This document shows positions 1 to 64,000 of a DNA stretch of 64,000 nucleotides, piece by piece. The DNA comes from Hericium rajendrae (Eukaryota > Basidiomycota > Agaricomycetes > Russulales > Hericiaceae), in NCBI GenBank assembly GCA_033439255.1, contig CM065882.1:496001-560000 (forward strand), given 5' to 3'. Both the position numbers and the translations under genes were made by a program. Every line of letters starts with the position of its first letter. The first letter of the stretch is position 1. The notes under the pieces are model-generated. The model was not told the DNA's origin and searched no databases. It saw only the letters and a program-made list of their open reading frames with translations.

Positions 1-1330
1 TGCATATCCCTTGAAGGGCTTGTCTGCGACTTGTCCTTCCTCACCACTCTCATCTAGTACATACCTCTCCAGCCCCAAAGCCCTCTTATGTGCACCCTTT
101 GATCTTTGACATTCCACCCAGCCAACAAAGAACATCATTCCATCCCCCGACTCTTCTCCCATCGTTTGCCATCCCACCCAATCGACCGACCAACAAAGAC
201 CAACGATCTTCACCGCCGCATCCCCGCTCACCAACAACGAGCTCTCCTCCTTCCTCCCCACCCTCTCCCCCATCACCCCCTGCTCAGACACCTAGCCCAG
301 CCGCGCCTCCTCCCCGCCCTCCGACTCCTCCTCGCGCTCCTCACGCGCCTTCTGCCCGGCGTCCCCGCGCCGCCCTCTACGCATGCGCGTCAACAACGCG
401 ACCTCCACCCCCGCAACACCCACATCCCCGCGCGCTCGCCCACCACGCCTTCGCCGAAAACCAGAAGCAGCGCCGCGCCGCCCACCGTCTCTCCCCTCGC
501 CCGCCCGCCCGCGCACCTGACGCAAATCGCCCCGCACCTCTACCCCGCCCTCGCGCCCCCGCCGACGCTCCTCTGGTCCCCGCACACGCGCTGGGACGCC
601 TGGCGCGCGCGCGAAGCCACACACTTGCTCCGGCGGGCAGCGCGTGCGGGAGGGCGGTGCGTGCGGGAGGGCGGGGCGCTCGAGTTCGTGGAGCGCGCGA
701 TGGTGCGGAGCGCGTTCGACGAGGAGGAGGGCGAGGAGGACAGGGGTAAGAGAGAGAGGGAGCGGAATGTGGTGGTGTGCTGCTCGGCGGGACTAGTGGG
801 GTTTCTGGCGATGTGGGAGCGGCGGAGCGCGTATGCGGTTTCGGCGCGCGTGGATGCGGGTGCTGGATGCATGGAAGGGCTTGTTGTCGTGGCAGGATGT
901 GGAGTTTGTTGGGGCTGCTGCTGTGAGGGCGTGAGTGTTATTTAGTAGTGCTTACGCGGTGAACGTGGACAAGTTGCAAGGACGCGAATTGATTTGTAGC
1001 CGTACAACAATGGACTGGAATAGATATGTGGGTGGTGATAAGCAAGAGCGAAGATAGATGCGACGAAAAAATGGGTATCTAAATATCAATACACAGAGCG
1101 AAGTGATGTGGTCAAGAATGCGGCCAATAGCCCAAAAGCAAGAGAACGAAGCATGGATACAGCAGGTTAGATCTTATGGAACGGGGACGGGATGTTTTTG
1201 ACGGCGGTATAGGAGTTTGTTGATCTCGTCGGAGGATAGGTCGCGTTTGGCGAGGAGGTATGCCATTCGATGTTCCTGCGGCCAAGAGGGTCAAACCATC
1301 GGCCAAACGACGCGGCGGAAACATTGACCT
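1..1330. repeat. Inverted segmental duplication, copy A
   Basis: This segment matches the reverse complement of about 49790-51345. The match covers the phosphatase-like gene, its promoter side, and the last exon of the neighbouring unknown gene. It runs to the left edge of the window, so it may extend further. The right limit lies in the last intron of the gene at 1174-2027. Copy A holds the whole neighbour gene but a broken phosphatase-like gene. Copy B shows the opposite. Confidence 0.85.
206..940 (+). pseudogene. Decayed copy of phosphatase-like gene
   Basis: This is the counterpart of the 324-residue gene at 50163-51137. The start codon found in the other copy is missing here. A stop codon falls about 30 codons into the aligned frame, where the other copy has Trp. 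The middle section that holds the beginning of the phosphatase-like fold (THIIALAAGG in the other copy) is deleted or scrambled. Later parts stay recognisable: HLTQIAPHLY near the start of the domain, then EFVERAMVRSAFD, RNVVVCCSAG and WERRSAYAVSARVDA. Several open frames run through this GC-rich stretch, but none gives a complete domain. I regard it as a pseudogene of the host's own gene. Confidence 0.7.
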
Positions 1331-2027
1331 CTAGACAATGCGCCGCGAAGTGCGGGGCACATGACATCGACTGCAACAGGTCCCCGTCATTGGCGACCTC
1401 ATAGAAATAGACAGTGGGCGGAACAGGCGCCTTGCTCTTCGTAGCATAATATCGCAACTCCTATTGAGATCACTCACTGATCGCGCAGCATACGACGAGG
1501 AGGCACGCACCTCCGGCGAGAACAAGCTAAACTCGCGCTGACACGAAATCGAGATCATGACGTCCCGCATGCCGCCGACCGCCTCGCCCGGACTCGTGTG
1601 GAAGATCTGGATGGGCGGCAGCGCGCTCGGATGCTTGATGGGGAGCTTGGGCACGGGCCGCTCGACGAGCGGCGCGGGCGACCGCGCGGCCAGACTCGAC
1701 ACGGGCGTGCGGAGCGGTGGCGCATAGGGCGGCGCGGCGGACGGGTTGTCGATGTACGGCTGGAAGTGCACGGGCAGGCCGAGGGCGCGGCGGGCGATGT
1801 CGTTGGCGGGGAGGTCGGGGCTCGGCGGGGGCGGCTTGCCCGTCGTTCGGAACGCGTGCGCATAGTCCCTTGCGCGCTGTTCCTGTGCATGGCGTGAGAT
1901 GGGGCGCTGAACGGTGCGCACGACGCACCTCGAAGCTGGTCTCTTTCTGCGCGGCGGTCCAGGTCGCGGGGACGTTCATGAGGATCTGGCGCTCGCGCGG
2001 CTCGAGGCTCATGGAGGGCAGCGCCAT
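1174..2027 (-). CDS. Conserved-looking hypothetical protein, proline-rich
   Basis: I do not recognise the family. Four exons can be read. The first starts MALPSMSLEPRERQILMNVP at 2027. The second is proline-rich and contains PPIQIFHTSPGEAVGGMRDV. The third starts ELRYYATKSKAPVPPTVYFY. The last, after an intron of about 120 bases, reads EHRMAYLLAKRDLSSDEINK and ends shortly after. Each junction has GT and AG ends and keeps the frame. The helical C-terminal end is loosely like the short helical domain of peroxin 14, which is only a resemblance. The last exon is also present, 33 bases shorter, in the inverted duplicate at about 49790-49900, which supports that reading frame. The gene is tail to tail with the decayed phosphatase-like gene. 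Confidence 0.6.
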
Positions 2028-2192
2028 GGTCCAACTGTTAGGTAGTGTGCTCTTTTCGAATCGTTATGGGATGAAGTCTAAGGGTGGTCAGTAGCGAGAC
2101 GCGTTTCATGAACAATGATGGTCCGTTGTAGCCATCCTGCTCAAACCTCCTCATCCCAAATATTGAGACTCACTTTGAAAGTGTCTGACATC

Positions 2193-2277
2193 GGGCGCGT
2201 GGTGTAGTTGGTTATCACGCTCGCTTAGCATCTATCCTGATTGCGAGAGGTGTCCGGTTCAATTCCGGACGTGTCCA
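2193..2277 (+). tRNA. tRNA-Ala (anticodon AGC) with intron
   Basis: The acceptor stem is GGGCGCG with CGTGTCC, including a G3:U70 pair, the alanine identity element. The D arm, an anticodon stem CTCGC/GCGAG, a variable loop and a T arm TCCGG/CCGGA are all present. The loop reads T-T-AGC-A, so the anticodon AGC lies at 2227-2229. An 11-base intron (2231-2241) follows position 37. The discriminator base is A at 2277. Confidence 0.93.
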
Positions 2278-2515
2278 TGGGGATGTTGATACTCTTTCCT
2301 CCTATTTTACTTGCATCTTAGCTATGTACAGTATGTGCACATCTCTGCATGTTCTAATGCCAGCTTGGTATGTACAGATGTCAAGTAATAGAACCAAAGG
2401 CAGAGGAAGTTTTCTTTGTCTTCTAATGACACTCAAGGACCATCCGACATGCCCTCGAAGAATCCTAGAGAATCACGATTATCACTTTATATTACACGGC
2501 GCATATTACTTAGAT

Positions 2516-4637
2516 TCAAAGCGACTTCAACAAATCTTCTGCCGCTGCATCGCGAGGCTTTATTGAGCTTTGGAAGGGACCTATGTAGCTGGTAGAATAC
2601 TGAACATGAATGTCAAAACCCAAACATGAAACGACAGCGTACCTTATTCCACCGTCGGACGCTGTGACCTCAATCGGAATCTCATTCCCATATGTGTCTT
2701 TCGCTTTTGAGATTGTATAGACCGCAAGTATTGACGCAACCGTGATCCACACGGTCGCCTCGGCAAGGTGTTGGCCCGGACAGTTACTACGTCAATAAGT
2801 CAGAATGGATGCTAAGAAGCTATCGTGGACTGACCGACGACCGAACCCGAACAGTATCCTCGATGGGTCATTATTCAGCCTCCCCTCACTTGTAAGAAAT
2901 CGCTCGGGTCTAAACATGTCCGGCTCCGCATAGACACTAGAGTCGTTCGACATTGCCCTGGAAGATGTCAGCTACACGTGAATCGCATAGAAGAAGGGAC
3001 TACCATAGATTGGGCATGATGTGTGCGCCTAGTCCACAAATGAGTACCAGAATGCTTTAGTCGTCGTCGCTTTACTCACCTTTTGGGATGGTCATTCCCA
3101 TGTAGACGTCATCTTTCTCTACCACCCGCACAGCTGAAAGTGGCAATGCCTGATGCGTGCGCATAACCTCCCTGACAACGGCCCCTACATATGGCAGAGA
3201 CGAACGATCGTCAAAGGTCGGGAGACGGCTACGGCCAATGACGCTGTCGATCTCTGCCTGGGCATTAATCTGAACAGAAGAGTTCAGAGCCAGAGCTCGC
3301 ACGGCATTCGTGAGACTAGTGACAGTCTGTCCAATGAAAGCTCAGTTTAGAAAGAATAGAAAATCGGCGAATGTAATCGTTTACCGTATCAGCACCGGCT
3401 GATGCGACACAAAAAAAATCAACATTGTACCCCGGATTGAGTCGCATGTACCTACCGATATACAGAACGCCACATACATCTTTTGCAACGTGCTGGGCAT
3501 CATCTCCGGGGCGAGAAGCCCTATGCTCTACGATCCAGGAAGACGCAAGTGAGGGACGAGCTGTTCCGTCTGCCTTCATGGCGACGAGGGGACAGAACAA
3601 GTTAGATATGAAGAAAACTTATATGTAAATCCATTACCACTTGCCGCTCCACCGTCTCCCAGGGCACGTTAAGCATGTCTGATATTGTCTTGTGGCATTT
3701 CTCTGCCCTCGTCTTGAAGCCCATACCGGGCAACCAAGACGGGAGATGGCGGACTGCAGGGAGTTTTAACGCTAGAAACCCAACACGAGAGAATGTCACG
3801 CACGAAATGGAAATGTATTGACCAGAACCGCCGCCCCGGGGAGGGTAACTTCTGCGAGCGAAAGCGTAGCTTTCTCGGCCAATTCAACAAACGGATCATT
3901 CTTAGGAGCGAGGTCGTGCCCATAAGCCATATCCATTGTCAGTGATGCAGTCGAGCTAGATGACCTGTTCAGCAACCATAAAAATTTGCGAGCTCGAATC
4001 ATCCACTTACACTCGTATGTGGGTGAGAAACTCATTGGGATCCTTGTATAGCCTTCTGATCAGTTCGTCACGTTTCTGCATTTGCAGAGGAAAGTATGCA
4101 GAAGCTCTTCCCGTGGAAAGCCGAAGGTGTAACATACGGCGACGAGCACGCCACGCATTGCCATATGGCAGAAGACCAAGGTTGAAATACCAGCCCGTCC
4201 TAAAGATGCGCTACTCAATAGTGAACTAAGAAGGAAGCGGCGCAACTTACATGTCAATGATGGTCCTATACGGCCTGTCGGAGTACATCACCGAGCGAGA
4301 TTCGAAGAGCTCCTTCGCGGCGCGCAGGGAGTTCACCACGACGTATACCTGGCCAAAGATCGTGAATGAGACAAGCTCGCCTACCCAAAAGATATGTGAG
4401 TGCTCGAACGGAAACACTGCATTAGGACATACTATTATATTTCCGGGACCACTCTGCATATGTCACCCACGGTGTCCGAGTTGGGACGGACAGTAGATTG
4501 CCAATGATGGGGATCGCAGTAGGTCCTGGCGGTAAAGGAAAGCTATAGCGGTGCTTGTTGTTCCGGTACAGCGACACCACGGCACTCAAGATCAATGTCC
4601 AGAGAGACAATGTCAATACGTCCGGTGGATCGAACAT
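2516..4637 (-). CDS. Cytochrome P450 monooxygenase
   Basis: This is a microsomal-type fungal P450 of roughly 500 residues in ten or so exons. Exon 1 (4637-4433) encodes the N-terminal membrane helix (LTLSLWTLILSAVVSLY) and the proline hinge PLPPGPTAIPIIGN. Then come ELVSFTIFGQVYVVVNS (from 4380), the helix C region LGLLPYGNAWRARRRMLHL, the helix I motif AGADTV near 3370, the helix K ExxR motif as EVMR near 3170, and the PERF-type motif FRPERFL near 2910. The heme-binding signature FGFGRRNCPGQHLA is made across an intron near 2770-2840 and has the ligand Cys. The gene ends SIKPRDAAAEDLLKSL. All hallmark residues are present, so it is probably functional. The substrate is unknown. It resembles the basidiomycete P450s often labelled O-methylsterigmatocystin oxidoreductase-like. 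Confidence 0.92.
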
Positions 4638-5842
4638 GGTGAGAGTGAAGAACGGCCGCTCTTTCGAGCATGCGAGGGATATAAGTACATACTGTGGAGA
4701 TCGCATGTCATAGCTTAAGTGACACAAGACGTTATCAGCGCGATACGATCCCGCGCGAGTCCAGCCCATGCTCGCCTCCTGGACGATCGTGGACAATGAA
4801 GTCTGAAAATGCTCTTCTTGTTGGACCATAGATGTGTTCCCGTAGACTAGAATGTGTTCCCGTAGACTAGAAAGGCATATTCGGTAAATGGATACCAATA
4901 TGCTAAGCTCCATCTCCGAAGAAGACCCAGATGAACGCGATGTCTGCGCCCCATCGAGCACCACTGGCATGCGCAAGCGAGCAGCGCGAGTTGGATGGGA
5001 CAGACGGCTACAGGCAGAACTCCCTTGCGCTATTGCTTCCGTGATGGGTGACGACTGACGCACGGCACTTGCACTTATCTCATCGCCCGTCCGTTCTTTC
5101 TTGAAGTCTTCGTGTGAAGGACAGAAAGGGCGAGACGCAGGCACGCTCATCAAATACCCTCGATGGCAGTCTTGCGACTCGTAGTCTTGTACTGTAGGCC
5201 CCAGCGCCGTCTAGTACAGCGAGCGGAGATCCGCCATATGTGCAACGTGCAAGCTGCGAGGAAACCTGACGCCATGTTTAGCGCCGTGAGCATCGTCACC
5301 AGAGCTGGAGACGGTGCGCTTACCTCGAGCATCTGCAGCAAGAAATCCAGTCGACACTGCAAGGGCCGACATCATACAGGCAAGGCATAACGAAGATGGG
5401 ACGTAGCAAGGCAATGTGTGCTTCGGTCGAGCTGAAGCTCGTCGTATATTGCCGCCTCTCTGCTGGCATCGTTACGGCTGAGAACATGGACTATGTATGC
5501 AAACCCGGGTGACATTCAAGTACTGAGCTATCTGCCATACAATCCCTGGAAACAAACCTATCAATATCAGCAGACAAGTGAATCACGCAGGATACAGACT
5601 GGCCTCCTCGAGTGGTCCCTTGAGAACGATACTTCTCATTAGTTCTCCGGAATGGTTTCGACCGACGAGTCCTTGATCGAAGAGATTCACTTATCGCCTC
5701 TCGCTCAAGGTCTGCCTAAGGGGGAGATTACACGAGTCTGGATGGAGGCGTACGAGTCTCAGTCTATCGCCCGACGTTGAAGAGGTCGAATAACAGGGAG
5801 TATTAACATGATATAATACTAAACAAATGGCATCCGCATATA
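4638..5842. other. Intergenic, no gene recognised
   Basis: This is the upstream side of the P450 gene, up to the second tRNA. I find only short overlapping open frames with no family features. It holds a 20-base tandem duplication at 4832-4871, noted separately. The P450 promoter should lie in the first few hundred bases. Confidence 0.5.
4832..4871. repeat. 20-base tandem duplication
   Basis: The unit ATGTGTTCCCGTAGACTAGA occurs twice in a row without change, upstream of the P450 gene. It looks like a recent slippage duplication. Confidence 0.9.
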
Positions 5843-5945
5843 GGGCACGTGGTGTAGTTGGTTATCACGCTCGCTTCGCATATTGTAATTGAATGTCGAT
5901 AGGAATGTGTGCGAGAGGTGTCCGGTTCAATTTTGGACGTGTCCA
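5843..5945 (+). tRNA. tRNA-Ala (anticodon CGC) with intron
   Basis: The acceptor stem is GGGCACG with CGTGTCC and has the G3:U70 alanine identity pair. The anticodon stem is CTCGC/GCGAG, and the loop T-T-CGC-A puts the anticodon CGC at 5877-5879. A 29-base intron (5881-5909) follows position 37. The T stem TCCGG/TTGGA has two G-U pairs. The exons are almost identical to the tRNA-Ala at 2193-2277, but the introns differ fully in length and sequence. Confidence 0.92.
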
Positions 5946-5967
5946 TAAGGATCTGAGCCTGTATCTG

Positions 5968-5972
5968 TTTTT
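5968..5972 (+). terminator. RNA polymerase III terminator of tRNA-Ala(CGC)
   Basis: A run of five T lies 23 bases after the tRNA end, followed at once by further T-rich sequence. This is the usual pol III stop signal. Confidence 0.7.
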
Positions 5973-6017
5973 ATTTTTTATTTTTTATTACTCGAGTAGG
6001 TTTCATTACTTCCTCCC

Positions 6018-6260
6018 TCATAGCATAGTGTTCTTTACCAGGTAGAGGTCTGGATCGTAAACTTCTTTATAGTCATTGTAAAGGACATGATCACGCATAT
6101 GCGACGGTTGACTGGGCGACGTAGACAAGTAGCCAGCGATACTGAACAATTGCCCGATGTACCGTCTGAGACCATCAATTTCTGGTATACATGGCATATC
6201 CATGCTCCTCGGCCCAAAGAAAGCAACAACAACCAAAGTCCACCTGTAAATTAGCAGCAC
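6018..6260 (-). CDS. Small open frame of unknown status
   Basis: An 80-codon frame contains MDMPCIPEIDGLRRYIGQLF and later HMRDHVLYNDYKEVYDPDLY. The composition looks protein-like rather than random, with few low-complexity parts. It lies directly downstream of the SDR-like gene on the same strand. It could be a further 3' exon of that gene, through an intron with ends near 6261 and 6310, or a small gene of its own. I recognise no family. Confidence 0.3.
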   Translation of the reverse strand: MLLIYRWTLVVVAFFGPRSMDMPCIPEIDGLRRYIGQLFSIAGYLSTSPSQPSHMRDHVLYNDYKEVYDPDLYLVKNTML

Positions 6261-6293
6261 CCGCGTCTACAATCACTCTAACTTATACAATCG

Positions 6294-7780
6294 CTACGCA
6301 CCACCCGCAGGGGTATCGCCCTCCACATCCACCGTCGGCGGCGTATGCCGCCCGCTCTCCCGCTCCGCCTTCTCCTTCTCCTCGCGCGCCTTCTCCGCCC
6401 CCTCCCATGCCTTCAGCTCGCGCTCATACTCCTCCCACACGAGCGTGCCCAGCACCTCACCCCCCAGCTCGCCGTCGTCCACCCGCTTCTCGCGTGCCGC
6501 CTTCTCCGCGCCCGCGCCGTCGTTCTCCGGCGGCGCGGGCGCAGGCGGCACACGCAGGCGCACGACCGCGCACTCGGCGTACAGCGCGCCGGGCTTGAGC
6601 ACCTCCGCGTCGCGCCGGATGTCCTCGTCGTCGCGCAGCTCCCGCTGCGCCTGTACGTCACCCTCCGCGGCCGCGTCGGGCACCGGCGTCGCCGCGAGCA
6701 GCTTGAACGGCGTGGGCAGGAAGAGCGCATGCAGCACGGCCTGCATCGCCGCGAAGGGGCTCTTGGTCAACAGGCGCAAGAGCGGGCTCAGCAGGAAGTA
6801 CAGCACGAGCCCGCGCCACGACGCGCGCGTCGCGTCTGCGCCGATAAGGGGCGCGACGACGTCCGCGCGGCTGAAGCCGGGGGAGACGGACGCGGTGACG
6901 ATGTTGGAGGCCTGTGCGCGGGCGCTGACGACGGGGATGGTCGTTGCGTTGGCGTCTGTGCGCGGGGCGGGTGCGCCGCTTGGGAGCGCGTCGAGCACGC
7001 GCTGTAGGTGGCGCATCAGGATCGCGGTGCGCAGCGCGCGGCGGCCTTCGGTCAGAAAGAGCGGAGCGGGCGCGGGCGAGTCGATTGGGGTGGGCGAGAC
7101 GGAGAAGCCGGGGGCGGCCGCGGCGTAGAAGGGGTTGATGAGGGCGATGAGGCGGATGTCGCGTTCGGTGGGCGCGACGAGCAGCATTGGGAGCAAGGAG
7201 GTCGCGAGGAGGAACGTGGCGCATGATGCGGCACGGCGCGTCTCGTCCAAAGCTGCATTCTTCGCGCCCCATAGGCGGCCGATCGGCGCGTACTCGTGCG
7301 CGAAGATGATGGCATCGAGGCGGTTCTCATCGCCCTTAAGGAAGCCCGCGCAGAATGCGCGGATGGACGTGGGGGAGGCGAGGTCGCAGTGCTCGGCGTA
7401 GATGTTCTCGTTGTTCGTTGTGCTGCGCAGGAGCGGGATGAGCACCGCGGGCGAGCCGGTGTCGATGGGCTCGCTGGAGAGGGCTATGAGATGTGCGCCT
7501 CGGCGAGCAAGAGCGTCGAGCAGTGTGAGGCCAATCGGCGTGAATGCTCCCTGCACATGTGCAAAGACAAAGGTGAGCATGCCGTGAGGCGCGAACCGAT
7601 GGATGGCGGACGTACTGTGACGATAATGGTCCGGCCATGCAGATCCCGCTCGCGGTTCGTCTTGCGGCCCTGCGCATAGGTATATATGGTGACGAGGGTA
7701 ACAATAGCGAGGACAGCATGGGTATAGTATTTGGAGGGTAGGATGGAGGGGCCGACGTTATAGAGGATCTTCAGGACCAT
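6294..7780 (-). CDS. Membrane-anchored SDR-like (Rossmann) protein
   Basis: Two exons, 7780-7616 and 7550-6294, encode 473 residues. The N-terminus has a hydrophobic segment (ILPSKYYTHAVLAIVTLVTI, about residues 13-32) followed by a basic stretch, so the protein is probably anchored in a membrane. The intron interrupts the nucleotide-binding loop. After splicing it reads RTIIVTGAFTPIGLTLLDAL, which keeps the TGxxxxxG pattern of short-chain dehydrogenases. HCDLASPTSIRAF and LDAIIFAHEYAPIG follow the SDR order. I cannot place the catalytic YxxxK with certainty. The C-terminal 90 residues are charged and disordered. It could be an SDR-derived protein without enzyme activity, such as the fungal DUF1776-type group. 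The substrate is unknown. Confidence 0.7.
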
Positions 7781-8560
7781 GATCCCGTGCGATTCCCGTC
7801 TCAGTTGTTACAGATAACTTGCAAGCCAGATTCTCTGTATTCTGGCTCTAACGCAAGACCAGTCTATGCGATGTGAACGGCGGGGTCGAAGGTGAGAGGT
7901 TCAAGTTGCGGAAGCGTCCTACTCGCTTAGTGTCCGCGTGTCCTCCGATCTGCCTCGAGGCCTACGCTGCGTGTCGTACTCCAACCAGCGTCAGTGGCTC
8001 TAATTCGAAGGATTCTGGACCTGCGGCCGGCGTCGACAAGCGTAACTCGTCGGTGAGCGTCGAACGTCGGGATGAAAAGTTGCAAAACCTCGGGGCCTCG
8101 CTGTGAATTGAAAGCAAGCAAGCGCCCGAGCCGTGCGAAGATGGCATCTTAGATCTGCGACGATGTCGAGTTGTTATTTTCTTGACTTTTATCATGGTGA
8201 CATCGAGCCTTTCGAAGACTCGAAGTCGGCTTGTTATGAAGGTATCGCGTTCATGAACTCATGCTTTCATTTCAGCTCTACGAGTCCTCAAGAAATGAAA
8301 GCTAGCCGAGAAGCCGAACCAGAGGCCGAGGTGCTTCGACGACGTCACCATCCTCCCACTCCGGAGCCCCGCAGAAGTCAATTACCCCTCTCACCACGAC
8401 CGTAGTCTCCAGTGAGAACAGATGCGGTCCCGGGCGCAAGATGACCCACTCCCAATAATATCAGCGACTCGTAGACCGGGCTTTACGCATCTCTCGAGTA
8501 TATAACGCCCACTTCAGCTCGTCGGAACAGCCATAGCTAGCTTGCTACGACGCCTCCGAA

Positions 8561-9277
8561 ATGCCGTCGATCTCTCTGACTTCCAATGAAACGGCCAAGC
8601 GTATCGGCGTGTCGAAGGAGATCGAGAATTTTCCTTCGAAGCTGACTCCCGAGGAAGAGCAGAACGTCAAGATCGTCCTGGAATACATGGAGGTGCGTTT
8701 CAATGCCTCCACTCCGCAAGTACGATCCTGACTCCACCCAGATCGCGTACTCCCCAGAGGACAACAAAGGCGCCTCCTCCGTGAAGCACCTCTGCGCGCC
8801 GGGCAATACCTTCCTCGCGCCGAGTACATTCCCGAACGCCAAGACGGCGGAGGAGTACGCCGAGGCGCACGCGGAGGTCATGGCCTCGCTCAAGGACCTG
8901 CACATCATCAAATTCAACGTCGTCGTCGCGAAGGGTGGGTCACCCCCTTCCCTCCCCAGCTAGGTGTCAATATTGATATGTTCATTTGTGTGCAGAGAAC
9001 TTCGTCTCGCTCCGCTACACGGCGACGGGCTCGCACATTGGCGCGCCGCATGGTGGCATCCCGCCCACGAAGCGCAAGGCACAGTGGACCGCCGCGGGTA
9101 CCTTCGTCATCGACGAGCAGACGGGGCTCATCCAGCACTGGTGGAAGGACTGGGACAAGATGCAGAGTACGTGTATTTCAAAGCACAGTGGCAGGTTTGG
9201 TTGTGCTGATGCACGTCGCAGTGTGGAAGCAACTTGGCTGGGTGAAGCCGGACAACGACAAGGTGGAGTTCGCGTGA
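8561..9277 (+). CDS. SnoaL-like (NTF2-fold) protein
   Basis: Four exons (8561-8692, 8742-8934, 8996-9166, 9222-9277) give 183 residues in frame. The start MPSISLTSNETAKRIGVSKE is the first in-frame ATG, and it follows a TATA-like element (TATATAAC near 8500). The core has the cone-fold pattern of the SnoaL-like polyketide cyclase family: a helical first part (EEYAEAHAEVMASLKDLHII), the strand region FVSLRYTATGSH, and the closing strands GTFVIDEQTGLIQHWWKDWD. Family members range from true cyclases to binding proteins without known substrate, and nothing here tells which. There is no signal peptide. The small size and simple gene suggest a soluble cytosolic protein. Confidence 0.75.
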
Positions 9278-9741
9278 ATGGGCGCAGCTGGCTTGGGAAT
9301 TCATTGACTGTAGAATGTACGATATGGAGCCATTCGCTCTCACAGGTGTCTTTCTATGAGTCGTCTTTGTAAAATATCTATGCCTGAATGGAAGAGTCAG
9401 GCAGCAGTGCTCACGGATTGTGACACGAAGAGATCCTCAGCTGGAACTATAAGAGAAAATCTTTTGTTTGGTTAATCGCAGTCGCTTGTCGTGTTGTCCA
9501 CTACGTTTGACGACGTCGGTGACATCGACTTGTTGTCGAGGAGACGGTCCGGAGCTGGCGGTCCGGCAGACCCGCCCGCGAGAGTGAATGATGTCATCAG
9601 GCACGCATCAGTGTCCGCTGGCCTGTGTCCAAAATTAGAACACGCCCACAACCACCGTCGCGTAGCGTCTATCCTCCCCATGGCCCAAACATTTATTCGT
9701 TCCCCGTCCCCCATCTCCCCTCGATACGAACCACAACCAAC

Positions 9742-11296
9742 ATGGCCTCTATACCCAGCTCTCCCGTCACTGACAAGCCAACAGAGACGAATCACCCGTC
9801 GCTTGACCCGCTGATGTCGCAGGACCCAGAGACGAGCGCACAGGCGCTGCACACGCTCGTTGAGCATACAGAGAAGCATGCAGACGTGACGAAAGGCATT
9901 CACGCGCAGATGCACAAGCTTCTCGACAACCGGCTCGTTCAAAGACTCATTCCTGGCCTCGAGAAGATCGCGGACGAGTATCATGTAGGCAACTTCGTCA
10001 TCGACCGCACGACGGGCAAGCGGTTCTTTGAGAGCATGCCGATCTATCCAAGGTAGGTGATAGCTTTCGGTGTGTTTTTTTAAGCATCCATTTAGGGCAT
10101 GCACGAAGGCTGGGCATGCATCTTATGTTCTACGGCGGGACACAAGTCAAGCTTCTACATAATCAGACCGTCGAGAACATCATGAAGGATCTCTCCATCA
10201 AGGTGCGAGATCTACACTGCGATGTCTTTTCTCCCAAGCTTATGATTTCGGTTTTGCAGCAAGGAAAGGTGTACGATAGCCCCGACTCAGTCAAGAGCAT
10301 CCCCTCGTTCATCGAGACGTACAGCATCGAGCTCGATGAGCTCTTGGAGCCCGACGTCACCAAGTACAAATCATTCAATGAATTCTTCTATCGGTAAATT
10401 CCTTCAGAATGCGTTTTTGCAGTCACTTATCCCGATACAGGAAGGTCAAGCCTGATGCTCGGCCCGTGCAGAACGCGGACGATCCGAACGGGATTTGTAG
10501 CGTGGCGGACTGTCGCCTGACCGTATACCAAACCATCGATCTCGCCACAAAATTCTGGTTAGTCGCGGGGGGTGCACGAACGCGTCATCTGGGTCACGTA
10601 CTCACCACACCATGTCTATCCAGGATCAAAGGCCAGGAGTTTAACGTGCCCGCCTTGCTCAACGTCAGCCCCTTCTCCGAAGTGGTGCAACAATTCCAAG
10701 GCGCCAGCCTCGCCTCTTTCCGGTACGCCTATCTCTTCTCTCACCCACCTAATGAACCTGACTCTCCGCAGTCTTGCGCCAGCAGACTACCACCGCTTCC
10801 ACTCTCCCATCGACGGCACGCTCGGCTCCATCACGCATATCCCGGGGCAGTACTACACCGTGAACCCTCAAGCCGTGAACGAGCCCGGTTTCGACGTCTT
10901 CGGCGCCAATAAGCGATCCGTGCTGTACATGCGCACGCCCACCGGGCTGCCCGTCGCGTTCGTGGCGATCGGCGCGCTGCTCGTCGGGAGCATTGGGTGG
11001 ACGAAGGAGGAGGGCGCGGAGGTGAGGCGCGGGGACGAGCTTGGGTATTTTGCGTATGGGGGGAGCACGGTGGTGGTGCTGTTTCCGAGGGACACCATTC
11101 AGTGGGTTTTTGGTTGCTTTGTTGGGTGGGCGGGGACTGATGGGGTGTAGGTTCGATGAGGATTTGATTAAGAATTCGGAGGTTCCGATCGAGACATATG
11201 TGAAGGTCAGGATATGTGGTGTTCCTCGGTGGCTCGCGCTGATGCGGGGATTTGCAGGTCGGGTGGTCGGTCGGAAAGTTCGTGCCTCGGGCGTGA
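9742..11296 (+). CDS. psd: Phosphatidylserine decarboxylase
   Basis: Seven exons (9742-10052, 10109-10393, 10441-10557, 10624-10722, 10772-11101, 11151-11205, 11258-11296) give 411 residues. The enzyme converts phosphatidylserine to phosphatidylethanolamine and carries a pyruvoyl group made by self-cleavage. The cleavage motif GGST stands in FAYGGSTVVVLFPRD near the C-terminus. It is preceded by LAPADYHRFHSPIDG and GALLVGSIGWTKEEGAEVRR, both typical of the family. No N-terminal membrane helix or C2 domain is evident, so this looks like the soluble or peripheral fungal type rather than the mitochondrial PSD1. An in-frame ATG at about 9625 would give a longer start. I chose 9742 because the extension is not family-like. 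Confidence 0.92.
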
Positions 11297-12752
11297 GCAT
11301 GCGTCTCGAGGCCGGCTCGCGATATTCATGGAGATTCTAATCGCTGTACTTGCGGCTTTCGAATTGGAGCAGTGAGTCCGAGAATAATGTCGAAGCCGTT
11401 CAACCCAGCGATGAAGGCACCCGGGGGCGGTGTATGGATTGTGGCGCACGTCCTCGGCGATGCTGACGTACGAGGTGCTGTGTCCACTAAGACAGCCTGA
11501 TCATGGCCAACCAATGGGCGGGGACGGGTGTGAAGCTGAACTTAGTGAGAGCTTTTCGGAGCACAATGTGGTGACCCCGTGCAATTAGGGAGCCAATTGC
11601 AAGCTCCATGGCCCTCTGCTCCCGGACCATGGAATTTGCCACCTTATCAGCTATGGACAATACAATGGGCATTCTTGGAATCGTTCTTACTTACTGGAAG
11701 ATATCAACGTTCGCGAAATACTTTCAGGGACCCAAGCATCCGCATTCAACGTGTGCGCGGCGTTTCATGCATACGCTGACCTTCGCGAGGCAGTTTCTGA
11801 AGCAGGATCTACATGGCCGCATCTTCGTAACATCAGCCGGAAATGGCTTGGGGACACGCCTGCGAAGCATGCAGGGAGCATCAAGGCGTCCTGGCGCCTC
11901 GTTCAAGACGGCACTCCGGAAACGGCGCACCGTAAAACCCTGCAAAGGATTGCGCGCATAATCGCTGACATCCTCATTTCATCGTTCTTCGTGCTGATCA
12001 TTATCGAACTTCTAATAGGGATACGTTCGCCCAAGAGAAGCCACAAGGTTGATTCAGCGGCTACTGAACATCGGTACCGAAGGCGGAGATCCATTAGTAT
12101 CGACGAGTGGACGTCTTCCTAGACATAGAATGGTGAGTGTTTGCATGCTTTCAGTGTCAGACGGTGTACTTACGAGGACTAAGTTACCGTCAGCGGCCTT
12201 CAGCGCCCAGCCAATTTGCCCGCATCGATGCTAACCCAAATGCACGCAATGGTGAGGTTGTAGAAATGTTCACTTTTGGCGCTCGTCCTCCCCGCCCTTT
12301 TCTAAAATATATTCATACCATACTTTTTTCCAGTCGCCACCGTCCAGGAGCAAGCGCCTGCGGAAACGTGTAAACTGGATAAACTGCGTGGCCGAAACGG
12401 TCGTTTCCTGACACCCACAGTTCTCACCCTCTCCGAGGCTCGTGGCATTATCGATCGATATCCAAGCGCCCTCTACCTTCTTCGTCCCAGAAGCTGATGC
12501 AAACATGTCCTTGTAGGGCACGTGAGCAGCAGAGATCCGACCATATGCCGTGCGTGTGTATAAGAGAAACGACGCCAATGCCATCTTTCCTCTTCTCCAT
12601 CCCACACGCTTTCCCCCTTCAATCTCCTTGACAAGCGCTTGGTGCATCGGCAACTGTACTGCCAGCTTCGTCTTTGGTGTTGCGAGGTTCCAGTTTGTCG
12701 AAGTGAGTCCTTGAGAACTGACACACTGAAGTTACCATAAAGAACTACATAC
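11297..12752. other. Intergenic with one candidate membrane ORF
   Basis: No known gene is recognised. The frame 11751-12122 (+) contains a helical stretch (AFHAYADLREAVSEAG) and one strong hydrophobic segment (ADILISSFFVLIIIELLIGI) followed by a basic tail. It could be the last exon of an unrecognised single-pass membrane protein, but I could not build convincing upstream exons. Confidence 0.35.
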
Positions 12753-13336
12753 ATGTCGAGGACCCTGTCAAACGTCTCGTACAATGTCACCCCATACGAC
12801 GTCATTGGCGTGGTAGCTAGCGTCGTCTCCATTTTGGCAATCTTCTGCAGTCTGATCCAGGCAAATCTACCTTGTGTCAAACTAAGGGAGCTTGACGAAA
12901 TGTTGAATGCCGTCGATGAACAGCTCAACGCTGCTGCTGAAGACGGTCTTTTGATGGAAGCCGATTTCATTCGTCAGACGAGTGAAGCTCTTACCATGTA
13001 GGAACCAGACCTTCGCTACTAGCTCTCTCTGTCACTGATCTCAACCCCTTCTCGCTACGCAGATTGCGGGACGATGCATACGAGTTGCGTTCATCGGTCC
13101 ACCTTGCAATAAGGCTGTTCCAGCAATTCATCGGCCTTTCGACGGGTTTGTCCTGGCAAATTTCAGCTCGTTGTACGAACGTTATGACTATTAGAGCTGA
13201 GCTTACGGTGTGTTCCGTCTTTAATCGTGTTGCGCTCATGAACACAGGTCTCGATCTAATACTGGTGCAGACGAAAATCACGGAGGCGCGGCAGAAGACG
13301 AAGCGCCTCCGTTGCCAGAGGGAGCCTCACGTCTAG
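12753..13336 (+). CDS. T-family membrane/coiled-coil protein, copy T1
   Basis: This is the first of three paralogues in the window (see 17837-18722 and 22572-23503). Exons are 12753-12997, 13063-13207 and 13271-13336, giving 151 residues. The N-terminal half has one hydrophobic segment (DVIGVVASVVSILAIFCSLI), then a helix ANLPCVKLRELDEMLNAVDE predicted as coiled coil. Exon 2 is 145 bases in all three copies and encodes the most conserved part, including FIGLSTGLSWQIS and MTIRAELT. Exon 3 starts TKITEAR, like the others, but stops early. Sequence resembling the tail of T2 (VALRDM) continues in another frame behind it, so the tail has suffered a frame change. Function is unknown. Confidence 0.6.
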
Positions 13337-13398
13337 ACCCCGGACCACCAGTTACTGCTCCCGAGAGTGATCAAGCCTTGGTTTCCAGGCCAAAGGCG

Positions 13399-13494
13399 GC
13401 CTCTTGTTCCGTGCTTGAGCGAGCCTCGTGTTCTGACTGCGAGCTAGCCTCGTGTTCCGAGCCCGAGCTTGCCTCATGTTCGGACCCTGAGTCT
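13399..13494 (+). repeat. 24-base minisatellite, four units
   Basis: Four units of 24 bases start at 13399, 13423, 13447 and 13471. A fifth, weaker unit follows. Each begins GCCTC(G/T/A)TGTTC. In one frame they encode an eight-residue repeat of the form ASCS-x-x-E-x. The array lies just behind the stop codon of T1, in the frame where remnants of its former tail are found. Confidence 0.85.
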
Positions 13495-13499
13495 GCCCC

Positions 13500-14417
13500 A
13501 CGTCCCACTTCCAAGCAAGCCTTACTCTCGTCCGACGTTGCTCTGCGGGACATGGCCTCCAGCGCCAACTGCTTTTCGAAAGCCACGAATATAGTGGACT
13601 TAGATATGCCCGTTGTCCTTCGCATTGAAGCCTATGCAGGTACTGGCCACGATCACCATCAACGGCACAGGCCATGCTGGGACGCAATATGTTTGACAGC
13701 AGGGATACGCGCTCCTACTTATGATGCCGGTAAGCGTCTGGACAGAAGTGTCCCGCACTGTATCACTTACTGATGGTGTCTACACAAACTTCATAGCTAC
13801 GTAGAGCCCAACTTTTGCAAGCTTGCCGAGTCAATGCCTCTTGATGTCGTACCACCAGACCCAGCCTAAGACCTCTCGGCTTTTAGTGCATTGACCAGTT
13901 CCACCTTACGACTCGCAATTGCGTCCACTATACATCGTGATCATCAGTGCTGGGACCATACCTCTTTATCGCTTAATTGTTGCAGTCCACTTGTAAAGTT
14001 GCAACCCTTAGACGATTTTGTATGTTTGCTTTGAAACTCATTATGTCGCACCTATGGATAAGATTGCAAGGATCCTAGGGAGTGCCACGCACCTTCACGA
14101 TCCTGAAGCGCATCGTCATTTCTACACGTGGGTCGTGATGAACTGGCTAGTTTCTGGTCAGGATCATGTCCAGCTTGTTTTGCGTAAGTCATGTAGGCTC
14201 AGTTGTGTACGGGAGGCGTCAAGCTCGATATTTATTTGCACGCAGTGGGTGTTGTTAAGGTTGACCTTGGGTTGGCCCCGTATCAATCGAACAATCAAAC
14301 GAGGAGTGGCGCGGGGTCCGAGTGGACCGCTGCCACTGGGAAGAAATGTTAATGAGGACGCGTGCCCTGCCGGCGCCTAAAGCTTTCGCGTCCTCCCCTT
14401 CATCGACGTCCTCCACC
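13500..14417. other. Intergenic, no gene recognised
   Basis: This stretch lies between the T1 tail remnant and CCT8. Short open frames exist, the longest about 120 codons from 14018 (+), but none shows a family pattern or plausible splicing partners. It probably holds the CCT8 promoter near its right end. Confidence 0.45.
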
Positions 14418-16536
14418 ATGTCGCTGAAAGTCCCAAAATCCAACAACATCCAGCTTTTTAAAGAAGGATACAAGGTACATCTATTACAGTCGTTGTTTTT
14501 GGGATACATGCTAAGCAGATATGGTGATTTGTTCCACAGCATCTCTCCGGCCTCGAAGATGCAGTTCTCCGAAACATCCAGGCAGTCGCTGAACTCTCGG
14601 ACCTCGTGCGCACGAGTTTCGGGCCAAATGGTACGCGTATCACACTTCTAGCCATGTGGAATTCTTTCGGGCAGAATAATGTGTACTGAACGCGAGCTCG
14701 CACGGACAGGACGGAATAAGCTAGTGATCAACCATCTTGGCCGTCTTTTCGTGACCTCGGACGCAGCGACGATAATCCGCGAGATCGAGGTCGTACATCC
14801 TGCAGCAAAGCTGCTCGTGATGGCATCGCAGGCGCAGGAGGCCGAGGTGCGTCGTCTGCTCCTATCGCGTCCGCATTGCTGATTGTGGGATTACGCCGGT
14901 AGATGGGCGACGCGACGAACCTGGTGCTCATCCTTGCGGGTGAGATGCTGAAGAAGGCGGAGCATCTGCTCGTGATGGGTCTGCATCCGAGCGAGGCGAT
15001 CAAGGGTTACGAATCCGCGTCCGCAAAGGCGCTGGCCGAGCTCGAGAGTGTGTGTTCCCATCGTCTCATCTGAATTGTCGTCTTACTTTTTCTCAATCCG
15101 ATCTAAATCCAATCGTATGATTCCTACGACACAGCACTTTCATGTAGCTCGCTTCCGACGCCGCTCACGCACGAGGCCCTTACGCATGCCATCAAGCCCG
15201 CGATCGCGTCGAAACAGTATGGCTATGAAGACACGCTCGCCGAGCTCGTTGCGGAGGCCGCGCTCTCTGTCATGCCGCAAAACCCAAAACTATTCAACGT
15301 CGACAACGTGCGCGTCGTGAAGATCATGGGCGGCAGTCTCTCGGGGAGCAAAGTCGTGCAGGGTATGGTCTTGGGGCGCTCACCAGAGGGTATGTGAATT
15401 TATATGCTGACTTTTCCTGGTCTGCGATCGCTGATGGACGGATGGTATGACCTAGGTGACGTGAAGAATGTGACAAAAGCGAAGGTTGCGGTGTTCACCA
15501 ACCCAATCGATGTCGCACAAACCGAGACGAAAGGCACCGTCCTGATCAAAAACGCCGACGAGATGCTCAACTTCACGCGCGGCGAGGAGCAGCACATGGA
15601 AAAGGTAAGCACACACTCCCATCCATCCGTCTCTTGTGCGATCTCACAATCCGCGCCCTCCCCCACGCAGATCTTCTCCGAGCTCGCCGCCTCCGGCGTC
15701 AAAGTCGTCATCGGCGGCTCGTCCATCGGCGACCTCGCGCTGCACTACCTCAACCGGCACCACATCCTCGTGCTGAAGGTGCTCTCCAAGTTCGAGCTGC
15801 GCCGCCTGTGCCGCGTCGTCGGCGCGACGCCGCTCGCGCGCCTCGGCGCGCCGACGCCCGAGGAGGCGGGCTTCGTCGACGTGTGCGAGACGACGGAGGT
15901 CGGCGGCGACCGCGTGACGGTGCTGCGGCAGGACGCGCCGGGGCGCACGCGCACCGCGACGGTCGTGCTGCGCGGCGCGACGCAGAACCACCTCGACGAC
16001 CTCGAGCGCGCGGTCGACGACGGCGTCGGCGCGCTCAAGGCGCTCTTGCGCGACCCAAGGCTTGTGCCCGGCGCGGGCGCGACGGAGCTCGAGCTTGCGA
16101 AGCGGGTTGATAAGTATGGTGCGAGCCTGAGAGGGCTTGCGCAGCATGCGGTGCGGCGGTTTGCGAGTGCGCTGGAGGTCGTGCCGCGGACGATCGCGGA
16201 GAACGCGAAGGGTGGCGCGGCGGGCAATGAGACGGTCGCGAAACTGTATGCCAAGCATGAGAAGGAGGGCGGCGAGGTGTGGGGCGTTGATGTCGAGGTC
16301 AGTCTAGTTTGCTTCTACTTGTTTATCAGGGCTGACGAAGCATGCAGGAGCAGACTGACGGGACGCTGAACGCCGCTGAGAACGGCATCCTCGACTCGCT
16401 TGCGGCCAAGTCGTGGGCGATCAAGCTTGCGACTGAGGCGGCCGTATCGGTGCTCAGTGTTGACAGCATCATCATGAGTAGGCCGGCTGGTGGGCCCAAA
16501 ATCCCGCAGCAGGCGGGTAACTGGGATGAGGACTAG
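14418..16536 (+). CDS. CCT8: T-complex protein 1 subunit theta (CCT8)
   Basis: This is one of eight subunits of the cytosolic chaperonin TRiC/CCT, which folds actin and tubulin. It starts MSLKVPKSNNIQLFKEGYK and continues over about eight exons. Typical group II chaperonin features follow in order: VRTSFGPNGRNKLVINHLGR (nucleotide binding), DAATIIREIEVVHPAAKLLV, MGDATNLVLILAGEMLKKAE, the apical domain with VKIMGGSLSGSKVVQGMVLG and NPIDVAQTETKGTVL, then the intermediate domain with VLRGATQNHLDDLERAVDDG and VPGAGATELELA, ending AAKSWAIKLATEAAVSVLSV and GGPKIPQQAGNWDED. The length is normal for the family and the frame is open across exons, so it should be functional. Two decayed 3' fragments of this gene lie downstream at about 17.0-17.8 and 21.8-22.5 kb. 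Confidence 0.95.
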
Positions 16537-17019
16537 TCAAGTAAAGCTCCGCAGCATTACTGGCGGATGTAGAGCGTGCGTCACTGCAGAAGTACTAATT
16601 TGTAGAAGTGCAATTTCATGATTATCCCCCCGAACGATCACTAGTGGCACTCGACGATGGCATCCTTGCTGCTTGAGACATAAGTAATGCCAGAGGACGC
16701 TATATGCTTTGTGGGTTCTATTGCTACATTCCTAGCAAAGCTATGACTTCGAACGGGTGATACACTACCATAATCCCCCCCGCTGTATTCCGTAGGATGC
16801 AACGTGCAATGCCGAGTAGTTCAGGCGATCGATCAATTGATCAATCGGATTAAGTTCAAGAGCCAGCGCCTATCGACTGCTGGCTTTCCTGCCGAGTCTC
16901 ACTTTGGTCCCACCTGTTTCTTTCCTTGATATTCAGTGTATCGACCTTATTGCCTGCGTCATTGCGACACGCAGCCTCTGACAACATTACCATATGCCTC
17001 GGTTCATATTCGACTGATG

Positions 17020-17760
17020 CGCGGGGTCACACAGACGGAAGTCAAATGCAAAGTCCTGTTCAACTCAAGCGCTGATGACAGGCTCAACCTCCCTGATGCC
17101 CCACAGCGAGCAGAAAGGCCCAGAACAACTTTCTTCTGTGAAAGATCAGAAACATAGGCCAATCAAAAAGTGAGTACATCCTCCCATTGTACCCGTCTAC
17201 GCAATCATCAGACAAACACCCTCGGCAGATCAGCTCGTCGCCTCTGGCGTCCAAGACATCATCGATGGCTACGCCTCCGCAGACCACGCGCTGCACTCGT
17301 TGTACTCTGTAGAAAGTGCTCAGTCTAAGCTGGACCAGCTCGTGAGGAAGCAGGCTACGTCGACATGTGCACCACGACGGTCGCATGGTATTGCGCGATG
17401 CAAAAACCGTCTAGATGACCTCGAGCACACGATTAATCTTGAAGCTGGCGTGTTCAAGGCATCTCTGCGCTTCGCTGTTGCTGATTAGATAAAGGAAGGT
17501 GTATAGCTGGTAACGTGGCATGACTGGTCTGAAACTAAAGTGTTGAAAGGTGGCGCAAGCGCGGATGGTATGGGTTATAGCAACACAGTGCAGGGGTATC
17601 GAGCGAGCTCTACAGCATTCAGAATGGGAGACGCCGAGGATACTGCAAGAATGGTATGAAGTGGGTTCCAGAAATTAAAGGTGCGCGCAGCACTATGAAA
17701 ACAAGGACCGTCCGATGTAGATGCTAATGAAGACGCATGTAGAGCATAATGGTTCCATAA
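17020..17760 (+). pseudogene. CCT8 3' fragment, unit 1
   Basis: This is a decayed DNA-level copy of the middle and 3' part of CCT8. TQTEVKCKVLFNSSADDRLN matches the CCT8 stretch from AQTETKGTVL onward. After a remnant of the same intron comes LVASGVQDIIDG..ALHSL, matching ELAASGVKVVIGGSSIGDLALHYL. NRLDDLEHTINLEAGVFKAS matches NHLDDLERAVDDGVGALKAL. A last block near 17600-17650 corresponds to the EVVPRTIAEN region. Because the intron is kept, it did not arise from an mRNA copy. Stops and length changes exclude a working chaperonin. Confidence 0.75.
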
Positions 17761-17836
17761 TTATCCGATGTCGGATGCTTAGAAGCGACAGCATATTTAT
17801 GCTGTTGCGTAATGAAAGTGCGACTGGCGTTACGCT

Positions 17837-18722
17837 TTAGGCTGCGCCTACAGCCATGATGGTGGGAAGTGCCGGCTTGTCGACGCTGTCCGACTCCAGC
17901 TCGACTTCGCCATGGATGGTATCTAGGTGCCATCAGTACGTACTACGCGAGGCGTTACTATTGTTCAGATACTTACCGCCATCATAGGAAGATGACGCAT
18001 CCATTTGATGCTCGCACTCATCCTTCTGCTGAACATCTTGAGTCATAGTATCATCTGACCGTCGATCATGATCAATGTCTCGCCGGGCTTCATCAAATAC
18101 GGTAAACGGACCTGATACTGCCAGACTGGCATCCGATGATTGGGAGTCGGAGCCTACGTCTCGCAAGGCAACCTCGGAACGCGAGGTATGCTCCTGCTCA
18201 CGCTGAAGGCGCTTCCTGGCCTCTGTGGTTGTGGTCTACACGACCATTGGTTTAGATTGACGGGAAGTGGGTAAGAAATAACTGTGGAACATACTACGAT
18301 TCTAGCTCTGACTGCCTTTACTTCCCCACACACGACGGATATCCTAAGGGACAAGCCCGTCAGAAGGCCGAAGCATTGCTGGGAGACTGTTGTTGCCATA
18401 TAGACGGGATCTCGGAACGAGTCGGCATTGTCCCGCAGGCTGTAACAACATGTAGGTAAGATATGCAACGCTCAGTGAGTAAGTGAATATCTCCGTCTCA
18501 CACAACGAGGGATTCCTCGGTTTGATGAATAAAATTGTTGTTCGTTAAAAGACCTTCCTCCTGCGCCGCCTTGAATTGCTCATCGGTCGAGTCCAGGATT
18601 TCGTCGAGCTCCTTCAGTTTCTTATGCGGCAGATTCATCCAAGCAAGCTGGCCGAATAGTGCCGCAATGGAGATGGCGCTGGCCACGGCACCCCAGACGT
18701 CGTATGGGGATCTCGTCGACAT
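17837..18722 (-). CDS. T-family membrane/coiled-coil protein, copy T2
   Basis: Exons are 18722-18502, 18439-18295 and 18235 to about 17975, plus a last exon ending at 17837. It starts MSTRSPYDVWGAVASAISIA, which includes a hydrophobic segment (about residues 8-28), then NLPHKKLKELDEILDSTDEQ, a likely coiled coil. Exon 2 encodes LRDNADSFRDPVYMATTVSQ and FGLLTGLSLRISVVCGEVKA, the core shared by T1-T3. Exon 3 starts TTTTEARKRLQREQEHT and runs into an acidic, serine-rich, probably disordered tail. The last exon begins DTIHGEVELESDS. There is no signal peptide or known domain. It lies between the CCT8 fragment (tail to tail, about 80 bases apart) and kinase K1 (head to head, 435 bases apart). The same order is repeated 5 kb downstream. 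Confidence 0.7.
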
Positions 18723-19157
18723 AATTATGCTGTATATGTAATTTACTAAATTGTTACATTTCGAGAACGTAACACCAGACATGACGTACTGTACGGGAGC
18801 TCGACTTGTCGAAAGGCCCGATCCGTCGCTGCAACCCCAAGGCGGCGAGGCGATTCAAGAATACAATGGTCTCGGCTGATATGAGAGGGGATAAGTCAAG
18901 TGGAATTCAGGACGAATGGTCTATACCATGCTCGTATTTCACGCATCCAAGCCGTGCAGTGGCCGTGCTTATCATGATCAGATCGCCAACATGCGTCTAC
19001 CTCGAGGCGGGTCTCGTGTTTCAACCTGTGATAGGCTGTGGGTCCTGGGTCTACGTAAACAAGGGATAGGCTTCGACATCGATCTCCCCCCACACCGTCT
19101 CCAACATCAACCGCCTCCCTACGCTCCGAAATCCTTACCCCTCCGTCGTTGGCATGA
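18723..19157. promoter_or_regulatory. Shared divergent promoter region T2/K1
   Basis: This 435-base spacer separates the start codons of T2 (-) and K1 (+). The matching spacer between T3 and K2 is 418 bases. The conserved head-to-head order and spacing suggest shared control, which is an inference. I saw no clear named motif. Confidence 0.4.
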
Positions 19158-20521
19158 ATGGTTGCGAGAACTGGGCTTCCGTCGCATGCTACTTTGCCCG
19201 AGGAGATCTGCAAAGTGTACCAGGCGGCCACGGAAAGAGGTGTCTATCGACTCACTACGGCAGAGCGAGCATGGAGAGATCGATACCAGGCCTTGCTGTC
19301 TAGAGGCTATCGACTTCGACCCCGGTATCATCCCGACTGGACTCCGTCATGGATAGGTACTCGTAGAGATCCGACATTCTGTGAAGATGCCATACTCCTT
19401 CGGGTGGGTGTAGTTACGCTTTCTTGCCTTGCTGCCATCTCTTAGTTGCATATGCAGGACTACCATGTCATCGACGCTGAGCGCATTCCGGACGGTGCGC
19501 GAGTGATGATCAAGCTTGTGCAAGGCAACCAACGCGAGCTCGAGATCGCGTCAGCTTTGACGACTGAAGAACTCCTTGACGACCCCATGAACCACTGTGT
19601 TCCCTTTCTCGAAGCTTTCCCAGATTCGCTCGAGGAAGACGGTATCCTAATGGTCATGCCATATCTAAATCCTTTCGACAACCCTCCGTTCGGTGCCGTC
19701 GGCGAAGTTATCGATTTCGTCAAGCAAACGCTTGAGGTATATCGTATCTACGCTCTTCACAGTTGTTCCTATTTCTTATACGACGTTAGGGCCTCTGTTT
19801 TCTTCACGACCATGGTGTGGCCCACAGGTAAGTCCCCGAGCATCTCATCACGCCCACTGGATACAGTCTAATATTGGCTTCATAGAGACTGCGCGGCGGC
19901 AAATATCATGATGGATGGTTCCGTCTTGTATCCGGATGGCCATCATCCTGTTCGAACGGACTTTTCCCCTGATGCCGTATGGCCATTAACGCCATTGGCT
20001 CGCATCGACAACCCGGTGAAATATTACTTTATTGATTTTGGAATATCCAGTCGCTTTCTCCCCGGAGAGGTGGCCCTCGTGACGGGTACCAAAGGGCGGG
20101 ACAAAGACCTTCCAGAGCTTTACGGGAAGGAACCGTACGACCCTTTCAAGGCAGACATATTCATTTTGGGAAATCTCTATAGGAAGGAATTCATCGAGGT
20201 TGGTTCGCCCCAGTTGTCTGTCTGTTTCACCTATTCACTTTTTTTCAGAAATATCATGGTCTCGATTTTCTCTCGCCGCTTGTAAACACCATGACGCAGG
20301 AAGATCCCAATATGAGGCCAAATCCCCAATGGGCTTTGGCCTTCTTCCACGTCACGCTGTTACACCACTCTGTCGGAAGTATGCGATGGCGCATCCGTCC
20401 AAGGGACGAGTCAGTCCCCGAACGCGTTGTTCATGATACCGTCGCCGTAGCCAGAGAAGCTTATCACCAAATCTGTCAAATCGTCGGTCTTATTTGTTCG
20501 AAGATTTGCGACTGGTTTTGA
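19158..20521 (+). CDS. Protein kinase-like protein, copy K1
   Basis: Five exons (19158-19403, 19458-19736, 19790-19827, 19886-20198, 20249-20521) give 382 residues. The N-terminal 80 residues are a family-specific region (VYRLTTAERAWRDRYQALLS, LRPRYHPDWTPSWIG). The kinase core follows: a possible ATP-site Lys in RVMIKLVQG (about residue 101), FLHDHGVAHRDCAAANIMMD with the HRDxxxxN catalytic loop (about 187-194), and YFIDFGISSRF with DFG (about 238-240). FKADIFILGNLYRKEF and MRWRIRPRDESVPERVVHDT are shared with K2. There is no clear glycine-rich loop. It belongs to a divergent kinase group common in mushroom genomes. Activity is plausible but unproven. Exons 2, 3 and 4 have exactly the same lengths as in K2. 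Confidence 0.85.
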
Positions 20522-21785
20522 TTTTGTTATGTTATAGCTGTTCCCCTGAACTCCGGGCCTTCATCATAAATGCTACGCATTGGACAACTGGATATGGCAT
20601 TACATCGCGCGGCTCTATCTTCTGGTCGCCTCGCAGCCGAGGCCGATCCCCAGTGGGGGGCGCGCTTCGAGGAGCAAGAACAACATGCATGCCTCCTACC
20701 TGAAGTTCGCCGAGTGGGTTCGGCGGGTCGCGGGGAGAGTGGGGTCAGTCGTCTTCAAGTACGTATTTCATCGATATACTGACTGCACGACAAGGTATTT
20801 TTCCAGAAAAGACCTTAATAAAGTTTGAGACCTATGAGAGTCCTTTAAGGCTGTTGGGAAAGAAACAAGTATTATCATGGTGAACAGCTTTTCGGAGCAG
20901 ATATCGTGATAATATCTCTTTCTTTCTCAGCATCTTTTTCAGAGAGGACTGTAACAAGTCTTACACTCATATTAAAGTCTTTCCTGGAGAAAAACTATCT
21001 CGTGCAGGCGGCGGATCGCTGTTTCTAGCCTTTCATTGAGCACATCGAGGAGAAGACATGCCTGGGCGTCGGCGATGCGGTCCTGTTACTGTGGTTCGAA
21101 TCAATTGTTTCGCTGTATTCTACGCGTGGATATCCTCTTTATCTGTGCTTCGGCATGGAACGGTCGTCCCGTATGGTCAAGCTGTTCGCCCACCCCTTGG
21201 ATCCTACCTGTCCTGTATCGCGGTGCGTTCACTATTCCGACTCTGACTTTTCTGAAATTGGCGCTCGCTGGCCTGACCCTGATAGGCCTGTGCTTTCCTT
21301 TAAATATTGGATGTCCGGTGTCGATCCTTACACCATCCTCACTGACCCATATCTCCCTCCGACTCTATCTCTCGTTCACCGATGACCCAAATCTGTTTGC
21401 TTTGAAGAGTGGCGGTGACAACGGGCTGATACCACGATACTTACGGTTCAGGAAGTGCTGTAGTTCATATTGAAATGCAATTAATGCAGACTGTTTTATA
21501 TCACACTCGATGGTACTGTAGTGTCTGCTCTGCCGATCCCATAGCAGACAGTGGTCAGAGGCGGCCGGCTCCAGTCTGCTCAGAGCCGCTGTGAGCAGAC
21601 TGGTGCTCCGTCAACCTTCGGCGTTTACCGAGATTTGGGCGCTAGTTGAGTCGGCGCAGCAGAGCAGCCCAGAGCAGCCCCCGACTCTTCCAGCTTGCTT
21701 CCTCCAACACATTGATCTCTTTTCCTCCTTACATATGCTTGTGAAAATCTTATCATGTGTCGATGTGTCCCGCTGCAATCCAAGC
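20522..21785. other. Spacer between the two T-K units
   Basis: No gene is recognised. A GC-rich piece at about 20560-20770 is open in more than one frame (for example DNWIWHYIARLYLLVASQPR) and looks like a transposed coding fragment. The rest is AT-richer and contains the hairpin cluster at 21522-21602. Confidence 0.4.
21522..21602. repeat. Hairpin cluster built on GTCTGCT/AGCAGAC
   Basis: One hairpin pairs TGTCTGCT (21522-21529) with AGCAGACA (21543-21550). A second pairs CAGTCTGCTCA (21572-21582) with TGAGCAGACTG (21592-21602) around a nine-base loop. The same core motif is reused in both. This could be the end of a small non-autonomous element or a cruciform-forming site. Confidence 0.6.
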
Positions 21786-21789
21786 CGAC

Positions 21790-22510
21790 GCCGCTGACCC
21801 ACAAGGCCACCTCTTGATCGAAAACGAGAGCGAGGTGCTCAACTTCAAGTACAGAATAACGACGGGCGAGGAGAATAGTTACTTTGTGAAAGGTAAGTGC
21901 ATAGTCCCATCCACTTCTTAGGCAGTCTATCTCAAGACGCTCTGTGCGCCTGCAATAGGTACTCGCCGAGCTCGCAGTCTCTGGCGTTTAGCCGTCATCG
22001 GCACATCCACCATGGGCAGTCTCATACTGCACCGATACCTCTACAACTATCTCAATCAGAATCATATAACCGTGTTGAAAATACTTTCAAGTACGGGCTG
22101 CGTTGTGTCGCATCGACGGCATGCCGGACCTGGAGGCGCACTCGCGCTGCGTGACGCGACCATGAACCAACTCAAGCCTCGAACATGTGGTCGGTCGCGG
22201 CGTCGGCGCGCTTGGGGCTTTCTGTGCCACCTGCGGATAGTTGAATAAAGCAAATTGTACAGCGCATTTATGTTAAAACGTAGAACGGTAAGAAGTAAGT
22301 AAGGCGCAAGCGCGTACGTGGATATTAATACACCGCAGGGTATCAAGCGAACTCTTTGCATCATGCAGATCTATACGAGGCGCTGAAGGTACTGCCAAGA
22401 ACGTTATAAGTGGGTTCTTTAAATAAAAGGTGCGCACGGCACTTATTGAAAAAGAAGGATCGTCCGGTGTGAATGCTTAACGAAGGGGCTGCAGAGCGTA
22501 ATTGTGCGTA
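21790..22510 (+). pseudogene. CCT8 3' fragment, unit 2
   Basis: This is a second decayed DNA-level copy of the CCT8 3' half. LLIENESEVLNFKYRITTGE matches CCT8 VLIKNADEMLNFTRGEE. The following intron keeps its donor and part of its sequence. Then VLAELAVSGV, LILHRYLYNYLNQNHITVLK and a short piece with MNQL match ELAASGV, LALHYLNRHHILVLKVLS and QNHLDDL. EALKVLPRTL near 22380 matches the SALEVVPRTI region. The frame is broken in several places. It ends about 60 bases from the T3 stop codon, the same arrangement as in unit 1. Confidence 0.75.
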
Positions 22511-22571
22511 ATGTCTCTGGTGAGGCGAAGTTGGTGCTGGTGCTGATGCGACTTGGTGGATAGGACCGATC

Positions 22572-23503
22572 TTAGGACGCTTCACAGGCGACTGTCGTGT
22601 CACAAGCTTCTTCCGTGAGCTCGATTGCCTTATGAGTAGTGTCTGCATGGATTAAAGTGAGTTTTCGCTTATACATCTGGACGTATATCCGTACTCACCT
22701 CCATTGTATGTCAGTGTCTTGTTCTCGGCTCCGCTCGGTATCTCATCCTCGGCCTCGTTCAGAGTCTTGTTCTCAGCCTCATCGCCTTGGCACCCAGACT
22801 CATTGAGGCTATTTGAGCTCTCTTCTCAGACATGAGCATACGAGGTGCCAAAAGATCTCAAAGGGCGCCACAGACCTGTGTCTTCAGGCAAAGACGTATG
22901 CTCATCAATTCTGGCGCCAGAGACCTGCCTGCCGCCGAGGTCGGAAGCGATCCTCTGTGCCTCTTGTTGATCTTGCACTAGGCCAAGTTGACGAAGGGTT
23001 TCCCTCGCTTTCTCACTCGTAGTCTGTGAATGATTCAGCGAATGCTAACCCATACGGGTAAGTTATAACGGACCGCGATCTCAGCTCTTACTTCTTTTAC
23101 TTCGGAGCACAGGAAGGAAATGCTGACTGATAACCCCGTTACTATAGCGAGGCATTGCTGAGGTATTGTCTTTGCGACATGGACTTGAGAACGCAGAGAA
23201 CGTGCGGTTCCTCGCAAACTAGTGGGTGTGGCCAAAGGACGGCTCAGCGCCGGATGTCCTTGATCTCGCAGCTAGTCGGGAAACTTACTTCTCTAGAGTC
23301 TCGTTCGTCTGATGCACAAAATCTCCTCCGTCCAGCAGACCTTCCTCATCCGCCTCGTGTAGCAACGCCTCGGTTTCTTGCAAGAGGTCTTCGAACTCCT
23401 TGAGCTTGGTCGAAGGCAGATTCATGCGAATAAGTTGAAAGATGACGGCCAGCACGGATAAGACACCGGTTATATAGCCCCAAACATCGGCACCCAAGGA
23501 CAT
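22572..23503 (-). CDS. T-family membrane/coiled-coil protein, copy T3
   Basis: Exon 1 is 23503-23289, exon 2 is 23218-23074, and two or more exons follow down to 22572. It starts MSLGADVWGYITGVLSVLAV, a hydrophobic segment, then NLPSTKLKEFEDLLQETEAL (coiled coil). The conserved core reads LRGTARSLRSQVHVAKTIPQ and IVTGLSVSISFLCSEVKEVR. The next exon starts TTSEKARETLRQLG. The tail is acidic (for example DEAENKTLNEAEDEIPSGAE), and the last exon starts DTTHKAIELTEE, the counterpart of DTIHGEVELE in T2. One tail junction is uncertain. The gene is head to head with kinase K2. Function is unknown. Confidence 0.65.
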
Positions 23504-23921
23504 CTGAAGCTACAAGTAAGGAGGCCACGTGGAAAATGGTGGAGTCGAAAAGCACATACCGTATGTGATGGTGTCCGTGATGTGGTGAACGAAATGGTTA
23601 TTCTGAGTACTTCAGAATGTTGAAAGGGAGGCTCAGCACGTAGAAATTAGTCGATAGCGCCCTCTGGCTGGACGAAGCGGCTGGAAGGGAAATAAGGACT
23701 TGCATCTTGTCTGGCTTTCTACTATCCTCGAGAAATTATTGAGTCCGATCGATGCACCTGGCGCGAGGCAGCCTCGTGGATGAGGGCTTGATGAGGGCGG
23801 CCAACGCCCATAACGGAATGCAAGGTAACACAACTCCGACATCGAGCGCTTTAGTTCAGCTTCAACATCTCTCCTTGTCTTCATCGCTTTCTGCTCTAAT
23901 CCTCCGCGATCTCTCGGATGA
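23504..23921. promoter_or_regulatory. Shared divergent promoter region T3/K2
   Basis: This 418-base spacer separates the T3 (-) and K2 (+) start codons. It parallels the T2/K1 spacer in position and length. A shared promoter is an inference from gene order. Confidence 0.4.
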
Positions 23922-25286
23922 ATGAAGCCCGTCGCTTTCGTGAAACCTCCCCCGTCTTACGTCTTCTTGGGCGAGGAGAGTTGCAAGATTTACCAAGAAG
24001 CCACGGAACAAGGCGTTTACAAGCTCACAACCGCCGAGCGGTCCTGGAGAGATCGCTATGAAGCCTTACTCGCGAAGGGATATCAACTCCGACCTCGATA
24101 TCATCCTGATTGGAGCCCATCGTGGATGGGTACAAATAGAGACCCCACATTCTGTGAAGACGCCATACTCCTGCGCGTATGTACGTTTCAAGCGCTACCT
24201 TAATCACTAATTTACTCGAATACGCAGCACTGGCATATCATCGATGCCATCCGCCTTGTCGACAAGCAACTTGTTACGATTAAATTTGTGCGAAACAACC
24301 TCCGAGAAATCGAGATCGCTCAGGCATTGACAACGCCCGCACTGCTTGACGATCCTACGAATCGCTGTGTCCGTATCTTGGATGTATTTCCCGATACACT
24401 TGAGGAAACCGGCTTCCTTATGGTCATGCCATATCTTCGTCCTTTCAATAGCCCTCCATTCGGTGCAGTAGGCGAAGTAGTCGATTTCGTCAAGCAAACG
24501 CTGGAGGTACACTGCAGTGTCTCCCATGTTGCGATCGAGCCCAGCTCACATGCCTTCCTAGGGTCTATCTTTTATTCATAGCCAACGCGTGGCACATAGG
24601 TACCCACCAATCTTTTTCTCGACGATTTTTACGACACTTCAACAATTTATGCTCTGCAGAGATTGTGCCGCCGGCAATATCATGATGGACGGCTCGGCGT
24701 TATACCCTGAAGGTCATCATCCAGTGCGGAGAGACTTTTCGGTTGATGCCGTCTGGCCTTTGAACCCTTTGCCTCGACTTGATAATCCCGTCAAATACTA
24801 TTTCATCGATTTTGGTATTTCCAGCCGATTTCGACAAGGCGAAACGACACTTGTCACGGGGTGGAAAGGACGTGATAAAGACCTCCCGGAACTGTCTACT
24901 GAAGTTCCCTATGATCCTTTTAAGGGAGACATTTTCATCCTAGGTAACCTTTATAAGAAGGACATCCTGGAAGTAAGCTCATGCATATTCTTGCTCTGGC
25001 CTACATATGTTGACTGAATACTGGATTGACTACTTAGAAATACCATGGTCTCGATTTTCTTTGGCCGCTCGTCAACGCAATGACGAAGAAGGACCCAAGC
25101 TCGCGCCCGGATGCGCGGTTCGCCTTGACGTTCTTCACGGTTCTGCTGGAAAATAACGTGGTCCGCAATATGCGATGGCGCATTCGTCCGAGAGACGAGT
25201 CCATACCCGAGCGCGTCGTCTACGATACTGTCGCCATGGCCCGTGAAACACTCTACCAGCTGAAACGCATCGTTGCTTCCGAATAG
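23922..25286 (+). CDS. Protein kinase-like protein, copy K2
   Basis: Five exons (23922-24176, 24228-24506, 24562-24599, 24660-24972, 25038-25286) give 377 residues. It starts MKPVAFVKPPPSYVFLGEES. The family N-terminal region includes VYKLTTAERSWRDRYEALLA and RPRYHPDWSPSWMG. The kinase core has LVTIKFVRNN (possible ATP-site Lys), HSQRVAHRDCAAGNIMMDGS (catalytic loop HRDxxxxN) and YYFIDFGISSRF (DFG). The C-lobe piece FKGDIFILGNLYKKDILEKY follows. All catalytic-type residues are kept, so both K genes seem to be under constraint. The strong likeness to K1, with identical lengths of exons 2-4, shows a local duplication. Confidence 0.85.
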
Positions 25287-26121
25287 ACCTGGATGAGCCA
25301 TGTCTATAGGTGTGTACTTTGGGTCATGAGTCGTGGACTTAAGTCTGACGTATCCCCCTTCTTGCCCAAGCTCCCTAAAAATGGCACGTCCATTGTACCA
25401 AGGTTACAATTACACCTCAGATCCCTTCGGCCAGTCTATTCTTCGTGCAGCTACGTTTTCGGTCGTGTTGACTAGACTTCGGTCTGATACGGCCTCATAG
25501 CCTCGACAAGTTCACCACCGCAAGTGACCGCGGCAGGCATCTCGAGAACATATGTTCCGCTCGTACCAGTCATGGTTCGTCGAGTTGATGCGAGGGTGGC
25601 GGCGACGGAGTATGAGTCGGTCGTCGTCAAACCTTTAATTTGGCGATTGTCTCAAGTCTTTAATTACGCAAGTTAAGGAGAAGACATGGCTACGCTCTAA
25701 TAATGTGGTCCTGTACCTCGGATTCAAATTAATCACCCTTCCTGTATTCTGCACTACCTTGCCAGTCATATCGACGAAGAGCGCGTCTTATGCGTCCCAT
25801 CAACTTTGCCGTTCAGCTTAAGACGTCTACTTCCCCTCAAACTATTCCGGACTCTTTTGCTATTTGGATCAGCTCCATCGAATATCTCATGATTAAAAAA
25901 ATCCGTAGATTTGCGCCACTCCTTTGGGTAACCACAAAGGGTCCTCTCCGATTTCCGATAGTATCGTCGGTACGTCTGTCCCAGTTTATCCCGTACAAAT
26001 GTGGCCTCTTTCACACATGTCCTAATACGGACTCCGATAGACGTGGCATTGCAGTAATAACTTCAGAATGCATCTAATCAACATTGGTTGATGTGCTCTA
26101 GTACATAGCTATGGCCTCTAC
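25287..26121. other. Intergenic, no gene recognised
   Basis: This stretch lies behind K2 and behind the 3' end of the reductase gene. I see only short frames and AT-rich sequence. Confidence 0.5.
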
Positions 26122-29100
26122 TCAGGCAGGAATGAAACCAACACTCTTCCAGTAATCTACCCACAGGAAGACATCTCGCTCTCCGATGCGATGCACGTCT
26201 TCAGCCGCCAGAGACGGCGAAGCCTTCACAGCGTTGTCCGTGAGCAGCTTCGGGAATCCCATGGCCTCGGTCGTGTAGGCCGCGTCGCTCCACGCGCTAT
26301 GGTACCAGTCTAGCAGGCGCAGCGCAGGATTCGCCCGGAAGTCGTTGGTATCCGTGAAAGGAGAAACGCTCTCGGCGCTCTTGTCCAGACGTGCCAGCCA
26401 TTCCGTGTACGGGATGACGGGGATGTTGAGTTCCTTGCCGCACAACTTGGCGACATCTGACCAGGTGACGGGGCGAGGGTGGACGAGGTGCACCGTGACA
26501 AAGGGCGAGTTGCGCATTTCGCTGATGGCTTCAGCCGCCAACTCCGCCGGGACCCAGGAAACTTCCTGATGGACTTTCAGTATGACAATGACAGCTGATG
26601 GCAGATGATACGTACCCCAGGGCAGTCTGGCACAGCACCAAGATAGACAGAAGAGCGAACAAGGGAAGGGAACCATTCAGCGGTCGTCCAGGCTCCGTTT
26701 ACACCGCCAGAGATTTGGCCAACGCGAATGTTGACCACAGGGAGGGTCGTTCTCTCGGAGATGATCTCCAGAATCCTCTCGCCGACCCACTTCGATTCAG
26801 GATACCCTGCTCCAGCGACGGTTTGAGGTTGGACAGGGACCTCATAGAATGCTTTCCTCTCAGAGGCGCCTGTTCATTGATATCGTGATGAGTATAGAGT
26901 TTGTAGTGGTCTCGGGGACCGACCGACCGACCTTGGAAGATACCGATAGAACCTGTGAACGCGACACGGCTGGGCGTCGGTAACAGCGAGCTCAAGGCGA
27001 GGTCTACCAGATTTCTCAAACCGCGAATGCTGGGCTCAAAGGAGCCAAGGGACAATTTAAAGTCTACTGGCCATGCTGAAAGGAAACAATCAGAATGAGC
27101 AGCAGTCAAAGGTAAGACAGGTGGAGACAAACCATTGTGGATTATATGCGTCAATGATGAACGAAGCTAAATAACAATGATTATTTAATATGCGATTCTC
27201 CCGAAGCATTGGAGACACATACCTCATCGCGCAGTTCCGCCGAGATGCCCAAATCTTTCTGCGATATATCTGCCTCAACCAATACCACTTTCTCTGATGA
27301 GGCAAGCGATGGATCGAGGCCACGGGAGCGCAGCGCCTCCACCTGTCGATCATGAAGAGATTGTTTGGCTGATTTGCGGTTGAAGGCGTAAATCTTGGCG
27401 ACGGCTGGATCAGCAACGAGCTTCGCAAGTATGTTCGCGCCGAGGCCACCGGTTGACCCGGTCAACAGGATGGTGTCCTTTTCCGGCTGTGGAAGAGACG
27501 GCACGTGTCGAGGGATGTTCTGCGTGTACTTCTCCACCATTGCGACCAGAGCTGCAGCCCTGTCCGACTTCGTCGCCTCGCTCTTCCCAAGAACGAGAGA
27601 CGATAGGAAGGAGGCCAAACTGGAGACGTAGGGATGCTGGTAGATGAAGTCTCCGGGTATCTTCTGCACCTGAACGTCTGTCGATTCGCGCAGGACACGA
27701 AGAATCGTGTTCCTGATCCAAGTTGCCTTCAAGCTGCAGAGAGATATAATGCTTAATGTACATGGGGTCTTAGAAAAATCGATAAGGCGCACCTGTCGCA
27801 GCCGAGTTGGAAAATATCCTCATCGTCCGAAACTTCCCTCTCCAGGACCTTTTGCACAACCGTCCTGACGAATTTGGCAGTTCTCGCGATGTCCCACGCA
27901 GGCGGAGGCTCGATGTCCGCCTGAGCCGATTCTTCTATGGATGCATATATCTGCTTGATCTCTTCGTCGTACTCTTTGAGGATTGCTTGACGTCTGGGCG
28001 TATGCTTCGCGGTAAAGGTGAATGGCTTTTTAGGACTCGCAACCAGAATCATCTGGGCTGGGGATCAGCAATCATTCAATTATGAGGCTGAAAATTTGCT
28101 CACTTCCTTGAACACACGCGAGTGCTGTGGTGCATAGGCATTCATCTTCTCGACGCTAGGCCTGTTTGACGGAGATAAGCAATACTGACGGGAGCTACGC
28201 ATTCTGGAAGGGCGTACCAGATGAGATTTCTGAACGCGGATACTTTGTCGGCGTCAGATACGTCAATCTTATAGCCCGCCGCAGGCTCGACAAGCACTCC
28301 AGCCGAGAATCGGCCACGACCGAACATGAGGGAAGCCCCGACGTGTGTGTCAATGTTCAATATGTGCTCTGAGAAACAAATCGCGATTGTCAGAATCTTC
28401 CGATGTGTGCAGATGATTTTACTATACCGAGAGGGCCAGGGTTGGTCTGAAGACCAAGTCAATTTCAATACAAACATGAAACACAAATATGACCTCACCT
28501 TCTCTCCGTTACTGTGTATGATCTGGTCATCTGTGCGTCCGAAGATCTTCCACAGACCCGCTTTCGTCGGATGCGGTTCGAGAAGGTCAGACGTCGCATA
28601 GACTGGTTCTCCGTCATAAGTGCTGTTGAAGACCGATGGCGTGATGAGAGGGCCGTCCTGCATGATTCCGAACGTGAGATGTTACGCAAGGGCAGACCAA
28701 CTGGAGACAGACCTTGACGATGAGCTCTTGCCTGCCCTCGTCATGGGGGATGAAGGCGAGGTTATAGAAAGAGTTCATTCTCATGTATTGCCAGTCCTTG
28801 CCAAGACGTTCTAAATAGTACGTTAGATATCGAGCAGGACGTTAATGATAGGGATATACATGCCTGGAAGAACCGGAGTTACGATACCAATCTCAGTGCT
28901 GACATTTCCATGTAGTTAGTCATGAACAACTTCATAGTCGCGTTGACATACCATCCGTAGATGTTCATAAAATTCACGCCCTTCGATGCGAGATAGTCGC
29001 CGACTTCCTTGTTGAGCGGGCCGCCGCCAGCCATCTTGATGATTGGATGATTGAGCAGGAGTTCATGGAAAAGATGTCAGATGGAAACGTACAACGCCGA

Positions 29101-30304
29101 CAAAGCTAGCCATATGCTTGACGTATTCTTCATTCTGAGACCATGACTGACCAAAGGCACGTCAGAGGTCATGAATCTTACAAAGAGAACAAGGAACACA
29201 CTTCGACCAAGCTGGGAACAGTGTAGGGGAGATCGACTTTCGTGGCAAGATATCCTGCAAACACGCTATCCGGTGTCGGCTGATGCGCGGGCGACTGCGG
29301 CTCAAATACTGTGGCGACGATCCCGACAGAAAACTTGACGATGAATCACATATCCATCAGGACGTAAGTTTTCAAGATACGAGAAAGGTTACATACTGTC
29401 CATGTCAAAAGCGCAAGACCCAAGCCGTGGAAAAATGGCACGGAGTGGCTGCCAAAGCGCATGCCGGTCAAATCTTGTTGGCCGTAGTAAGGCGTCCTTC
29501 CAAGTTGGATGCCACGGGTATGGGTCCACGTGATGGGCTTTGGGAAGGCGGTCGAGCCTATAGTAAGGGGGCCAAAGGATCAAAACAATGCGTAGCGGTA
29601 GATACATCGAATCCAGGACGCACCAGAAGAATGAAGGATCACAAAAGGAGAATCCAATGGATACGCCGCGGCCTTCGCAGGAACTTCGCCGCCGTCGTCT
29701 GTATAAAGATCGCCGAAAAGAGGCGCTGCCACTTGACGAACAGACGCCTCAGCATCACCCTGCTCTTTCAGCAGCTTGATGGCTTCGTCAATAATCTCAT
29801 GGAGAGATTCCTCAACACCGATCAGAAGATGAGACACGCCTGTCTCGCTCAAAAGGTGGGCGACGGCGGCAGCAGAATTCCTCGTAGAGATGAGGAACGG
29901 GACGAATCCCGCATAGACTAGGCCCAGCACCGTTGTGTAGTACGTTATAGAATCTGCGGAGAAATTGTCAGACCATGTTTAGGAGCAGAAGAAAAACACC
30001 TACCTGTAGTGGCAAAAACGCCGATGACACGCTTGTCAGCAGCTGCTTGGCCTGCACCAGATCCTAGCTTGGTACGAGCGAACAAGGCAGCACGACGGAT
30101 AGCGCGGACAGCTTCGGCCCACTGAATATCCTTGACCGTTCCATTGGAGTCCGCGTACGAAAACAACGTATGGTTCGGAGAGTGGACGAAATGCCAATCG
30201 CACAACTCAGGGATTGTGAGAGACTTGTCCAAAGGAGGAGCCCGGAACGTCGAGCTCGTCAGCGCCTGAGTCGCCGGCGGCGATGGAAGAAGTGCGGAAG
30301 ACAT
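26122..30304 (-). CDS. NRPS-like A-T-R enzyme (carboxylic acid reductase type)
   Basis: A many-exon gene encodes a protein of about 1,050 residues with three domains in order. The adenylation domain covers roughly the first 580 residues. It starts MSSALLPSPPATQALTSSTF and includes FFHGLGLALL, the NIYG-S-TE-type motif near 28950, and YATSDLLE..LWKIFGRTDDQI. A carrier domain has the phosphopantetheine site FQLGCDSLKA, where the Ser codon is split by an intron near 27730-27792. The reductase domain follows with TILLTGSTGGLGANILAKLV (NADPH binding) and YPESKWVGERILEI (catalytic Tyr/Lys). This layout activates a carboxylic acid with ATP, tethers it and releases it as an aldehyde. Relatives include alpha-aminoadipate reductase and aryl-acid reductases. 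The gene lacks the longer N-terminus of the lysine-pathway enzyme, so a secondary-metabolism role is more likely. The substrate is unknown. Confidence 0.85.
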
Positions 30305-32055
30305 TAGACAAGTGAGCTTATCGAGAGGTGCTTAAAAGACGAGTGGTTGTGTTGAGAGTGAGAATGGGAGACGACGGAGACAAGGCTGACGACATCTTGC
30401 ATATATAGGACATGGCAAGCCAGGTCTTGCCGCTTGGGTGTCCGATTCCAACCCCAGCGTCATTGTTTTGTCGAGGCGTATGGATGAACCGTGATGCTAT
30501 GTCCAGCATGAGGTATGGCGCACTCGCGAAACTGCTCGTGTACCGAAGATCAGCCTTCTGACCGTACATTCTTTTCCACAACTGGACTGATCAGAAGATT
30601 CAGACTTACATAAAATATTTCGGATACTGGCATTACCGATACAAGGCTCGGGCAGAAGCTCAATATGACGGAAGAGACCGCACACAGCGTAGAGATTGGG
30701 CAAAGGATTCTGTTTTGGGTGGGCACTTTTTTCGGGGACGATAGGATTCAGTGATAAGCAGTACATGATATGACTCACAGGAAATCGCAGCGCAGTTAGA
30801 GAACTTCCTTCTGTCTTGGAGTGCTGTGGATCGACCGTCCAACTCCAACTTGAACCCGACGCGACGTGGTTCAAGTCGGGAAGAACGTGTTGCCTATTCG
30901 AGACACATCAGGAGCAAAATTCAAGCGATTCTCATCATTTCTCACTCAAATTGGGCAAAACTCGGACAAATGGATGGCAGATGCTTCACGCTTGCACGCA
31001 GACGTCGACAACTTCGCGAAGCTCTCGTTACAAAAACTTGTATTGTCAAAGCCATGTCAGACATCTTACAAGCTCTTAAAAGACTATTTTTAGCCATGCG
31101 TATGCCTTCGAGGCGGCCCGAAGTGTACGCGCTGCGCTTCACAGCTTCACACTTCAACCGACGCTCCTTTTTGTGGTGTCTGCCGGGCGTTCTTCGATCT
31201 TCAACACGTCAATCGCATTGATACGATGTCACATATGTGTGTTGACTCGATCAGGCTGTCATGCGGCTCATGGAAGGTGCAACATTACCTCAATCTCAGC
31301 GGAGCTATGGTGGGAAGTCCATTACGCATCCACGAATTTGTCGACTGACATCGGAAAGTCAACAGTCGCGTTGCGTTATCGAGCAGATCCGAATCGTCAC
31401 GAAACGCAGCTCATGGCCATCTCCATGAAACGGGTGGATGGAAGCACAACTCGTTCCGTTCTTACACGGAAGCAAAGTCTTCACGGAAGCAAATGATTTG
31501 GTCCGTTCACTCAGCGCTGCGATAGCATCATCTCCCGCCCGGTTTGTAGCATTAACCATCTCGCTAATCAATGAGACACTGTAAACTTTTCATTCTACAA
31601 GCACCGTGTCCTCATTGTAAAGCATGATTATCCCTGCGGGAGTGGTAGTAGGCAGTAGGTTAAGAGAATGGAGGTAAATATTCGCTTCCCGGTCGGAGTG
31701 CCGCGGCGTCAAAGCAGCGCAACGATCGAGAGTAATGAGAATCGTTTCAGGGTCTTGCCCATTTCTCTTTCTCCATTCTCGGAGCCAGTGTTATCGTCAG
31801 TGAGTGTCTTGTTGAATAAGGTGCCATGCATACTCATAATTATCGCACGACAGCGTGCTGCCAGTATCCAAAGTACCGGTGACGCTATCGTCATCATGAC
31901 CAGAATTATCTCCACCATAACCAAAGCTATCGCTATCATGACTACGGCCATCGCCATCGTGAATGATTTCCCTGGTCGGAAGAATTTCTCTGTACACTTT
32001 CTGTGCTGATGAATTCGTTAGCCTGTAATCCATACCAGTTTTCGTCTGACCTTCC
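30305..32055. other. Long gene-poor stretch
   Basis: No gene is recognised. Short frames exist, for example 30866-31093 (+) and 31797-32033 (-, rich in Asp, Gly and Ser), but none has family features. The first few hundred bases should hold the promoter of the A-T-R gene. Confidence 0.45.
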
Positions 32056-32059
32056 TCGA

Positions 32060-32599
32060 TGCAGTGTTTTTATTATCTTCAAAACCAGCAAATGGCGCAT
32101 CTGTTCATTTCCTTTTGTTCTCCGCGGCTATATGTGGCTCATTATATTTTATGTAGGGACTGCGCGACAACCGACGTTACAACGGACAGAGCACCGCTAT
32201 ATCCCGAAGGCCATCATGCCGCTCGGCGAGACTATTTAGTCGACGCCCTTTATTTATCCCGTGTCTTCTCTGCCTTGTGTAGACCATTCGGTCAAGTCTT
32301 CGGTCAAGTCTTCGTTCATCGACTTCGGCGTTCCTACTAGATCTAGCCCGCCAGTTCACGCTCGTAGCACTTCCTTTCGCCTTTGACCAACTCTTCGATA
32401 ACGAACGATGCGGAAGCGAGACCAGATGCGCCCCCTCCCCCCTCTTTCTTTAACACAAATTATGGACGGTCACCCGATACGCAACTTACAATGACACCTG
32501 CGCCCCGAAGACGAGTCTGTGCCCGCGCCGATCGTTTATGATACCGTCTCCATTGCTCGAGAAACTGTCCACCAGATCCAGCGTATGGCGAGGCCGTAG
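32060..32599 (+). pseudogene. Kinase remnant K3
   Basis: These are broken pieces of the K family. RDCATTDVTTDRAPLYPEGH matches the catalytic loop region RDCAAGNIMMDGSALYPEGH of K2, with the Asn and following residues changed. The short exon before it (VFIIFKTSKWRI) and the intron between them are still traceable. After a large loss, DESVPAPIVYDTVSIARETV matches DESIPERVVYDTVAMARETL. The DFG part is absent. The remnant lies about 7 kb from K2, beyond the A-T-R gene, and no T gene or CCT8 fragment is visible beside it. Confidence 0.75.
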
Positions 32600-33170
32600 T
32601 AATGATTGTCTGGTACGTACATTTCCCCCTTTTTTCCTAGTCCGACCTCTTGAGGCAGTGGATGTCTGCAGCTCTGAATTTCGCAGAGATTGCTGTTGGA
32701 TACATTTCGATGGTTTCTCGCAACTTCAACCAACATCATTGTCATAGGTATACCTGCCGCACGAATGCCGCGAAGAGCTATCTTCGTTCTCGTGTCTCCG
32801 GAGATCCCTTCTCCCTTGCCCATGATCGGGGCTTATCGTTTTGGATTGAAGAAATCATATATACTGTGCTTTCTAGTGAGCACCGTTCGTTCAACATTTT
32901 ACCCGTCATGCCTTGGCCCAGGGCTACAATGTTCTCGAAGTGCCCTGGAGCGTCCTCCTATTGTCCTCGGCATCCGTCGCTTGCCGGTTTTCCTAGGTCT
33001 TCGACTTCGCTGGCCCTCCAAATGCCGACCTTCAGGTCCTCATAATCCCGTCTTCCATGATTTCGCCTCAAAACGCAATTGCAGTCGAGATCATTCTAGC
33101 GTAGTTTTACATGATAAATATTGATATCGAGAGCATTGCTGTCAGCGTATGTGGATGTGTAAATAGATAT
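32600..33170. other. Intergenic, no gene recognised
   Basis: An open frame of about 145 codons (32690-33124, +) is present but has no recognisable features. It may be chance or part of the decayed segment next to the kinase remnant. Confidence 0.4.
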
Positions 33171-35428
33171 CTATTCATAACAAAGTATAAAAATCTTCCC
33201 TCCCCTCACCGAAAGAATAACCGCGCCCTGGCTCTGATCGATATTAATCGTCTCAACATCGTCGAGATCTAGCTCTGGCGGAATCTCCAGCGTCTTCACA
33301 TCGCCTTCCATTGGGTATGCATTCCCATGCGCATCGGTATGCAGCGTCCGCCGGATATCGCTATAGATCACCCGGTGGTCGTCTTCGAGATAAACAGGCG
33401 GGAACGACACAAAGCGCAGCCGCTTCGGCGCGTCGTCGGGCGCCACGGCCCCGTCCTCCGCATCGTCCATATGCTGTATCCACACCGCGTGCCCAAAGTC
33501 GACGGCGAGCAGCGGGCGCGGCCGCTCGACGCGGTGCGTCCCCGGCGGCTCCGACTCGTCGTCGACCTCGTCCATGACGCACACGATCTCGAACGGCATG
33601 CTGACGTACCACATGCGCATGAGCGCCTCCGCGGGGTCCTGCGGCGCGGCGTACGTCGTGAGCGCGATGCCGCCCGCGTCCTCCGGCTCGTCGTCCTCGC
33701 CCGCGCCGCCGACGGGCACGCGGAAGTAGTGCTGCGAAAGCACGTACTTCGTGCGGTGCGTGACGGGGTCGTGTACTGCGAAGAGGATCACCGTGCAGCT
33801 CAGCCGCGGGATCGCGGGCAGCGTCGGCCACCATTGCCGCACGAAGTGCGCGCTCTCGGGGTACCAGTCTGGGTACTTGAATGGATTCGGCATCTCGATG
33901 TCGTGCTCGCTGGGGCGGCGCGGCATTGTGTAGCCCTCCAGCGCGGCGGGCGGGAGCATGCCGTTGCCTTGTAGGATAGCAGGGGGAGGTTGGGGAGGAT
34001 GGTGGGAGTCATGATGACCTGGGAGATCTGGTGGGAGCTGGAGTTGTTGGAGAGGATGGGAAGCGGGGCCATGACGACAGGGATGTGGGTGTAGGATGCC
34101 GCTGAGCGAAACGGAGAGCGGTAGTGTGTAGGAGGGAGTCGCGGGAATGTGAAGCGGCGCGACTTGGCACGCGGAGGGGAGAGCATTCTGCTCAGACGCG
34201 GTGCCGTGTCTTCGAGGCCCGGCGACTTTGAGATGTGCTCTCGGAGCAGTGAGAGCGGGTAGAAATACTGCGCGGCGCCGTTGGCGCCCTCGGAATGGAT
34301 GATGATCTCGTCATTGTGGAAAATGCAAGACCAGTTGTCTTCGTTGCCCTGTTCCATCAATTCAGAAACAATGTATTGTGCCAGGAAAAGAGAAGACGTA
34401 CGCATTGGATCATGGTATCGATAAAAACGTAGTCGTCCTTGTCCCAGTCCAGAAGGACGAACAACCCAATGGTGGTCGAGTTCCACATCAGAACGAACCC
34501 GGATAGCAGGCGTAGGATAGGGTCCAGAAGAAAGATGTTCATAACAATGCCAGATGTCATGAACGTCCGTATGTGTGAGAAGGTGGGGGCGACATCCAAA
34601 TGGGTGTTCACGCCAGTCTGCGCCGACTCTGGGAACTGTATCTGCATAATTTTGAACTCCATTTCGTGGTCGTCTCGACTGATGAATCATAACAGTCAAT
34701 ACACGATAATGGGACACGGATGAAGCCGCCTCACCTTCCGCCTAAGTGTCTCGCCATAGTGAAGTAGACAGTCCTCCGCTCGAACTCGACCCTGCACTTC
34801 CACAGCTCCCACCGCTCTCCCGCATGCCATTCTGCCAACGCGCAATCCCGCAGGATATCCCACAGGATCACGCGTCCGCCCTTCGTAGCGCACAGCGTGA
34901 AGCTGGCGGTGATGGGCGAGAGCCAGTCTACCTTTTCGTGTGGCGGGGTAGATACGATTTTGTACCAGCCATTGTTCTGCGATGTCATCGCGTTGTCGTC
35001 TTGTATGGTAGACATTGTCCCGTCGGACGAGCCTGCTGTAGACGTCGGCGTACCATCACGATCTGAGGCGAAGTACGCCGACAGCGCCGGCTGCGGTGTC
35101 CGCGTGAGCCAGCCATGCTCGAGAAGCTGGGCCTTATTGACCAGTCGAATTAGTTGTGCAGTCGAGAGATCTGAGAGGCGTTGGAAGCCCGTCAATGGAA
35201 GTGCTCGACATCTGCGAAGCAGCTCGACGGCGAGATGGCGGTATACAGGGCGCGTTACAACCAGGTAATGCAGGGGTTTACATGTCTGTGTTCCACAAGT
35301 CAGTCTCCCTTTCTGTAAATGCAGGAGATCACGACACGCACAAGTTTCAGGCACTGGATGTCGTGAAAATCGAGGTGATATACAATGTTGAGCACCAAGT
35401 CGTAGGGTAACTGCTGGAGTGAAGGCAT
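33171..35428 (-). CDS. F-box domain protein
   Basis: Exon 1 starts at 35428 with an F-box, MPSLQQLPYDLVLNIVYHLD, continuing FHDIQCLKL. The domain is completed in exon 2 with KPLHYLVVTRPVYRHLAVEL. F-box proteins link substrates to SCF ubiquitin ligases. The long C-terminal part has beta-propeller-like strands (ITASFTLCATKGGRVILWDI, DNWSCIFHNDEIIIHSEGAN, and near the end GAVILSVRGGKIFILCYE). The reading frame changes at about 33965-33985, inside a C-rich tract, where no splice pair restores it. This is either a single-base error in the assembly or a real frame break. Everything else is open and protein-like. Confidence 0.7.
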
Positions 35429-36642
35429 GTTATGTGGGTGTCCTTGTGGTCTCCTGTAGGCCTGTTAAAAGAATGCACACCACGATAATACAAGGATGTG
35501 GTACTAATATGAGGGGAACAAGGACAAGACGATGAAGGTGGCGGGCCCTGCGCTTTGCTCGCATGCGCTCGCCTTGAGCCCGGCCGGCCCGGTGCGCGTA
35601 CAGCGTACGACCGCACAGCAGCTTGCTGGAAACAGCATCGAGGCAGAGTCCATTGATGTCGTTACCGGTACGTACACACGACTCGTGCATGGTGAAGCAG
35701 GTCAGCGTAGCATCAGCACCGCAGCCTGCTTTCGCCATAAGAGGGTCTTGTTGTATCCAAGAAAGGTGAATGATCTGGAAGCTGCGCCGGCATACTCACT
35801 CGATGCCGTCTTTGTGATTCAAGCGCTGCATAGAACTCAGGACCCTGGTGACTATCGCATGTAAGGTTTCCAGGATAGGATGGGAGTGCAAAAGGACCAC
35901 AGCACTCTCCGCTCCTCGAGGAAGCTGTTCGAGACTGGCTTTCACGGCCAGGCCAGGAGCCGCCCGATGCCTCGAGGTGAGCCACATGCTACGATGTCCA
36001 CGTATTCATGATATTCGATGCTGCTCCCTAGTCCTTCGATGCTACTGTCTTGATCTTCTTGAGCCCGCGCCACACGTGCATCGTTCGGCGGAAAGACCCA
36101 GCTGACCGGCTTCGCACTGTCAACCTTGTGATATCCATTTCCCGCTTTCATTTCAACGATATTCCGCTCACACATTAGGCGCATTCATCTCTCTGCAAGG
36201 CTTCCTTGATTAAAGGCCCTCGTGAACAGCGCAGGCTTCGTTTCTCCTCTCGGTCGCCACGGTTCTGCATCTTGTGCTCTGGCATCGTACCATGACGGGA
36301 CAAATGCTGGCTAAGTCCACTTTGGTCTACGACCGGTCGGCCACTTGACATCTCTGGATCATCTGCCTCGTCTTCCTGTTCAAAACGGCTGGCCCGTGAC
36401 GAACCTGCACTCACGAAGGCGCATGGATATGCCTTCTCGCTCCGCCCCCTTACGCTTTTCAGTAAACTTTGCGACCTTCGATTCCCTATGTCCGTTTGCT
36501 TCGTGGATCCGAGTAAGATGGTCTGGGAATCTCTTGGTATCCACTAGGATATAAAAGCCTGACGTCCTACAGCGACCATTGCTCAGGCCGCCTTTCCAAG
36601 AAAAGCCAGTCTCTCCAGCTCTCCAGCTCAGCCATCGTCAGC
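35429..36642. other. Intergenic, no gene recognised
   Basis: This spacer is between the F-box gene and the secreted-protein gene and holds only short overlapping frames. A TATA-like element (ATATAAAAG at about 36550) lies some 90 bases before the start of the secreted protein. Confidence 0.45.
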
Positions 36643-37233
36643 ATGCATCTCAGCGCTCGCCTTTTTTCTCTGTCCGCGCTTTTCGCCTTGGCGGCAGCTC
36701 AGAATCACACTGGTACCCGTACGTGCCATTCCTCATCACGGTCAGACCGACACTGATGGCAGGTGTCAGTCTTCACTTTCGACCCCGGCCTCGGCGCGTG
36801 CGGCTTCACGAACACAAGCACACAGTTCGTCGCCTCCGTTTCTGAGACGTTCTTCCAGAACTTCCCGTAAGATCCACCGCCGTACTTTTGCTAAGCAAGC
36901 TGACCTCGCATATAGAGGTGCGACTCAGAACCCGAACGAGTGAGTCCTATCCGCAGTTATAGCTGTCTGATCCGCACTGAGCTTGTCCTCAGCAATCCTA
37001 TCTGCGCGCACAGCCTCAACATAACCTGTCTGTTTTCCATTTTCCCCGATTTCTCATCTGTGCTGACCCTGGGAATCTGCTCTGCAGCGAACGGCACCAG
37101 CGTCACTGCCCAGGTCGTCGATCTCTGCCCGACCTGCCCCGAATTCAACATCGGGTTGTCGCCTACGGCGTTCACGAAGTTCGCGCCGATCTCGCAGGGG
37201 ATTGTGAACAATGTGACTTGGTCGGTTATTTGA
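36643..37233 (+). CDS. Small secreted double-psi beta-barrel (RlpA/expansin-like) protein
   Basis: This small protein begins with a signal peptide, MHLSARLFSLSALFALAAAQ, with cleavage likely after the Ala-rich end. The mature part has TFDPGLGACGFTN, then NPICAHSLNIT, SVTAQVVDLCPTCPEFNIGL and SPTAFTKFAPISQGIVNNVT. This is the pattern of fungal double-psi beta-barrel proteins related to barwin, RlpA and expansins, including the paired cysteines in DLCPTCP. Four introns separate short exons; the first junction is slightly uncertain. Such proteins act outside the cell on cell-wall polysaccharides or as small effectors, mostly without shown enzyme activity. N-glycosylation sites (NHT, NTS, NGT, NVT) fit secretion. 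Confidence 0.8.
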
Positions 37234-37441
37234 GCGTGTGTTTCCATCGAAGAACACTTTGTTACAAGCTTTTTGGGTAGTATCCTTTGACCAGATGTGT
37301 ATGGACATTTTTTGGGATGTATAAGCAATGAAATATTTGCTTCAGTGGCTATAAAAATGGGCGCGAGCATCCAGCAACAACTCCGCCACAACCCCCTCGC
37401 GCGCCACAACAGGCATCTGGTCCGTGCGCAAGATGCGCCGC

Positions 37442-37449
37442 TATATAAG
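37442..37449 (+). promoter_or_regulatory. TATA box of the candidate RNA gene
   Basis: The sequence TATATAAG stands 33 bases before the ATACTTACCT that would begin the candidate structured RNA. That is the normal TATA-to-start distance. No protein-coding start follows within a plausible distance. Confidence 0.5.
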
Positions 37450-37474
37450 CCGCCGCCAAACATCATAACAACTC

Positions 37475-37653
37475 ATACTTACCTTGATGGCATAGGCCCC
37501 TTCACCTACCTGGGCTTATGGGCCGCGGGGGCTTCCCATAGCACGGCGACCCTGTCCTCAGGGAGAACCCGTGGTTTGTATGGGCTTCGGCTCATGCACC
37601 GTCTCAATATTTTCCTGTCCCGTTCCGGCCCTCGGGCTGGGCGGGCCTTTTTT
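37475..37653 (+). ncRNA. Candidate structured non-coding RNA
   Basis: About 175 bases form several stems that can be read directly. TATGGG (37517-37522) pairs with CCCATA (37535-37540). CCCTG (37550-37554) pairs with CAGGG (37559-37563). GTATGGGC (37578-37585) pairs with GCTCATGC (37590-37597) around a TTCG tetraloop. A GC-rich terminal hairpin at 37619-37645 precedes a run of six T. An AATATTTT element (37606-37613) before the last hairpin resembles an Sm site. The first ten bases, ATACTTACCT, equal the 5' end of U1 snRNA and the length is similar, but the U1-70K loop sequence of stem I is not seen. It may be a divergent snRNA, or the 5' domain of a longer RNA with the telomere-like motif at 37671. 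Confidence 0.4.
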
Positions 37654-37670
37654 CTTGTCGGTCCGCTGTT

Positions 37671-37682
37671 CTAACCCTAACC
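37671..37682 (+). other. Telomere-repeat-complementary 12-mer (possible telomerase RNA template)
   Basis: CTAACCCTAACC equals two telomere repeats of the TTAGGG type in the template sense. It stands right behind a GC-rich hairpin and a T run, inside a 1.7 kb stretch without a gene. A chance match of 12 bases in this window is unlikely but possible, and a short interstitial telomere repeat is the plain alternative. Confidence 0.35.
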
Positions 37683-39015
37683 TTAGTGTGCGACTTGCTA
37701 TGGCACGCGGGTTGGCGCTTTTGTTGTCTGTTGCACTCTTTCATCGTCGTTTTACCATATTGCTATGCAGCTTTTAGATCCTGTATATCTGCTAATTGTT
37801 TCTACTCTCTATAACATGCAATGTCCTGCGAATTTAAAGAAGAAACTGCCAACGCATGCCGATAAGTCAAGCTACTGGCCGGAAGATAATGTCCCTTACG
37901 CACTGTATGCGTACTGCGAACTGATGCGGGACTCGTCCGCGTCAGGTTTGTCGCTGTCTTTGAACAAGATCCTGTCACAAAGTCAAAAAGAGGGTTTCAG
38001 CTCCGTTACCACTCGATGTGCCACGAGAGGATACTTGTGCGCGCGAGTGAGTTATTCGTTTCAATGCTTTCCTATACCGGAAGCTAACTGCTATCTCTCC
38101 GGGCGTACTGCCACCTTGCCTGTCAGATCGTCAGATGGAAGGCGCGGAGTAAGTACGTGTTCAGCGTTTACACAGTTGACCGTACTGGACTGTGAACAGT
38201 CTTGCGCACTGTCTCACGTGCGGTGTACCGCTACAACATGTAGAACGGGGATTGGTTCGTCTTCACAGCCCCCTCCTCAAACAATTAATCTCTTTGTTAT
38301 CTTCTGACTGTCGCCCTCGGATAAACGGACCTGTTCGATGATTGAAAAACAGGTATCAATGCGCTTCGCGACTACGGCTGCGAAGATGGACGACGCCCAT
38401 GTGTTGGGTATCCCATCTTGACAAGCTACACAGGTCGCCTATGCGGAGCTTGTGTGCCGCCGGCACCGTTTCATGGCCCACGTCTCGTGCCAAATGCGGA
38501 GAATGCTATCCCCAGCATCGTTGAGACGCGACTGATATTCTGCAGGCGTACAATCCGGCAGACTATGCTCTGTGACGAACTCTATGGCATTTTAACGGAT
38601 AAGCAGGGTTCATATTGCCTCAAGAATCTATGTTCACTGGCCCATTATGACCGTCCTGGGCGGCTAACATACACAGGATCTGGAGGAAAAGTTCTGCAGC
38701 GCTCGATCCACAGAACACTCTTCCTCCGCGTCTGCACAGCATTTTTCCATATCGGGCGACCCAATTCTCGACACCTGAGGTTACCCTGGGGCAACCACCT
38801 CCTGGGCTACTTGCAAGGTATGGAAATAGAATGCAGGTCTTCGTCAAAAATCTACACGATGTCCCCGCAATAAAAGGAAGTGGGACAGCCGCTCAAACAA
38901 GCCCATATTCCCCACAATCCTGAAGGTGAACGCGCTCTCTCCGTCACTCGTTTACTCCTTCTCATTCCCCCATCAATCCTCCAGTCTCGTGATAAAGGCC
39001 CATATCATCCTTACC
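37683..39015. other. Gene-free stretch after the template-like motif
   Basis: No protein gene is recognised. The sequence holds several short inverted repeats (for example GACTGT/ACAGTC near 38190) and T-rich tracts. It could be the body of a long non-coding RNA. Confidence 0.35.
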
Positions 39016-40003
39016 ATGTCAAATGCCTTCCTCAACGGTAGCTCGACGAGCCTCGTCACCGGCGGCATCCCGACGACATCCCAAGACGTCGCCCCCTCCG
39101 TCGTCTTCCTCATCGCCTACCTCGGGACGGCGGCCCTCACCTTCTTCCGCCTCTTCCAGTATCGCGACAGCAAGACCTTGCTCATGACCTACCTCCGCCT
39201 CGCCATGTTCGAGCTGATCCGCATCGCCACGTTCATCGTTCGCCTGCTCTCCGCGAAGAATTTTAGCGACGCCTCCAAAGGCAACGGGTCCTTCGACATG
39301 AACTACATCATCGCGGAGCAGATACTGGTCGGCATCGGTTTCGTCATCCCCGCCACGACGACGGTGCGGCTCGCCGAGCTCCACACCAGCAGGCAAGACG
39401 AGAGCGGCCAGAAGAAGACCATCTTCCGCGTCATGGAAATCGCGCTCCTGGTAGCCATGTACGCCGTCCCCATTCCTCTCTTGATCGCTACTCACTGATC
39501 CCCTCCACAGCGCACTCGGCATCGTCGCAGGCACGGAATATAACAAGGCGCTGACGGACTCGAGTACGCGAAGCCAGCTCAAGACGTTTCGCATCGTGTC
39601 ATCCATCCTCTCGTTGGCCGTCCTCGCGATCCTCGTCGCGTACTGCTTCACGATGCTGAGCCGCCGCGACCTCCCCCGGGCGACCACCGTCTGGCTCATG
39701 GCCACCGCCGCGCTCCTGGTGCGTCCCCTCTCCACCTACCTTGCACTCCCTCTCTAATGCCCTCTCTAATGCCGCCTTCAATAGATCGTCGTGCCGATCT
39801 ACCGCCTCGAGAACATCTTGAGGCCGCCGAGCGATGGACAGTCCGACGCGGCCAAGATCGTGTTTTACGTGGTGCAGCTCGCGCCTGAGTGGCTTGTGGG
39901 CCTGTCGCTGACGGCCGTGAATGCGCGGGTCTGGTGCGGCGTTCTTCCGAAGTCGGTGTATCAGGACAGTGAAGAGGCGTACGGCCTCTATTCGAGGCAG
40001 TAG
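39016..40003 (+). CDS. Seven-helix fungal membrane protein
   Basis: Three exons (39016-39458, 39511-39718, 39785-40003) give 289 residues. Hydrophobic segments follow one another: SVVFLIAYLGTAALTFFRLF, an amphipathic helix with YLRLAMFELIRIATFIVRLL, AEQILVGIGFVIPATTTVRL, VMEIALLVAIALGIVAGTEY (spliced), IVSSILSLAVLAILVAYCFT, ATTVWLMATAALLIVVPIYR and VFYVVQLAPEWLVGLSLTAV. This resembles the fungal seven-helix families near RTA1 and DUF7702. No ligand or reaction can be named. The first intron falls inside a helix and its phase fits. There is no signal peptide, and the N-terminus is Ser/Thr-rich with one NGS site. Confidence 0.7.
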
Positions 40004-41510
40004 GCGGCGCTATAGATGGTTTCGCGTGAGCATCACAGCTTTTTTATGTTTTGCGACGGTCGGTTGAATTTGACTCGCAGGTGCAGCGCATATTCGCCCG
40101 CCTTCGTTGAGCGGTCTTTTTGATTCCCCACTCGGTGTTTTTACCTTCATACGACTCTCGAGATACCCATGTACAGATAATCACACGACACTGATCACGG
40201 CGGGCAGAATGAATTAATTCTATCCATGGTTGCTACTTACCTGCCGTCGCGCTCCTTCCTTCCTTCCCGATGCAAGTGACTCTCTAACCAGTATCGCAAA
40301 CATCCGGCAGCAACTAAGCGTCTGACCCTGATCCTCGCCTTCTCGCACATTTACCCGCGCGCCTGTCCTTCTTCCTCCTCCCCGGCCGCGCAGTAGGTAT
40401 GGTCACCGTGCCTACCACAGTTCTCAGCACTGCCCGTTCCTAATTTTCACGAGCGCTCACCTTCTTTGACATCATATATGCGTGTAGCGGGAGGTACGGG
40501 CACACAGGCGCAGCGGGGCGAGATGTTCGCCTGCTTTGTGCCCCGTGTTGTCCCCAAAGCCCAGGAGACAACCTGCCACCTCCGACAGGGTCGACGTCGC
40601 GCTGCAGGCAACCTGATTTGTAGCTGCCAATGTAACCTAACAAGCCGAATTTGATGGCGATATGGTGCCGCGACGAGCACGCGAGAGCTGCGCGGATGGG
40701 TAGGCGCAGGCTGAGGATGCCGCTCTGCTTTGTGTCACGAATAGTCGTCAGGAAACCAGATCTGTGTCGTCGATTGTTGCCTTGCGAGAGCTTGCGAGTC
40801 TGCGACTCGAGAATTCAAAGTAGTGTCATCCATCCAGCTGTCGCAAGGCGAAGTCCGTGAAACGGATGACGATGTGGAACTCGATACATAGTCTTCGAAG
40901 CGGGACACCGTAATTTGCGTCACGAATTGTCGCAGGAGACAACCTGCGATCCGAAAAAAGAGTCTATGTCTCAATCCGCACCTTCGACTGCTGCCCTGCG
41001 ACAAGCTGCGATCCGAAAAGGTTGTCATCCATGGCGTACTTATTGCCCCAGTTGTAACTTGTTACAAGGCGACAACAGTCTGATCCAGAGTATATTACGG
41101 AATACAACTCACTGATGTCGATGATAGCCGTATAGACATGCACAGGCACAGGCCGGCGACTTGTGCTACGGAGTCGAGGATGATACCGTCAACATGTAAC
41201 CGCGCTTTAAGTGGACCACACCCTAGTTTAAGGGGAGCTCTCTCATTATTGGACGAACTCACCAGAGGCAGCGCTGGCAACAGCGGAGCCATTGCAACTA
41301 ACCTCACAAAAAAAACTCGGAGATAATCACTTTATATCATTGCAAACGTACTCATCGTAGGCTAGCCTATCGAGTCGTTGAAGACCCGTCTACCAAAGCC
41401 GCCCCGACACGAAACCAGGGATGTTGAGATCCCACGAAACCAAAAGACATTCAAACACATATCACACTTCAGACGAAACAAGAACCCTATTCCCGGCGTG
41501 ACTTGGTCGC
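40004..41510. other. Intergenic with a degenerate repeat
   Basis: No gene is recognised. The stretch holds a repeated block at about 40555-41035, listed separately, and otherwise only short frames. Confidence 0.45.
40555..41035. repeat. Degenerate direct repeats (about three copies)
   Basis: Similar words recur in the same order. CAGGAGACAACCTGC occurs near 40562 and 40932. GTCACGAATAGTCG (about 40735) returns as GTCACGAATTGTCG (about 40919). TTGCCTTGCGAGAGC (about 40778) returns as CTGCCCTGCGACAAGC (about 40990). GTGTCATCCATCCA (about 40823) returns as TTGTCATCCATGGC (about 41022). Spacing between copies is about 185-200 bases. This looks like an old tandem duplication without coding content. 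Confidence 0.6.
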
Positions 41511-43420
41511 TTACCAGATCCTGCTCTCGAGCAGCAGGTCGCTGCTACCCTCAAGACCGACGCAGGCCTTGAGGAACGTCTCGAGCGCGTTGCGCTGGCG
41601 CGAGAGCGAGTTGACGACGTCCGTGCCTGCGGTAAGACGTAAGTGGCAAGTATAGAGCAAATAAAGGGCAAGACGAACCGGGCTTGACGAGGGGCGCCTT
41701 GAGCATGTACGAGAGCAGACTGAGCACGGGGTACAGCGGCTTGAACTCGCCCGAAGCCGAGGCGGAGACGTCGCGGTACTGGATGCGCGTGAGCAGCTCC
41801 GCGAGGATCGTCAGATCCAGGATAAGCGGTGTCGCCAGGAGCGAGTCCTACGCGCGCGTCAGAACCAATGTTGGCATGAGGAAGGAAAAGGGCGTACCTC
41901 GCACTCGTTGAAGATGCTGATGGTCGAGCGGCCGCCGCCCATGATCTCGGAGTAGTACTCGTCGATGGCGCGCTTGGAGTCGCCGACGGCGGGGACGTAC
42001 TTGATCACGACGATGTGATCGGGGTGCTCGCCCTTCGTCACAGCCGTGCCGTCCTTGCCTTTGCCTGGGTTGACATATTAGGACAATGCCATAGGATATG
42101 TGCAGAACGACTTACCCTTACCCTCGGCAATGAGCTCTTCCTTGCTTTTGTAAAGCAACCCGTTGGCTGCGACCATATCGTCCACGACACTACTCTTGCT
42201 GATCTCCTTGCTCCTAAACTGCCTCTCCGCACTGAGGTTGTGTCCGTCGTTGTTGCCCAGGTGGTTGTAGCTCGCGATGCTCAGCGGCTTGATGCCGGCG
42301 TTGACCAGGAACTCTGCGAGGACGCTCTTCAGCTTCGTCTGCCCGCTCTTGAGATCGTCGCCGCCGATGAAGGAGCTGTGGCGCTCGGCGAGCGCGATGA
42401 CACCGGGCACGAACGTGTTCTGCGGCGCGCCGTTGATGAAGGGGACGCCCTCGAGGATCGACGCCGTCGCGAACACCGTGCTCGGCGCGACCTCGTCGTG
42501 CGACGTCTTGATCGCGTTGAGCAGCGCGTCCGCCGAGTCGTTCACGCCGGGCAGGATGTCGCTGTAGCGCTCCGTGTTCGCGGTCCAGAAGACGATGACC
42601 TGGTCCAGTTCGTGCGCAGCGCGGAACTCGCGGATGTCCTTGCGGATCTGCTCGAGGTGCGCCTGCTTGTCCGTGCCGGGGAGGACATTGTCCGCGCGCT
42701 CGGCCTGGTTTGCGGCGATGTAGTCCGGGTAGTAGATGCTGGGCAGCGGCTTGTCCTGCATGTACGGCGCGACCTGGCGCTGCAGGTCCCACTCGAGGAC
42801 GGCGGCGCGCTCCATGGCCTTGTCGAGGCGCATGCCGGAGATGTCCCAGCCACCGACGACGAGGTCGTTCGGGTGGACCATGGGGAGCAGGTCCGCGAGC
42901 GGCGCGTAGATGTCCTTGCCCGTGGTGGGATCGAGGCCCAGGCGGATGGTGCTGGCGCGCAGGAGCGAGCCGATGTAGTTCGGCTGCTGGACGGTGGACT
43001 TGTTGTGCCAGGAGATGTTGTGACGGTTGGCGAGAATGGTAGCAAGGAGAGTAGTGCCGTTGTTTCCACCCATTCCGACGAGCATCAGGCTAAGGTGCAC
43101 CTGTCAGCGGCGGAACACGCGCATGGAAACGAGAAGACGTACCCGGTCTTGGGGACCTTGCGCTGAGTCCTGAACTCGAAGGGCTTGACGGTGGGCTTGA
43201 CCACATAGCGGCCTGCCTCCTGGACGACGACGTCGGCGCCCCGGTTCTCGAATTTGGCGGTGATGAACTCGGGGGTGTACGTCGTGTTGCCGCTCTGAAC
43301 GGAGATAGAGTCGGCCGGGCGGCGGGCAGCAGTGGGGTGGACGGGCTGTGCGAGCGGCGCGTCAAGAACGGACGCGTTCGGGCTCGCGGACGCGGATGAT
43401 ACGGTCGTGTTGGGGGCCAT
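41511..43420 (-). CDS. INO1: Inositol-3-phosphate synthase
   Basis: Five exons (43420-43143, 43089-42116, 42064-41898, 41847-41679, 41626-41511) give 567 residues, close to the usual fungal length. The enzyme turns glucose 6-phosphate into inositol 3-phosphate with NAD, the first step of inositol lipid synthesis, in the cytosol. Family motifs are complete: the NAD loop [72 protein letters not shown] and [17 protein letters not shown], then [16 protein letters not shown] near the C-terminus. The start [20 protein letters not shown] is followed by the family segment [19 protein letters not shown]. All splice junctions keep the frame. Confidence 0.97.
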
Positions 43421-45465
43421 AGTGAAAATAATAGATTTACGGATTGGGAGCAAGGAAGTTTCACTGAGCTAAAAGCGGGGGCGCGGCGCTGTGTTTCTGA
43501 CCGCGGTGAGGATTATGTGTGCTCCCGAGCTGGTTCGAGTACATGCAACGGGGTAGGGGGGTCGAGAGGAAAAGCGTTCGACGACCGCGACTACAAGGAG
43601 ACCGTGACTGAGCTGAAGGTTGGGCTGTTTGGATGGGCTTTTCAAGCTGCTAGGAGTGCTGTACGCGTGTGATGCGCGTGGACAGAAAGAAGGGGATGGG
43701 AGAATTGGCGAGACAACGACGACGACTTTATGTACGCGGCGGGTGAACGGCTTTACCCGTTTTGGGCATGGGCGGCTACAGGCGGCTTCGTCCGCGTTGG
43801 TCCGGGGCATCTGATAACCACATCGTCAACCCACGCACCATGTCGCCGCCTGTCAATGCGCTCCCCGCATTTCGCTCCGGTTAGATCGAAGCATACTAAG
43901 GCAGACATAAACGAGTTGAATTATAGCTAGGAAAGCCCAATTTCCTTGTATTTCTTTGCGATTTGCAGTTCGAAAGCCAGGGCTTATCGATATGACACAA
44001 TCGACGCTGACTCTCTCAATCTTCCGCATCATTTTGTACGCAGCATGGAAATTGGTTATGCCTCAAGGGCTCGAAGAGCAACCCCAGAATCGATCCTCTG
44101 CGGGCCAAGCCCGACGTGCATCCGGAAGGGCCATATCGTTGACCCGCGCGGTGAGTGATTCCAATTTACGCCCCATTCGTACTCACCTCTTATTGTGGCC
44201 ACCTCCATTGATGGTCTTCCACGTTCTGCTTTTTGCTCGACGACCCATATCTTGAATAAGTGCTTTTAGAGACTGCGATAGTGTCTATCTGTCTGGACTT
44301 CGTGCAGGACGCCCTTCCGCCGCACAACACGTAGTCAGAACCCAAGGTGCGCAAAGAACGACGCTAGATGTACGTCTTACCTCACAGCAAGTTCTAGAAT
44401 GTCACGATGAGCAAGTCTTTACGAATCATATGCTGAGTATTCATTAGATTGGCCATAAACGAGGCCATGAAGTTGTGTCTTCTGAACACGCGTCGACGGT
44501 CGGTGCGAAAACATGGCATATCCTCGGCTGTTTTCAGCTGCATTCCGGGATCTGGGGTGTCAATCCAAGCGGAAACGAAATTGAGTTATGGAAACACGCT
44601 CTGATGGAATGTATGCGCGTGTTCTACGTGCTATTTATGATTCAACTCTTCGCCGAGCCGTGTTTGTTTTTGCGTCAGCATCTCCATATCATCTATCATG
44701 AGACCGGTACTCACTATCTCCTCCATGTTCACAGCGGCGAAATGTTAAGGGCGTTTTGACAGATAGGTGCAGGTTTTGGAGGGGCCGAAGACGACCGTTA
44801 CCTCAGAGTACTTGCTCCGCCTCTTGAGCTCATGTCACATCTCATGTGGTCGTGACACGACGCGTCTGCCTAGCCCGCGGCTCCGTGCCCGTGACGACTG
44901 CGATAGCATGGTACAGAATGGTACATTGCAGTACTGCTGTCAATGCAAGTCTTCATTTAAATGCCTTCAACGACAATTTGGTCCATGGAAGACGTTCGTA
45001 TTAGAGGAAACTTATTTGTCCATGATAAGGGTGGCTCTCGCTATAAGCTTCGCTGTTAGCCGATAGCCTGAACCATAACAATCCGTTATGAGTACATTAG
45101 TCTTAGAACATCTATAGACGTACGGGAGATGGCGCGAACCTGTTAAGTTTCAAACGACTTGCGTGCAATGAAGCCGAAAAGTCAACAAATTGATTGATGA
45201 GATGCTGGGAATCGAGTATGGCGGGATCGCCGGGCCGCGGCCCGCACCTGCGGCTCCGAGTTGCTCTCTCAGAGTCAGAGCTCTGACATTTGCTTGACAT
45301 TGTACTTGTCAGTCTCCTTCTCCTCCGCACTACAACCTTTGTTCGGGTCCTGCACGTCCTGAATCCAATAATAGCAGGATACAGGTATGGCTATAGCGAA
45401 TGTGGCACCGTACGGTGGTGGTCTGGTTCTAATTATACCGCAGATCTTTTTGGCGTAGATCCACC
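43421..45465. other. Two-kilobase stretch without recognised gene
   Basis: The first few hundred bases should carry the INO1 promoter. Open frames at 43946-44158, 44475-44759 and 44767-45066 (+) have mixed, protein-like composition, for example LWKHALMECMRVFYVLFMIQ. I could not join them convincingly or assign a family. They may be remnants of a decayed gene. Confidence 0.4.
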
Positions 45466-46731
45466 ATGTCAGCACCCGTTCCGAGAATCCTTATGCTTCA
45501 CGGGTACGTGGACTTTGCGATTCTCGAGCTCAGTCAGAACCGCTCAATACTTCGTCTTCCATGCGATAAATTCATCACCCTAATCATAAAGCTACACACA
45601 AAATGCCGACATATTTCGCAAGCGTGTAAGCCCTTTGCGCTCGCTCCGCCACACCGTACTTGACCTTTACTTCCGCAGCTATCGGCCCTCAGAAAGACGT
45701 GCGGAAAGAACCTCGAATTTGGTATACTCTATACGAATGCCGTCAGGCTGTACCCTGACATCATCCATCCACAGTGTTCGTGGATGCCCCGATCGTCCTG
45801 CACCCCGTCGACCTCGCCGAGACCTTCGGCACCGCCGTAGAAGACACGTCCAACCTCGCCGCGCTCGGCGCCGGAGAAGCGAGCCCAGACACCGACAACC
45901 CGTTGCTGACGCCACGTGGGTGGTGGAAGACAGATGTGACGCGGTCGAAGACGACCGGTATGGAGGAGAGCTTTGAGTTTTTGAAGGGCGTGCTGAAGGA
46001 GCAGCACTTCGATGTGGGTCGCAGCGTGTAGAACACTTTGCTCTGGGATGCTGATGTCTGCTTGGATTACATAGGCTGTGTTTGGATTCAGGTTCGTGTG
46101 CGAGGTTTGGCTTGGAGAGAGATTCTGACGGATGCGCCGCAGTCAAGGAGCAGCTATGGCAGTCATGCTTGCCGCTCTCGTCCGTCCATTCGTTCCTCAC
46201 ATCGTGGATCTTTGTTCATTGTCTTTGTATAGCTGGAACGCCCGGAACTCTACCCATCAATACTCATCGACGGGCAGCCGCCCCATCCGCCATTGTACGA
46301 TCCCCTCTTGCTCCACTCTGAACTCTGCAACTGATAATGTGACACAGTAAATTCTGCCTGTCCGTATCTGGCTTCAAGCCATCCGGATCGATAGCGGAAT
46401 CCCTGCTCGCGCAGCCATACACGACGCGCACGCTGCACGTCGTCGGGCAAAACGACGTTGTCGTCGTCCCAGAACGGTCACAGAGCCTCCTAGACGTGTC
46501 AGAGAACAAGCGCGTGGAATACCACGAAGGAGGTGCGTCGGCTTGGGTCTGACTGAGCGTATACTCACGTGCGAAATGGATGCAGGCCACTTTGTCCCGT
46601 CGAAGGCGAGTTGGCGGAATTTTCTGAAGGCATGGCTGCTCGACCCGTCCGGAGATGTGCCCAGTCCGGGCTTGGCGGTTGCGTCGCAGCCTGTATCGGG
46701 GACTGTGACCCCGGCTGCAGCTGCGCCCTGA
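45466..46731 (+). CDS. FSH1-family serine hydrolase
   Basis: Eight or so short exons can be joined in frame. It starts MSAPVPRILMLHGYTQNADI, the typical beginning of fungal FSH1 alpha/beta hydrolases. Then FRKRLSALRKTCGKNLEFVF, VDAPIVLHPVDLAETFGTAV and PLLTPRGWWKTDVTRSKTTG follow. The nucleophile motif GFSQGAAMAVML is made by splicing: the Ser codon is split AG|T by an intron whose ends are near 46091 and 46140. The catalytic Asp is in VVGQNDVVVV and the His in EGGHFVPSKASW. The C-terminus is longer than in yeast FSH1 and Pro/Ala-rich. Relatives cleave small esters and some act as release enzymes in polyketide clusters. The natural substrate is unknown. Confidence 0.88.
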
Positions 46732-46916
46732 TGGAAGTTGCTGCGCATAGAGTATGCTCGTACTGATACTGTCACATAGAAATAGAAATGGTATGGCTAT
46801 ACTAGATGGAATGTCAATTCCCTTAGCAACGGCCTATAGTATTGAAACCCGCACCCACATATTCCCGCTCTCAGATATACATATGGCAAATCGAACTTGA
46901 GAAAGCTCAAGTCGGG

Positions 46917-46926
46917 AAAAAAAAAA
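46917..46926 (-). terminator. RNA polymerase III terminator of tRNA-Thr
   Basis: On the minus strand a run of ten T begins 23 bases after the end of the tRNA-Thr gene. Confidence 0.75.
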
Positions 46927-46948
46927 GGAATATAAGAAGACATTTCCA

Positions 46949-47055
46949 TGCCCGCTGGCTGGATTGAACAACCGACCTCACCATACCATCACGGATGCGG
47001 TCTAAGAGACGTCTTGATATACGAGTGGCGCGCTCTACCACTGAGCTAAGCGGGC
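46949..47055 (-). tRNA. tRNA-Thr (anticodon CGT) with intron
   Basis: On the minus strand the acceptor stem is GCCCGCT with AGCGGGC. The D arm is GCTC-AGTGGTA-GAGC, the anticodon stem is CGCCA/TGGTG, and the T arm is GGTTG/CAGCC. The loop C-T-CGT-A places the anticodon CGT at 47021-47023. A 35-base intron (46985-47019) follows position 37. The discriminator base is A. Confidence 0.9.
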
Positions 47056-47373
47056 TATACATGAAATGGATAATATTATCATAATGACAGCATGTCGCGA
47101 TGCTTTCAGACGGAGGCAGTGCTTTGGCTATAAATTCAAACAGCTGATCCAGAACCCTTGTCTGTGAAGTGTAACTTCTCAATATCTCGATTTCTGGCAA
47201 AGCCTCTGGGCAAGAAGGTCGAACGTAGAACGTTCATAGTTCAACGTTACTCAATCTTGAAGTGTGCCTGCGTGGAGAACTGTCGTTACGCCAGTGAGTT
47301 ACTCATAATTGCATTCCTCGGTTCCTATTGTGCTTGATAGTATTCGTATGGCATGTTGACAGATACTTACGAC

Positions 47374-48562
47374 ATGAACGCCGAGCTCCCAGTTGAACTC
47401 ACCACTAAGATCATAGAGCTTGTGTACCACCTTCCGGACGGTAGACCTGACGTGCAGATGCTGTCTGCATGTTCCATCGTCTGCAAGCGATGGTTCGGTC
47501 TCACGCGTCCACTGCTATATCGTTATCTTGCTGTAGGAGACTTAATGTCACCAGAACGCATACGCACCTCCCCTTCGATAAAGCGATCGAATTGCTACGC
47601 GGCCCAGGAAATCTAGGCACTTGCGTCCGATCCATTCGTATGCACATCGATGCATCTGGCACATCGTTCACAGAATTCATCACCATCCTCTCTCATTGTC
47701 CTCGTGTATACTGGCTCAATCTCGAGGTCACTCTGCACTGGTTCACCAGCCGTGAACTAGAACAGATTGATGCTCTCCCAGTGCGAATTCGGGCCCTGGA
47801 ATTGACGATGGGCAGCCCGGCCTCCCCGGTCCTATACCAGCTTCTGGAAGTCTGGTCTAGCATCCAATTCCTTCACATCAATTCCGAGATCATCGCCACT
47901 CCCCCTTTATATAGGCCCTCTTTCACCCTATATGAACTCAGTACACGGCGCTCTCTGCCCATACAAGTCTTCCGCTGGCTCCTTCCTCCCCTCCAGGACG
48001 GGAAGCGCACCCCCGATCTCCGCATCCTCGACTGCTGGGACCTGCCCTCCGACGAAATCTCCCATGTAATCGCCGAGTACGCCCTGCATGTGCGCTCGCT
48101 CCGGCTCGTGCATCCTCCGAAGCATGATTTCCTAGACGATTTCACTGTATTGGAGGAGTTCACCCTGCGGAGCGTTCCCGACCTCTTCCCGTTGCCGCCG
48201 TTGCCGCAGACGGTCCAGCACCTGCATGTCCACAGCTTTATCGTGCCCACCGGTACGATTCCGAAGTCCCTCCGCTACATGATTGACATGATTAAGGTGC
48301 TGCCGCATCTGCGGTTTGTCACTGTCAACCAGCCCATAGCTCAGAGGCGTGATTTCAGGGATTTGGTCAGGGCGTGCGAGGAGCAGGCGGTCGAGATGGT
48401 TGTCGATCCGGCGGTGATGTATCTTGTGGGTTCCTTTTATTTGCTTGTGAATGATGAGTGGCTTATTCTTTGCAGGCTGAATATCCCATTCACGTGAAGC
48501 ATTTTCCGTGGCTTTGCACGATGGAGAACCTATATCGTATGAATCCCATATCCGATGCCTAA
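47374..48562 (+). pseudogene. F-box/LRR paralogue 1, one frame break
   Basis: This is the first of four tandem paralogues. The F-box part starts MNAELPVELTTKIIELVYHL and runs through SACSIVCKRWFGLTRPLLYR. At about 47550-47565 the frame changes relative to the intact copy at 53843 (a one-base loss or two-base gain). The rest is then open over 300 codons: PGNLGTCVRSIRMHID, LPVRIRALELTMGSPASPVL, VFRWLLPPLQDG and so on. A last exon after an intron near 48428-48475 reads AEYPIHVKHFPWLCTMENLY and ends at 48562. With a single break and an otherwise open frame, it is a very young pseudogene or an assembly error. Confidence 0.7.
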
Positions 48563-48601
48563 TCTTAGCGAGATATAGACTTCAAGACAATAGCTGCCTG
48601 A

Positions 48602-49540
48602 TGTTCTGTCTGCAGGCAATGGTCCTCCTTCGCGTGCCGGCTACTATTGTTCCATGCCAACTCGCGCAGATGGATAGGTGGTCCCAAGTGCCTAGATGTC
48701 CTAGCCAGATTCGGAGGTCTCAGCAACTGCCTGACATCCCTCGTGCTGCCTCATTTCCCGTACCTGAGTTCCAGCAATATGGACGATTTCATCATGTCCC
48801 ATTTCCCCTCCCTATATCATCTCGACATCTCGTTTGAGATTGCGTCCTTCACCACAACTCAGCTTGATCGTTTAGCTGTTCTTCCCTATAAAATTTGCGC
48901 ACTCACCATTACGATTGGAGGATATGCCACGTCCACCGTATCATATCAGATTATGGCTCTGTGGCCGAGCATTCAATTTCTTCGACTTTTCGTGAAGGCG
49001 GACCTCACGGCTCCCACGCTAGCGGATCGTTCCCCCTTTCCCCTGTGCGAACTCAAACTATTGCGCCCATTACCGATAGATGTTGTTCGATGGCTGCTAC
49101 TTGCCCCAGATGACCAATCAAGTAGCCTCCATATCCTCGACCTGTCCTGCCACTTTCTCAGCGACAACGACCGCCACGCCTTTGGGCCCCTTGCCCCCCT
49201 TGCGCGCTCTCTGAGGATTCATTATTGGCTCCTTCCGCAGGACTTCATTGATCAATTCAGCGGCCTCGAGGAAATAGCTTTGATTGGCGTAAAGACCCTG
49301 AAAATTAACAGACATCCTCGATCCATCCAGCATCTGCGCTGGGAGATGGCCAGATGGCCAGCAAGCTTCTCGCATGACGTTATGTCGCTCATTAAGCCAT
49401 TGACCACCTTGCGACTGATGACGGTCCAGAAATGCATCCTGGACACATCTGATCTCGGTGAACTGATGCAGGCATGCCACGCAATATCCCAACCGGAGAG
49501 TAGTCGAGTGCTTTATCTTGCAGCGTGTAGTTCTGTCTGA
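48602..49540 (+). pseudogene. F-box/LRR paralogue 2, 5'-truncated
   Basis: About 300 codons stay open. They begin inside the F-box (CSVCRQWSSFACRLLLFHAN), with a stop codon directly upstream in the same frame. The first half of the F-box and a start codon are lacking. The repeat region is divergent but collinear with the other copies: LPYKICALTITIGGYATSTV, IMALWPSIQFLRLFV, PLPIDVVRWLLLAPDD, LEEIALIG. No last exon is seen. It is probably a truncated copy without an own promoter. Confidence 0.65.
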
Positions 49541-49789
49541 CAACCTCACAGCCCGAGTATCCTGTTCCTATAGACTGCTTCCCTCGTAATCGCACGATCA
49601 GAAATCTGTATCGCATGAATACGGTTGTTGACGCTTCACTCCGTGCAGAACACAGCTCCGACCGTGTACTCTGGATCTTAATATGAACGCTTCCTGCGTA
49701 TCTCGATCGGCCAAAATACGCACGTAATCTTCTGAACATGAGAACGTTTTCGAAGACCTGAACACGTCATTTCCATAAATCACGATAGT

Positions 49790-51345
49790 GTTTCCGCCGT
49801 GTTGTTTGGCGGATGGTTTGACCTTCCCGACGACAGGAACATCGAATGGCGTACCTCCTCGCCAAACGCGACCTATCCCAAAAACACCCGGTCCCCGTTC
49901 GATAGGATCTAACCTGCTGTATCTTATACTTCATATCCTTTTTTTTGGATTAGTCGCATCCTTTATCACACCGTGCTGCTCTGTGTTTTGACACTAAAAT
50001 ACCTCTCTTTCTTGCTCGTCGCATTTTCACTCGATCTCGCTTTCGCTATTGCTTATCACCACCCATATATTTATTCCAGTTCATTGTTGTACGGCTACAA
50101 ATAAAGAAGCGTCGTCCTTGCGACTAGTCCATGGCCCCCGCGTAAGCACTGCTAACTGACACTCACGCCCTCGCAGCAGCAGCCCCGACAAACTCCACGT
50201 CCTGCCACGACAACAACCCCTTCCACTCCCCCCGCACCCGCGGATCCGCATCCACGCGCGCCGAAACAGCATACGCGCTCCGCCGCTCCCACGCCGCTAG
50301 AAACCCCACCACGACGCCGACCGCGTCGACCGCGAGCCCCGCCGCGCAGCACACCACCACATTCCGCTCCCGCTCCCGCTCCTCCGAATCGTCGTCCGAA
50401 TCATCGAACGCGCTCCGCACCATCGCGCGCTCGACGAACTCGATCGCGGCGTCCAGCTGCGCCGCGTCGAGCCGCACCGCCCGGCCCTCGCCCTCCGCGT
50501 AGACGTCCCGCGCGCGCGGCACGACGAGCCGCAGCACCCGCGCGCCTCCCTCCGCCGCCTCGCGCGCGGCCCGTAGCCCACCGGCCGCGAGCGCGATGAT
50601 GTGCGTGACTTCACGCGCGCGCCAGGCGCCCCAGCGTGTGCGCGGGGACCAGAGGAGCGTGGCCGGGGGCGCGCCGGGGGGTGTGAGCGCGAGGTAGAGG
50701 TGCGGGGCGACTTGCGTCAGGTGCGCGGGGCATGCGGAAGGACGGGCGTTGATTGTGCGAGGGGGAGAGGGCGCGGGGCGGTGCGGGCGGAAGGCGCTGC
50801 TTCTGGTTTTCGGCGAAGGGGTGGTGGGGGAGGGCGAGTGGCTGAGCGCGAGGGCGGCGCGCGGGGAGGTGGGCGTCGTGGGGATCGAGGTCGCGATGCG
50901 CAGGGTGTTGTTGACGCGCACGCGTAGGGGGCGGCGCGGGGAGGAGCGCGTCGAGGCAAGGCAGGAGTCGCGTGAGGAGCGCGAGTCGGAGTCGGAGGAC
51001 TCGGGGGAGGGCGGGGGGAAGAGCGGGGAGGAGGCGCGGCTGGGCCAGGTGTCTGAACAGGAGGTGATGGGGGAGAAGGTGGGGAGGAAGGAGTAGAGCT
51101 CGTTGTTGGTGAGCGGGGATGCGTCGGTGAAGATCATCGTTCTTTGTTGGTGGTTGATCTACTTGGGGGGTGTCAAAGGGATGGGAGTAGGGCTGGAGGA
51201 TAGAGCTCGGTTCTTTGATGTCTGGGTGGGATGGCAAAGATCAAAGGGAGGGTGTTCTAGAGAGAGCTTCAAGACTGGAGGTGTGTACTGGATGAGCGTG
51301 GTGAGGGAGGGCAAGTCGCAGACGAGCCTTCAAGGGATATGTACG
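49790..51345. repeat. Inverted segmental duplication, copy B
   Basis: This is the reverse-complement counterpart of 1-1330. The left end (49790-49900) holds only the end of the last intron and the last exon of the unknown gene at 1174-2027. There the reading EHRMAYLLAKRDLS-QKHPVP lacks 33 bases. The rest carries the phosphatase-like gene in its better-kept form. It sits between F-box paralogues 2 and 3. Confidence 0.85.
50163..51137 (-). CDS. Dual-specificity-phosphatase-like protein lacking the catalytic Arg
   Basis: A single exon of 324 residues. The first 140 residues are Ser/Pro-rich and disordered. The C-terminal part follows the order of a dual-specificity phosphatase: HLTQVAPHLYLALTPPGAPP (as in ITxHLYLG), REVTHIIALAAGG, VLRLVVPRARDVYAE, then AAIEFVERAMVRSAFD and RNVVVCCAAGLAVDAVGVVV. 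The last piece is where HCxxGxxR is expected. The nucleophile Cys is present, but His is replaced by Cys and the Arg by Val, so catalysis is doubtful. It may be a pseudophosphatase or a gene starting to decay. The start MIFTDASPLTNNELYSFLPT is conserved as sequence, though not as an ATG, in the other copy. Confidence 0.6.
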   Translation of the reverse strand: MIFTDASPLTNNELYSFLPTFSPITSCSDTWPSRASSPLFPPPSPESSDSDSRSSRDSCLASTRSSPRRPLRVRVNNTLRIATSIPTTPTSPRAALALSHSPSPTTPSPKTRSSAFRPHRPAPSPPRTINARPSACPAHLTQVAPHLYLALTPPGAPPATLLWSPRTRWGAWRAREVTHIIALAAGGLRAAREAAEGGARVLRLVVPRARDVYAEGEGRAVRLDAAQLDAAIEFVERAMVRSAFDDSDDDSEERERERNVVVCCAAGLAVDAVGVVVGFLAAWERRSAYAVSARVDADPRVRGEWKGLLSWQDVEFVGAAAARA

Positions 51346-52110
51346 ACGAAGAGAGTTGGAACCCACTAATTGCGTCCCACCTGGGCGTTATAAACCATGA
51401 AAGACAATGCGCCGCATGTAGTGGCACAGTGCTGGAGGAGGCGAAATGGTCACCGCATGTGCCGCACCCACACGAGGCACTCTCAAAGAGCTGTTCATGC
51501 AGGGGCGCTAGTTTTAAAAGCAGCTGTAACGCTCCATGACAAGTCAGACCTCAATACTCACCGTTTCGTATCGCGTCGCGGTGCGCTGCTCTGCCAGACT
51601 CGACTTGATTCGAGTATACCAGGCGCGCGCCTTGCGAGACCTGTTCAAACGACGAAGGGTTAACACGTCGAACCAGTACTCACCATGTTCAACTTCATGA
51701 CAATATCTTACGTAGCGCCTTTCTGAATTTCAAACAGAGGATCTGGATAAAATTCGCGCAGGAACATGCCCACTGAGGTGGCAGGATGGCAAAAGAACAA
51801 AGGACGACAGCTGATGGCAAAGGCCAAATAACCTCAAAGCGCCCGACGGAGGGCGCTTATTTACGTGTTTGACCTGCGCGTCGCCGTGCCTTCAAGCTTC
51901 ATCGCTTTGCTCAACCGTATCCCAGAGCCCTCGCGGTGCAAGCGAGTTTCGAACATACCCTTTGTACCTGTTTTTCTGTGCGAACTATCTCTGTGAAGCT
52001 CAAGTTGCAATGGTTTTGCGCGGAGGTGGGTCGAATTTGGGATCCACGATGTATGGCATGCTTCTTGAACTTCACACCGACAGCTTTACTTCCAACCGGC
52101 AGACATCTCG
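51346..52110. other. Intergenic, no gene recognised
   Basis: This spacer lies between the inverted duplication and F-box paralogue 3. Only short frames are present. Confidence 0.45.
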
Positions 52111-52113
52111 CAC

Positions 52114-53039
52114 GTGGATAGCATATTGCCAGCTGAGCTTATAATCAAGATTATAGAGCTTGTCCACCACTTCCCAGATGGTATATCTGATGCAAAGACT
52201 TTATCTGCATGTTCGCTCGTTTGCAAGCAATGGTCCGGCTTCGCACGTCCGCTGCTTTTCCGACGCCTGGTCGTAGGCTTCGTTGTCGCTCCAAGGCACG
52301 TGTGGAACCATCCTTTTGATAGAGTGATTGCGAAGTTACGTGCCCCAGCCGGTTTGGGCGCCAATGTGCGATCACTGTTTCTCCATATGGAAGAATACTC
52401 GCCCCTCGTACAACTCTCCGTCATCCTCTCGCATTGTCCCTACGTTTATCACTTGTATCTTGAAGTCGCAAGCACATTTCCATCGGAACAACTCCAACAG
52501 CTCTCTGCGCTGCCAGTGCAGATCAGCGCGCTCGAACTGAAAAGCAGTCACCCGACATGCCGGGCACTGTTCCAGCTTCTGGGTGAATTAATGGTTCATT
52601 TCACTGCGCTCGAGGAATCTATCGTGCGGGTTACTCCCGATTTCTTTCCAATGAGACCTCTGCCGCAGATACCTTTGCCGCAGACGACCCAGCACCTACA
52701 TCTTCACCATTTCAACACGTTCACCACCACGGTTTGCCAGGCCGTGCGCCATACGGTCAATACAATCAAGTTGCTGCCGCATCCGCGGCTTGTTACTGCC
52801 AACCACGTCGATGGCGACGGGCAATGATTTCGGAGATTTTGGTCCGTTCGTGTGAGGAAATGTTTGTTGACTTGGTTGTCGATCCGGATGTCTTGCTCTT
52901 TGTGAGTCTATTCTCTGCCTCTCACCGACGAACGAGGCTCAGTGATCCGTAGTTCGAATATGGCGTTCGCGCTGAACGGTTTCTCCATCTTTCCACGATA
53001 GAGAACCTTTACCGAATGAATCCGACATTCCATATTTGA
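52114..53039 (+). pseudogene. F-box/LRR paralogue 3, internally deleted
   Basis: The F-box is well kept (DSILPAELIIKIIELVHHFP, SACSLVCKQWSGFARPLLFR), but the start codon found in paralogue 4 is GTG here. The repeat region lacks about 100 codons between FQLLG and VHFTALEESIVRVTPDFFPM. The frame is lost near 52825. The conserved last exon is still visible as FEYGVRAERFLHLSTIENLY, ending near 53039. It is a decayed copy of the same gene family. Confidence 0.75.
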
Positions 53040-53842
53040 CCCAAGACGCATCTAGACGCCTTGGAATGTAACAAGATCACACAGGATCACATCCTTTCAG
53101 TACATACCCTTGAGTTTGCTGTATGCTTCTCATATTTCACGGATGATCTTCTCGACCTCGTGTTGCCTCGAGGTAAGCATAAAACATTCTCAAACAGGAT
53201 GCGAGCTGCTACTGACGTGCCATCTGCCTCCTAGATACGAAGTTGATTGCGGATCTAATGAATTCCGTTGAACCCCGTCGATATCTCGGCGTTCAAAGTG
53301 AAACGACGCCTCAAATGACTGTATGACACGTGCGCAGGTAAACGCTCTTTTTGCACTGTCACGCACTCGTAGAAGGTCTTCGTGCAGGCTCTACATATAT
53401 CACAATAGCTCACATGCTCCCACGGAAACGTATTGCGTCCGCGGACCATCCAGGTATAAAGTTACAAGTGGCCGCTGGATTGAGCGGATAGCAAGCTCAC
53501 GCTCACCCGCAACATACTCTGCGTATCGAAGGTCTACTGCACCGTCGTTCCTCCCTTGTATATAAAGCAGCCTCTCGTCATTACCGATTGCCAGCAGATC
53601 GACTCCTCAGAGTTATCGGATCCTGAGTAAGCTCGAGTTGTGGAATCGCGTAACACGCATCGAGCTCTCTCGAAATTTACCATAAGTACTGCAAGTGCCC
53701 TTTGACGATCTATGTTCAAAAGGTCCTTACGGTTACTCTCTACAGTGAATCACCACCCCGTGGTGAGCTGGTCTTCCTGAACGAATTCTTTTTTCTTAAT
53801 ATGTCAGTTGATATATACCACCGTGATTGATAGGTTACCATA
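53040..53842. other. Intergenic, no gene recognised
   Basis: Upstream side of F-box paralogue 4. A TATA-like TATATAAAG near 53558 is present about 280 bases before the start codon. No other gene is seen. Confidence 0.45.
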
Positions 53843-55020
53843 ATGGATATGTCCCTCCCGGCTGAGCTTATCGCGAACGTCATAGAGCTTGTGTACCACC
53901 TTCCAGATGGCAAACCTGACGTGAGGACTCTGGCTGCGTGCTCTATCGTTTGCAAGAATTGGTCCCATGTCGTACGCCCGCTACTCCACCGCCATCTCAT
54001 CATCGGAGACGTCATCTCTCAAGGACGCATGTGGCATCATCATACCTTCGATCGGGCGAACGCATTATTGCACGCTCCAGGTAACCTGGGCACTTACGTC
54101 CGAACCGTCCATCTCCGTGTGTTCCCATTAAACTCATCGTTCATGGAATTCTTCACCATCCTGTCGTACTGCCCCCACGTCTATCAGCTGAGCCTTGAGA
54201 TCGCGTTGCGTGCCTTCAGTGAGCTCGGACTCGGGATGCTTGCCTCCCTGCCCGTGCGGATTCGTGCACTAGAACTGGCCTGTGGTCCGACGTCCCCCGC
54301 ACTATACCAACTGCTACAGATCTGGCCCGGTATCCAATTCCTCGACATCCTCACGGAGCTCACTGTCCCGCCCCCCGAAGATCGTCCTCCATTCACTCTG
54401 TACGAACTCACCACACAGCCCCAATCCCTGGACGTCTTCCGCTGGCTTCTCCCGCCTCTTCAGGACGGACTGCACAAAACCGACCTCCAAATCCTCGGCT
54501 TCTGGAACACGCCCTCCGAGGACGTCAGCGGCGTCATCACAGAGTACGCCCCGCACGTGCGCTCGCTCCGACTCCCCCATCCCCCCAAGCACGACTTCCT
54601 GAAGCCCTTCACCGCGCTCGAGGAATTCGCACTGCGCATCTTCCCCGGCTTCTTCCCGCCGCTGCCGCTGCCGCCGACGATCCAGCACCTGCGCATCCAC
54701 AACCCCATCGTGATCACCGGGCCGCTGGAGGCGCGCATGATCGGCGCGGTCGAGGCGCTGCCGAACCTGCGGTGGGTCACCGTGAACCAGCCGGCGGCGG
54801 ACAGGTGCGAGTTTGGGGAGCTGGGCCGGGTGTGTGAAGAGAGGGGCATAGAGATGGTGGTCGATCCGGCTGCGGTGTCATTGGTTGGTCACCTTTTGTT
54901 TCTGTGCGGAGATTGCGGCTCAGTGTTTTGCAGCCTGAATATCCTGTTCGCGTCGATCGATTCCCGCGTCTGCACACGATGGAGAATCTCTGTCGCATGC
55001 ATTCGGCATCCGATTGTTGA
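53843..55020 (+). CDS. F-box/LRR-type protein, intact paralogue 4
   Basis: Exon 1 is 53843-54883 and exon 2 is 54934-55020, giving 375 residues. The F-box is at the N-terminus: MDMSLPAELIANVIELVYHL followed by AACSIVCKNWSHVVRPLLHR. Behind it comes a region of leucine-rich, weakly repeated strands (LGTYVRTVHLRVFPL, HVYQLSLEIAL, LPVRIRALELACGPTSPALY, HVRSLRLPHPPKHDFL, TIQHLRIHNPIV). The end PEYPVRVDRFPRLHTMENLC is encoded by the second exon, conserved in paralogues 1 and 3. Reading through the intron gives a longer open frame to 55150, but the conserved last exon argues for splicing. A role in SCF-type substrate choice is inferred from the F-box only. Confidence 0.8.
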
Positions 55021-55916
55021 CTTCAGACAGATAGAGCGAGCTTACATAAAAGATATCAAGGAGTTCGCATCATGTCAATGCAAGTGGATGAAATTTTTTA
55101 TGTATGTTCTGAAGCGATATCTGGCCCGGGTGCATCGCGCGATGGGATGACACTTTGACAGACCACCAGAGTGATACAGTTTATTGCGATACGGCTTCTT
55201 TGCCGTGGTCTCCTCACTCTGAAAGCTGATGCACTGGTGGCTCATTGTCAATCCAGCGACATCGCCGTTCCAGTGTCTCGGAGATCCGACAGAAAGTCAG
55301 TCTTCGCTGCCCGTCCGCAACTTGATGAACTAGTTCCATACCTCATGTTGCCTCGATGTATGGATCATGGTGGTCTAAGATTTAATTCGTAACTGACGTA
55401 TTAGATGCATAACAGGTCCGAAATTACACATGCACAAGCAAGCGCTCATGGATGGACCTTCACGTACATACGGAGAGGTGTAATCGCTGAACATGGAACG
55501 ACCCGGAGATCGCAAAGTAGCGAGTCTCGGTCAATCTTCACGAGGATGTCAACGCAAGCAGCTCTGGAGTCGTTACGAGGACGGCGGTAGCGGTAAGGCT
55601 TCAATGGAGGACAGGGAATACGGAATTTTGGAATAGAGCCATCAATTGTCGCTAGCAGTCTCAAAATAAATTGTGGAATTTAAGATTATTTAACTGCTAT
55701 TATGCCCATATACCAGAACTTGTCGATGCTATCATGCCTCAGCCTTTCAGCGGTCACGGAGCGCCTAAAAATGATCATGGAGAGTGTAGATATCAAAAGA
55801 AAGATATACGATACGAATAGACAATCACATACACAGTCGAACCAAACTGCGCACGAGAAGTGAACCGACGACATAACTGAAAGATATGGTACGACCAGCT
55901 CGACATAAACCTCCCT
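55021..55916. other. Intergenic, no gene recognised
   Basis: The stretch behind F-box paralogue 4 and the 3' end of the next gene. Only short frames. Confidence 0.5.
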
Positions 55917-58135
55917 TCAGATAACATAAACGCTTTCCTCCTGGAGCTCGTAATCTTCCAATTTCTTGAAATACTCAATTCTTTCCTGAAGTTCGCGTTC
56001 CCGGCGCTACCATGAAGAGCAGTCAGTATAAGAGAGCTAAAATGAGAACGAACGAGACATACCTCTCGCAACTCCTCATCAGTGCTTTCCTCCTGCTTCT
56101 TGCGCCCTTTGCTGCCCTCAGACTTACTTCGCCCCCCACGCCCTCTCCCGCGTCCCCTCCCCGCACCCCTCGTCGCACTACGGCCCCTCGCAGCCTTCTT
56201 CCCCCGCCCCCCACCCTCCTCCTCCTCATCTTCCTCATCGCTCTCCTCCGCCATCGTCGCCCGCGCCTTGCCCTTCGCCGCGCGCTTCAGCCTCCGTCGC
56301 GGCAACAGCTCCTCAAGCCTCCGCCCCTCCGCCGCATTCTCCTTCTCCCGCCCCGTCCCCTTCGCCCTGCGCGCCCGCTTCACCGGCCGCTCCGCCTCCG
56401 CCTCCTCGCCATTCTCGTCCCCGCTCGCCCGCTTACGCGCGCTCTTGCTCGGCGACGGGCTGCTCGGCAACGACGCCTCCTCCGCCCGCACGACCGCGCC
56501 CTCCCGCGGCCGGTGCCGCCGCATCGTGACCTCGCGCGCGTCGTAGTTCCGCGGCGTCATCACGAGCGACGCGTCCCGTGCGCGCGGAGTACGCGGGGTC
56601 GCGGGGACGTGCACGCGGTGCGCGGAGCCGGGCGTCGCGTAGAGGTCCTCGATCTCGCTGTCCGAGTAGCGCGGCGCCGTCGACGGCGGGAGCTGCGACG
56701 GGCCCGCCTCGGGCTGCGCGGACGTCGGGAACGGCAGCGACTCTGTGTCACGCTCGGCCAGCGCCGGCCTTGCGCGCTGCCGTCGTTCCTTCAGCCGCTT
56801 CTCGGCTGCGAAGAAACCGAAGGGGTCGTCCTCCGCCTGTATGCGTGCTGCTTCGAGCTGGCTCGGAACCGGACTGCGCGGCTGGAGGATGCCGCGCTCG
56901 AAGTCGGTCGTGGCGACGGGAAGGTCGAACGCGAAGTCGTTCTCGTTCTCCTTGTCTGAGCCTTCCGGTATGAAGTCGTCGATGCCGGTGAGATCGAACG
57001 GGTTCGGTTCGTCTGGGAGCGCAGAGATGATTGGGGCGGCTTCTTGTAGGGCGCCGGTGTCCGACCAGCGATCGCTGTTGTCCCGCGAGTCGCGCAGGCC
57101 TTTCGCGAATAGGTCTTCGTTGTCCGATATGTCTTCGTCAAGCACAGGCTCCGTCGGCTCTGGCACTGTGCGGTCCGTCTTCTCTTCTCCGTGCTCCTCG
57201 GTGAAACGGTTCTCCTTATCCTCCTCGCTGTCTGCTGGCTGGTTCTCCTTGTCCTCCGCGTCCCACTCGTCAACAGAGAGTTCTTCCTCGTCGGGCTCGC
57301 CAGGATGCACAGCGAAGTCCTGCCGGAAAGTGCGTGGCTCACGCGGGGTCGGGGTCGGGCTCAACTCGATCGGCGAAGACGGGGGAAGCGAAGATGGGTA
57401 GCGCACGCGGATACCCGGGGGCGGGATATCCGACTTGCGGCGGGGCGTGTGCGGGAGCGCGAACGGCCGCACGCGTGGCGGGGAGGGCGGCGGGGAGGGC
57501 ATATGGGCTGCTGCAGCTGAGGTCGATGCAGCGGGATGTGGCGTCAGCTCGGGCGCGGCTTCTACAGATACGGAGGGCGGGACGAGTTCGGGATTGGGTT
57601 CTGTGGGGGCGGGCGCCTCGGCTTGTATTTTAGCCTTTGCCTTGCTCCTCGACGGGGCCTTCGTCTTTGCTTTCGCCTTGGACCCCTCAGTCGTTGCTTC
57701 TGCAGAGGCTGAGAGAAGAGCGGTGCTGAGACCAACTTGAACTTCAGCGGAGACATGGTCCTCTGCGGGAACCTCAGGTTCTGCTCTAGCCTTGCCTTTG
57801 CCCCTTGACGGGCCCTTCGCCTTTGCTTTCGCCTGAGGCTGCTCAGCCGCAGCATCTGCAGAGGCTAAGGGAAGAAAGGTTCTGGGTTCGACTTCAACTT
57901 CAGCGAAGGCATGCTCCGCTGCGGGAACCTCAGGTTCCGCTCTAGCCTTTCCTTTGGCCTTCACCTCGGCTTTCGCCTTTGCCTTCCCTTTAGCTTTAGG
58001 TTTTGCCTTGTCATCTTCCTCATCAGCAGCTAGTGCTGGTGCTCGGCGATTGCGCGGCGTCTTGTCGATAAGTACATAGACAGTAGATTTACGCCGCGTC
58101 CGTGGTTCGGCGCGAGAGCGCGTCGTTGGAGCCAT
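55917..58135 (-). CDS. Disordered nuclear-type protein with KEN boxes, an FGF motif and a C-terminal helix (sororin-like candidate)
   Basis: Two exons (58135-56063, 56006-55917) give 720 residues. It starts MAPTTRSRAEPRTRRKSTVY. Two tandem repeats of about 55 residues follow (each with KARAEPEVPA and a Lys/Ala-rich stretch). Then come Pro/Ser-rich parts, an acidic part with KEN boxes (AEDKENQPA, EEDKENRF, SDKENEND), and EDDPFGFFAAEKRLKERRQR with an FGF motif. Basic stretches follow, an RG-rich end of exon 1, and the short last exon ERIEYFKKLEDYELQEESVY, a probable helix. KEN boxes signal APC/C-driven turnover. The FGF motif plus a C-terminal aromatic/acidic helix is the layout of sororin, which protects cohesin. 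The match is by layout only. It is divergent from the pantothenate gene. Confidence 0.6.
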
Positions 58136-58909
58136 TAGCGTATGAGACTCTGAAGAAACATCATATGAGAACATAAATGTAGACCACAAACTTCATAAGC
58201 CAGAACACTCACGAAATATTGAGGGCGGGGCACCCGCTACAAGACGCAAATGAAGGCCACTGACAAAAGACAGTCGGTATATTGTCTATGTAGGTATCAA
58301 AAGCCAAGCAAATATGCTCAAGTTTGATGCTCAGATTGACGGAACGTGTAGAAATGCGGGGGGTAGCGCAGAGGTGGTGGTATAGGAAGACAAAGAGAAA
58401 GGCGGGCCAAGCTTCGCGACGACCGCATCGTGTTTAGCGACCGTGGGAACTTTCATCATACCCAGGTCCACGTGACGGCGTCCACTCAAAGTTCCCACGG
58501 TCGTTATTGAATGGACCGGCCTTCCTGAAGCTGACATGCGACGACATTTGATACTTGCCTGACAATTGCCCTCCTCCGAGCCCGATGGCGGCCATCTTTG
58601 TGCCACGATCCACCTATTTCTGCTCCTCAGACCATTTTCTGGCGCCCTGCTTTGAAACGTAGAACAATCGGATCATACTGAGCAGCTATAAAGATTGAAG
58701 ACGACGCTATCGATCGTGTTCCAGAGCACCCACGAGCACATTCGCAGCAGAGGTTGTGTGTATTCTGTACCATCGTCTTAACAACAAGCAAGCTCCAGCG
58801 CTCCGAGGCTTGCGTTAACTTTCATTTCGGCAACCCCCTTCTCCCCTGGACAGATTCGCTTTGGTAGATCGGCTTCTCTTCGATTACGAAACACATTTGT
58901 TGCTTGGGA
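58136..58909. promoter_or_regulatory. Divergent promoter with perfect inverted repeat and E-box
   Basis: This 774-base region lies between two divergent genes. It holds the arms CGACCGTGGGAACTTT (58438-58453) and AAAGTTCCCACGGTCG (58488-58503), an exact inverted repeat of 16 bases. The palindrome CACGTG (58469-58474) lies in the 34-base space between them. CACGTG is the core site of bHLH factors. The symmetric layout suggests a binding site for one or more dimers. Confidence 0.6.
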
Positions 58910-59994
58910 ATGGCAGCGTCGATCCCTCTTGCAGCGTGCGTCCGACGCGCTGCGTTGCATCAACCACGGTGGAGAACAGGAGCTGTACCCCGACGGTATA
59001 TGAGCGTCCGGCCCGCAGACACAGGGACCGTGGGCCCCTCTTCCAGTACGCACCTCCCCCGCACACGCACACCCCCACTCACGCGCGCCCAGTCCCCGCC
59101 CGCAAAAAAGTAACGATCCAGCAGCTGCACCACCTGCGCGCCGCACACACGCCCATCGCGATGCTCACCGCCTACGACTACCCGACCGCGCGCGCCTGCG
59201 ACGCCGCCGGCGTCGACATCGTCCTCGTCGGCGACTCGCTCGCGCAGGTGTGCCTCGGCCTGCCCAGCACGACGCGCCTCACGCTCGACGCGATGCTGCA
59301 CCACTGCCGCGCCGCCGCGCGCGGCTGCGCGCACGCGCTGCTCGTCGCGGACATGCCGTTCGGGAGCTACCAGGCGGGCGCGGACGACGCGGTGCGCGCC
59401 GCCGTGCGCATGGTGCAGGAGGGGCACGTCGAGGGCGTCAAGCTCGAGGGCGGCGCGGAGATCGTCGAGACCGTGCGCCGCATCACGGGCGCGGGCGTGC
59501 CTGTGATGGCGCATGTGGGGCTGCTGCCGCAGCGGCACGTCGCGATGTCGGGGTACCGCGTGCAGGGGCGCGATGCCGCGTCCGCGCGGGGCGTGTTCCG
59601 CGCGGCGGCGGCGCTGCAGGAGGCGGGCGCGTTTGCGGTCGTGACGGAGGCGATTCCGCATCGGTTGGGGGAGTACATCACGAGCAAGCTCAGCATCCCG
59701 ACGATCGGGATTGGCGCGGGACCGGGGACGAGCGGGCAGGTGTTGGTGTGGGACGACGCGATGAGCCGGTGGCATGGGCGCAAGGCGAAGTTTGTGAGGC
59801 GGTTTGCGGACGTGGGGTCCGTTGAGAGGGAGGGGGTGTTGAAGTACATGGCTGCTGTGAGGGATGGGACCTTCCCGTCTGTGGAGACGGAGAGCTATGA
59901 GATGCCTCAGGAGGAATGGGATACGTTTTTGGAGGACGTTGGGGAGACAAAGAATGGAAAGATGGACATCGAGTCCCCCCTTAATCCAAGGTAA
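58910..59994 (+). CDS. panB: 3-methyl-2-oxobutanoate hydroxymethyltransferase (PanB), mitochondrial
   Basis: Two exons (58910-59045, 59093-59994) give 345 residues. The enzyme adds a hydroxymethyl group from methylene-tetrahydrofolate to ketoisovalerate, giving ketopantoate for pantothenate and CoA. The N-terminus MAASIPLAACVRRAALHQPR is basic and lacks acidic residues, like a mitochondrial presequence. Splicing links it to PARKKVTIQQLHHLRAAHTP. Family motifs are complete: IAMLTAYDYPTARACDAAGV, VDIVLVGDSLAQVCLG, LLVADMPFGSYQAG, GVKLEGG, PVMAHVGLLPQ, AIPHRLGEYITSKLSIPTIG and IGAGPGTSGQVLVWDD. An alternative open frame runs in from 58861, but it yields no targeting sequence. Confidence 0.95.
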
Positions 59995-60266
59995 TCATTG
60001 TACAATGTTCATAGTTTACAGTCTATCCTATACATTTGTCAAGTGTCTTTCTATCCCCTGAGCAAACGGATAGAGCCTCTACAGAGTATTTAATAATGGA
60101 AATAGCGCAGCGTCTTGTCCGACCAAGATCTGCCCGATTGGCGACTCGAAATCTTGACGCCGCGCGCAACGATCGCAAGCCGATTGACCCTAACCCCACA
60201 CTAGTTCCGTCGAAATTTCGTGCGGTCGACTTTGCGCTCTGCAGACCTGCAGCCAACCTCTCACAA

Positions 60267-62652
60267 ATGAAGCGCGAAATGCTGTCCTCGTCGTCCTCGT
60301 CGTCCTCAAGTGACGAGAACGACGACGAGCACCAGTTCACCATCAACGAGCACTTCGCCCGTGCATACGAGTACCGCAAGGAGCGCGAGGAGCTCTCCAA
60401 ACGTGCGTTCCCCCTTCTCCGTTCTCTCTCATCCTGATCCTGACTACTCACAGTCAAGGATAAATACGGCTCTGACGGGGAAGGCGACGAGGATGAAGAG
60501 ACGGACTCGGAGGAGGACGAGTCTGAGGACGAGGACGGTGAGGAGCTGACGCCCGCCGTGGACGCCGCGATCCTACGCACGCTCGCAAGGATCAAGAAGC
60601 GCGATCCCGGGATCTACGAGGCGGATCGCAATGTCTACGATGGTACATTTCCTTTCTAAATTTCCCAGTATCTATAAAGCATTACTCAAACGCGCTCCGC
60701 CGCAGAGGAGCACCAAAAGTCCGGAAAAGCCTCCATCTCCGCGTCAAAGCCAAAAGAGAAAGCCTCCAAGCCCGTTCTCCTGCACCAGCACCGCCTCGCC
60801 GCGGAGCTCGACACCCGCTCGCGCTCCCCATCGCCAGCACCGGGGCCGGAGCCGACGTACACCGAGGCGCAGGCGCGCCTCCGCGCGGAGACGATCGCCG
60901 CGTTCCACGAGCCCGACGCAGGCGACGAGCTGTTCACGCTGCGCGAGCAGACGCAGGACGAGCGTGCGCGCGAGGAGGATGAGTACAGGCTGTATCTGGA
61001 GCGCGAGGTCGGCGGGCTGGAGGGCCTGGTGGAGGTCGAGCCGGCGGAGGTGAAGGTCGAGGTGGGTGAGGACGAGGCGGGGGGGAAAGAGAAGAGGGAT
61101 AAGAAGGATAAGAAAAGGAAGGGAAAGGAGAAGAAGGGGGAGAGCGAGGAGATCAAGCAGTCTGACCAGGAGTTTCTCATGAAGTGCGTATTTTCTCGAC
61201 CCTCCACATGCACAGGTGTTAATCTAGTGACTAGTTACATCCTCAACCGCGGCTGGATCGACCGCTCGTCGAAGCGCGTCCCCACATTCGACGAAGTAAC
61301 CCGCGGCCCCGCCCCCGCAGCCCCTCAACCCGCCGCCGAGCTCCAACCAAGCCTCCTCGACGACTCCGACGAATTCGACGACGTCGCCGACGCCTTCGAG
61401 AGCTCCTACAACTTCCGCTTCGAAGAGCCCGACGCGCCGCACATCCCGTCCTTCCCGCGCGCAGTCCCGAGCGTGCGCCGGCCCGCGGCGCACACGGAAA
61501 AGCGCAAGGAGGCGCGCGAGCGGCGGCGGGAGCGCAAGGAGGAGGAGATGCGGCTAAGGCGCGAGGAGGTCGGGCGGCTCAAGGGGCTGCGGATGCGCGA
61601 GATGCAGGCGAAGCTCGAGCGCGTGGCGAAGGAGGGCGGGTGGAAGGCGGTCAAAGGTGCGTGCTTTCGCTGGTGCAGTGTGGATTTGTGTATTGATTGG
61701 TAAATAGCGCTGGAGACGCTCGATGTCGAGGGTGACTGGGACCCGGCGGCGTACGATGCGCAGATGGCGGCGATTTTGAAGGAGGTGGAGGGCGATGCGG
61801 AGGCGGAGGCGGACGAGAAGCCGATGTGGGACGATGATATCGATATTGGCGATATACACGTGAGCGACGACGATGTGCCCGGGCCGTCGACGTCGAGCAA
61901 GAAGAAGGACAAGAAGAAAGAGAAGAAGAAGGCAAAGAAGGAGCGCGAGCCGGAAGGCGTGGACGTCGATGCGATGGACGCGGACGTCGCTGGGGACGCT
62001 GGGAATGAGGAGGAGTGGGACGGGACGGAGGAGATGCGCAAGCGCGTGCTGGACAAGTACATGGACGAGCTGTACGGGCTCGAGTTCAACGACATGGTGC
62101 GTCTTCCATTCTGCCTCTATTACACACTGCTAAGCATATGGAACGCAGGTCGGCGACCTCCCCACGCGCTTCCACTACACGCCCGTGGCGAAGGAGACCT
62201 TCGCGCTCACGCCGGCCGAGGTCCTGCTCGCGTCGGACAAGGAGTTGAACGAGTACGTCGGGCTGCGGCAATACGCGCCGTATCGCGAGAAGACGCGGTG
62301 GGACCCGAAACGCAACGAGCGCCTGCGCGAGCTCAAGCAGAAGGTCGGCACGCGTGCGCAGGAGCTCGGCGCGGAGATCGAGGAGAAGCAGGAGCGCGGC
62401 ACGAAGAAGCGGAAGGGGAAGAAGGAGCGCTTGAAGGAGCGCGCGACGAAGGTCGGTGTGGAGGAGGATGCGGATGTGGAGATGGCGGATGGGGCGAAGG
62501 AGGCGAAGGAGGGTGGGAAGAAGAAACGAGTGTTGGAGGAGGATACTGCGCAGGATGATGTCCAGCCGAATGGAGATGCGGAGCCATCGAAGAAGAAGCG
62601 ACGGAGGCAGAAGAAAGCGGGCAAAGGCCACGATGTCGAAGTTGAGAGCTGA
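60267..62652 (+). CDS. KRI1: KRI1-like ribosome biogenesis factor
   Basis: Six exons (60267-60402, 60454-60642, 60706-61183, 61235-61656, 61708-62096, 62149-62652) give 705 residues. KRI1 is a nucleolar protein needed for early 40S subunit assembly. It starts MKREMLSSSSSSSSSDENDD followed by FTINEHFARAYEYRKEREEL, the typical N-terminal family block. YILNRGWIDRSSKRVPTFDE, AFESSYNFRFEEPDAPHIPS, FPRAVPSVRRP, and the Arg/Glu-rich helix RRERKEEEMRLRREEVGRLK follow. The C-terminal KRI1 block includes LDKYMDELYGLEFNDMVGDL, PTRFHYTPVAKETFALTPAE and LLASDKELNEYVGLRQYAPY. Lys-rich nuclear signals close the protein. The gene is 270 bases downstream of the pantothenate gene on the same strand. Confidence 0.95.
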
Positions 62653-63139
62653 AGCATGTCGACGATATTCCCTTGCGTCGCTTTGGCCTTCTTAATTTAT
62701 TCCCGATGCATACCCAGCATTTTTTTTCTTGAGTATCATGTCATTCTAACAGTCGACATGCTAACCATGCAGTGCGATGGGTTTCACCGCTGACGCCGCT
62801 ACTGCCAGCTGAAATTTTGCCAACATCAGCTCTATAGAGGATCGTGCGTCAAACTCATAAGATTACTGAACACTGACACGCAGGAGGTTGATCATTCCCG
62901 CCTGCGCTGCGAACTACGATATTCTTCGGACGGTTCGACAGGCCAATGCTTTCACAGACGTCAGACCGCCAATGCCCGAGTCCTTGTGCCATATAGATTC
63001 CCAGTCGACACGACGCTATAAAGTACCAGAATTTGAAATAATGCTACGTCGACGCCAGTCTCGAGAAATATGTGAACCATACGGCGAAGGAACAGGCCAG
63101 ATACCGATACAAGGACGGAACGCACACCGCAAAATGAGA
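62653..63139. other. Intergenic, converging 3' ends
   Basis: This spacer lies between the 3' ends of KRI1 and the HNH-type gene. No feature beyond short frames is seen. Confidence 0.5.
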
Positions 63140-64000
63140 CTAACCAGACACCTTGTTTCTCCAATCGTTGATGCTATCGCTGAACTGCTTGGCTGAATCC
63201 TCACGCCGCTTGCGGGCCGCCTCGGTGTTCACCGAGCAGTAGAGGATGAAATCCACGGCATCGAGGCCCTCGTCACCGTCCGTGGTCTCCCTAACAGTTT
63301 CAGCGCGTCCACTCTTACCAATGGCTCTTCCCGTCTTAGCGTCACGGTCGTGAGGGGTAGGTTTTCGTTGCTTCGGCAGCGTGGGGCAGTAAAGGTGAGG
63401 ATGGTTCTCATGAGATAAGACTCGTTCCCACCCGCGGCCCCACTGTTGAACAGCGACGCTTCCGTAGCGATAGTTCAGAAGAAAAGTCGACGGAAGTTTT
63501 GCGTCCGTCTGTTTTTTGAACTTCGCGTCCAGGCCATGGAGGGCGCACTGTCCTGTGGAGCCCGCCAGGTGCTGCAAGGTGAACCGCTTGCCTGCCGGAT
63601 ATTCGACCTCGTCGGAAGGTTCTCTCGGGAACTCCGCCCTTGGAGGGATGTCTTCGATCTGCAGGATGTGATTTGGCGTCTGGGACATGTATGATCAGAG
63701 TATATGCGAGGCTTTGGCAGATAGTGATAGGTACCGGAAGGATGGCCGATATACGTTTATCAAGGAAGCAGTTTATGTCTGCGGAAGCGAGCAGGCCATT
63801 CCTGACATCGCATAGATCGAATAGGTCGCTGACGTCTTCGTCAATGTCGATCTGCCTATTGGTGACGATTTCATTCAACAACTAGAAGGACACATTAAGA
63901 TAATGATATGCGGGAGGTCAATTATAGCTTACTTGGTTGTCTTCCGCGAACGGAATAATGTGGGTGGCAAGGTATGTAATGCGGTCGCCTGTGAACACGC
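63140..64000 (-). CDS. HNH-nuclease-domain protein, partial (5' part outside window)
   Basis: Three exons are visible: one from the window edge to 63933, then 63881-63735, then 63679-63140. The first ends FTGDRITYLATHIIPFAEDN, where THIIP carries the first His of the fungal HNH pattern. The second has FDLCDVRNGLLASADINCFL, matching the NGLLL..DLHxxFD block, but the usual second His is Asn here. The third, from TPNHILQIEDIPPR, holds the C-terminal part with RFTLQHLAG and ends IKDWRNKVSG-like (SINDWRNKVSG). Many mushroom genomes carry families of such HNH-domain proteins of unknown role. The changed His makes nuclease activity doubtful. The N-terminal part lies outside the window. Confidence 0.65.

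Follow-up and report, generated by a model that had tools for sequence, protein, structure and literature searches.

Mushroom-forming fungi carry large expansions of kinases. In animals, the kinase RIPK3 controls a helical membrane executioner, MLKL. The accessible text of two papers describes kinase families expanded in mushrooms, namely FunK1 and AgaK1 (PMC4215621) and FslK (PMC3937382). Four-helix effector domains of the MLKL-like, HeLo and Goodbye types occur in basidiomycetes and are common in Agaricomycetes, and the accessible part of the paper on them treats them as parts of NLRs (PMC9815663).

Here, we describe a locus of Hericium rajendrae in which a kinase gene, K, lies head-to-head with a gene, T, for a predicted helical protein. 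The DNA analysed is a stretch of 64,000 nt (assembly GCA_033439255.1, contig CM065882.1, 496,001-560,000 of the forward strand), hereafter the window, and positions are those of the window.

The tandem unit and its genes

A unit of ~4.77 kb, composed of a decayed CCT8 piece, T in reverse and K in forward orientation, is present in two tandem copies. The features are as follows.

12753-12997 and 13063-13207, + strand: exons 1 and 2 of T0, a third T gene without K (hand-read exon models; exon 3 possibly from 13286)
14418-16536, + strand: CCT8 gene adjoining the units (start and stop assigned by visual inspection; the frame 15398-16369 matches PF00118 at E 1.4e-64)
17026-17470, + strand: decayed CCT8 piece a (three-way alignment; best blastn match to CCT8 77% over 66 nt)
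17552-17753: noncoding block, common to 22303-22505
17837-18722, - strand: T1 gene, exons 18722-18502, 18439-18295, 18235-17977 and 17922-17837
19158-20521, + strand: K1 kinase gene (PF00069 30.2 bits, E 3.8e-7), exons 19158 to 19403, 19409 or 19412; 19446 or 19458 to 19736; 19790-19827; 19886-20198; and 20249-20521
21020-21121: block 3' of K1, common to 25648-25750
21785-22231, + strand: decayed CCT8 piece b (blastn to CCT8 61% over 327 nt and 71% over 93 nt)
22303-22505: noncoding block, common to 17552-17753
22572-23503, - strand: T2 gene, exons 23503-23289, 23218-23074, 23023-22699 and 22642-22572
23922-25286, + strand: K2 kinase gene (PF00069 31.2 bits, E 1.9e-7), exons 23922-24176, 24228-24506, 24562-24599, 24660-24972 and 25038-25286
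25648-25750: block 3' of K2, common to 21020-21121
32134-32587, + strand: K3 kinase pseudogene, parts of exons 4 and 5

The K-containing repeats D1-D4 are 71-75% identical at the DNA level, with a start-to-start spacing of 4770-4789. Between the two units, blastn aligns K (67% over 1291 nt), T (58% over 433 nt), the noncoding block (73% over 212 nt) and the block 3' of K (67% over 104 nt), all of them colinear. Since the post-K blocks are common to both copies, the duplicated unit extends beyond K. Both T-K pairs of the window come from one duplication and therefore count once. Compared with the adjoining CCT8 gene by blastn and three-way alignment, pieces a and b are truncated and contain many gaps, which identifies them as CCT8 remnants. 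A CCT8 origin of the two noncoding blocks was dropped because the copies are closer to each other than to CCT8. The start codons of T1 (18722, - strand) and K1 (19158, + strand) have 435 bases in between, and those of T2 (23503, - strand) and K2 (23922, + strand) 418.

K1 and K2 belong to the protein kinase superfamily, as judged from the Pfam domain together with the catalytic residues: the PF00069 scores are slightly below the cut-off of 31.7 bits, and the catalytic Lys, HRD, Asn and DFG are kept in both proteins in the alignment. A clear glycine-rich loop was not seen by eye in either. Among 26 aligned K rows, RD is present in 21 and an exact DFG in 17, with DYG or DLG in three more. The 46.8-Mb genome contains 22 K-like loci outside the window, and the K family is expanded there. 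K2 matched the pattern search of IMG/VR viral contigs in 13 stretches, none a relative by tblastn.

T is best explained as a small all-helical protein with a hydrophobic or amphipathic N-terminal helix, a core of ~120 residues spanning exons 1 and 2, and a variable tail. When T1 exon 1 alone was modelled with AlphaFold, three helices were obtained with a mean pLDDT of 58, too uncertain for a fold search. T0 stands on the other side of CCT8 from the units, its core is 43-48% identical to those of T1 and T2, and tblastn (E up to 1) found no K beside it. By sequence, T is confined to the window in searches of the whole genome, and of 115 stretches in IMG/VR viral contigs that matched the pattern of the T alignment none was a relative by tblastn. 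Used alone, our home-made gene predictor performed poorly: it failed to recover exon 2 in T2 and in T0, as well as parts of K1.

An earlier note, made from the sequence of this stretch, had described the twofold three-part unit, the two start-codon spacings, the decay of the CCT8 pieces and the retention of catalytic-type residues in K, and all of these stand. Its claim of identical exon lengths holds for T exon 2 (145 nt in T1 and T2, in a model built by aligning the copies) and for K exons 2-4 (279, 38 and 313 nt in both, in the model fitting the protein alignment), but the length of exon 1 is ambiguous in K1 (246, 252 or 255 nt, against 255 nt in K2), and the two genes have exons 5 of different length (273 nt in K1, 249 nt in K2, stop included). 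T0, K3 and the K-like loci elsewhere had been overlooked.

Divergent partners at other K genes

T-like genes were sought beside the other K genes by gene architecture, that is, intron phases 2 and 0, an exon 2 of 139-145 nt and a helical product; the limits of the scan were derived from T, after some partners were already known. On the divergent upstream side, the strict scan found a partner at 6 of 24 K genes including the window pairs, or 4 of 22 outside the window. On the co-directional side it found none of 24 within 2.6 kb and one within 3.2 kb. The control of 128,000 stranded nt gave no match, 60 rounds of shuffling gave 0.067 regions of 22 per round, and the two other testable phase classes gave 0 of 22 regions. 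The relaxed scan left 17 of the 24 tested K genes without a recognisable partner and also produced two control and two co-directional matches. Two candidates were missed by the architecture scan and are uncounted: PD, a single frame at C13:1048760, 757 bp upstream of the K match at C13:1049518, and a frame upstream of C6:707334.

The T-like genes outside the window are called P here. Intron phase 2, an exon 2 of 139 or 145 nt and phase 0 are predicted for T0, T1, T2, P2689, P2705, P2715, P2722 and PC, whereas P2711 and P2718 have an exon 2 of 130 nt in an otherwise identical predicted architecture. T and P thus share intron positions and phases in their predicted models. When models were ranked without constraint, all five P/PC genes had the 139-nt model at the top. 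The 145-nt model ranked third for T1 and was missing from the top four for T2 and T0; the T models depend on the alignment of three copies.

At the level of sequence, the similarity between T and P is marginal. The hhalign E values between the two profiles are 0.06-0.08, which is not significant. Against the T profile, five of seven P proteins outscore 291 or more of their 300 block shuffles, and P2689 and P2711 are ordinary, with 120 and 163 of the 300 doing as well. Against the P profile, T0 and T2 outscore every one of 300 shuffles, and T1 and PC are ordinary (31 and 37 as good). No Pfam family exceeds its cut-off for T or P, and nothing significant was found in the PDB, where the best matches (E 0.046 for P, 0.3 for T) are unrelated or designed proteins.

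The partner-bearing K genes fall into three kinase groups, C5, C8 and C13, which suggests that the pairing is old. These are also the only separate loci, as the C8 pairs are mutually related; C13 holds a single pair. Four C8 P queries retrieve eight P places, all at C8:2.690-2.723 Mb inside a K cluster, with E 0.14 or worse elsewhere. P2689 and its K are 2.2 kb apart, and for P2698 a single exon piece was found, 3.9 kb from K. Four of the 12 T/P genes, namely T0, P2693, P2711 and P2718, lack a K as their nearest family neighbour on the head side. The head-to-head pairing put forward in the earlier note therefore recurs in two other K groups of this genome, but most tested K genes and a third of the T/P genes are unpaired.

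Taken together, T and K probably form a genuine unit that recurs. The reading we favour, and regard as fairly likely, is an old divergent gene pair that spreads and dies by tandem duplication as a unit, with equivalent P-K pairs in C8 and C13. K is a divergent protein kinase with catalytic residues from a family expanded here; the unit was duplicated once at this locus, with the CCT8 piece probably as a passenger.

T could instead stand beside K by chance, the unit having been copied by unequal crossing-over and the functions being unrelated, with the other P-K pairs due to local cluster duplication. The single duplication behind both window pairs, the many K genes lacking T/P and the existence of T0 without K fit such hitch-hiking. 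We nevertheless hold it to be rather unlikely, given that the same predicted partner architecture is found divergently in three kinase groups and nowhere in the strict control. The pair might also be kept by one short bidirectional promoter, so that the proteins appear under the same condition without acting on each other. The close spacing of the start codons in the window is as this would predict, but the stretch between them gives no blastn match between unit 1 and unit 2, and four C8/C13 pairs are wider, at 0.58-1.03 kb to the K match; we give promoter sharing a low probability.

Selection and possible function

The selection check proposed in the earlier note was carried out as pN/pS between copies. 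For K1-K2 the ratio is 0.25 (0.184/0.749; bootstrap 0.20-0.30), indicating strong purifying selection, and for the T1-T2 core it is 0.48 (0.33/0.68; bootstrap 0.36-0.62), indicating weaker purifying selection. The T tail is barely conserved, with 25% amino acid identity in exon 3. The idea that selection keeps T and K while CCT8 is a passenger is supported in part: for K, more weakly for the T core, and by the degraded CCT8 pieces, with the T tail as a limit.

T changes much faster than K, and the four C8 pairs show identities of 20-31% for P against 56-63% for K. Such rapid change alongside a slow K, together with local expansion and one pseudogene, would be expected of a selfish or antagonistic pair, in which T/P is a poison-like membrane protein with K as antidote, or an allorecognition determinant, and birth and death reflect conflict. 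Purifying selection still acts on the T core, and we consider this reading improbable. That T and P are neutral decaying ORFs, as the in-frame TGA within T2 exon 3 (23023-22699) and the poorly conserved tails might suggest, is highly improbable, because each of the three T comparisons gives a core pN/pS under 1 (bootstrap upper bounds 0.62-0.70) and the predicted intron phases are held in common.

Within the favoured reading of an old divergent pair, the two products may cooperate in an as yet undescribed manner, and could form the signalling or recognition pair suggested before. T is possibly, and we say so tentatively, a membrane-associated helical effector or adaptor set by its neighbouring kinase: K would phosphorylate T and so set its activity or choice of partner, and joint expression from the T-K intergenic region would hold both in balance. 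A bolder version, which we think quite improbable, is a fungal two-gene module for recognition or regulated death, in which a kinase would gate a fast-evolving, separately encoded helical membrane executioner, the two being kept side by side in divergent orientation across several kinase groups and diversified by birth and death, analogous to a split RIPK-MLKL and not homologous to it. It loses weight because the related RPW8 is not the best Pfam match: it appears for one of six P proteins, at E 0.13, behind unrelated families such as RHD3_GTPase (0.004).

If expanded kinases have a dedicated, linked and fast-evolving partner, that partner would indicate the site of action of the kinase and predict a testable complex. 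The gene-architecture criterion offers a route to partners that sequence search misses.

Comparison with described systems

PF17667, which we take to be the FunK1 family of Pfam, was absent from the matches of K2 (E up to 1) and K1 (E up to 10), so these matches do not place K in FunK1. Likewise, neither Pfam, with nothing above its cut-off, nor the PDB placed T/P among MLKL, HeLo or RPW8 proteins. Among the open PMC matches listed (titles and abstract starts; in most listings the first 10-12 of 75-648), there was no report of a kinase paired with a helical gene, which is weak evidence for novelty.

As far as the accessible text of the papers goes, K resembles FunK1, AgaK1 and FslK in being a divergent protein kinase of a kind expanded in mushroom-forming fungi, and the T-K pair differs in that a paired helical gene is not mentioned there for FunK1 and AgaK1 (PMC4215621) or FslK (PMC3937382). 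T/P resembles the MLKL-like, HeLo and Goodbye domains in its predicted helical domain with an N-terminal helix; those domains are treated in the accessible part of PMC9815663 as parts of NLRs and not as partners of kinase genes. With RIPK3-MLKL, the T-K pair would share the idea alone, an analogy rather than a demonstrated homology.

Structure and copies of the duplicated unit

The tandem two-copy unit described in the earlier note, a decayed CCT8 piece followed by the small helical-protein gene T (reversed) and the divergent kinase gene K (forward), is real. Unit 1 (T1, K1) and unit 2 (T2, K2) match colinearly by blastn with a repeat spacing of about 4.77 kb, among intron-rich genes of fungal type in the window (C5:496001-560000), in a genome of 46.8 Mb on 19 contigs. 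The identity between units is 67% over 1291 nt for K, 58% over 433 nt for T, 73% over 212 nt for a noncoding block, and 67% over 104 nt for a block past K. The gene models reproduce the start-codon distances of 435 bases (T1-K1) and 418 bases (T2-K2) and a T exon 2 of 145 nt in T1 and T2. The equal K exon lengths hold for exons 2-4 but not for exon 5, and K1 exon 1 is uncertain. The CCT8 pieces are decayed as proposed: by blastn and alignment they copy the adjoining CCT8 gene's 3' part with gaps. The CCT8 frame at 15398-16369 matches PF00118. Features common to both units, and a K pseudogene that the earlier note missed, are as follows.

17552-17753 and 22303-22505: noncoding blocks common to both units
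21020-21121 and 25648-25750: blocks past K common to both units
32134-32587: K pseudogene (K3)

Both pairs of blocks are noncoding and keep 67-73% identity between the units despite saturated K synonymous sites; constraint, gene conversion or the picking of the best-aligned piece are possible reasons. About 250 bases at 20769-21021 form an imperfect inverted repeat (blastn self-match, 68% over 260), which may be a fold-back element lying between unit 1 and unit 2; a repeat search gave no inverted pair of at least 40 there. Elsewhere in the window, a tRNA-like gene whose anticodon would have four bases is called by ARAGORN at 2193-2277 (+), perhaps falsely, and several long frames at 47451-55150, noted by eye, are candidate tandem F-box-like genes.

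A third T (T0), also missed earlier, lies beyond CCT8 on its far side, in the opposite orientation and without a K. When the genome was searched with K2, K-like exons were found that were grouped into 22 loci outside the window (seven each on contigs C13 and C8, four on C9, two on C2, one each on C6 and C3), with an extra fragment at C9:407069 beyond these. The T search of the genome returned T0, T1 and T2 only, both at E up to 0.1 and when repeated at E up to 10, apart from a single match on C4 (E 4.1) at the latter setting. T2 exon 3 (22699-23023, -) contains an in-frame TGA. Because the exon after it looks alignable with T1 exon 4, the TGA may reflect either a short additional intron or truncation of the tail.

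Conservation and predicted properties of the proteins

Selection was assessed from pN/pS values that compare paralogue with paralogue and are not orthologue tests. K1 and K2 (374 codons, 70% amino-acid identity) have a pN of 0.184 and a saturated pS of 0.749, with a bootstrap pN/pS of 0.20-0.30. For the T1-T2 core (120 codons) the values are 0.329 and 0.682, with a bootstrap of 0.36-0.62, and core comparisons including T0 give bounds of 0.43-0.70 and 0.41-0.66. Identity in T exon 3 is 25% between copies. On these figures K is strongly conserved, the T core moderately and the T tail hardly, so that the claim of a T-K pair kept by selection stands for K and, to a lesser degree, for the T core, but hardly for the tail.

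The catalytic-type residues are indeed kept in K1 and K2 (catalytic Lys, HRD, Asn and DFG), and both score just below the Pfam kinase cut-off. Among 26 K rows, RD is kept in 21 and an exact DFG in 17. The N-terminal stretch of T is strongly hydrophobic (best 19-residue Kyte-Doolittle mean 1.7-2.8), more so than that of the T-like genes on C8 (P) and C13 (PC) (0.6-1.3), so the term "membrane protein" would suit T better than P. Three helices are predicted for T exon 1 with low confidence (pLDDT 58). No Pfam family matches T or P above its cut-off, and sub-threshold matches are mixed, with RHD3_GTPase (0.004), Fez1 (0.004) and Nucleoside_tran (0.006) among them and RPW8 reaching only 0.13, in a single P protein of the six. 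PDB matches are weak, and several are designed helical bundles.

T-like partners beside other K genes

By sequence alone the pairing did not recur, as in the genome search the only T relatives were those in the window. A T profile built from three sequences gave only weak matches at the twelve other loci that were scanned along with the window, the best of which (E 0.47) is reversed and about 0.6 kb upstream of a C8 K. A rough gene predictor placed small helical genes reversed upstream of the K genes at C8:2706349, 2715900 and 2723434, C13:987072 (PC) and C13:1049518 (PD). The P genes are mutually related, and whole-genome searches with four P queries found eight P places, two of them (P2693, P2698) seen as one exon piece each, all within the K cluster at C8:2.690-2.723 Mb; matches outside it are at E 0.14 or worse. 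PC and PD are single-copy by genome search. PD is a 117-aa single-frame helical ORF at C13:1048410-1048760 (-) (locus L056 2411-2761), divergently upstream of its K, and the architecture scan found no T architecture in it. For 8 of 12 T/P genes (T0-T2, eight P, PC), the first family gene met on the head side is a K: within about 1.1 kb for T1, T2, P2705, P2715, P2722 and PC, at 2.2 kb for P2689, and 3.9 kb from the exon piece seen for P2698. T0, P2693, P2711 and P2718 have no K in that place.

Sequence comparison is only suggestive of T-P homology. The T and P profiles align with hhalign E values of 0.06-0.08; with the T profile, five of seven P proteins outscore 291 or more of the 300 block shuffles, and T0 and T2 outscore all 300 with the P profile, but scores are ordinary for P2689 and P2711 against the T profile and for T1 and PC against the P profile. 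The partners diverge faster than the kinases: four C8 pairs have K identities of 56-63% and P identities of only 20-31%, and T1-T2 identity is 47% as against 69% for K.

The main evidence for recurrent pairing is gene architecture. T0, T1, T2, P2689, P2705, P2715, P2722 and PC are all predicted to have an exon 2 of 139 or 145 nt between a phase 2 intron 1 and a phase 0 intron 2; P2711 and P2718 have the same predicted phases with an exon 2 of 130 nt. The 139-nt model ranks first for all five P/PC genes, while the 145-nt model, which is based on aligning the three T copies, ranks third for T1 and is not in the top four for T2 and T0. A strict scan asked for an exon 1 of 191-299 nt in phase 2, an exon 2 of 133-151 nt, a splice score of at least -3 and a mean helix propensity of at least 1.0, settings taken from T once some P genes were already known. 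On the divergent side it found the architecture at 6 of 24 K genes, or at 4 of 22 when the window pairs are set aside, the C8 matches being relatives of one another. The co-directional side gave none of 24 within 2.6 kb and one within 3.2 kb. There was no match in 128,000 stranded nt of control sequence, 96,000 of it from the window; 60 rounds of shuffling gave on average 0.067 matching regions of 22 in each round, and neither of the other phase classes testable by the scan gave a match in the 22 regions. Relaxing the scan gains P2689 (7 of 24), but also two control and two co-directional matches. The scan covered K genes other than the C3 K and K3, with only 931 nt for C9:407069, and some upstream stretches overlap or enter a preceding K.

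Age and possible role of the pairing

In the kinase alignment, 23 of 26 K rows had more than 150 aligned columns. The tree separates groups on C8 (seven genes), C13 at 0.95-1.05 Mb (six) and C5, the contig of the window (two), with support of 100 each; the C9, C6, C2 and C13:342264 kinases fall outside them. Each of these three groups holds at least one partnered K, and the other K genes among those scanned had no architecture match. An old pairing with many losses fits this pattern, and repeated gain of partners is a possible alternative.

The T-K finding is real, and the pairing, seen at three loci in one genome, has better support than came from the T sequence by itself. A function for the pair, proposed earlier to be signalling or recognition, is something that we infer. 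The Goodbye/HeLo/MLKL-like superfamily is reported to be the commonest among basidiomycete NLR effector domains (PMC9815663), and for that reason it is thinkable that T and P might play a role analogous to such effectors.
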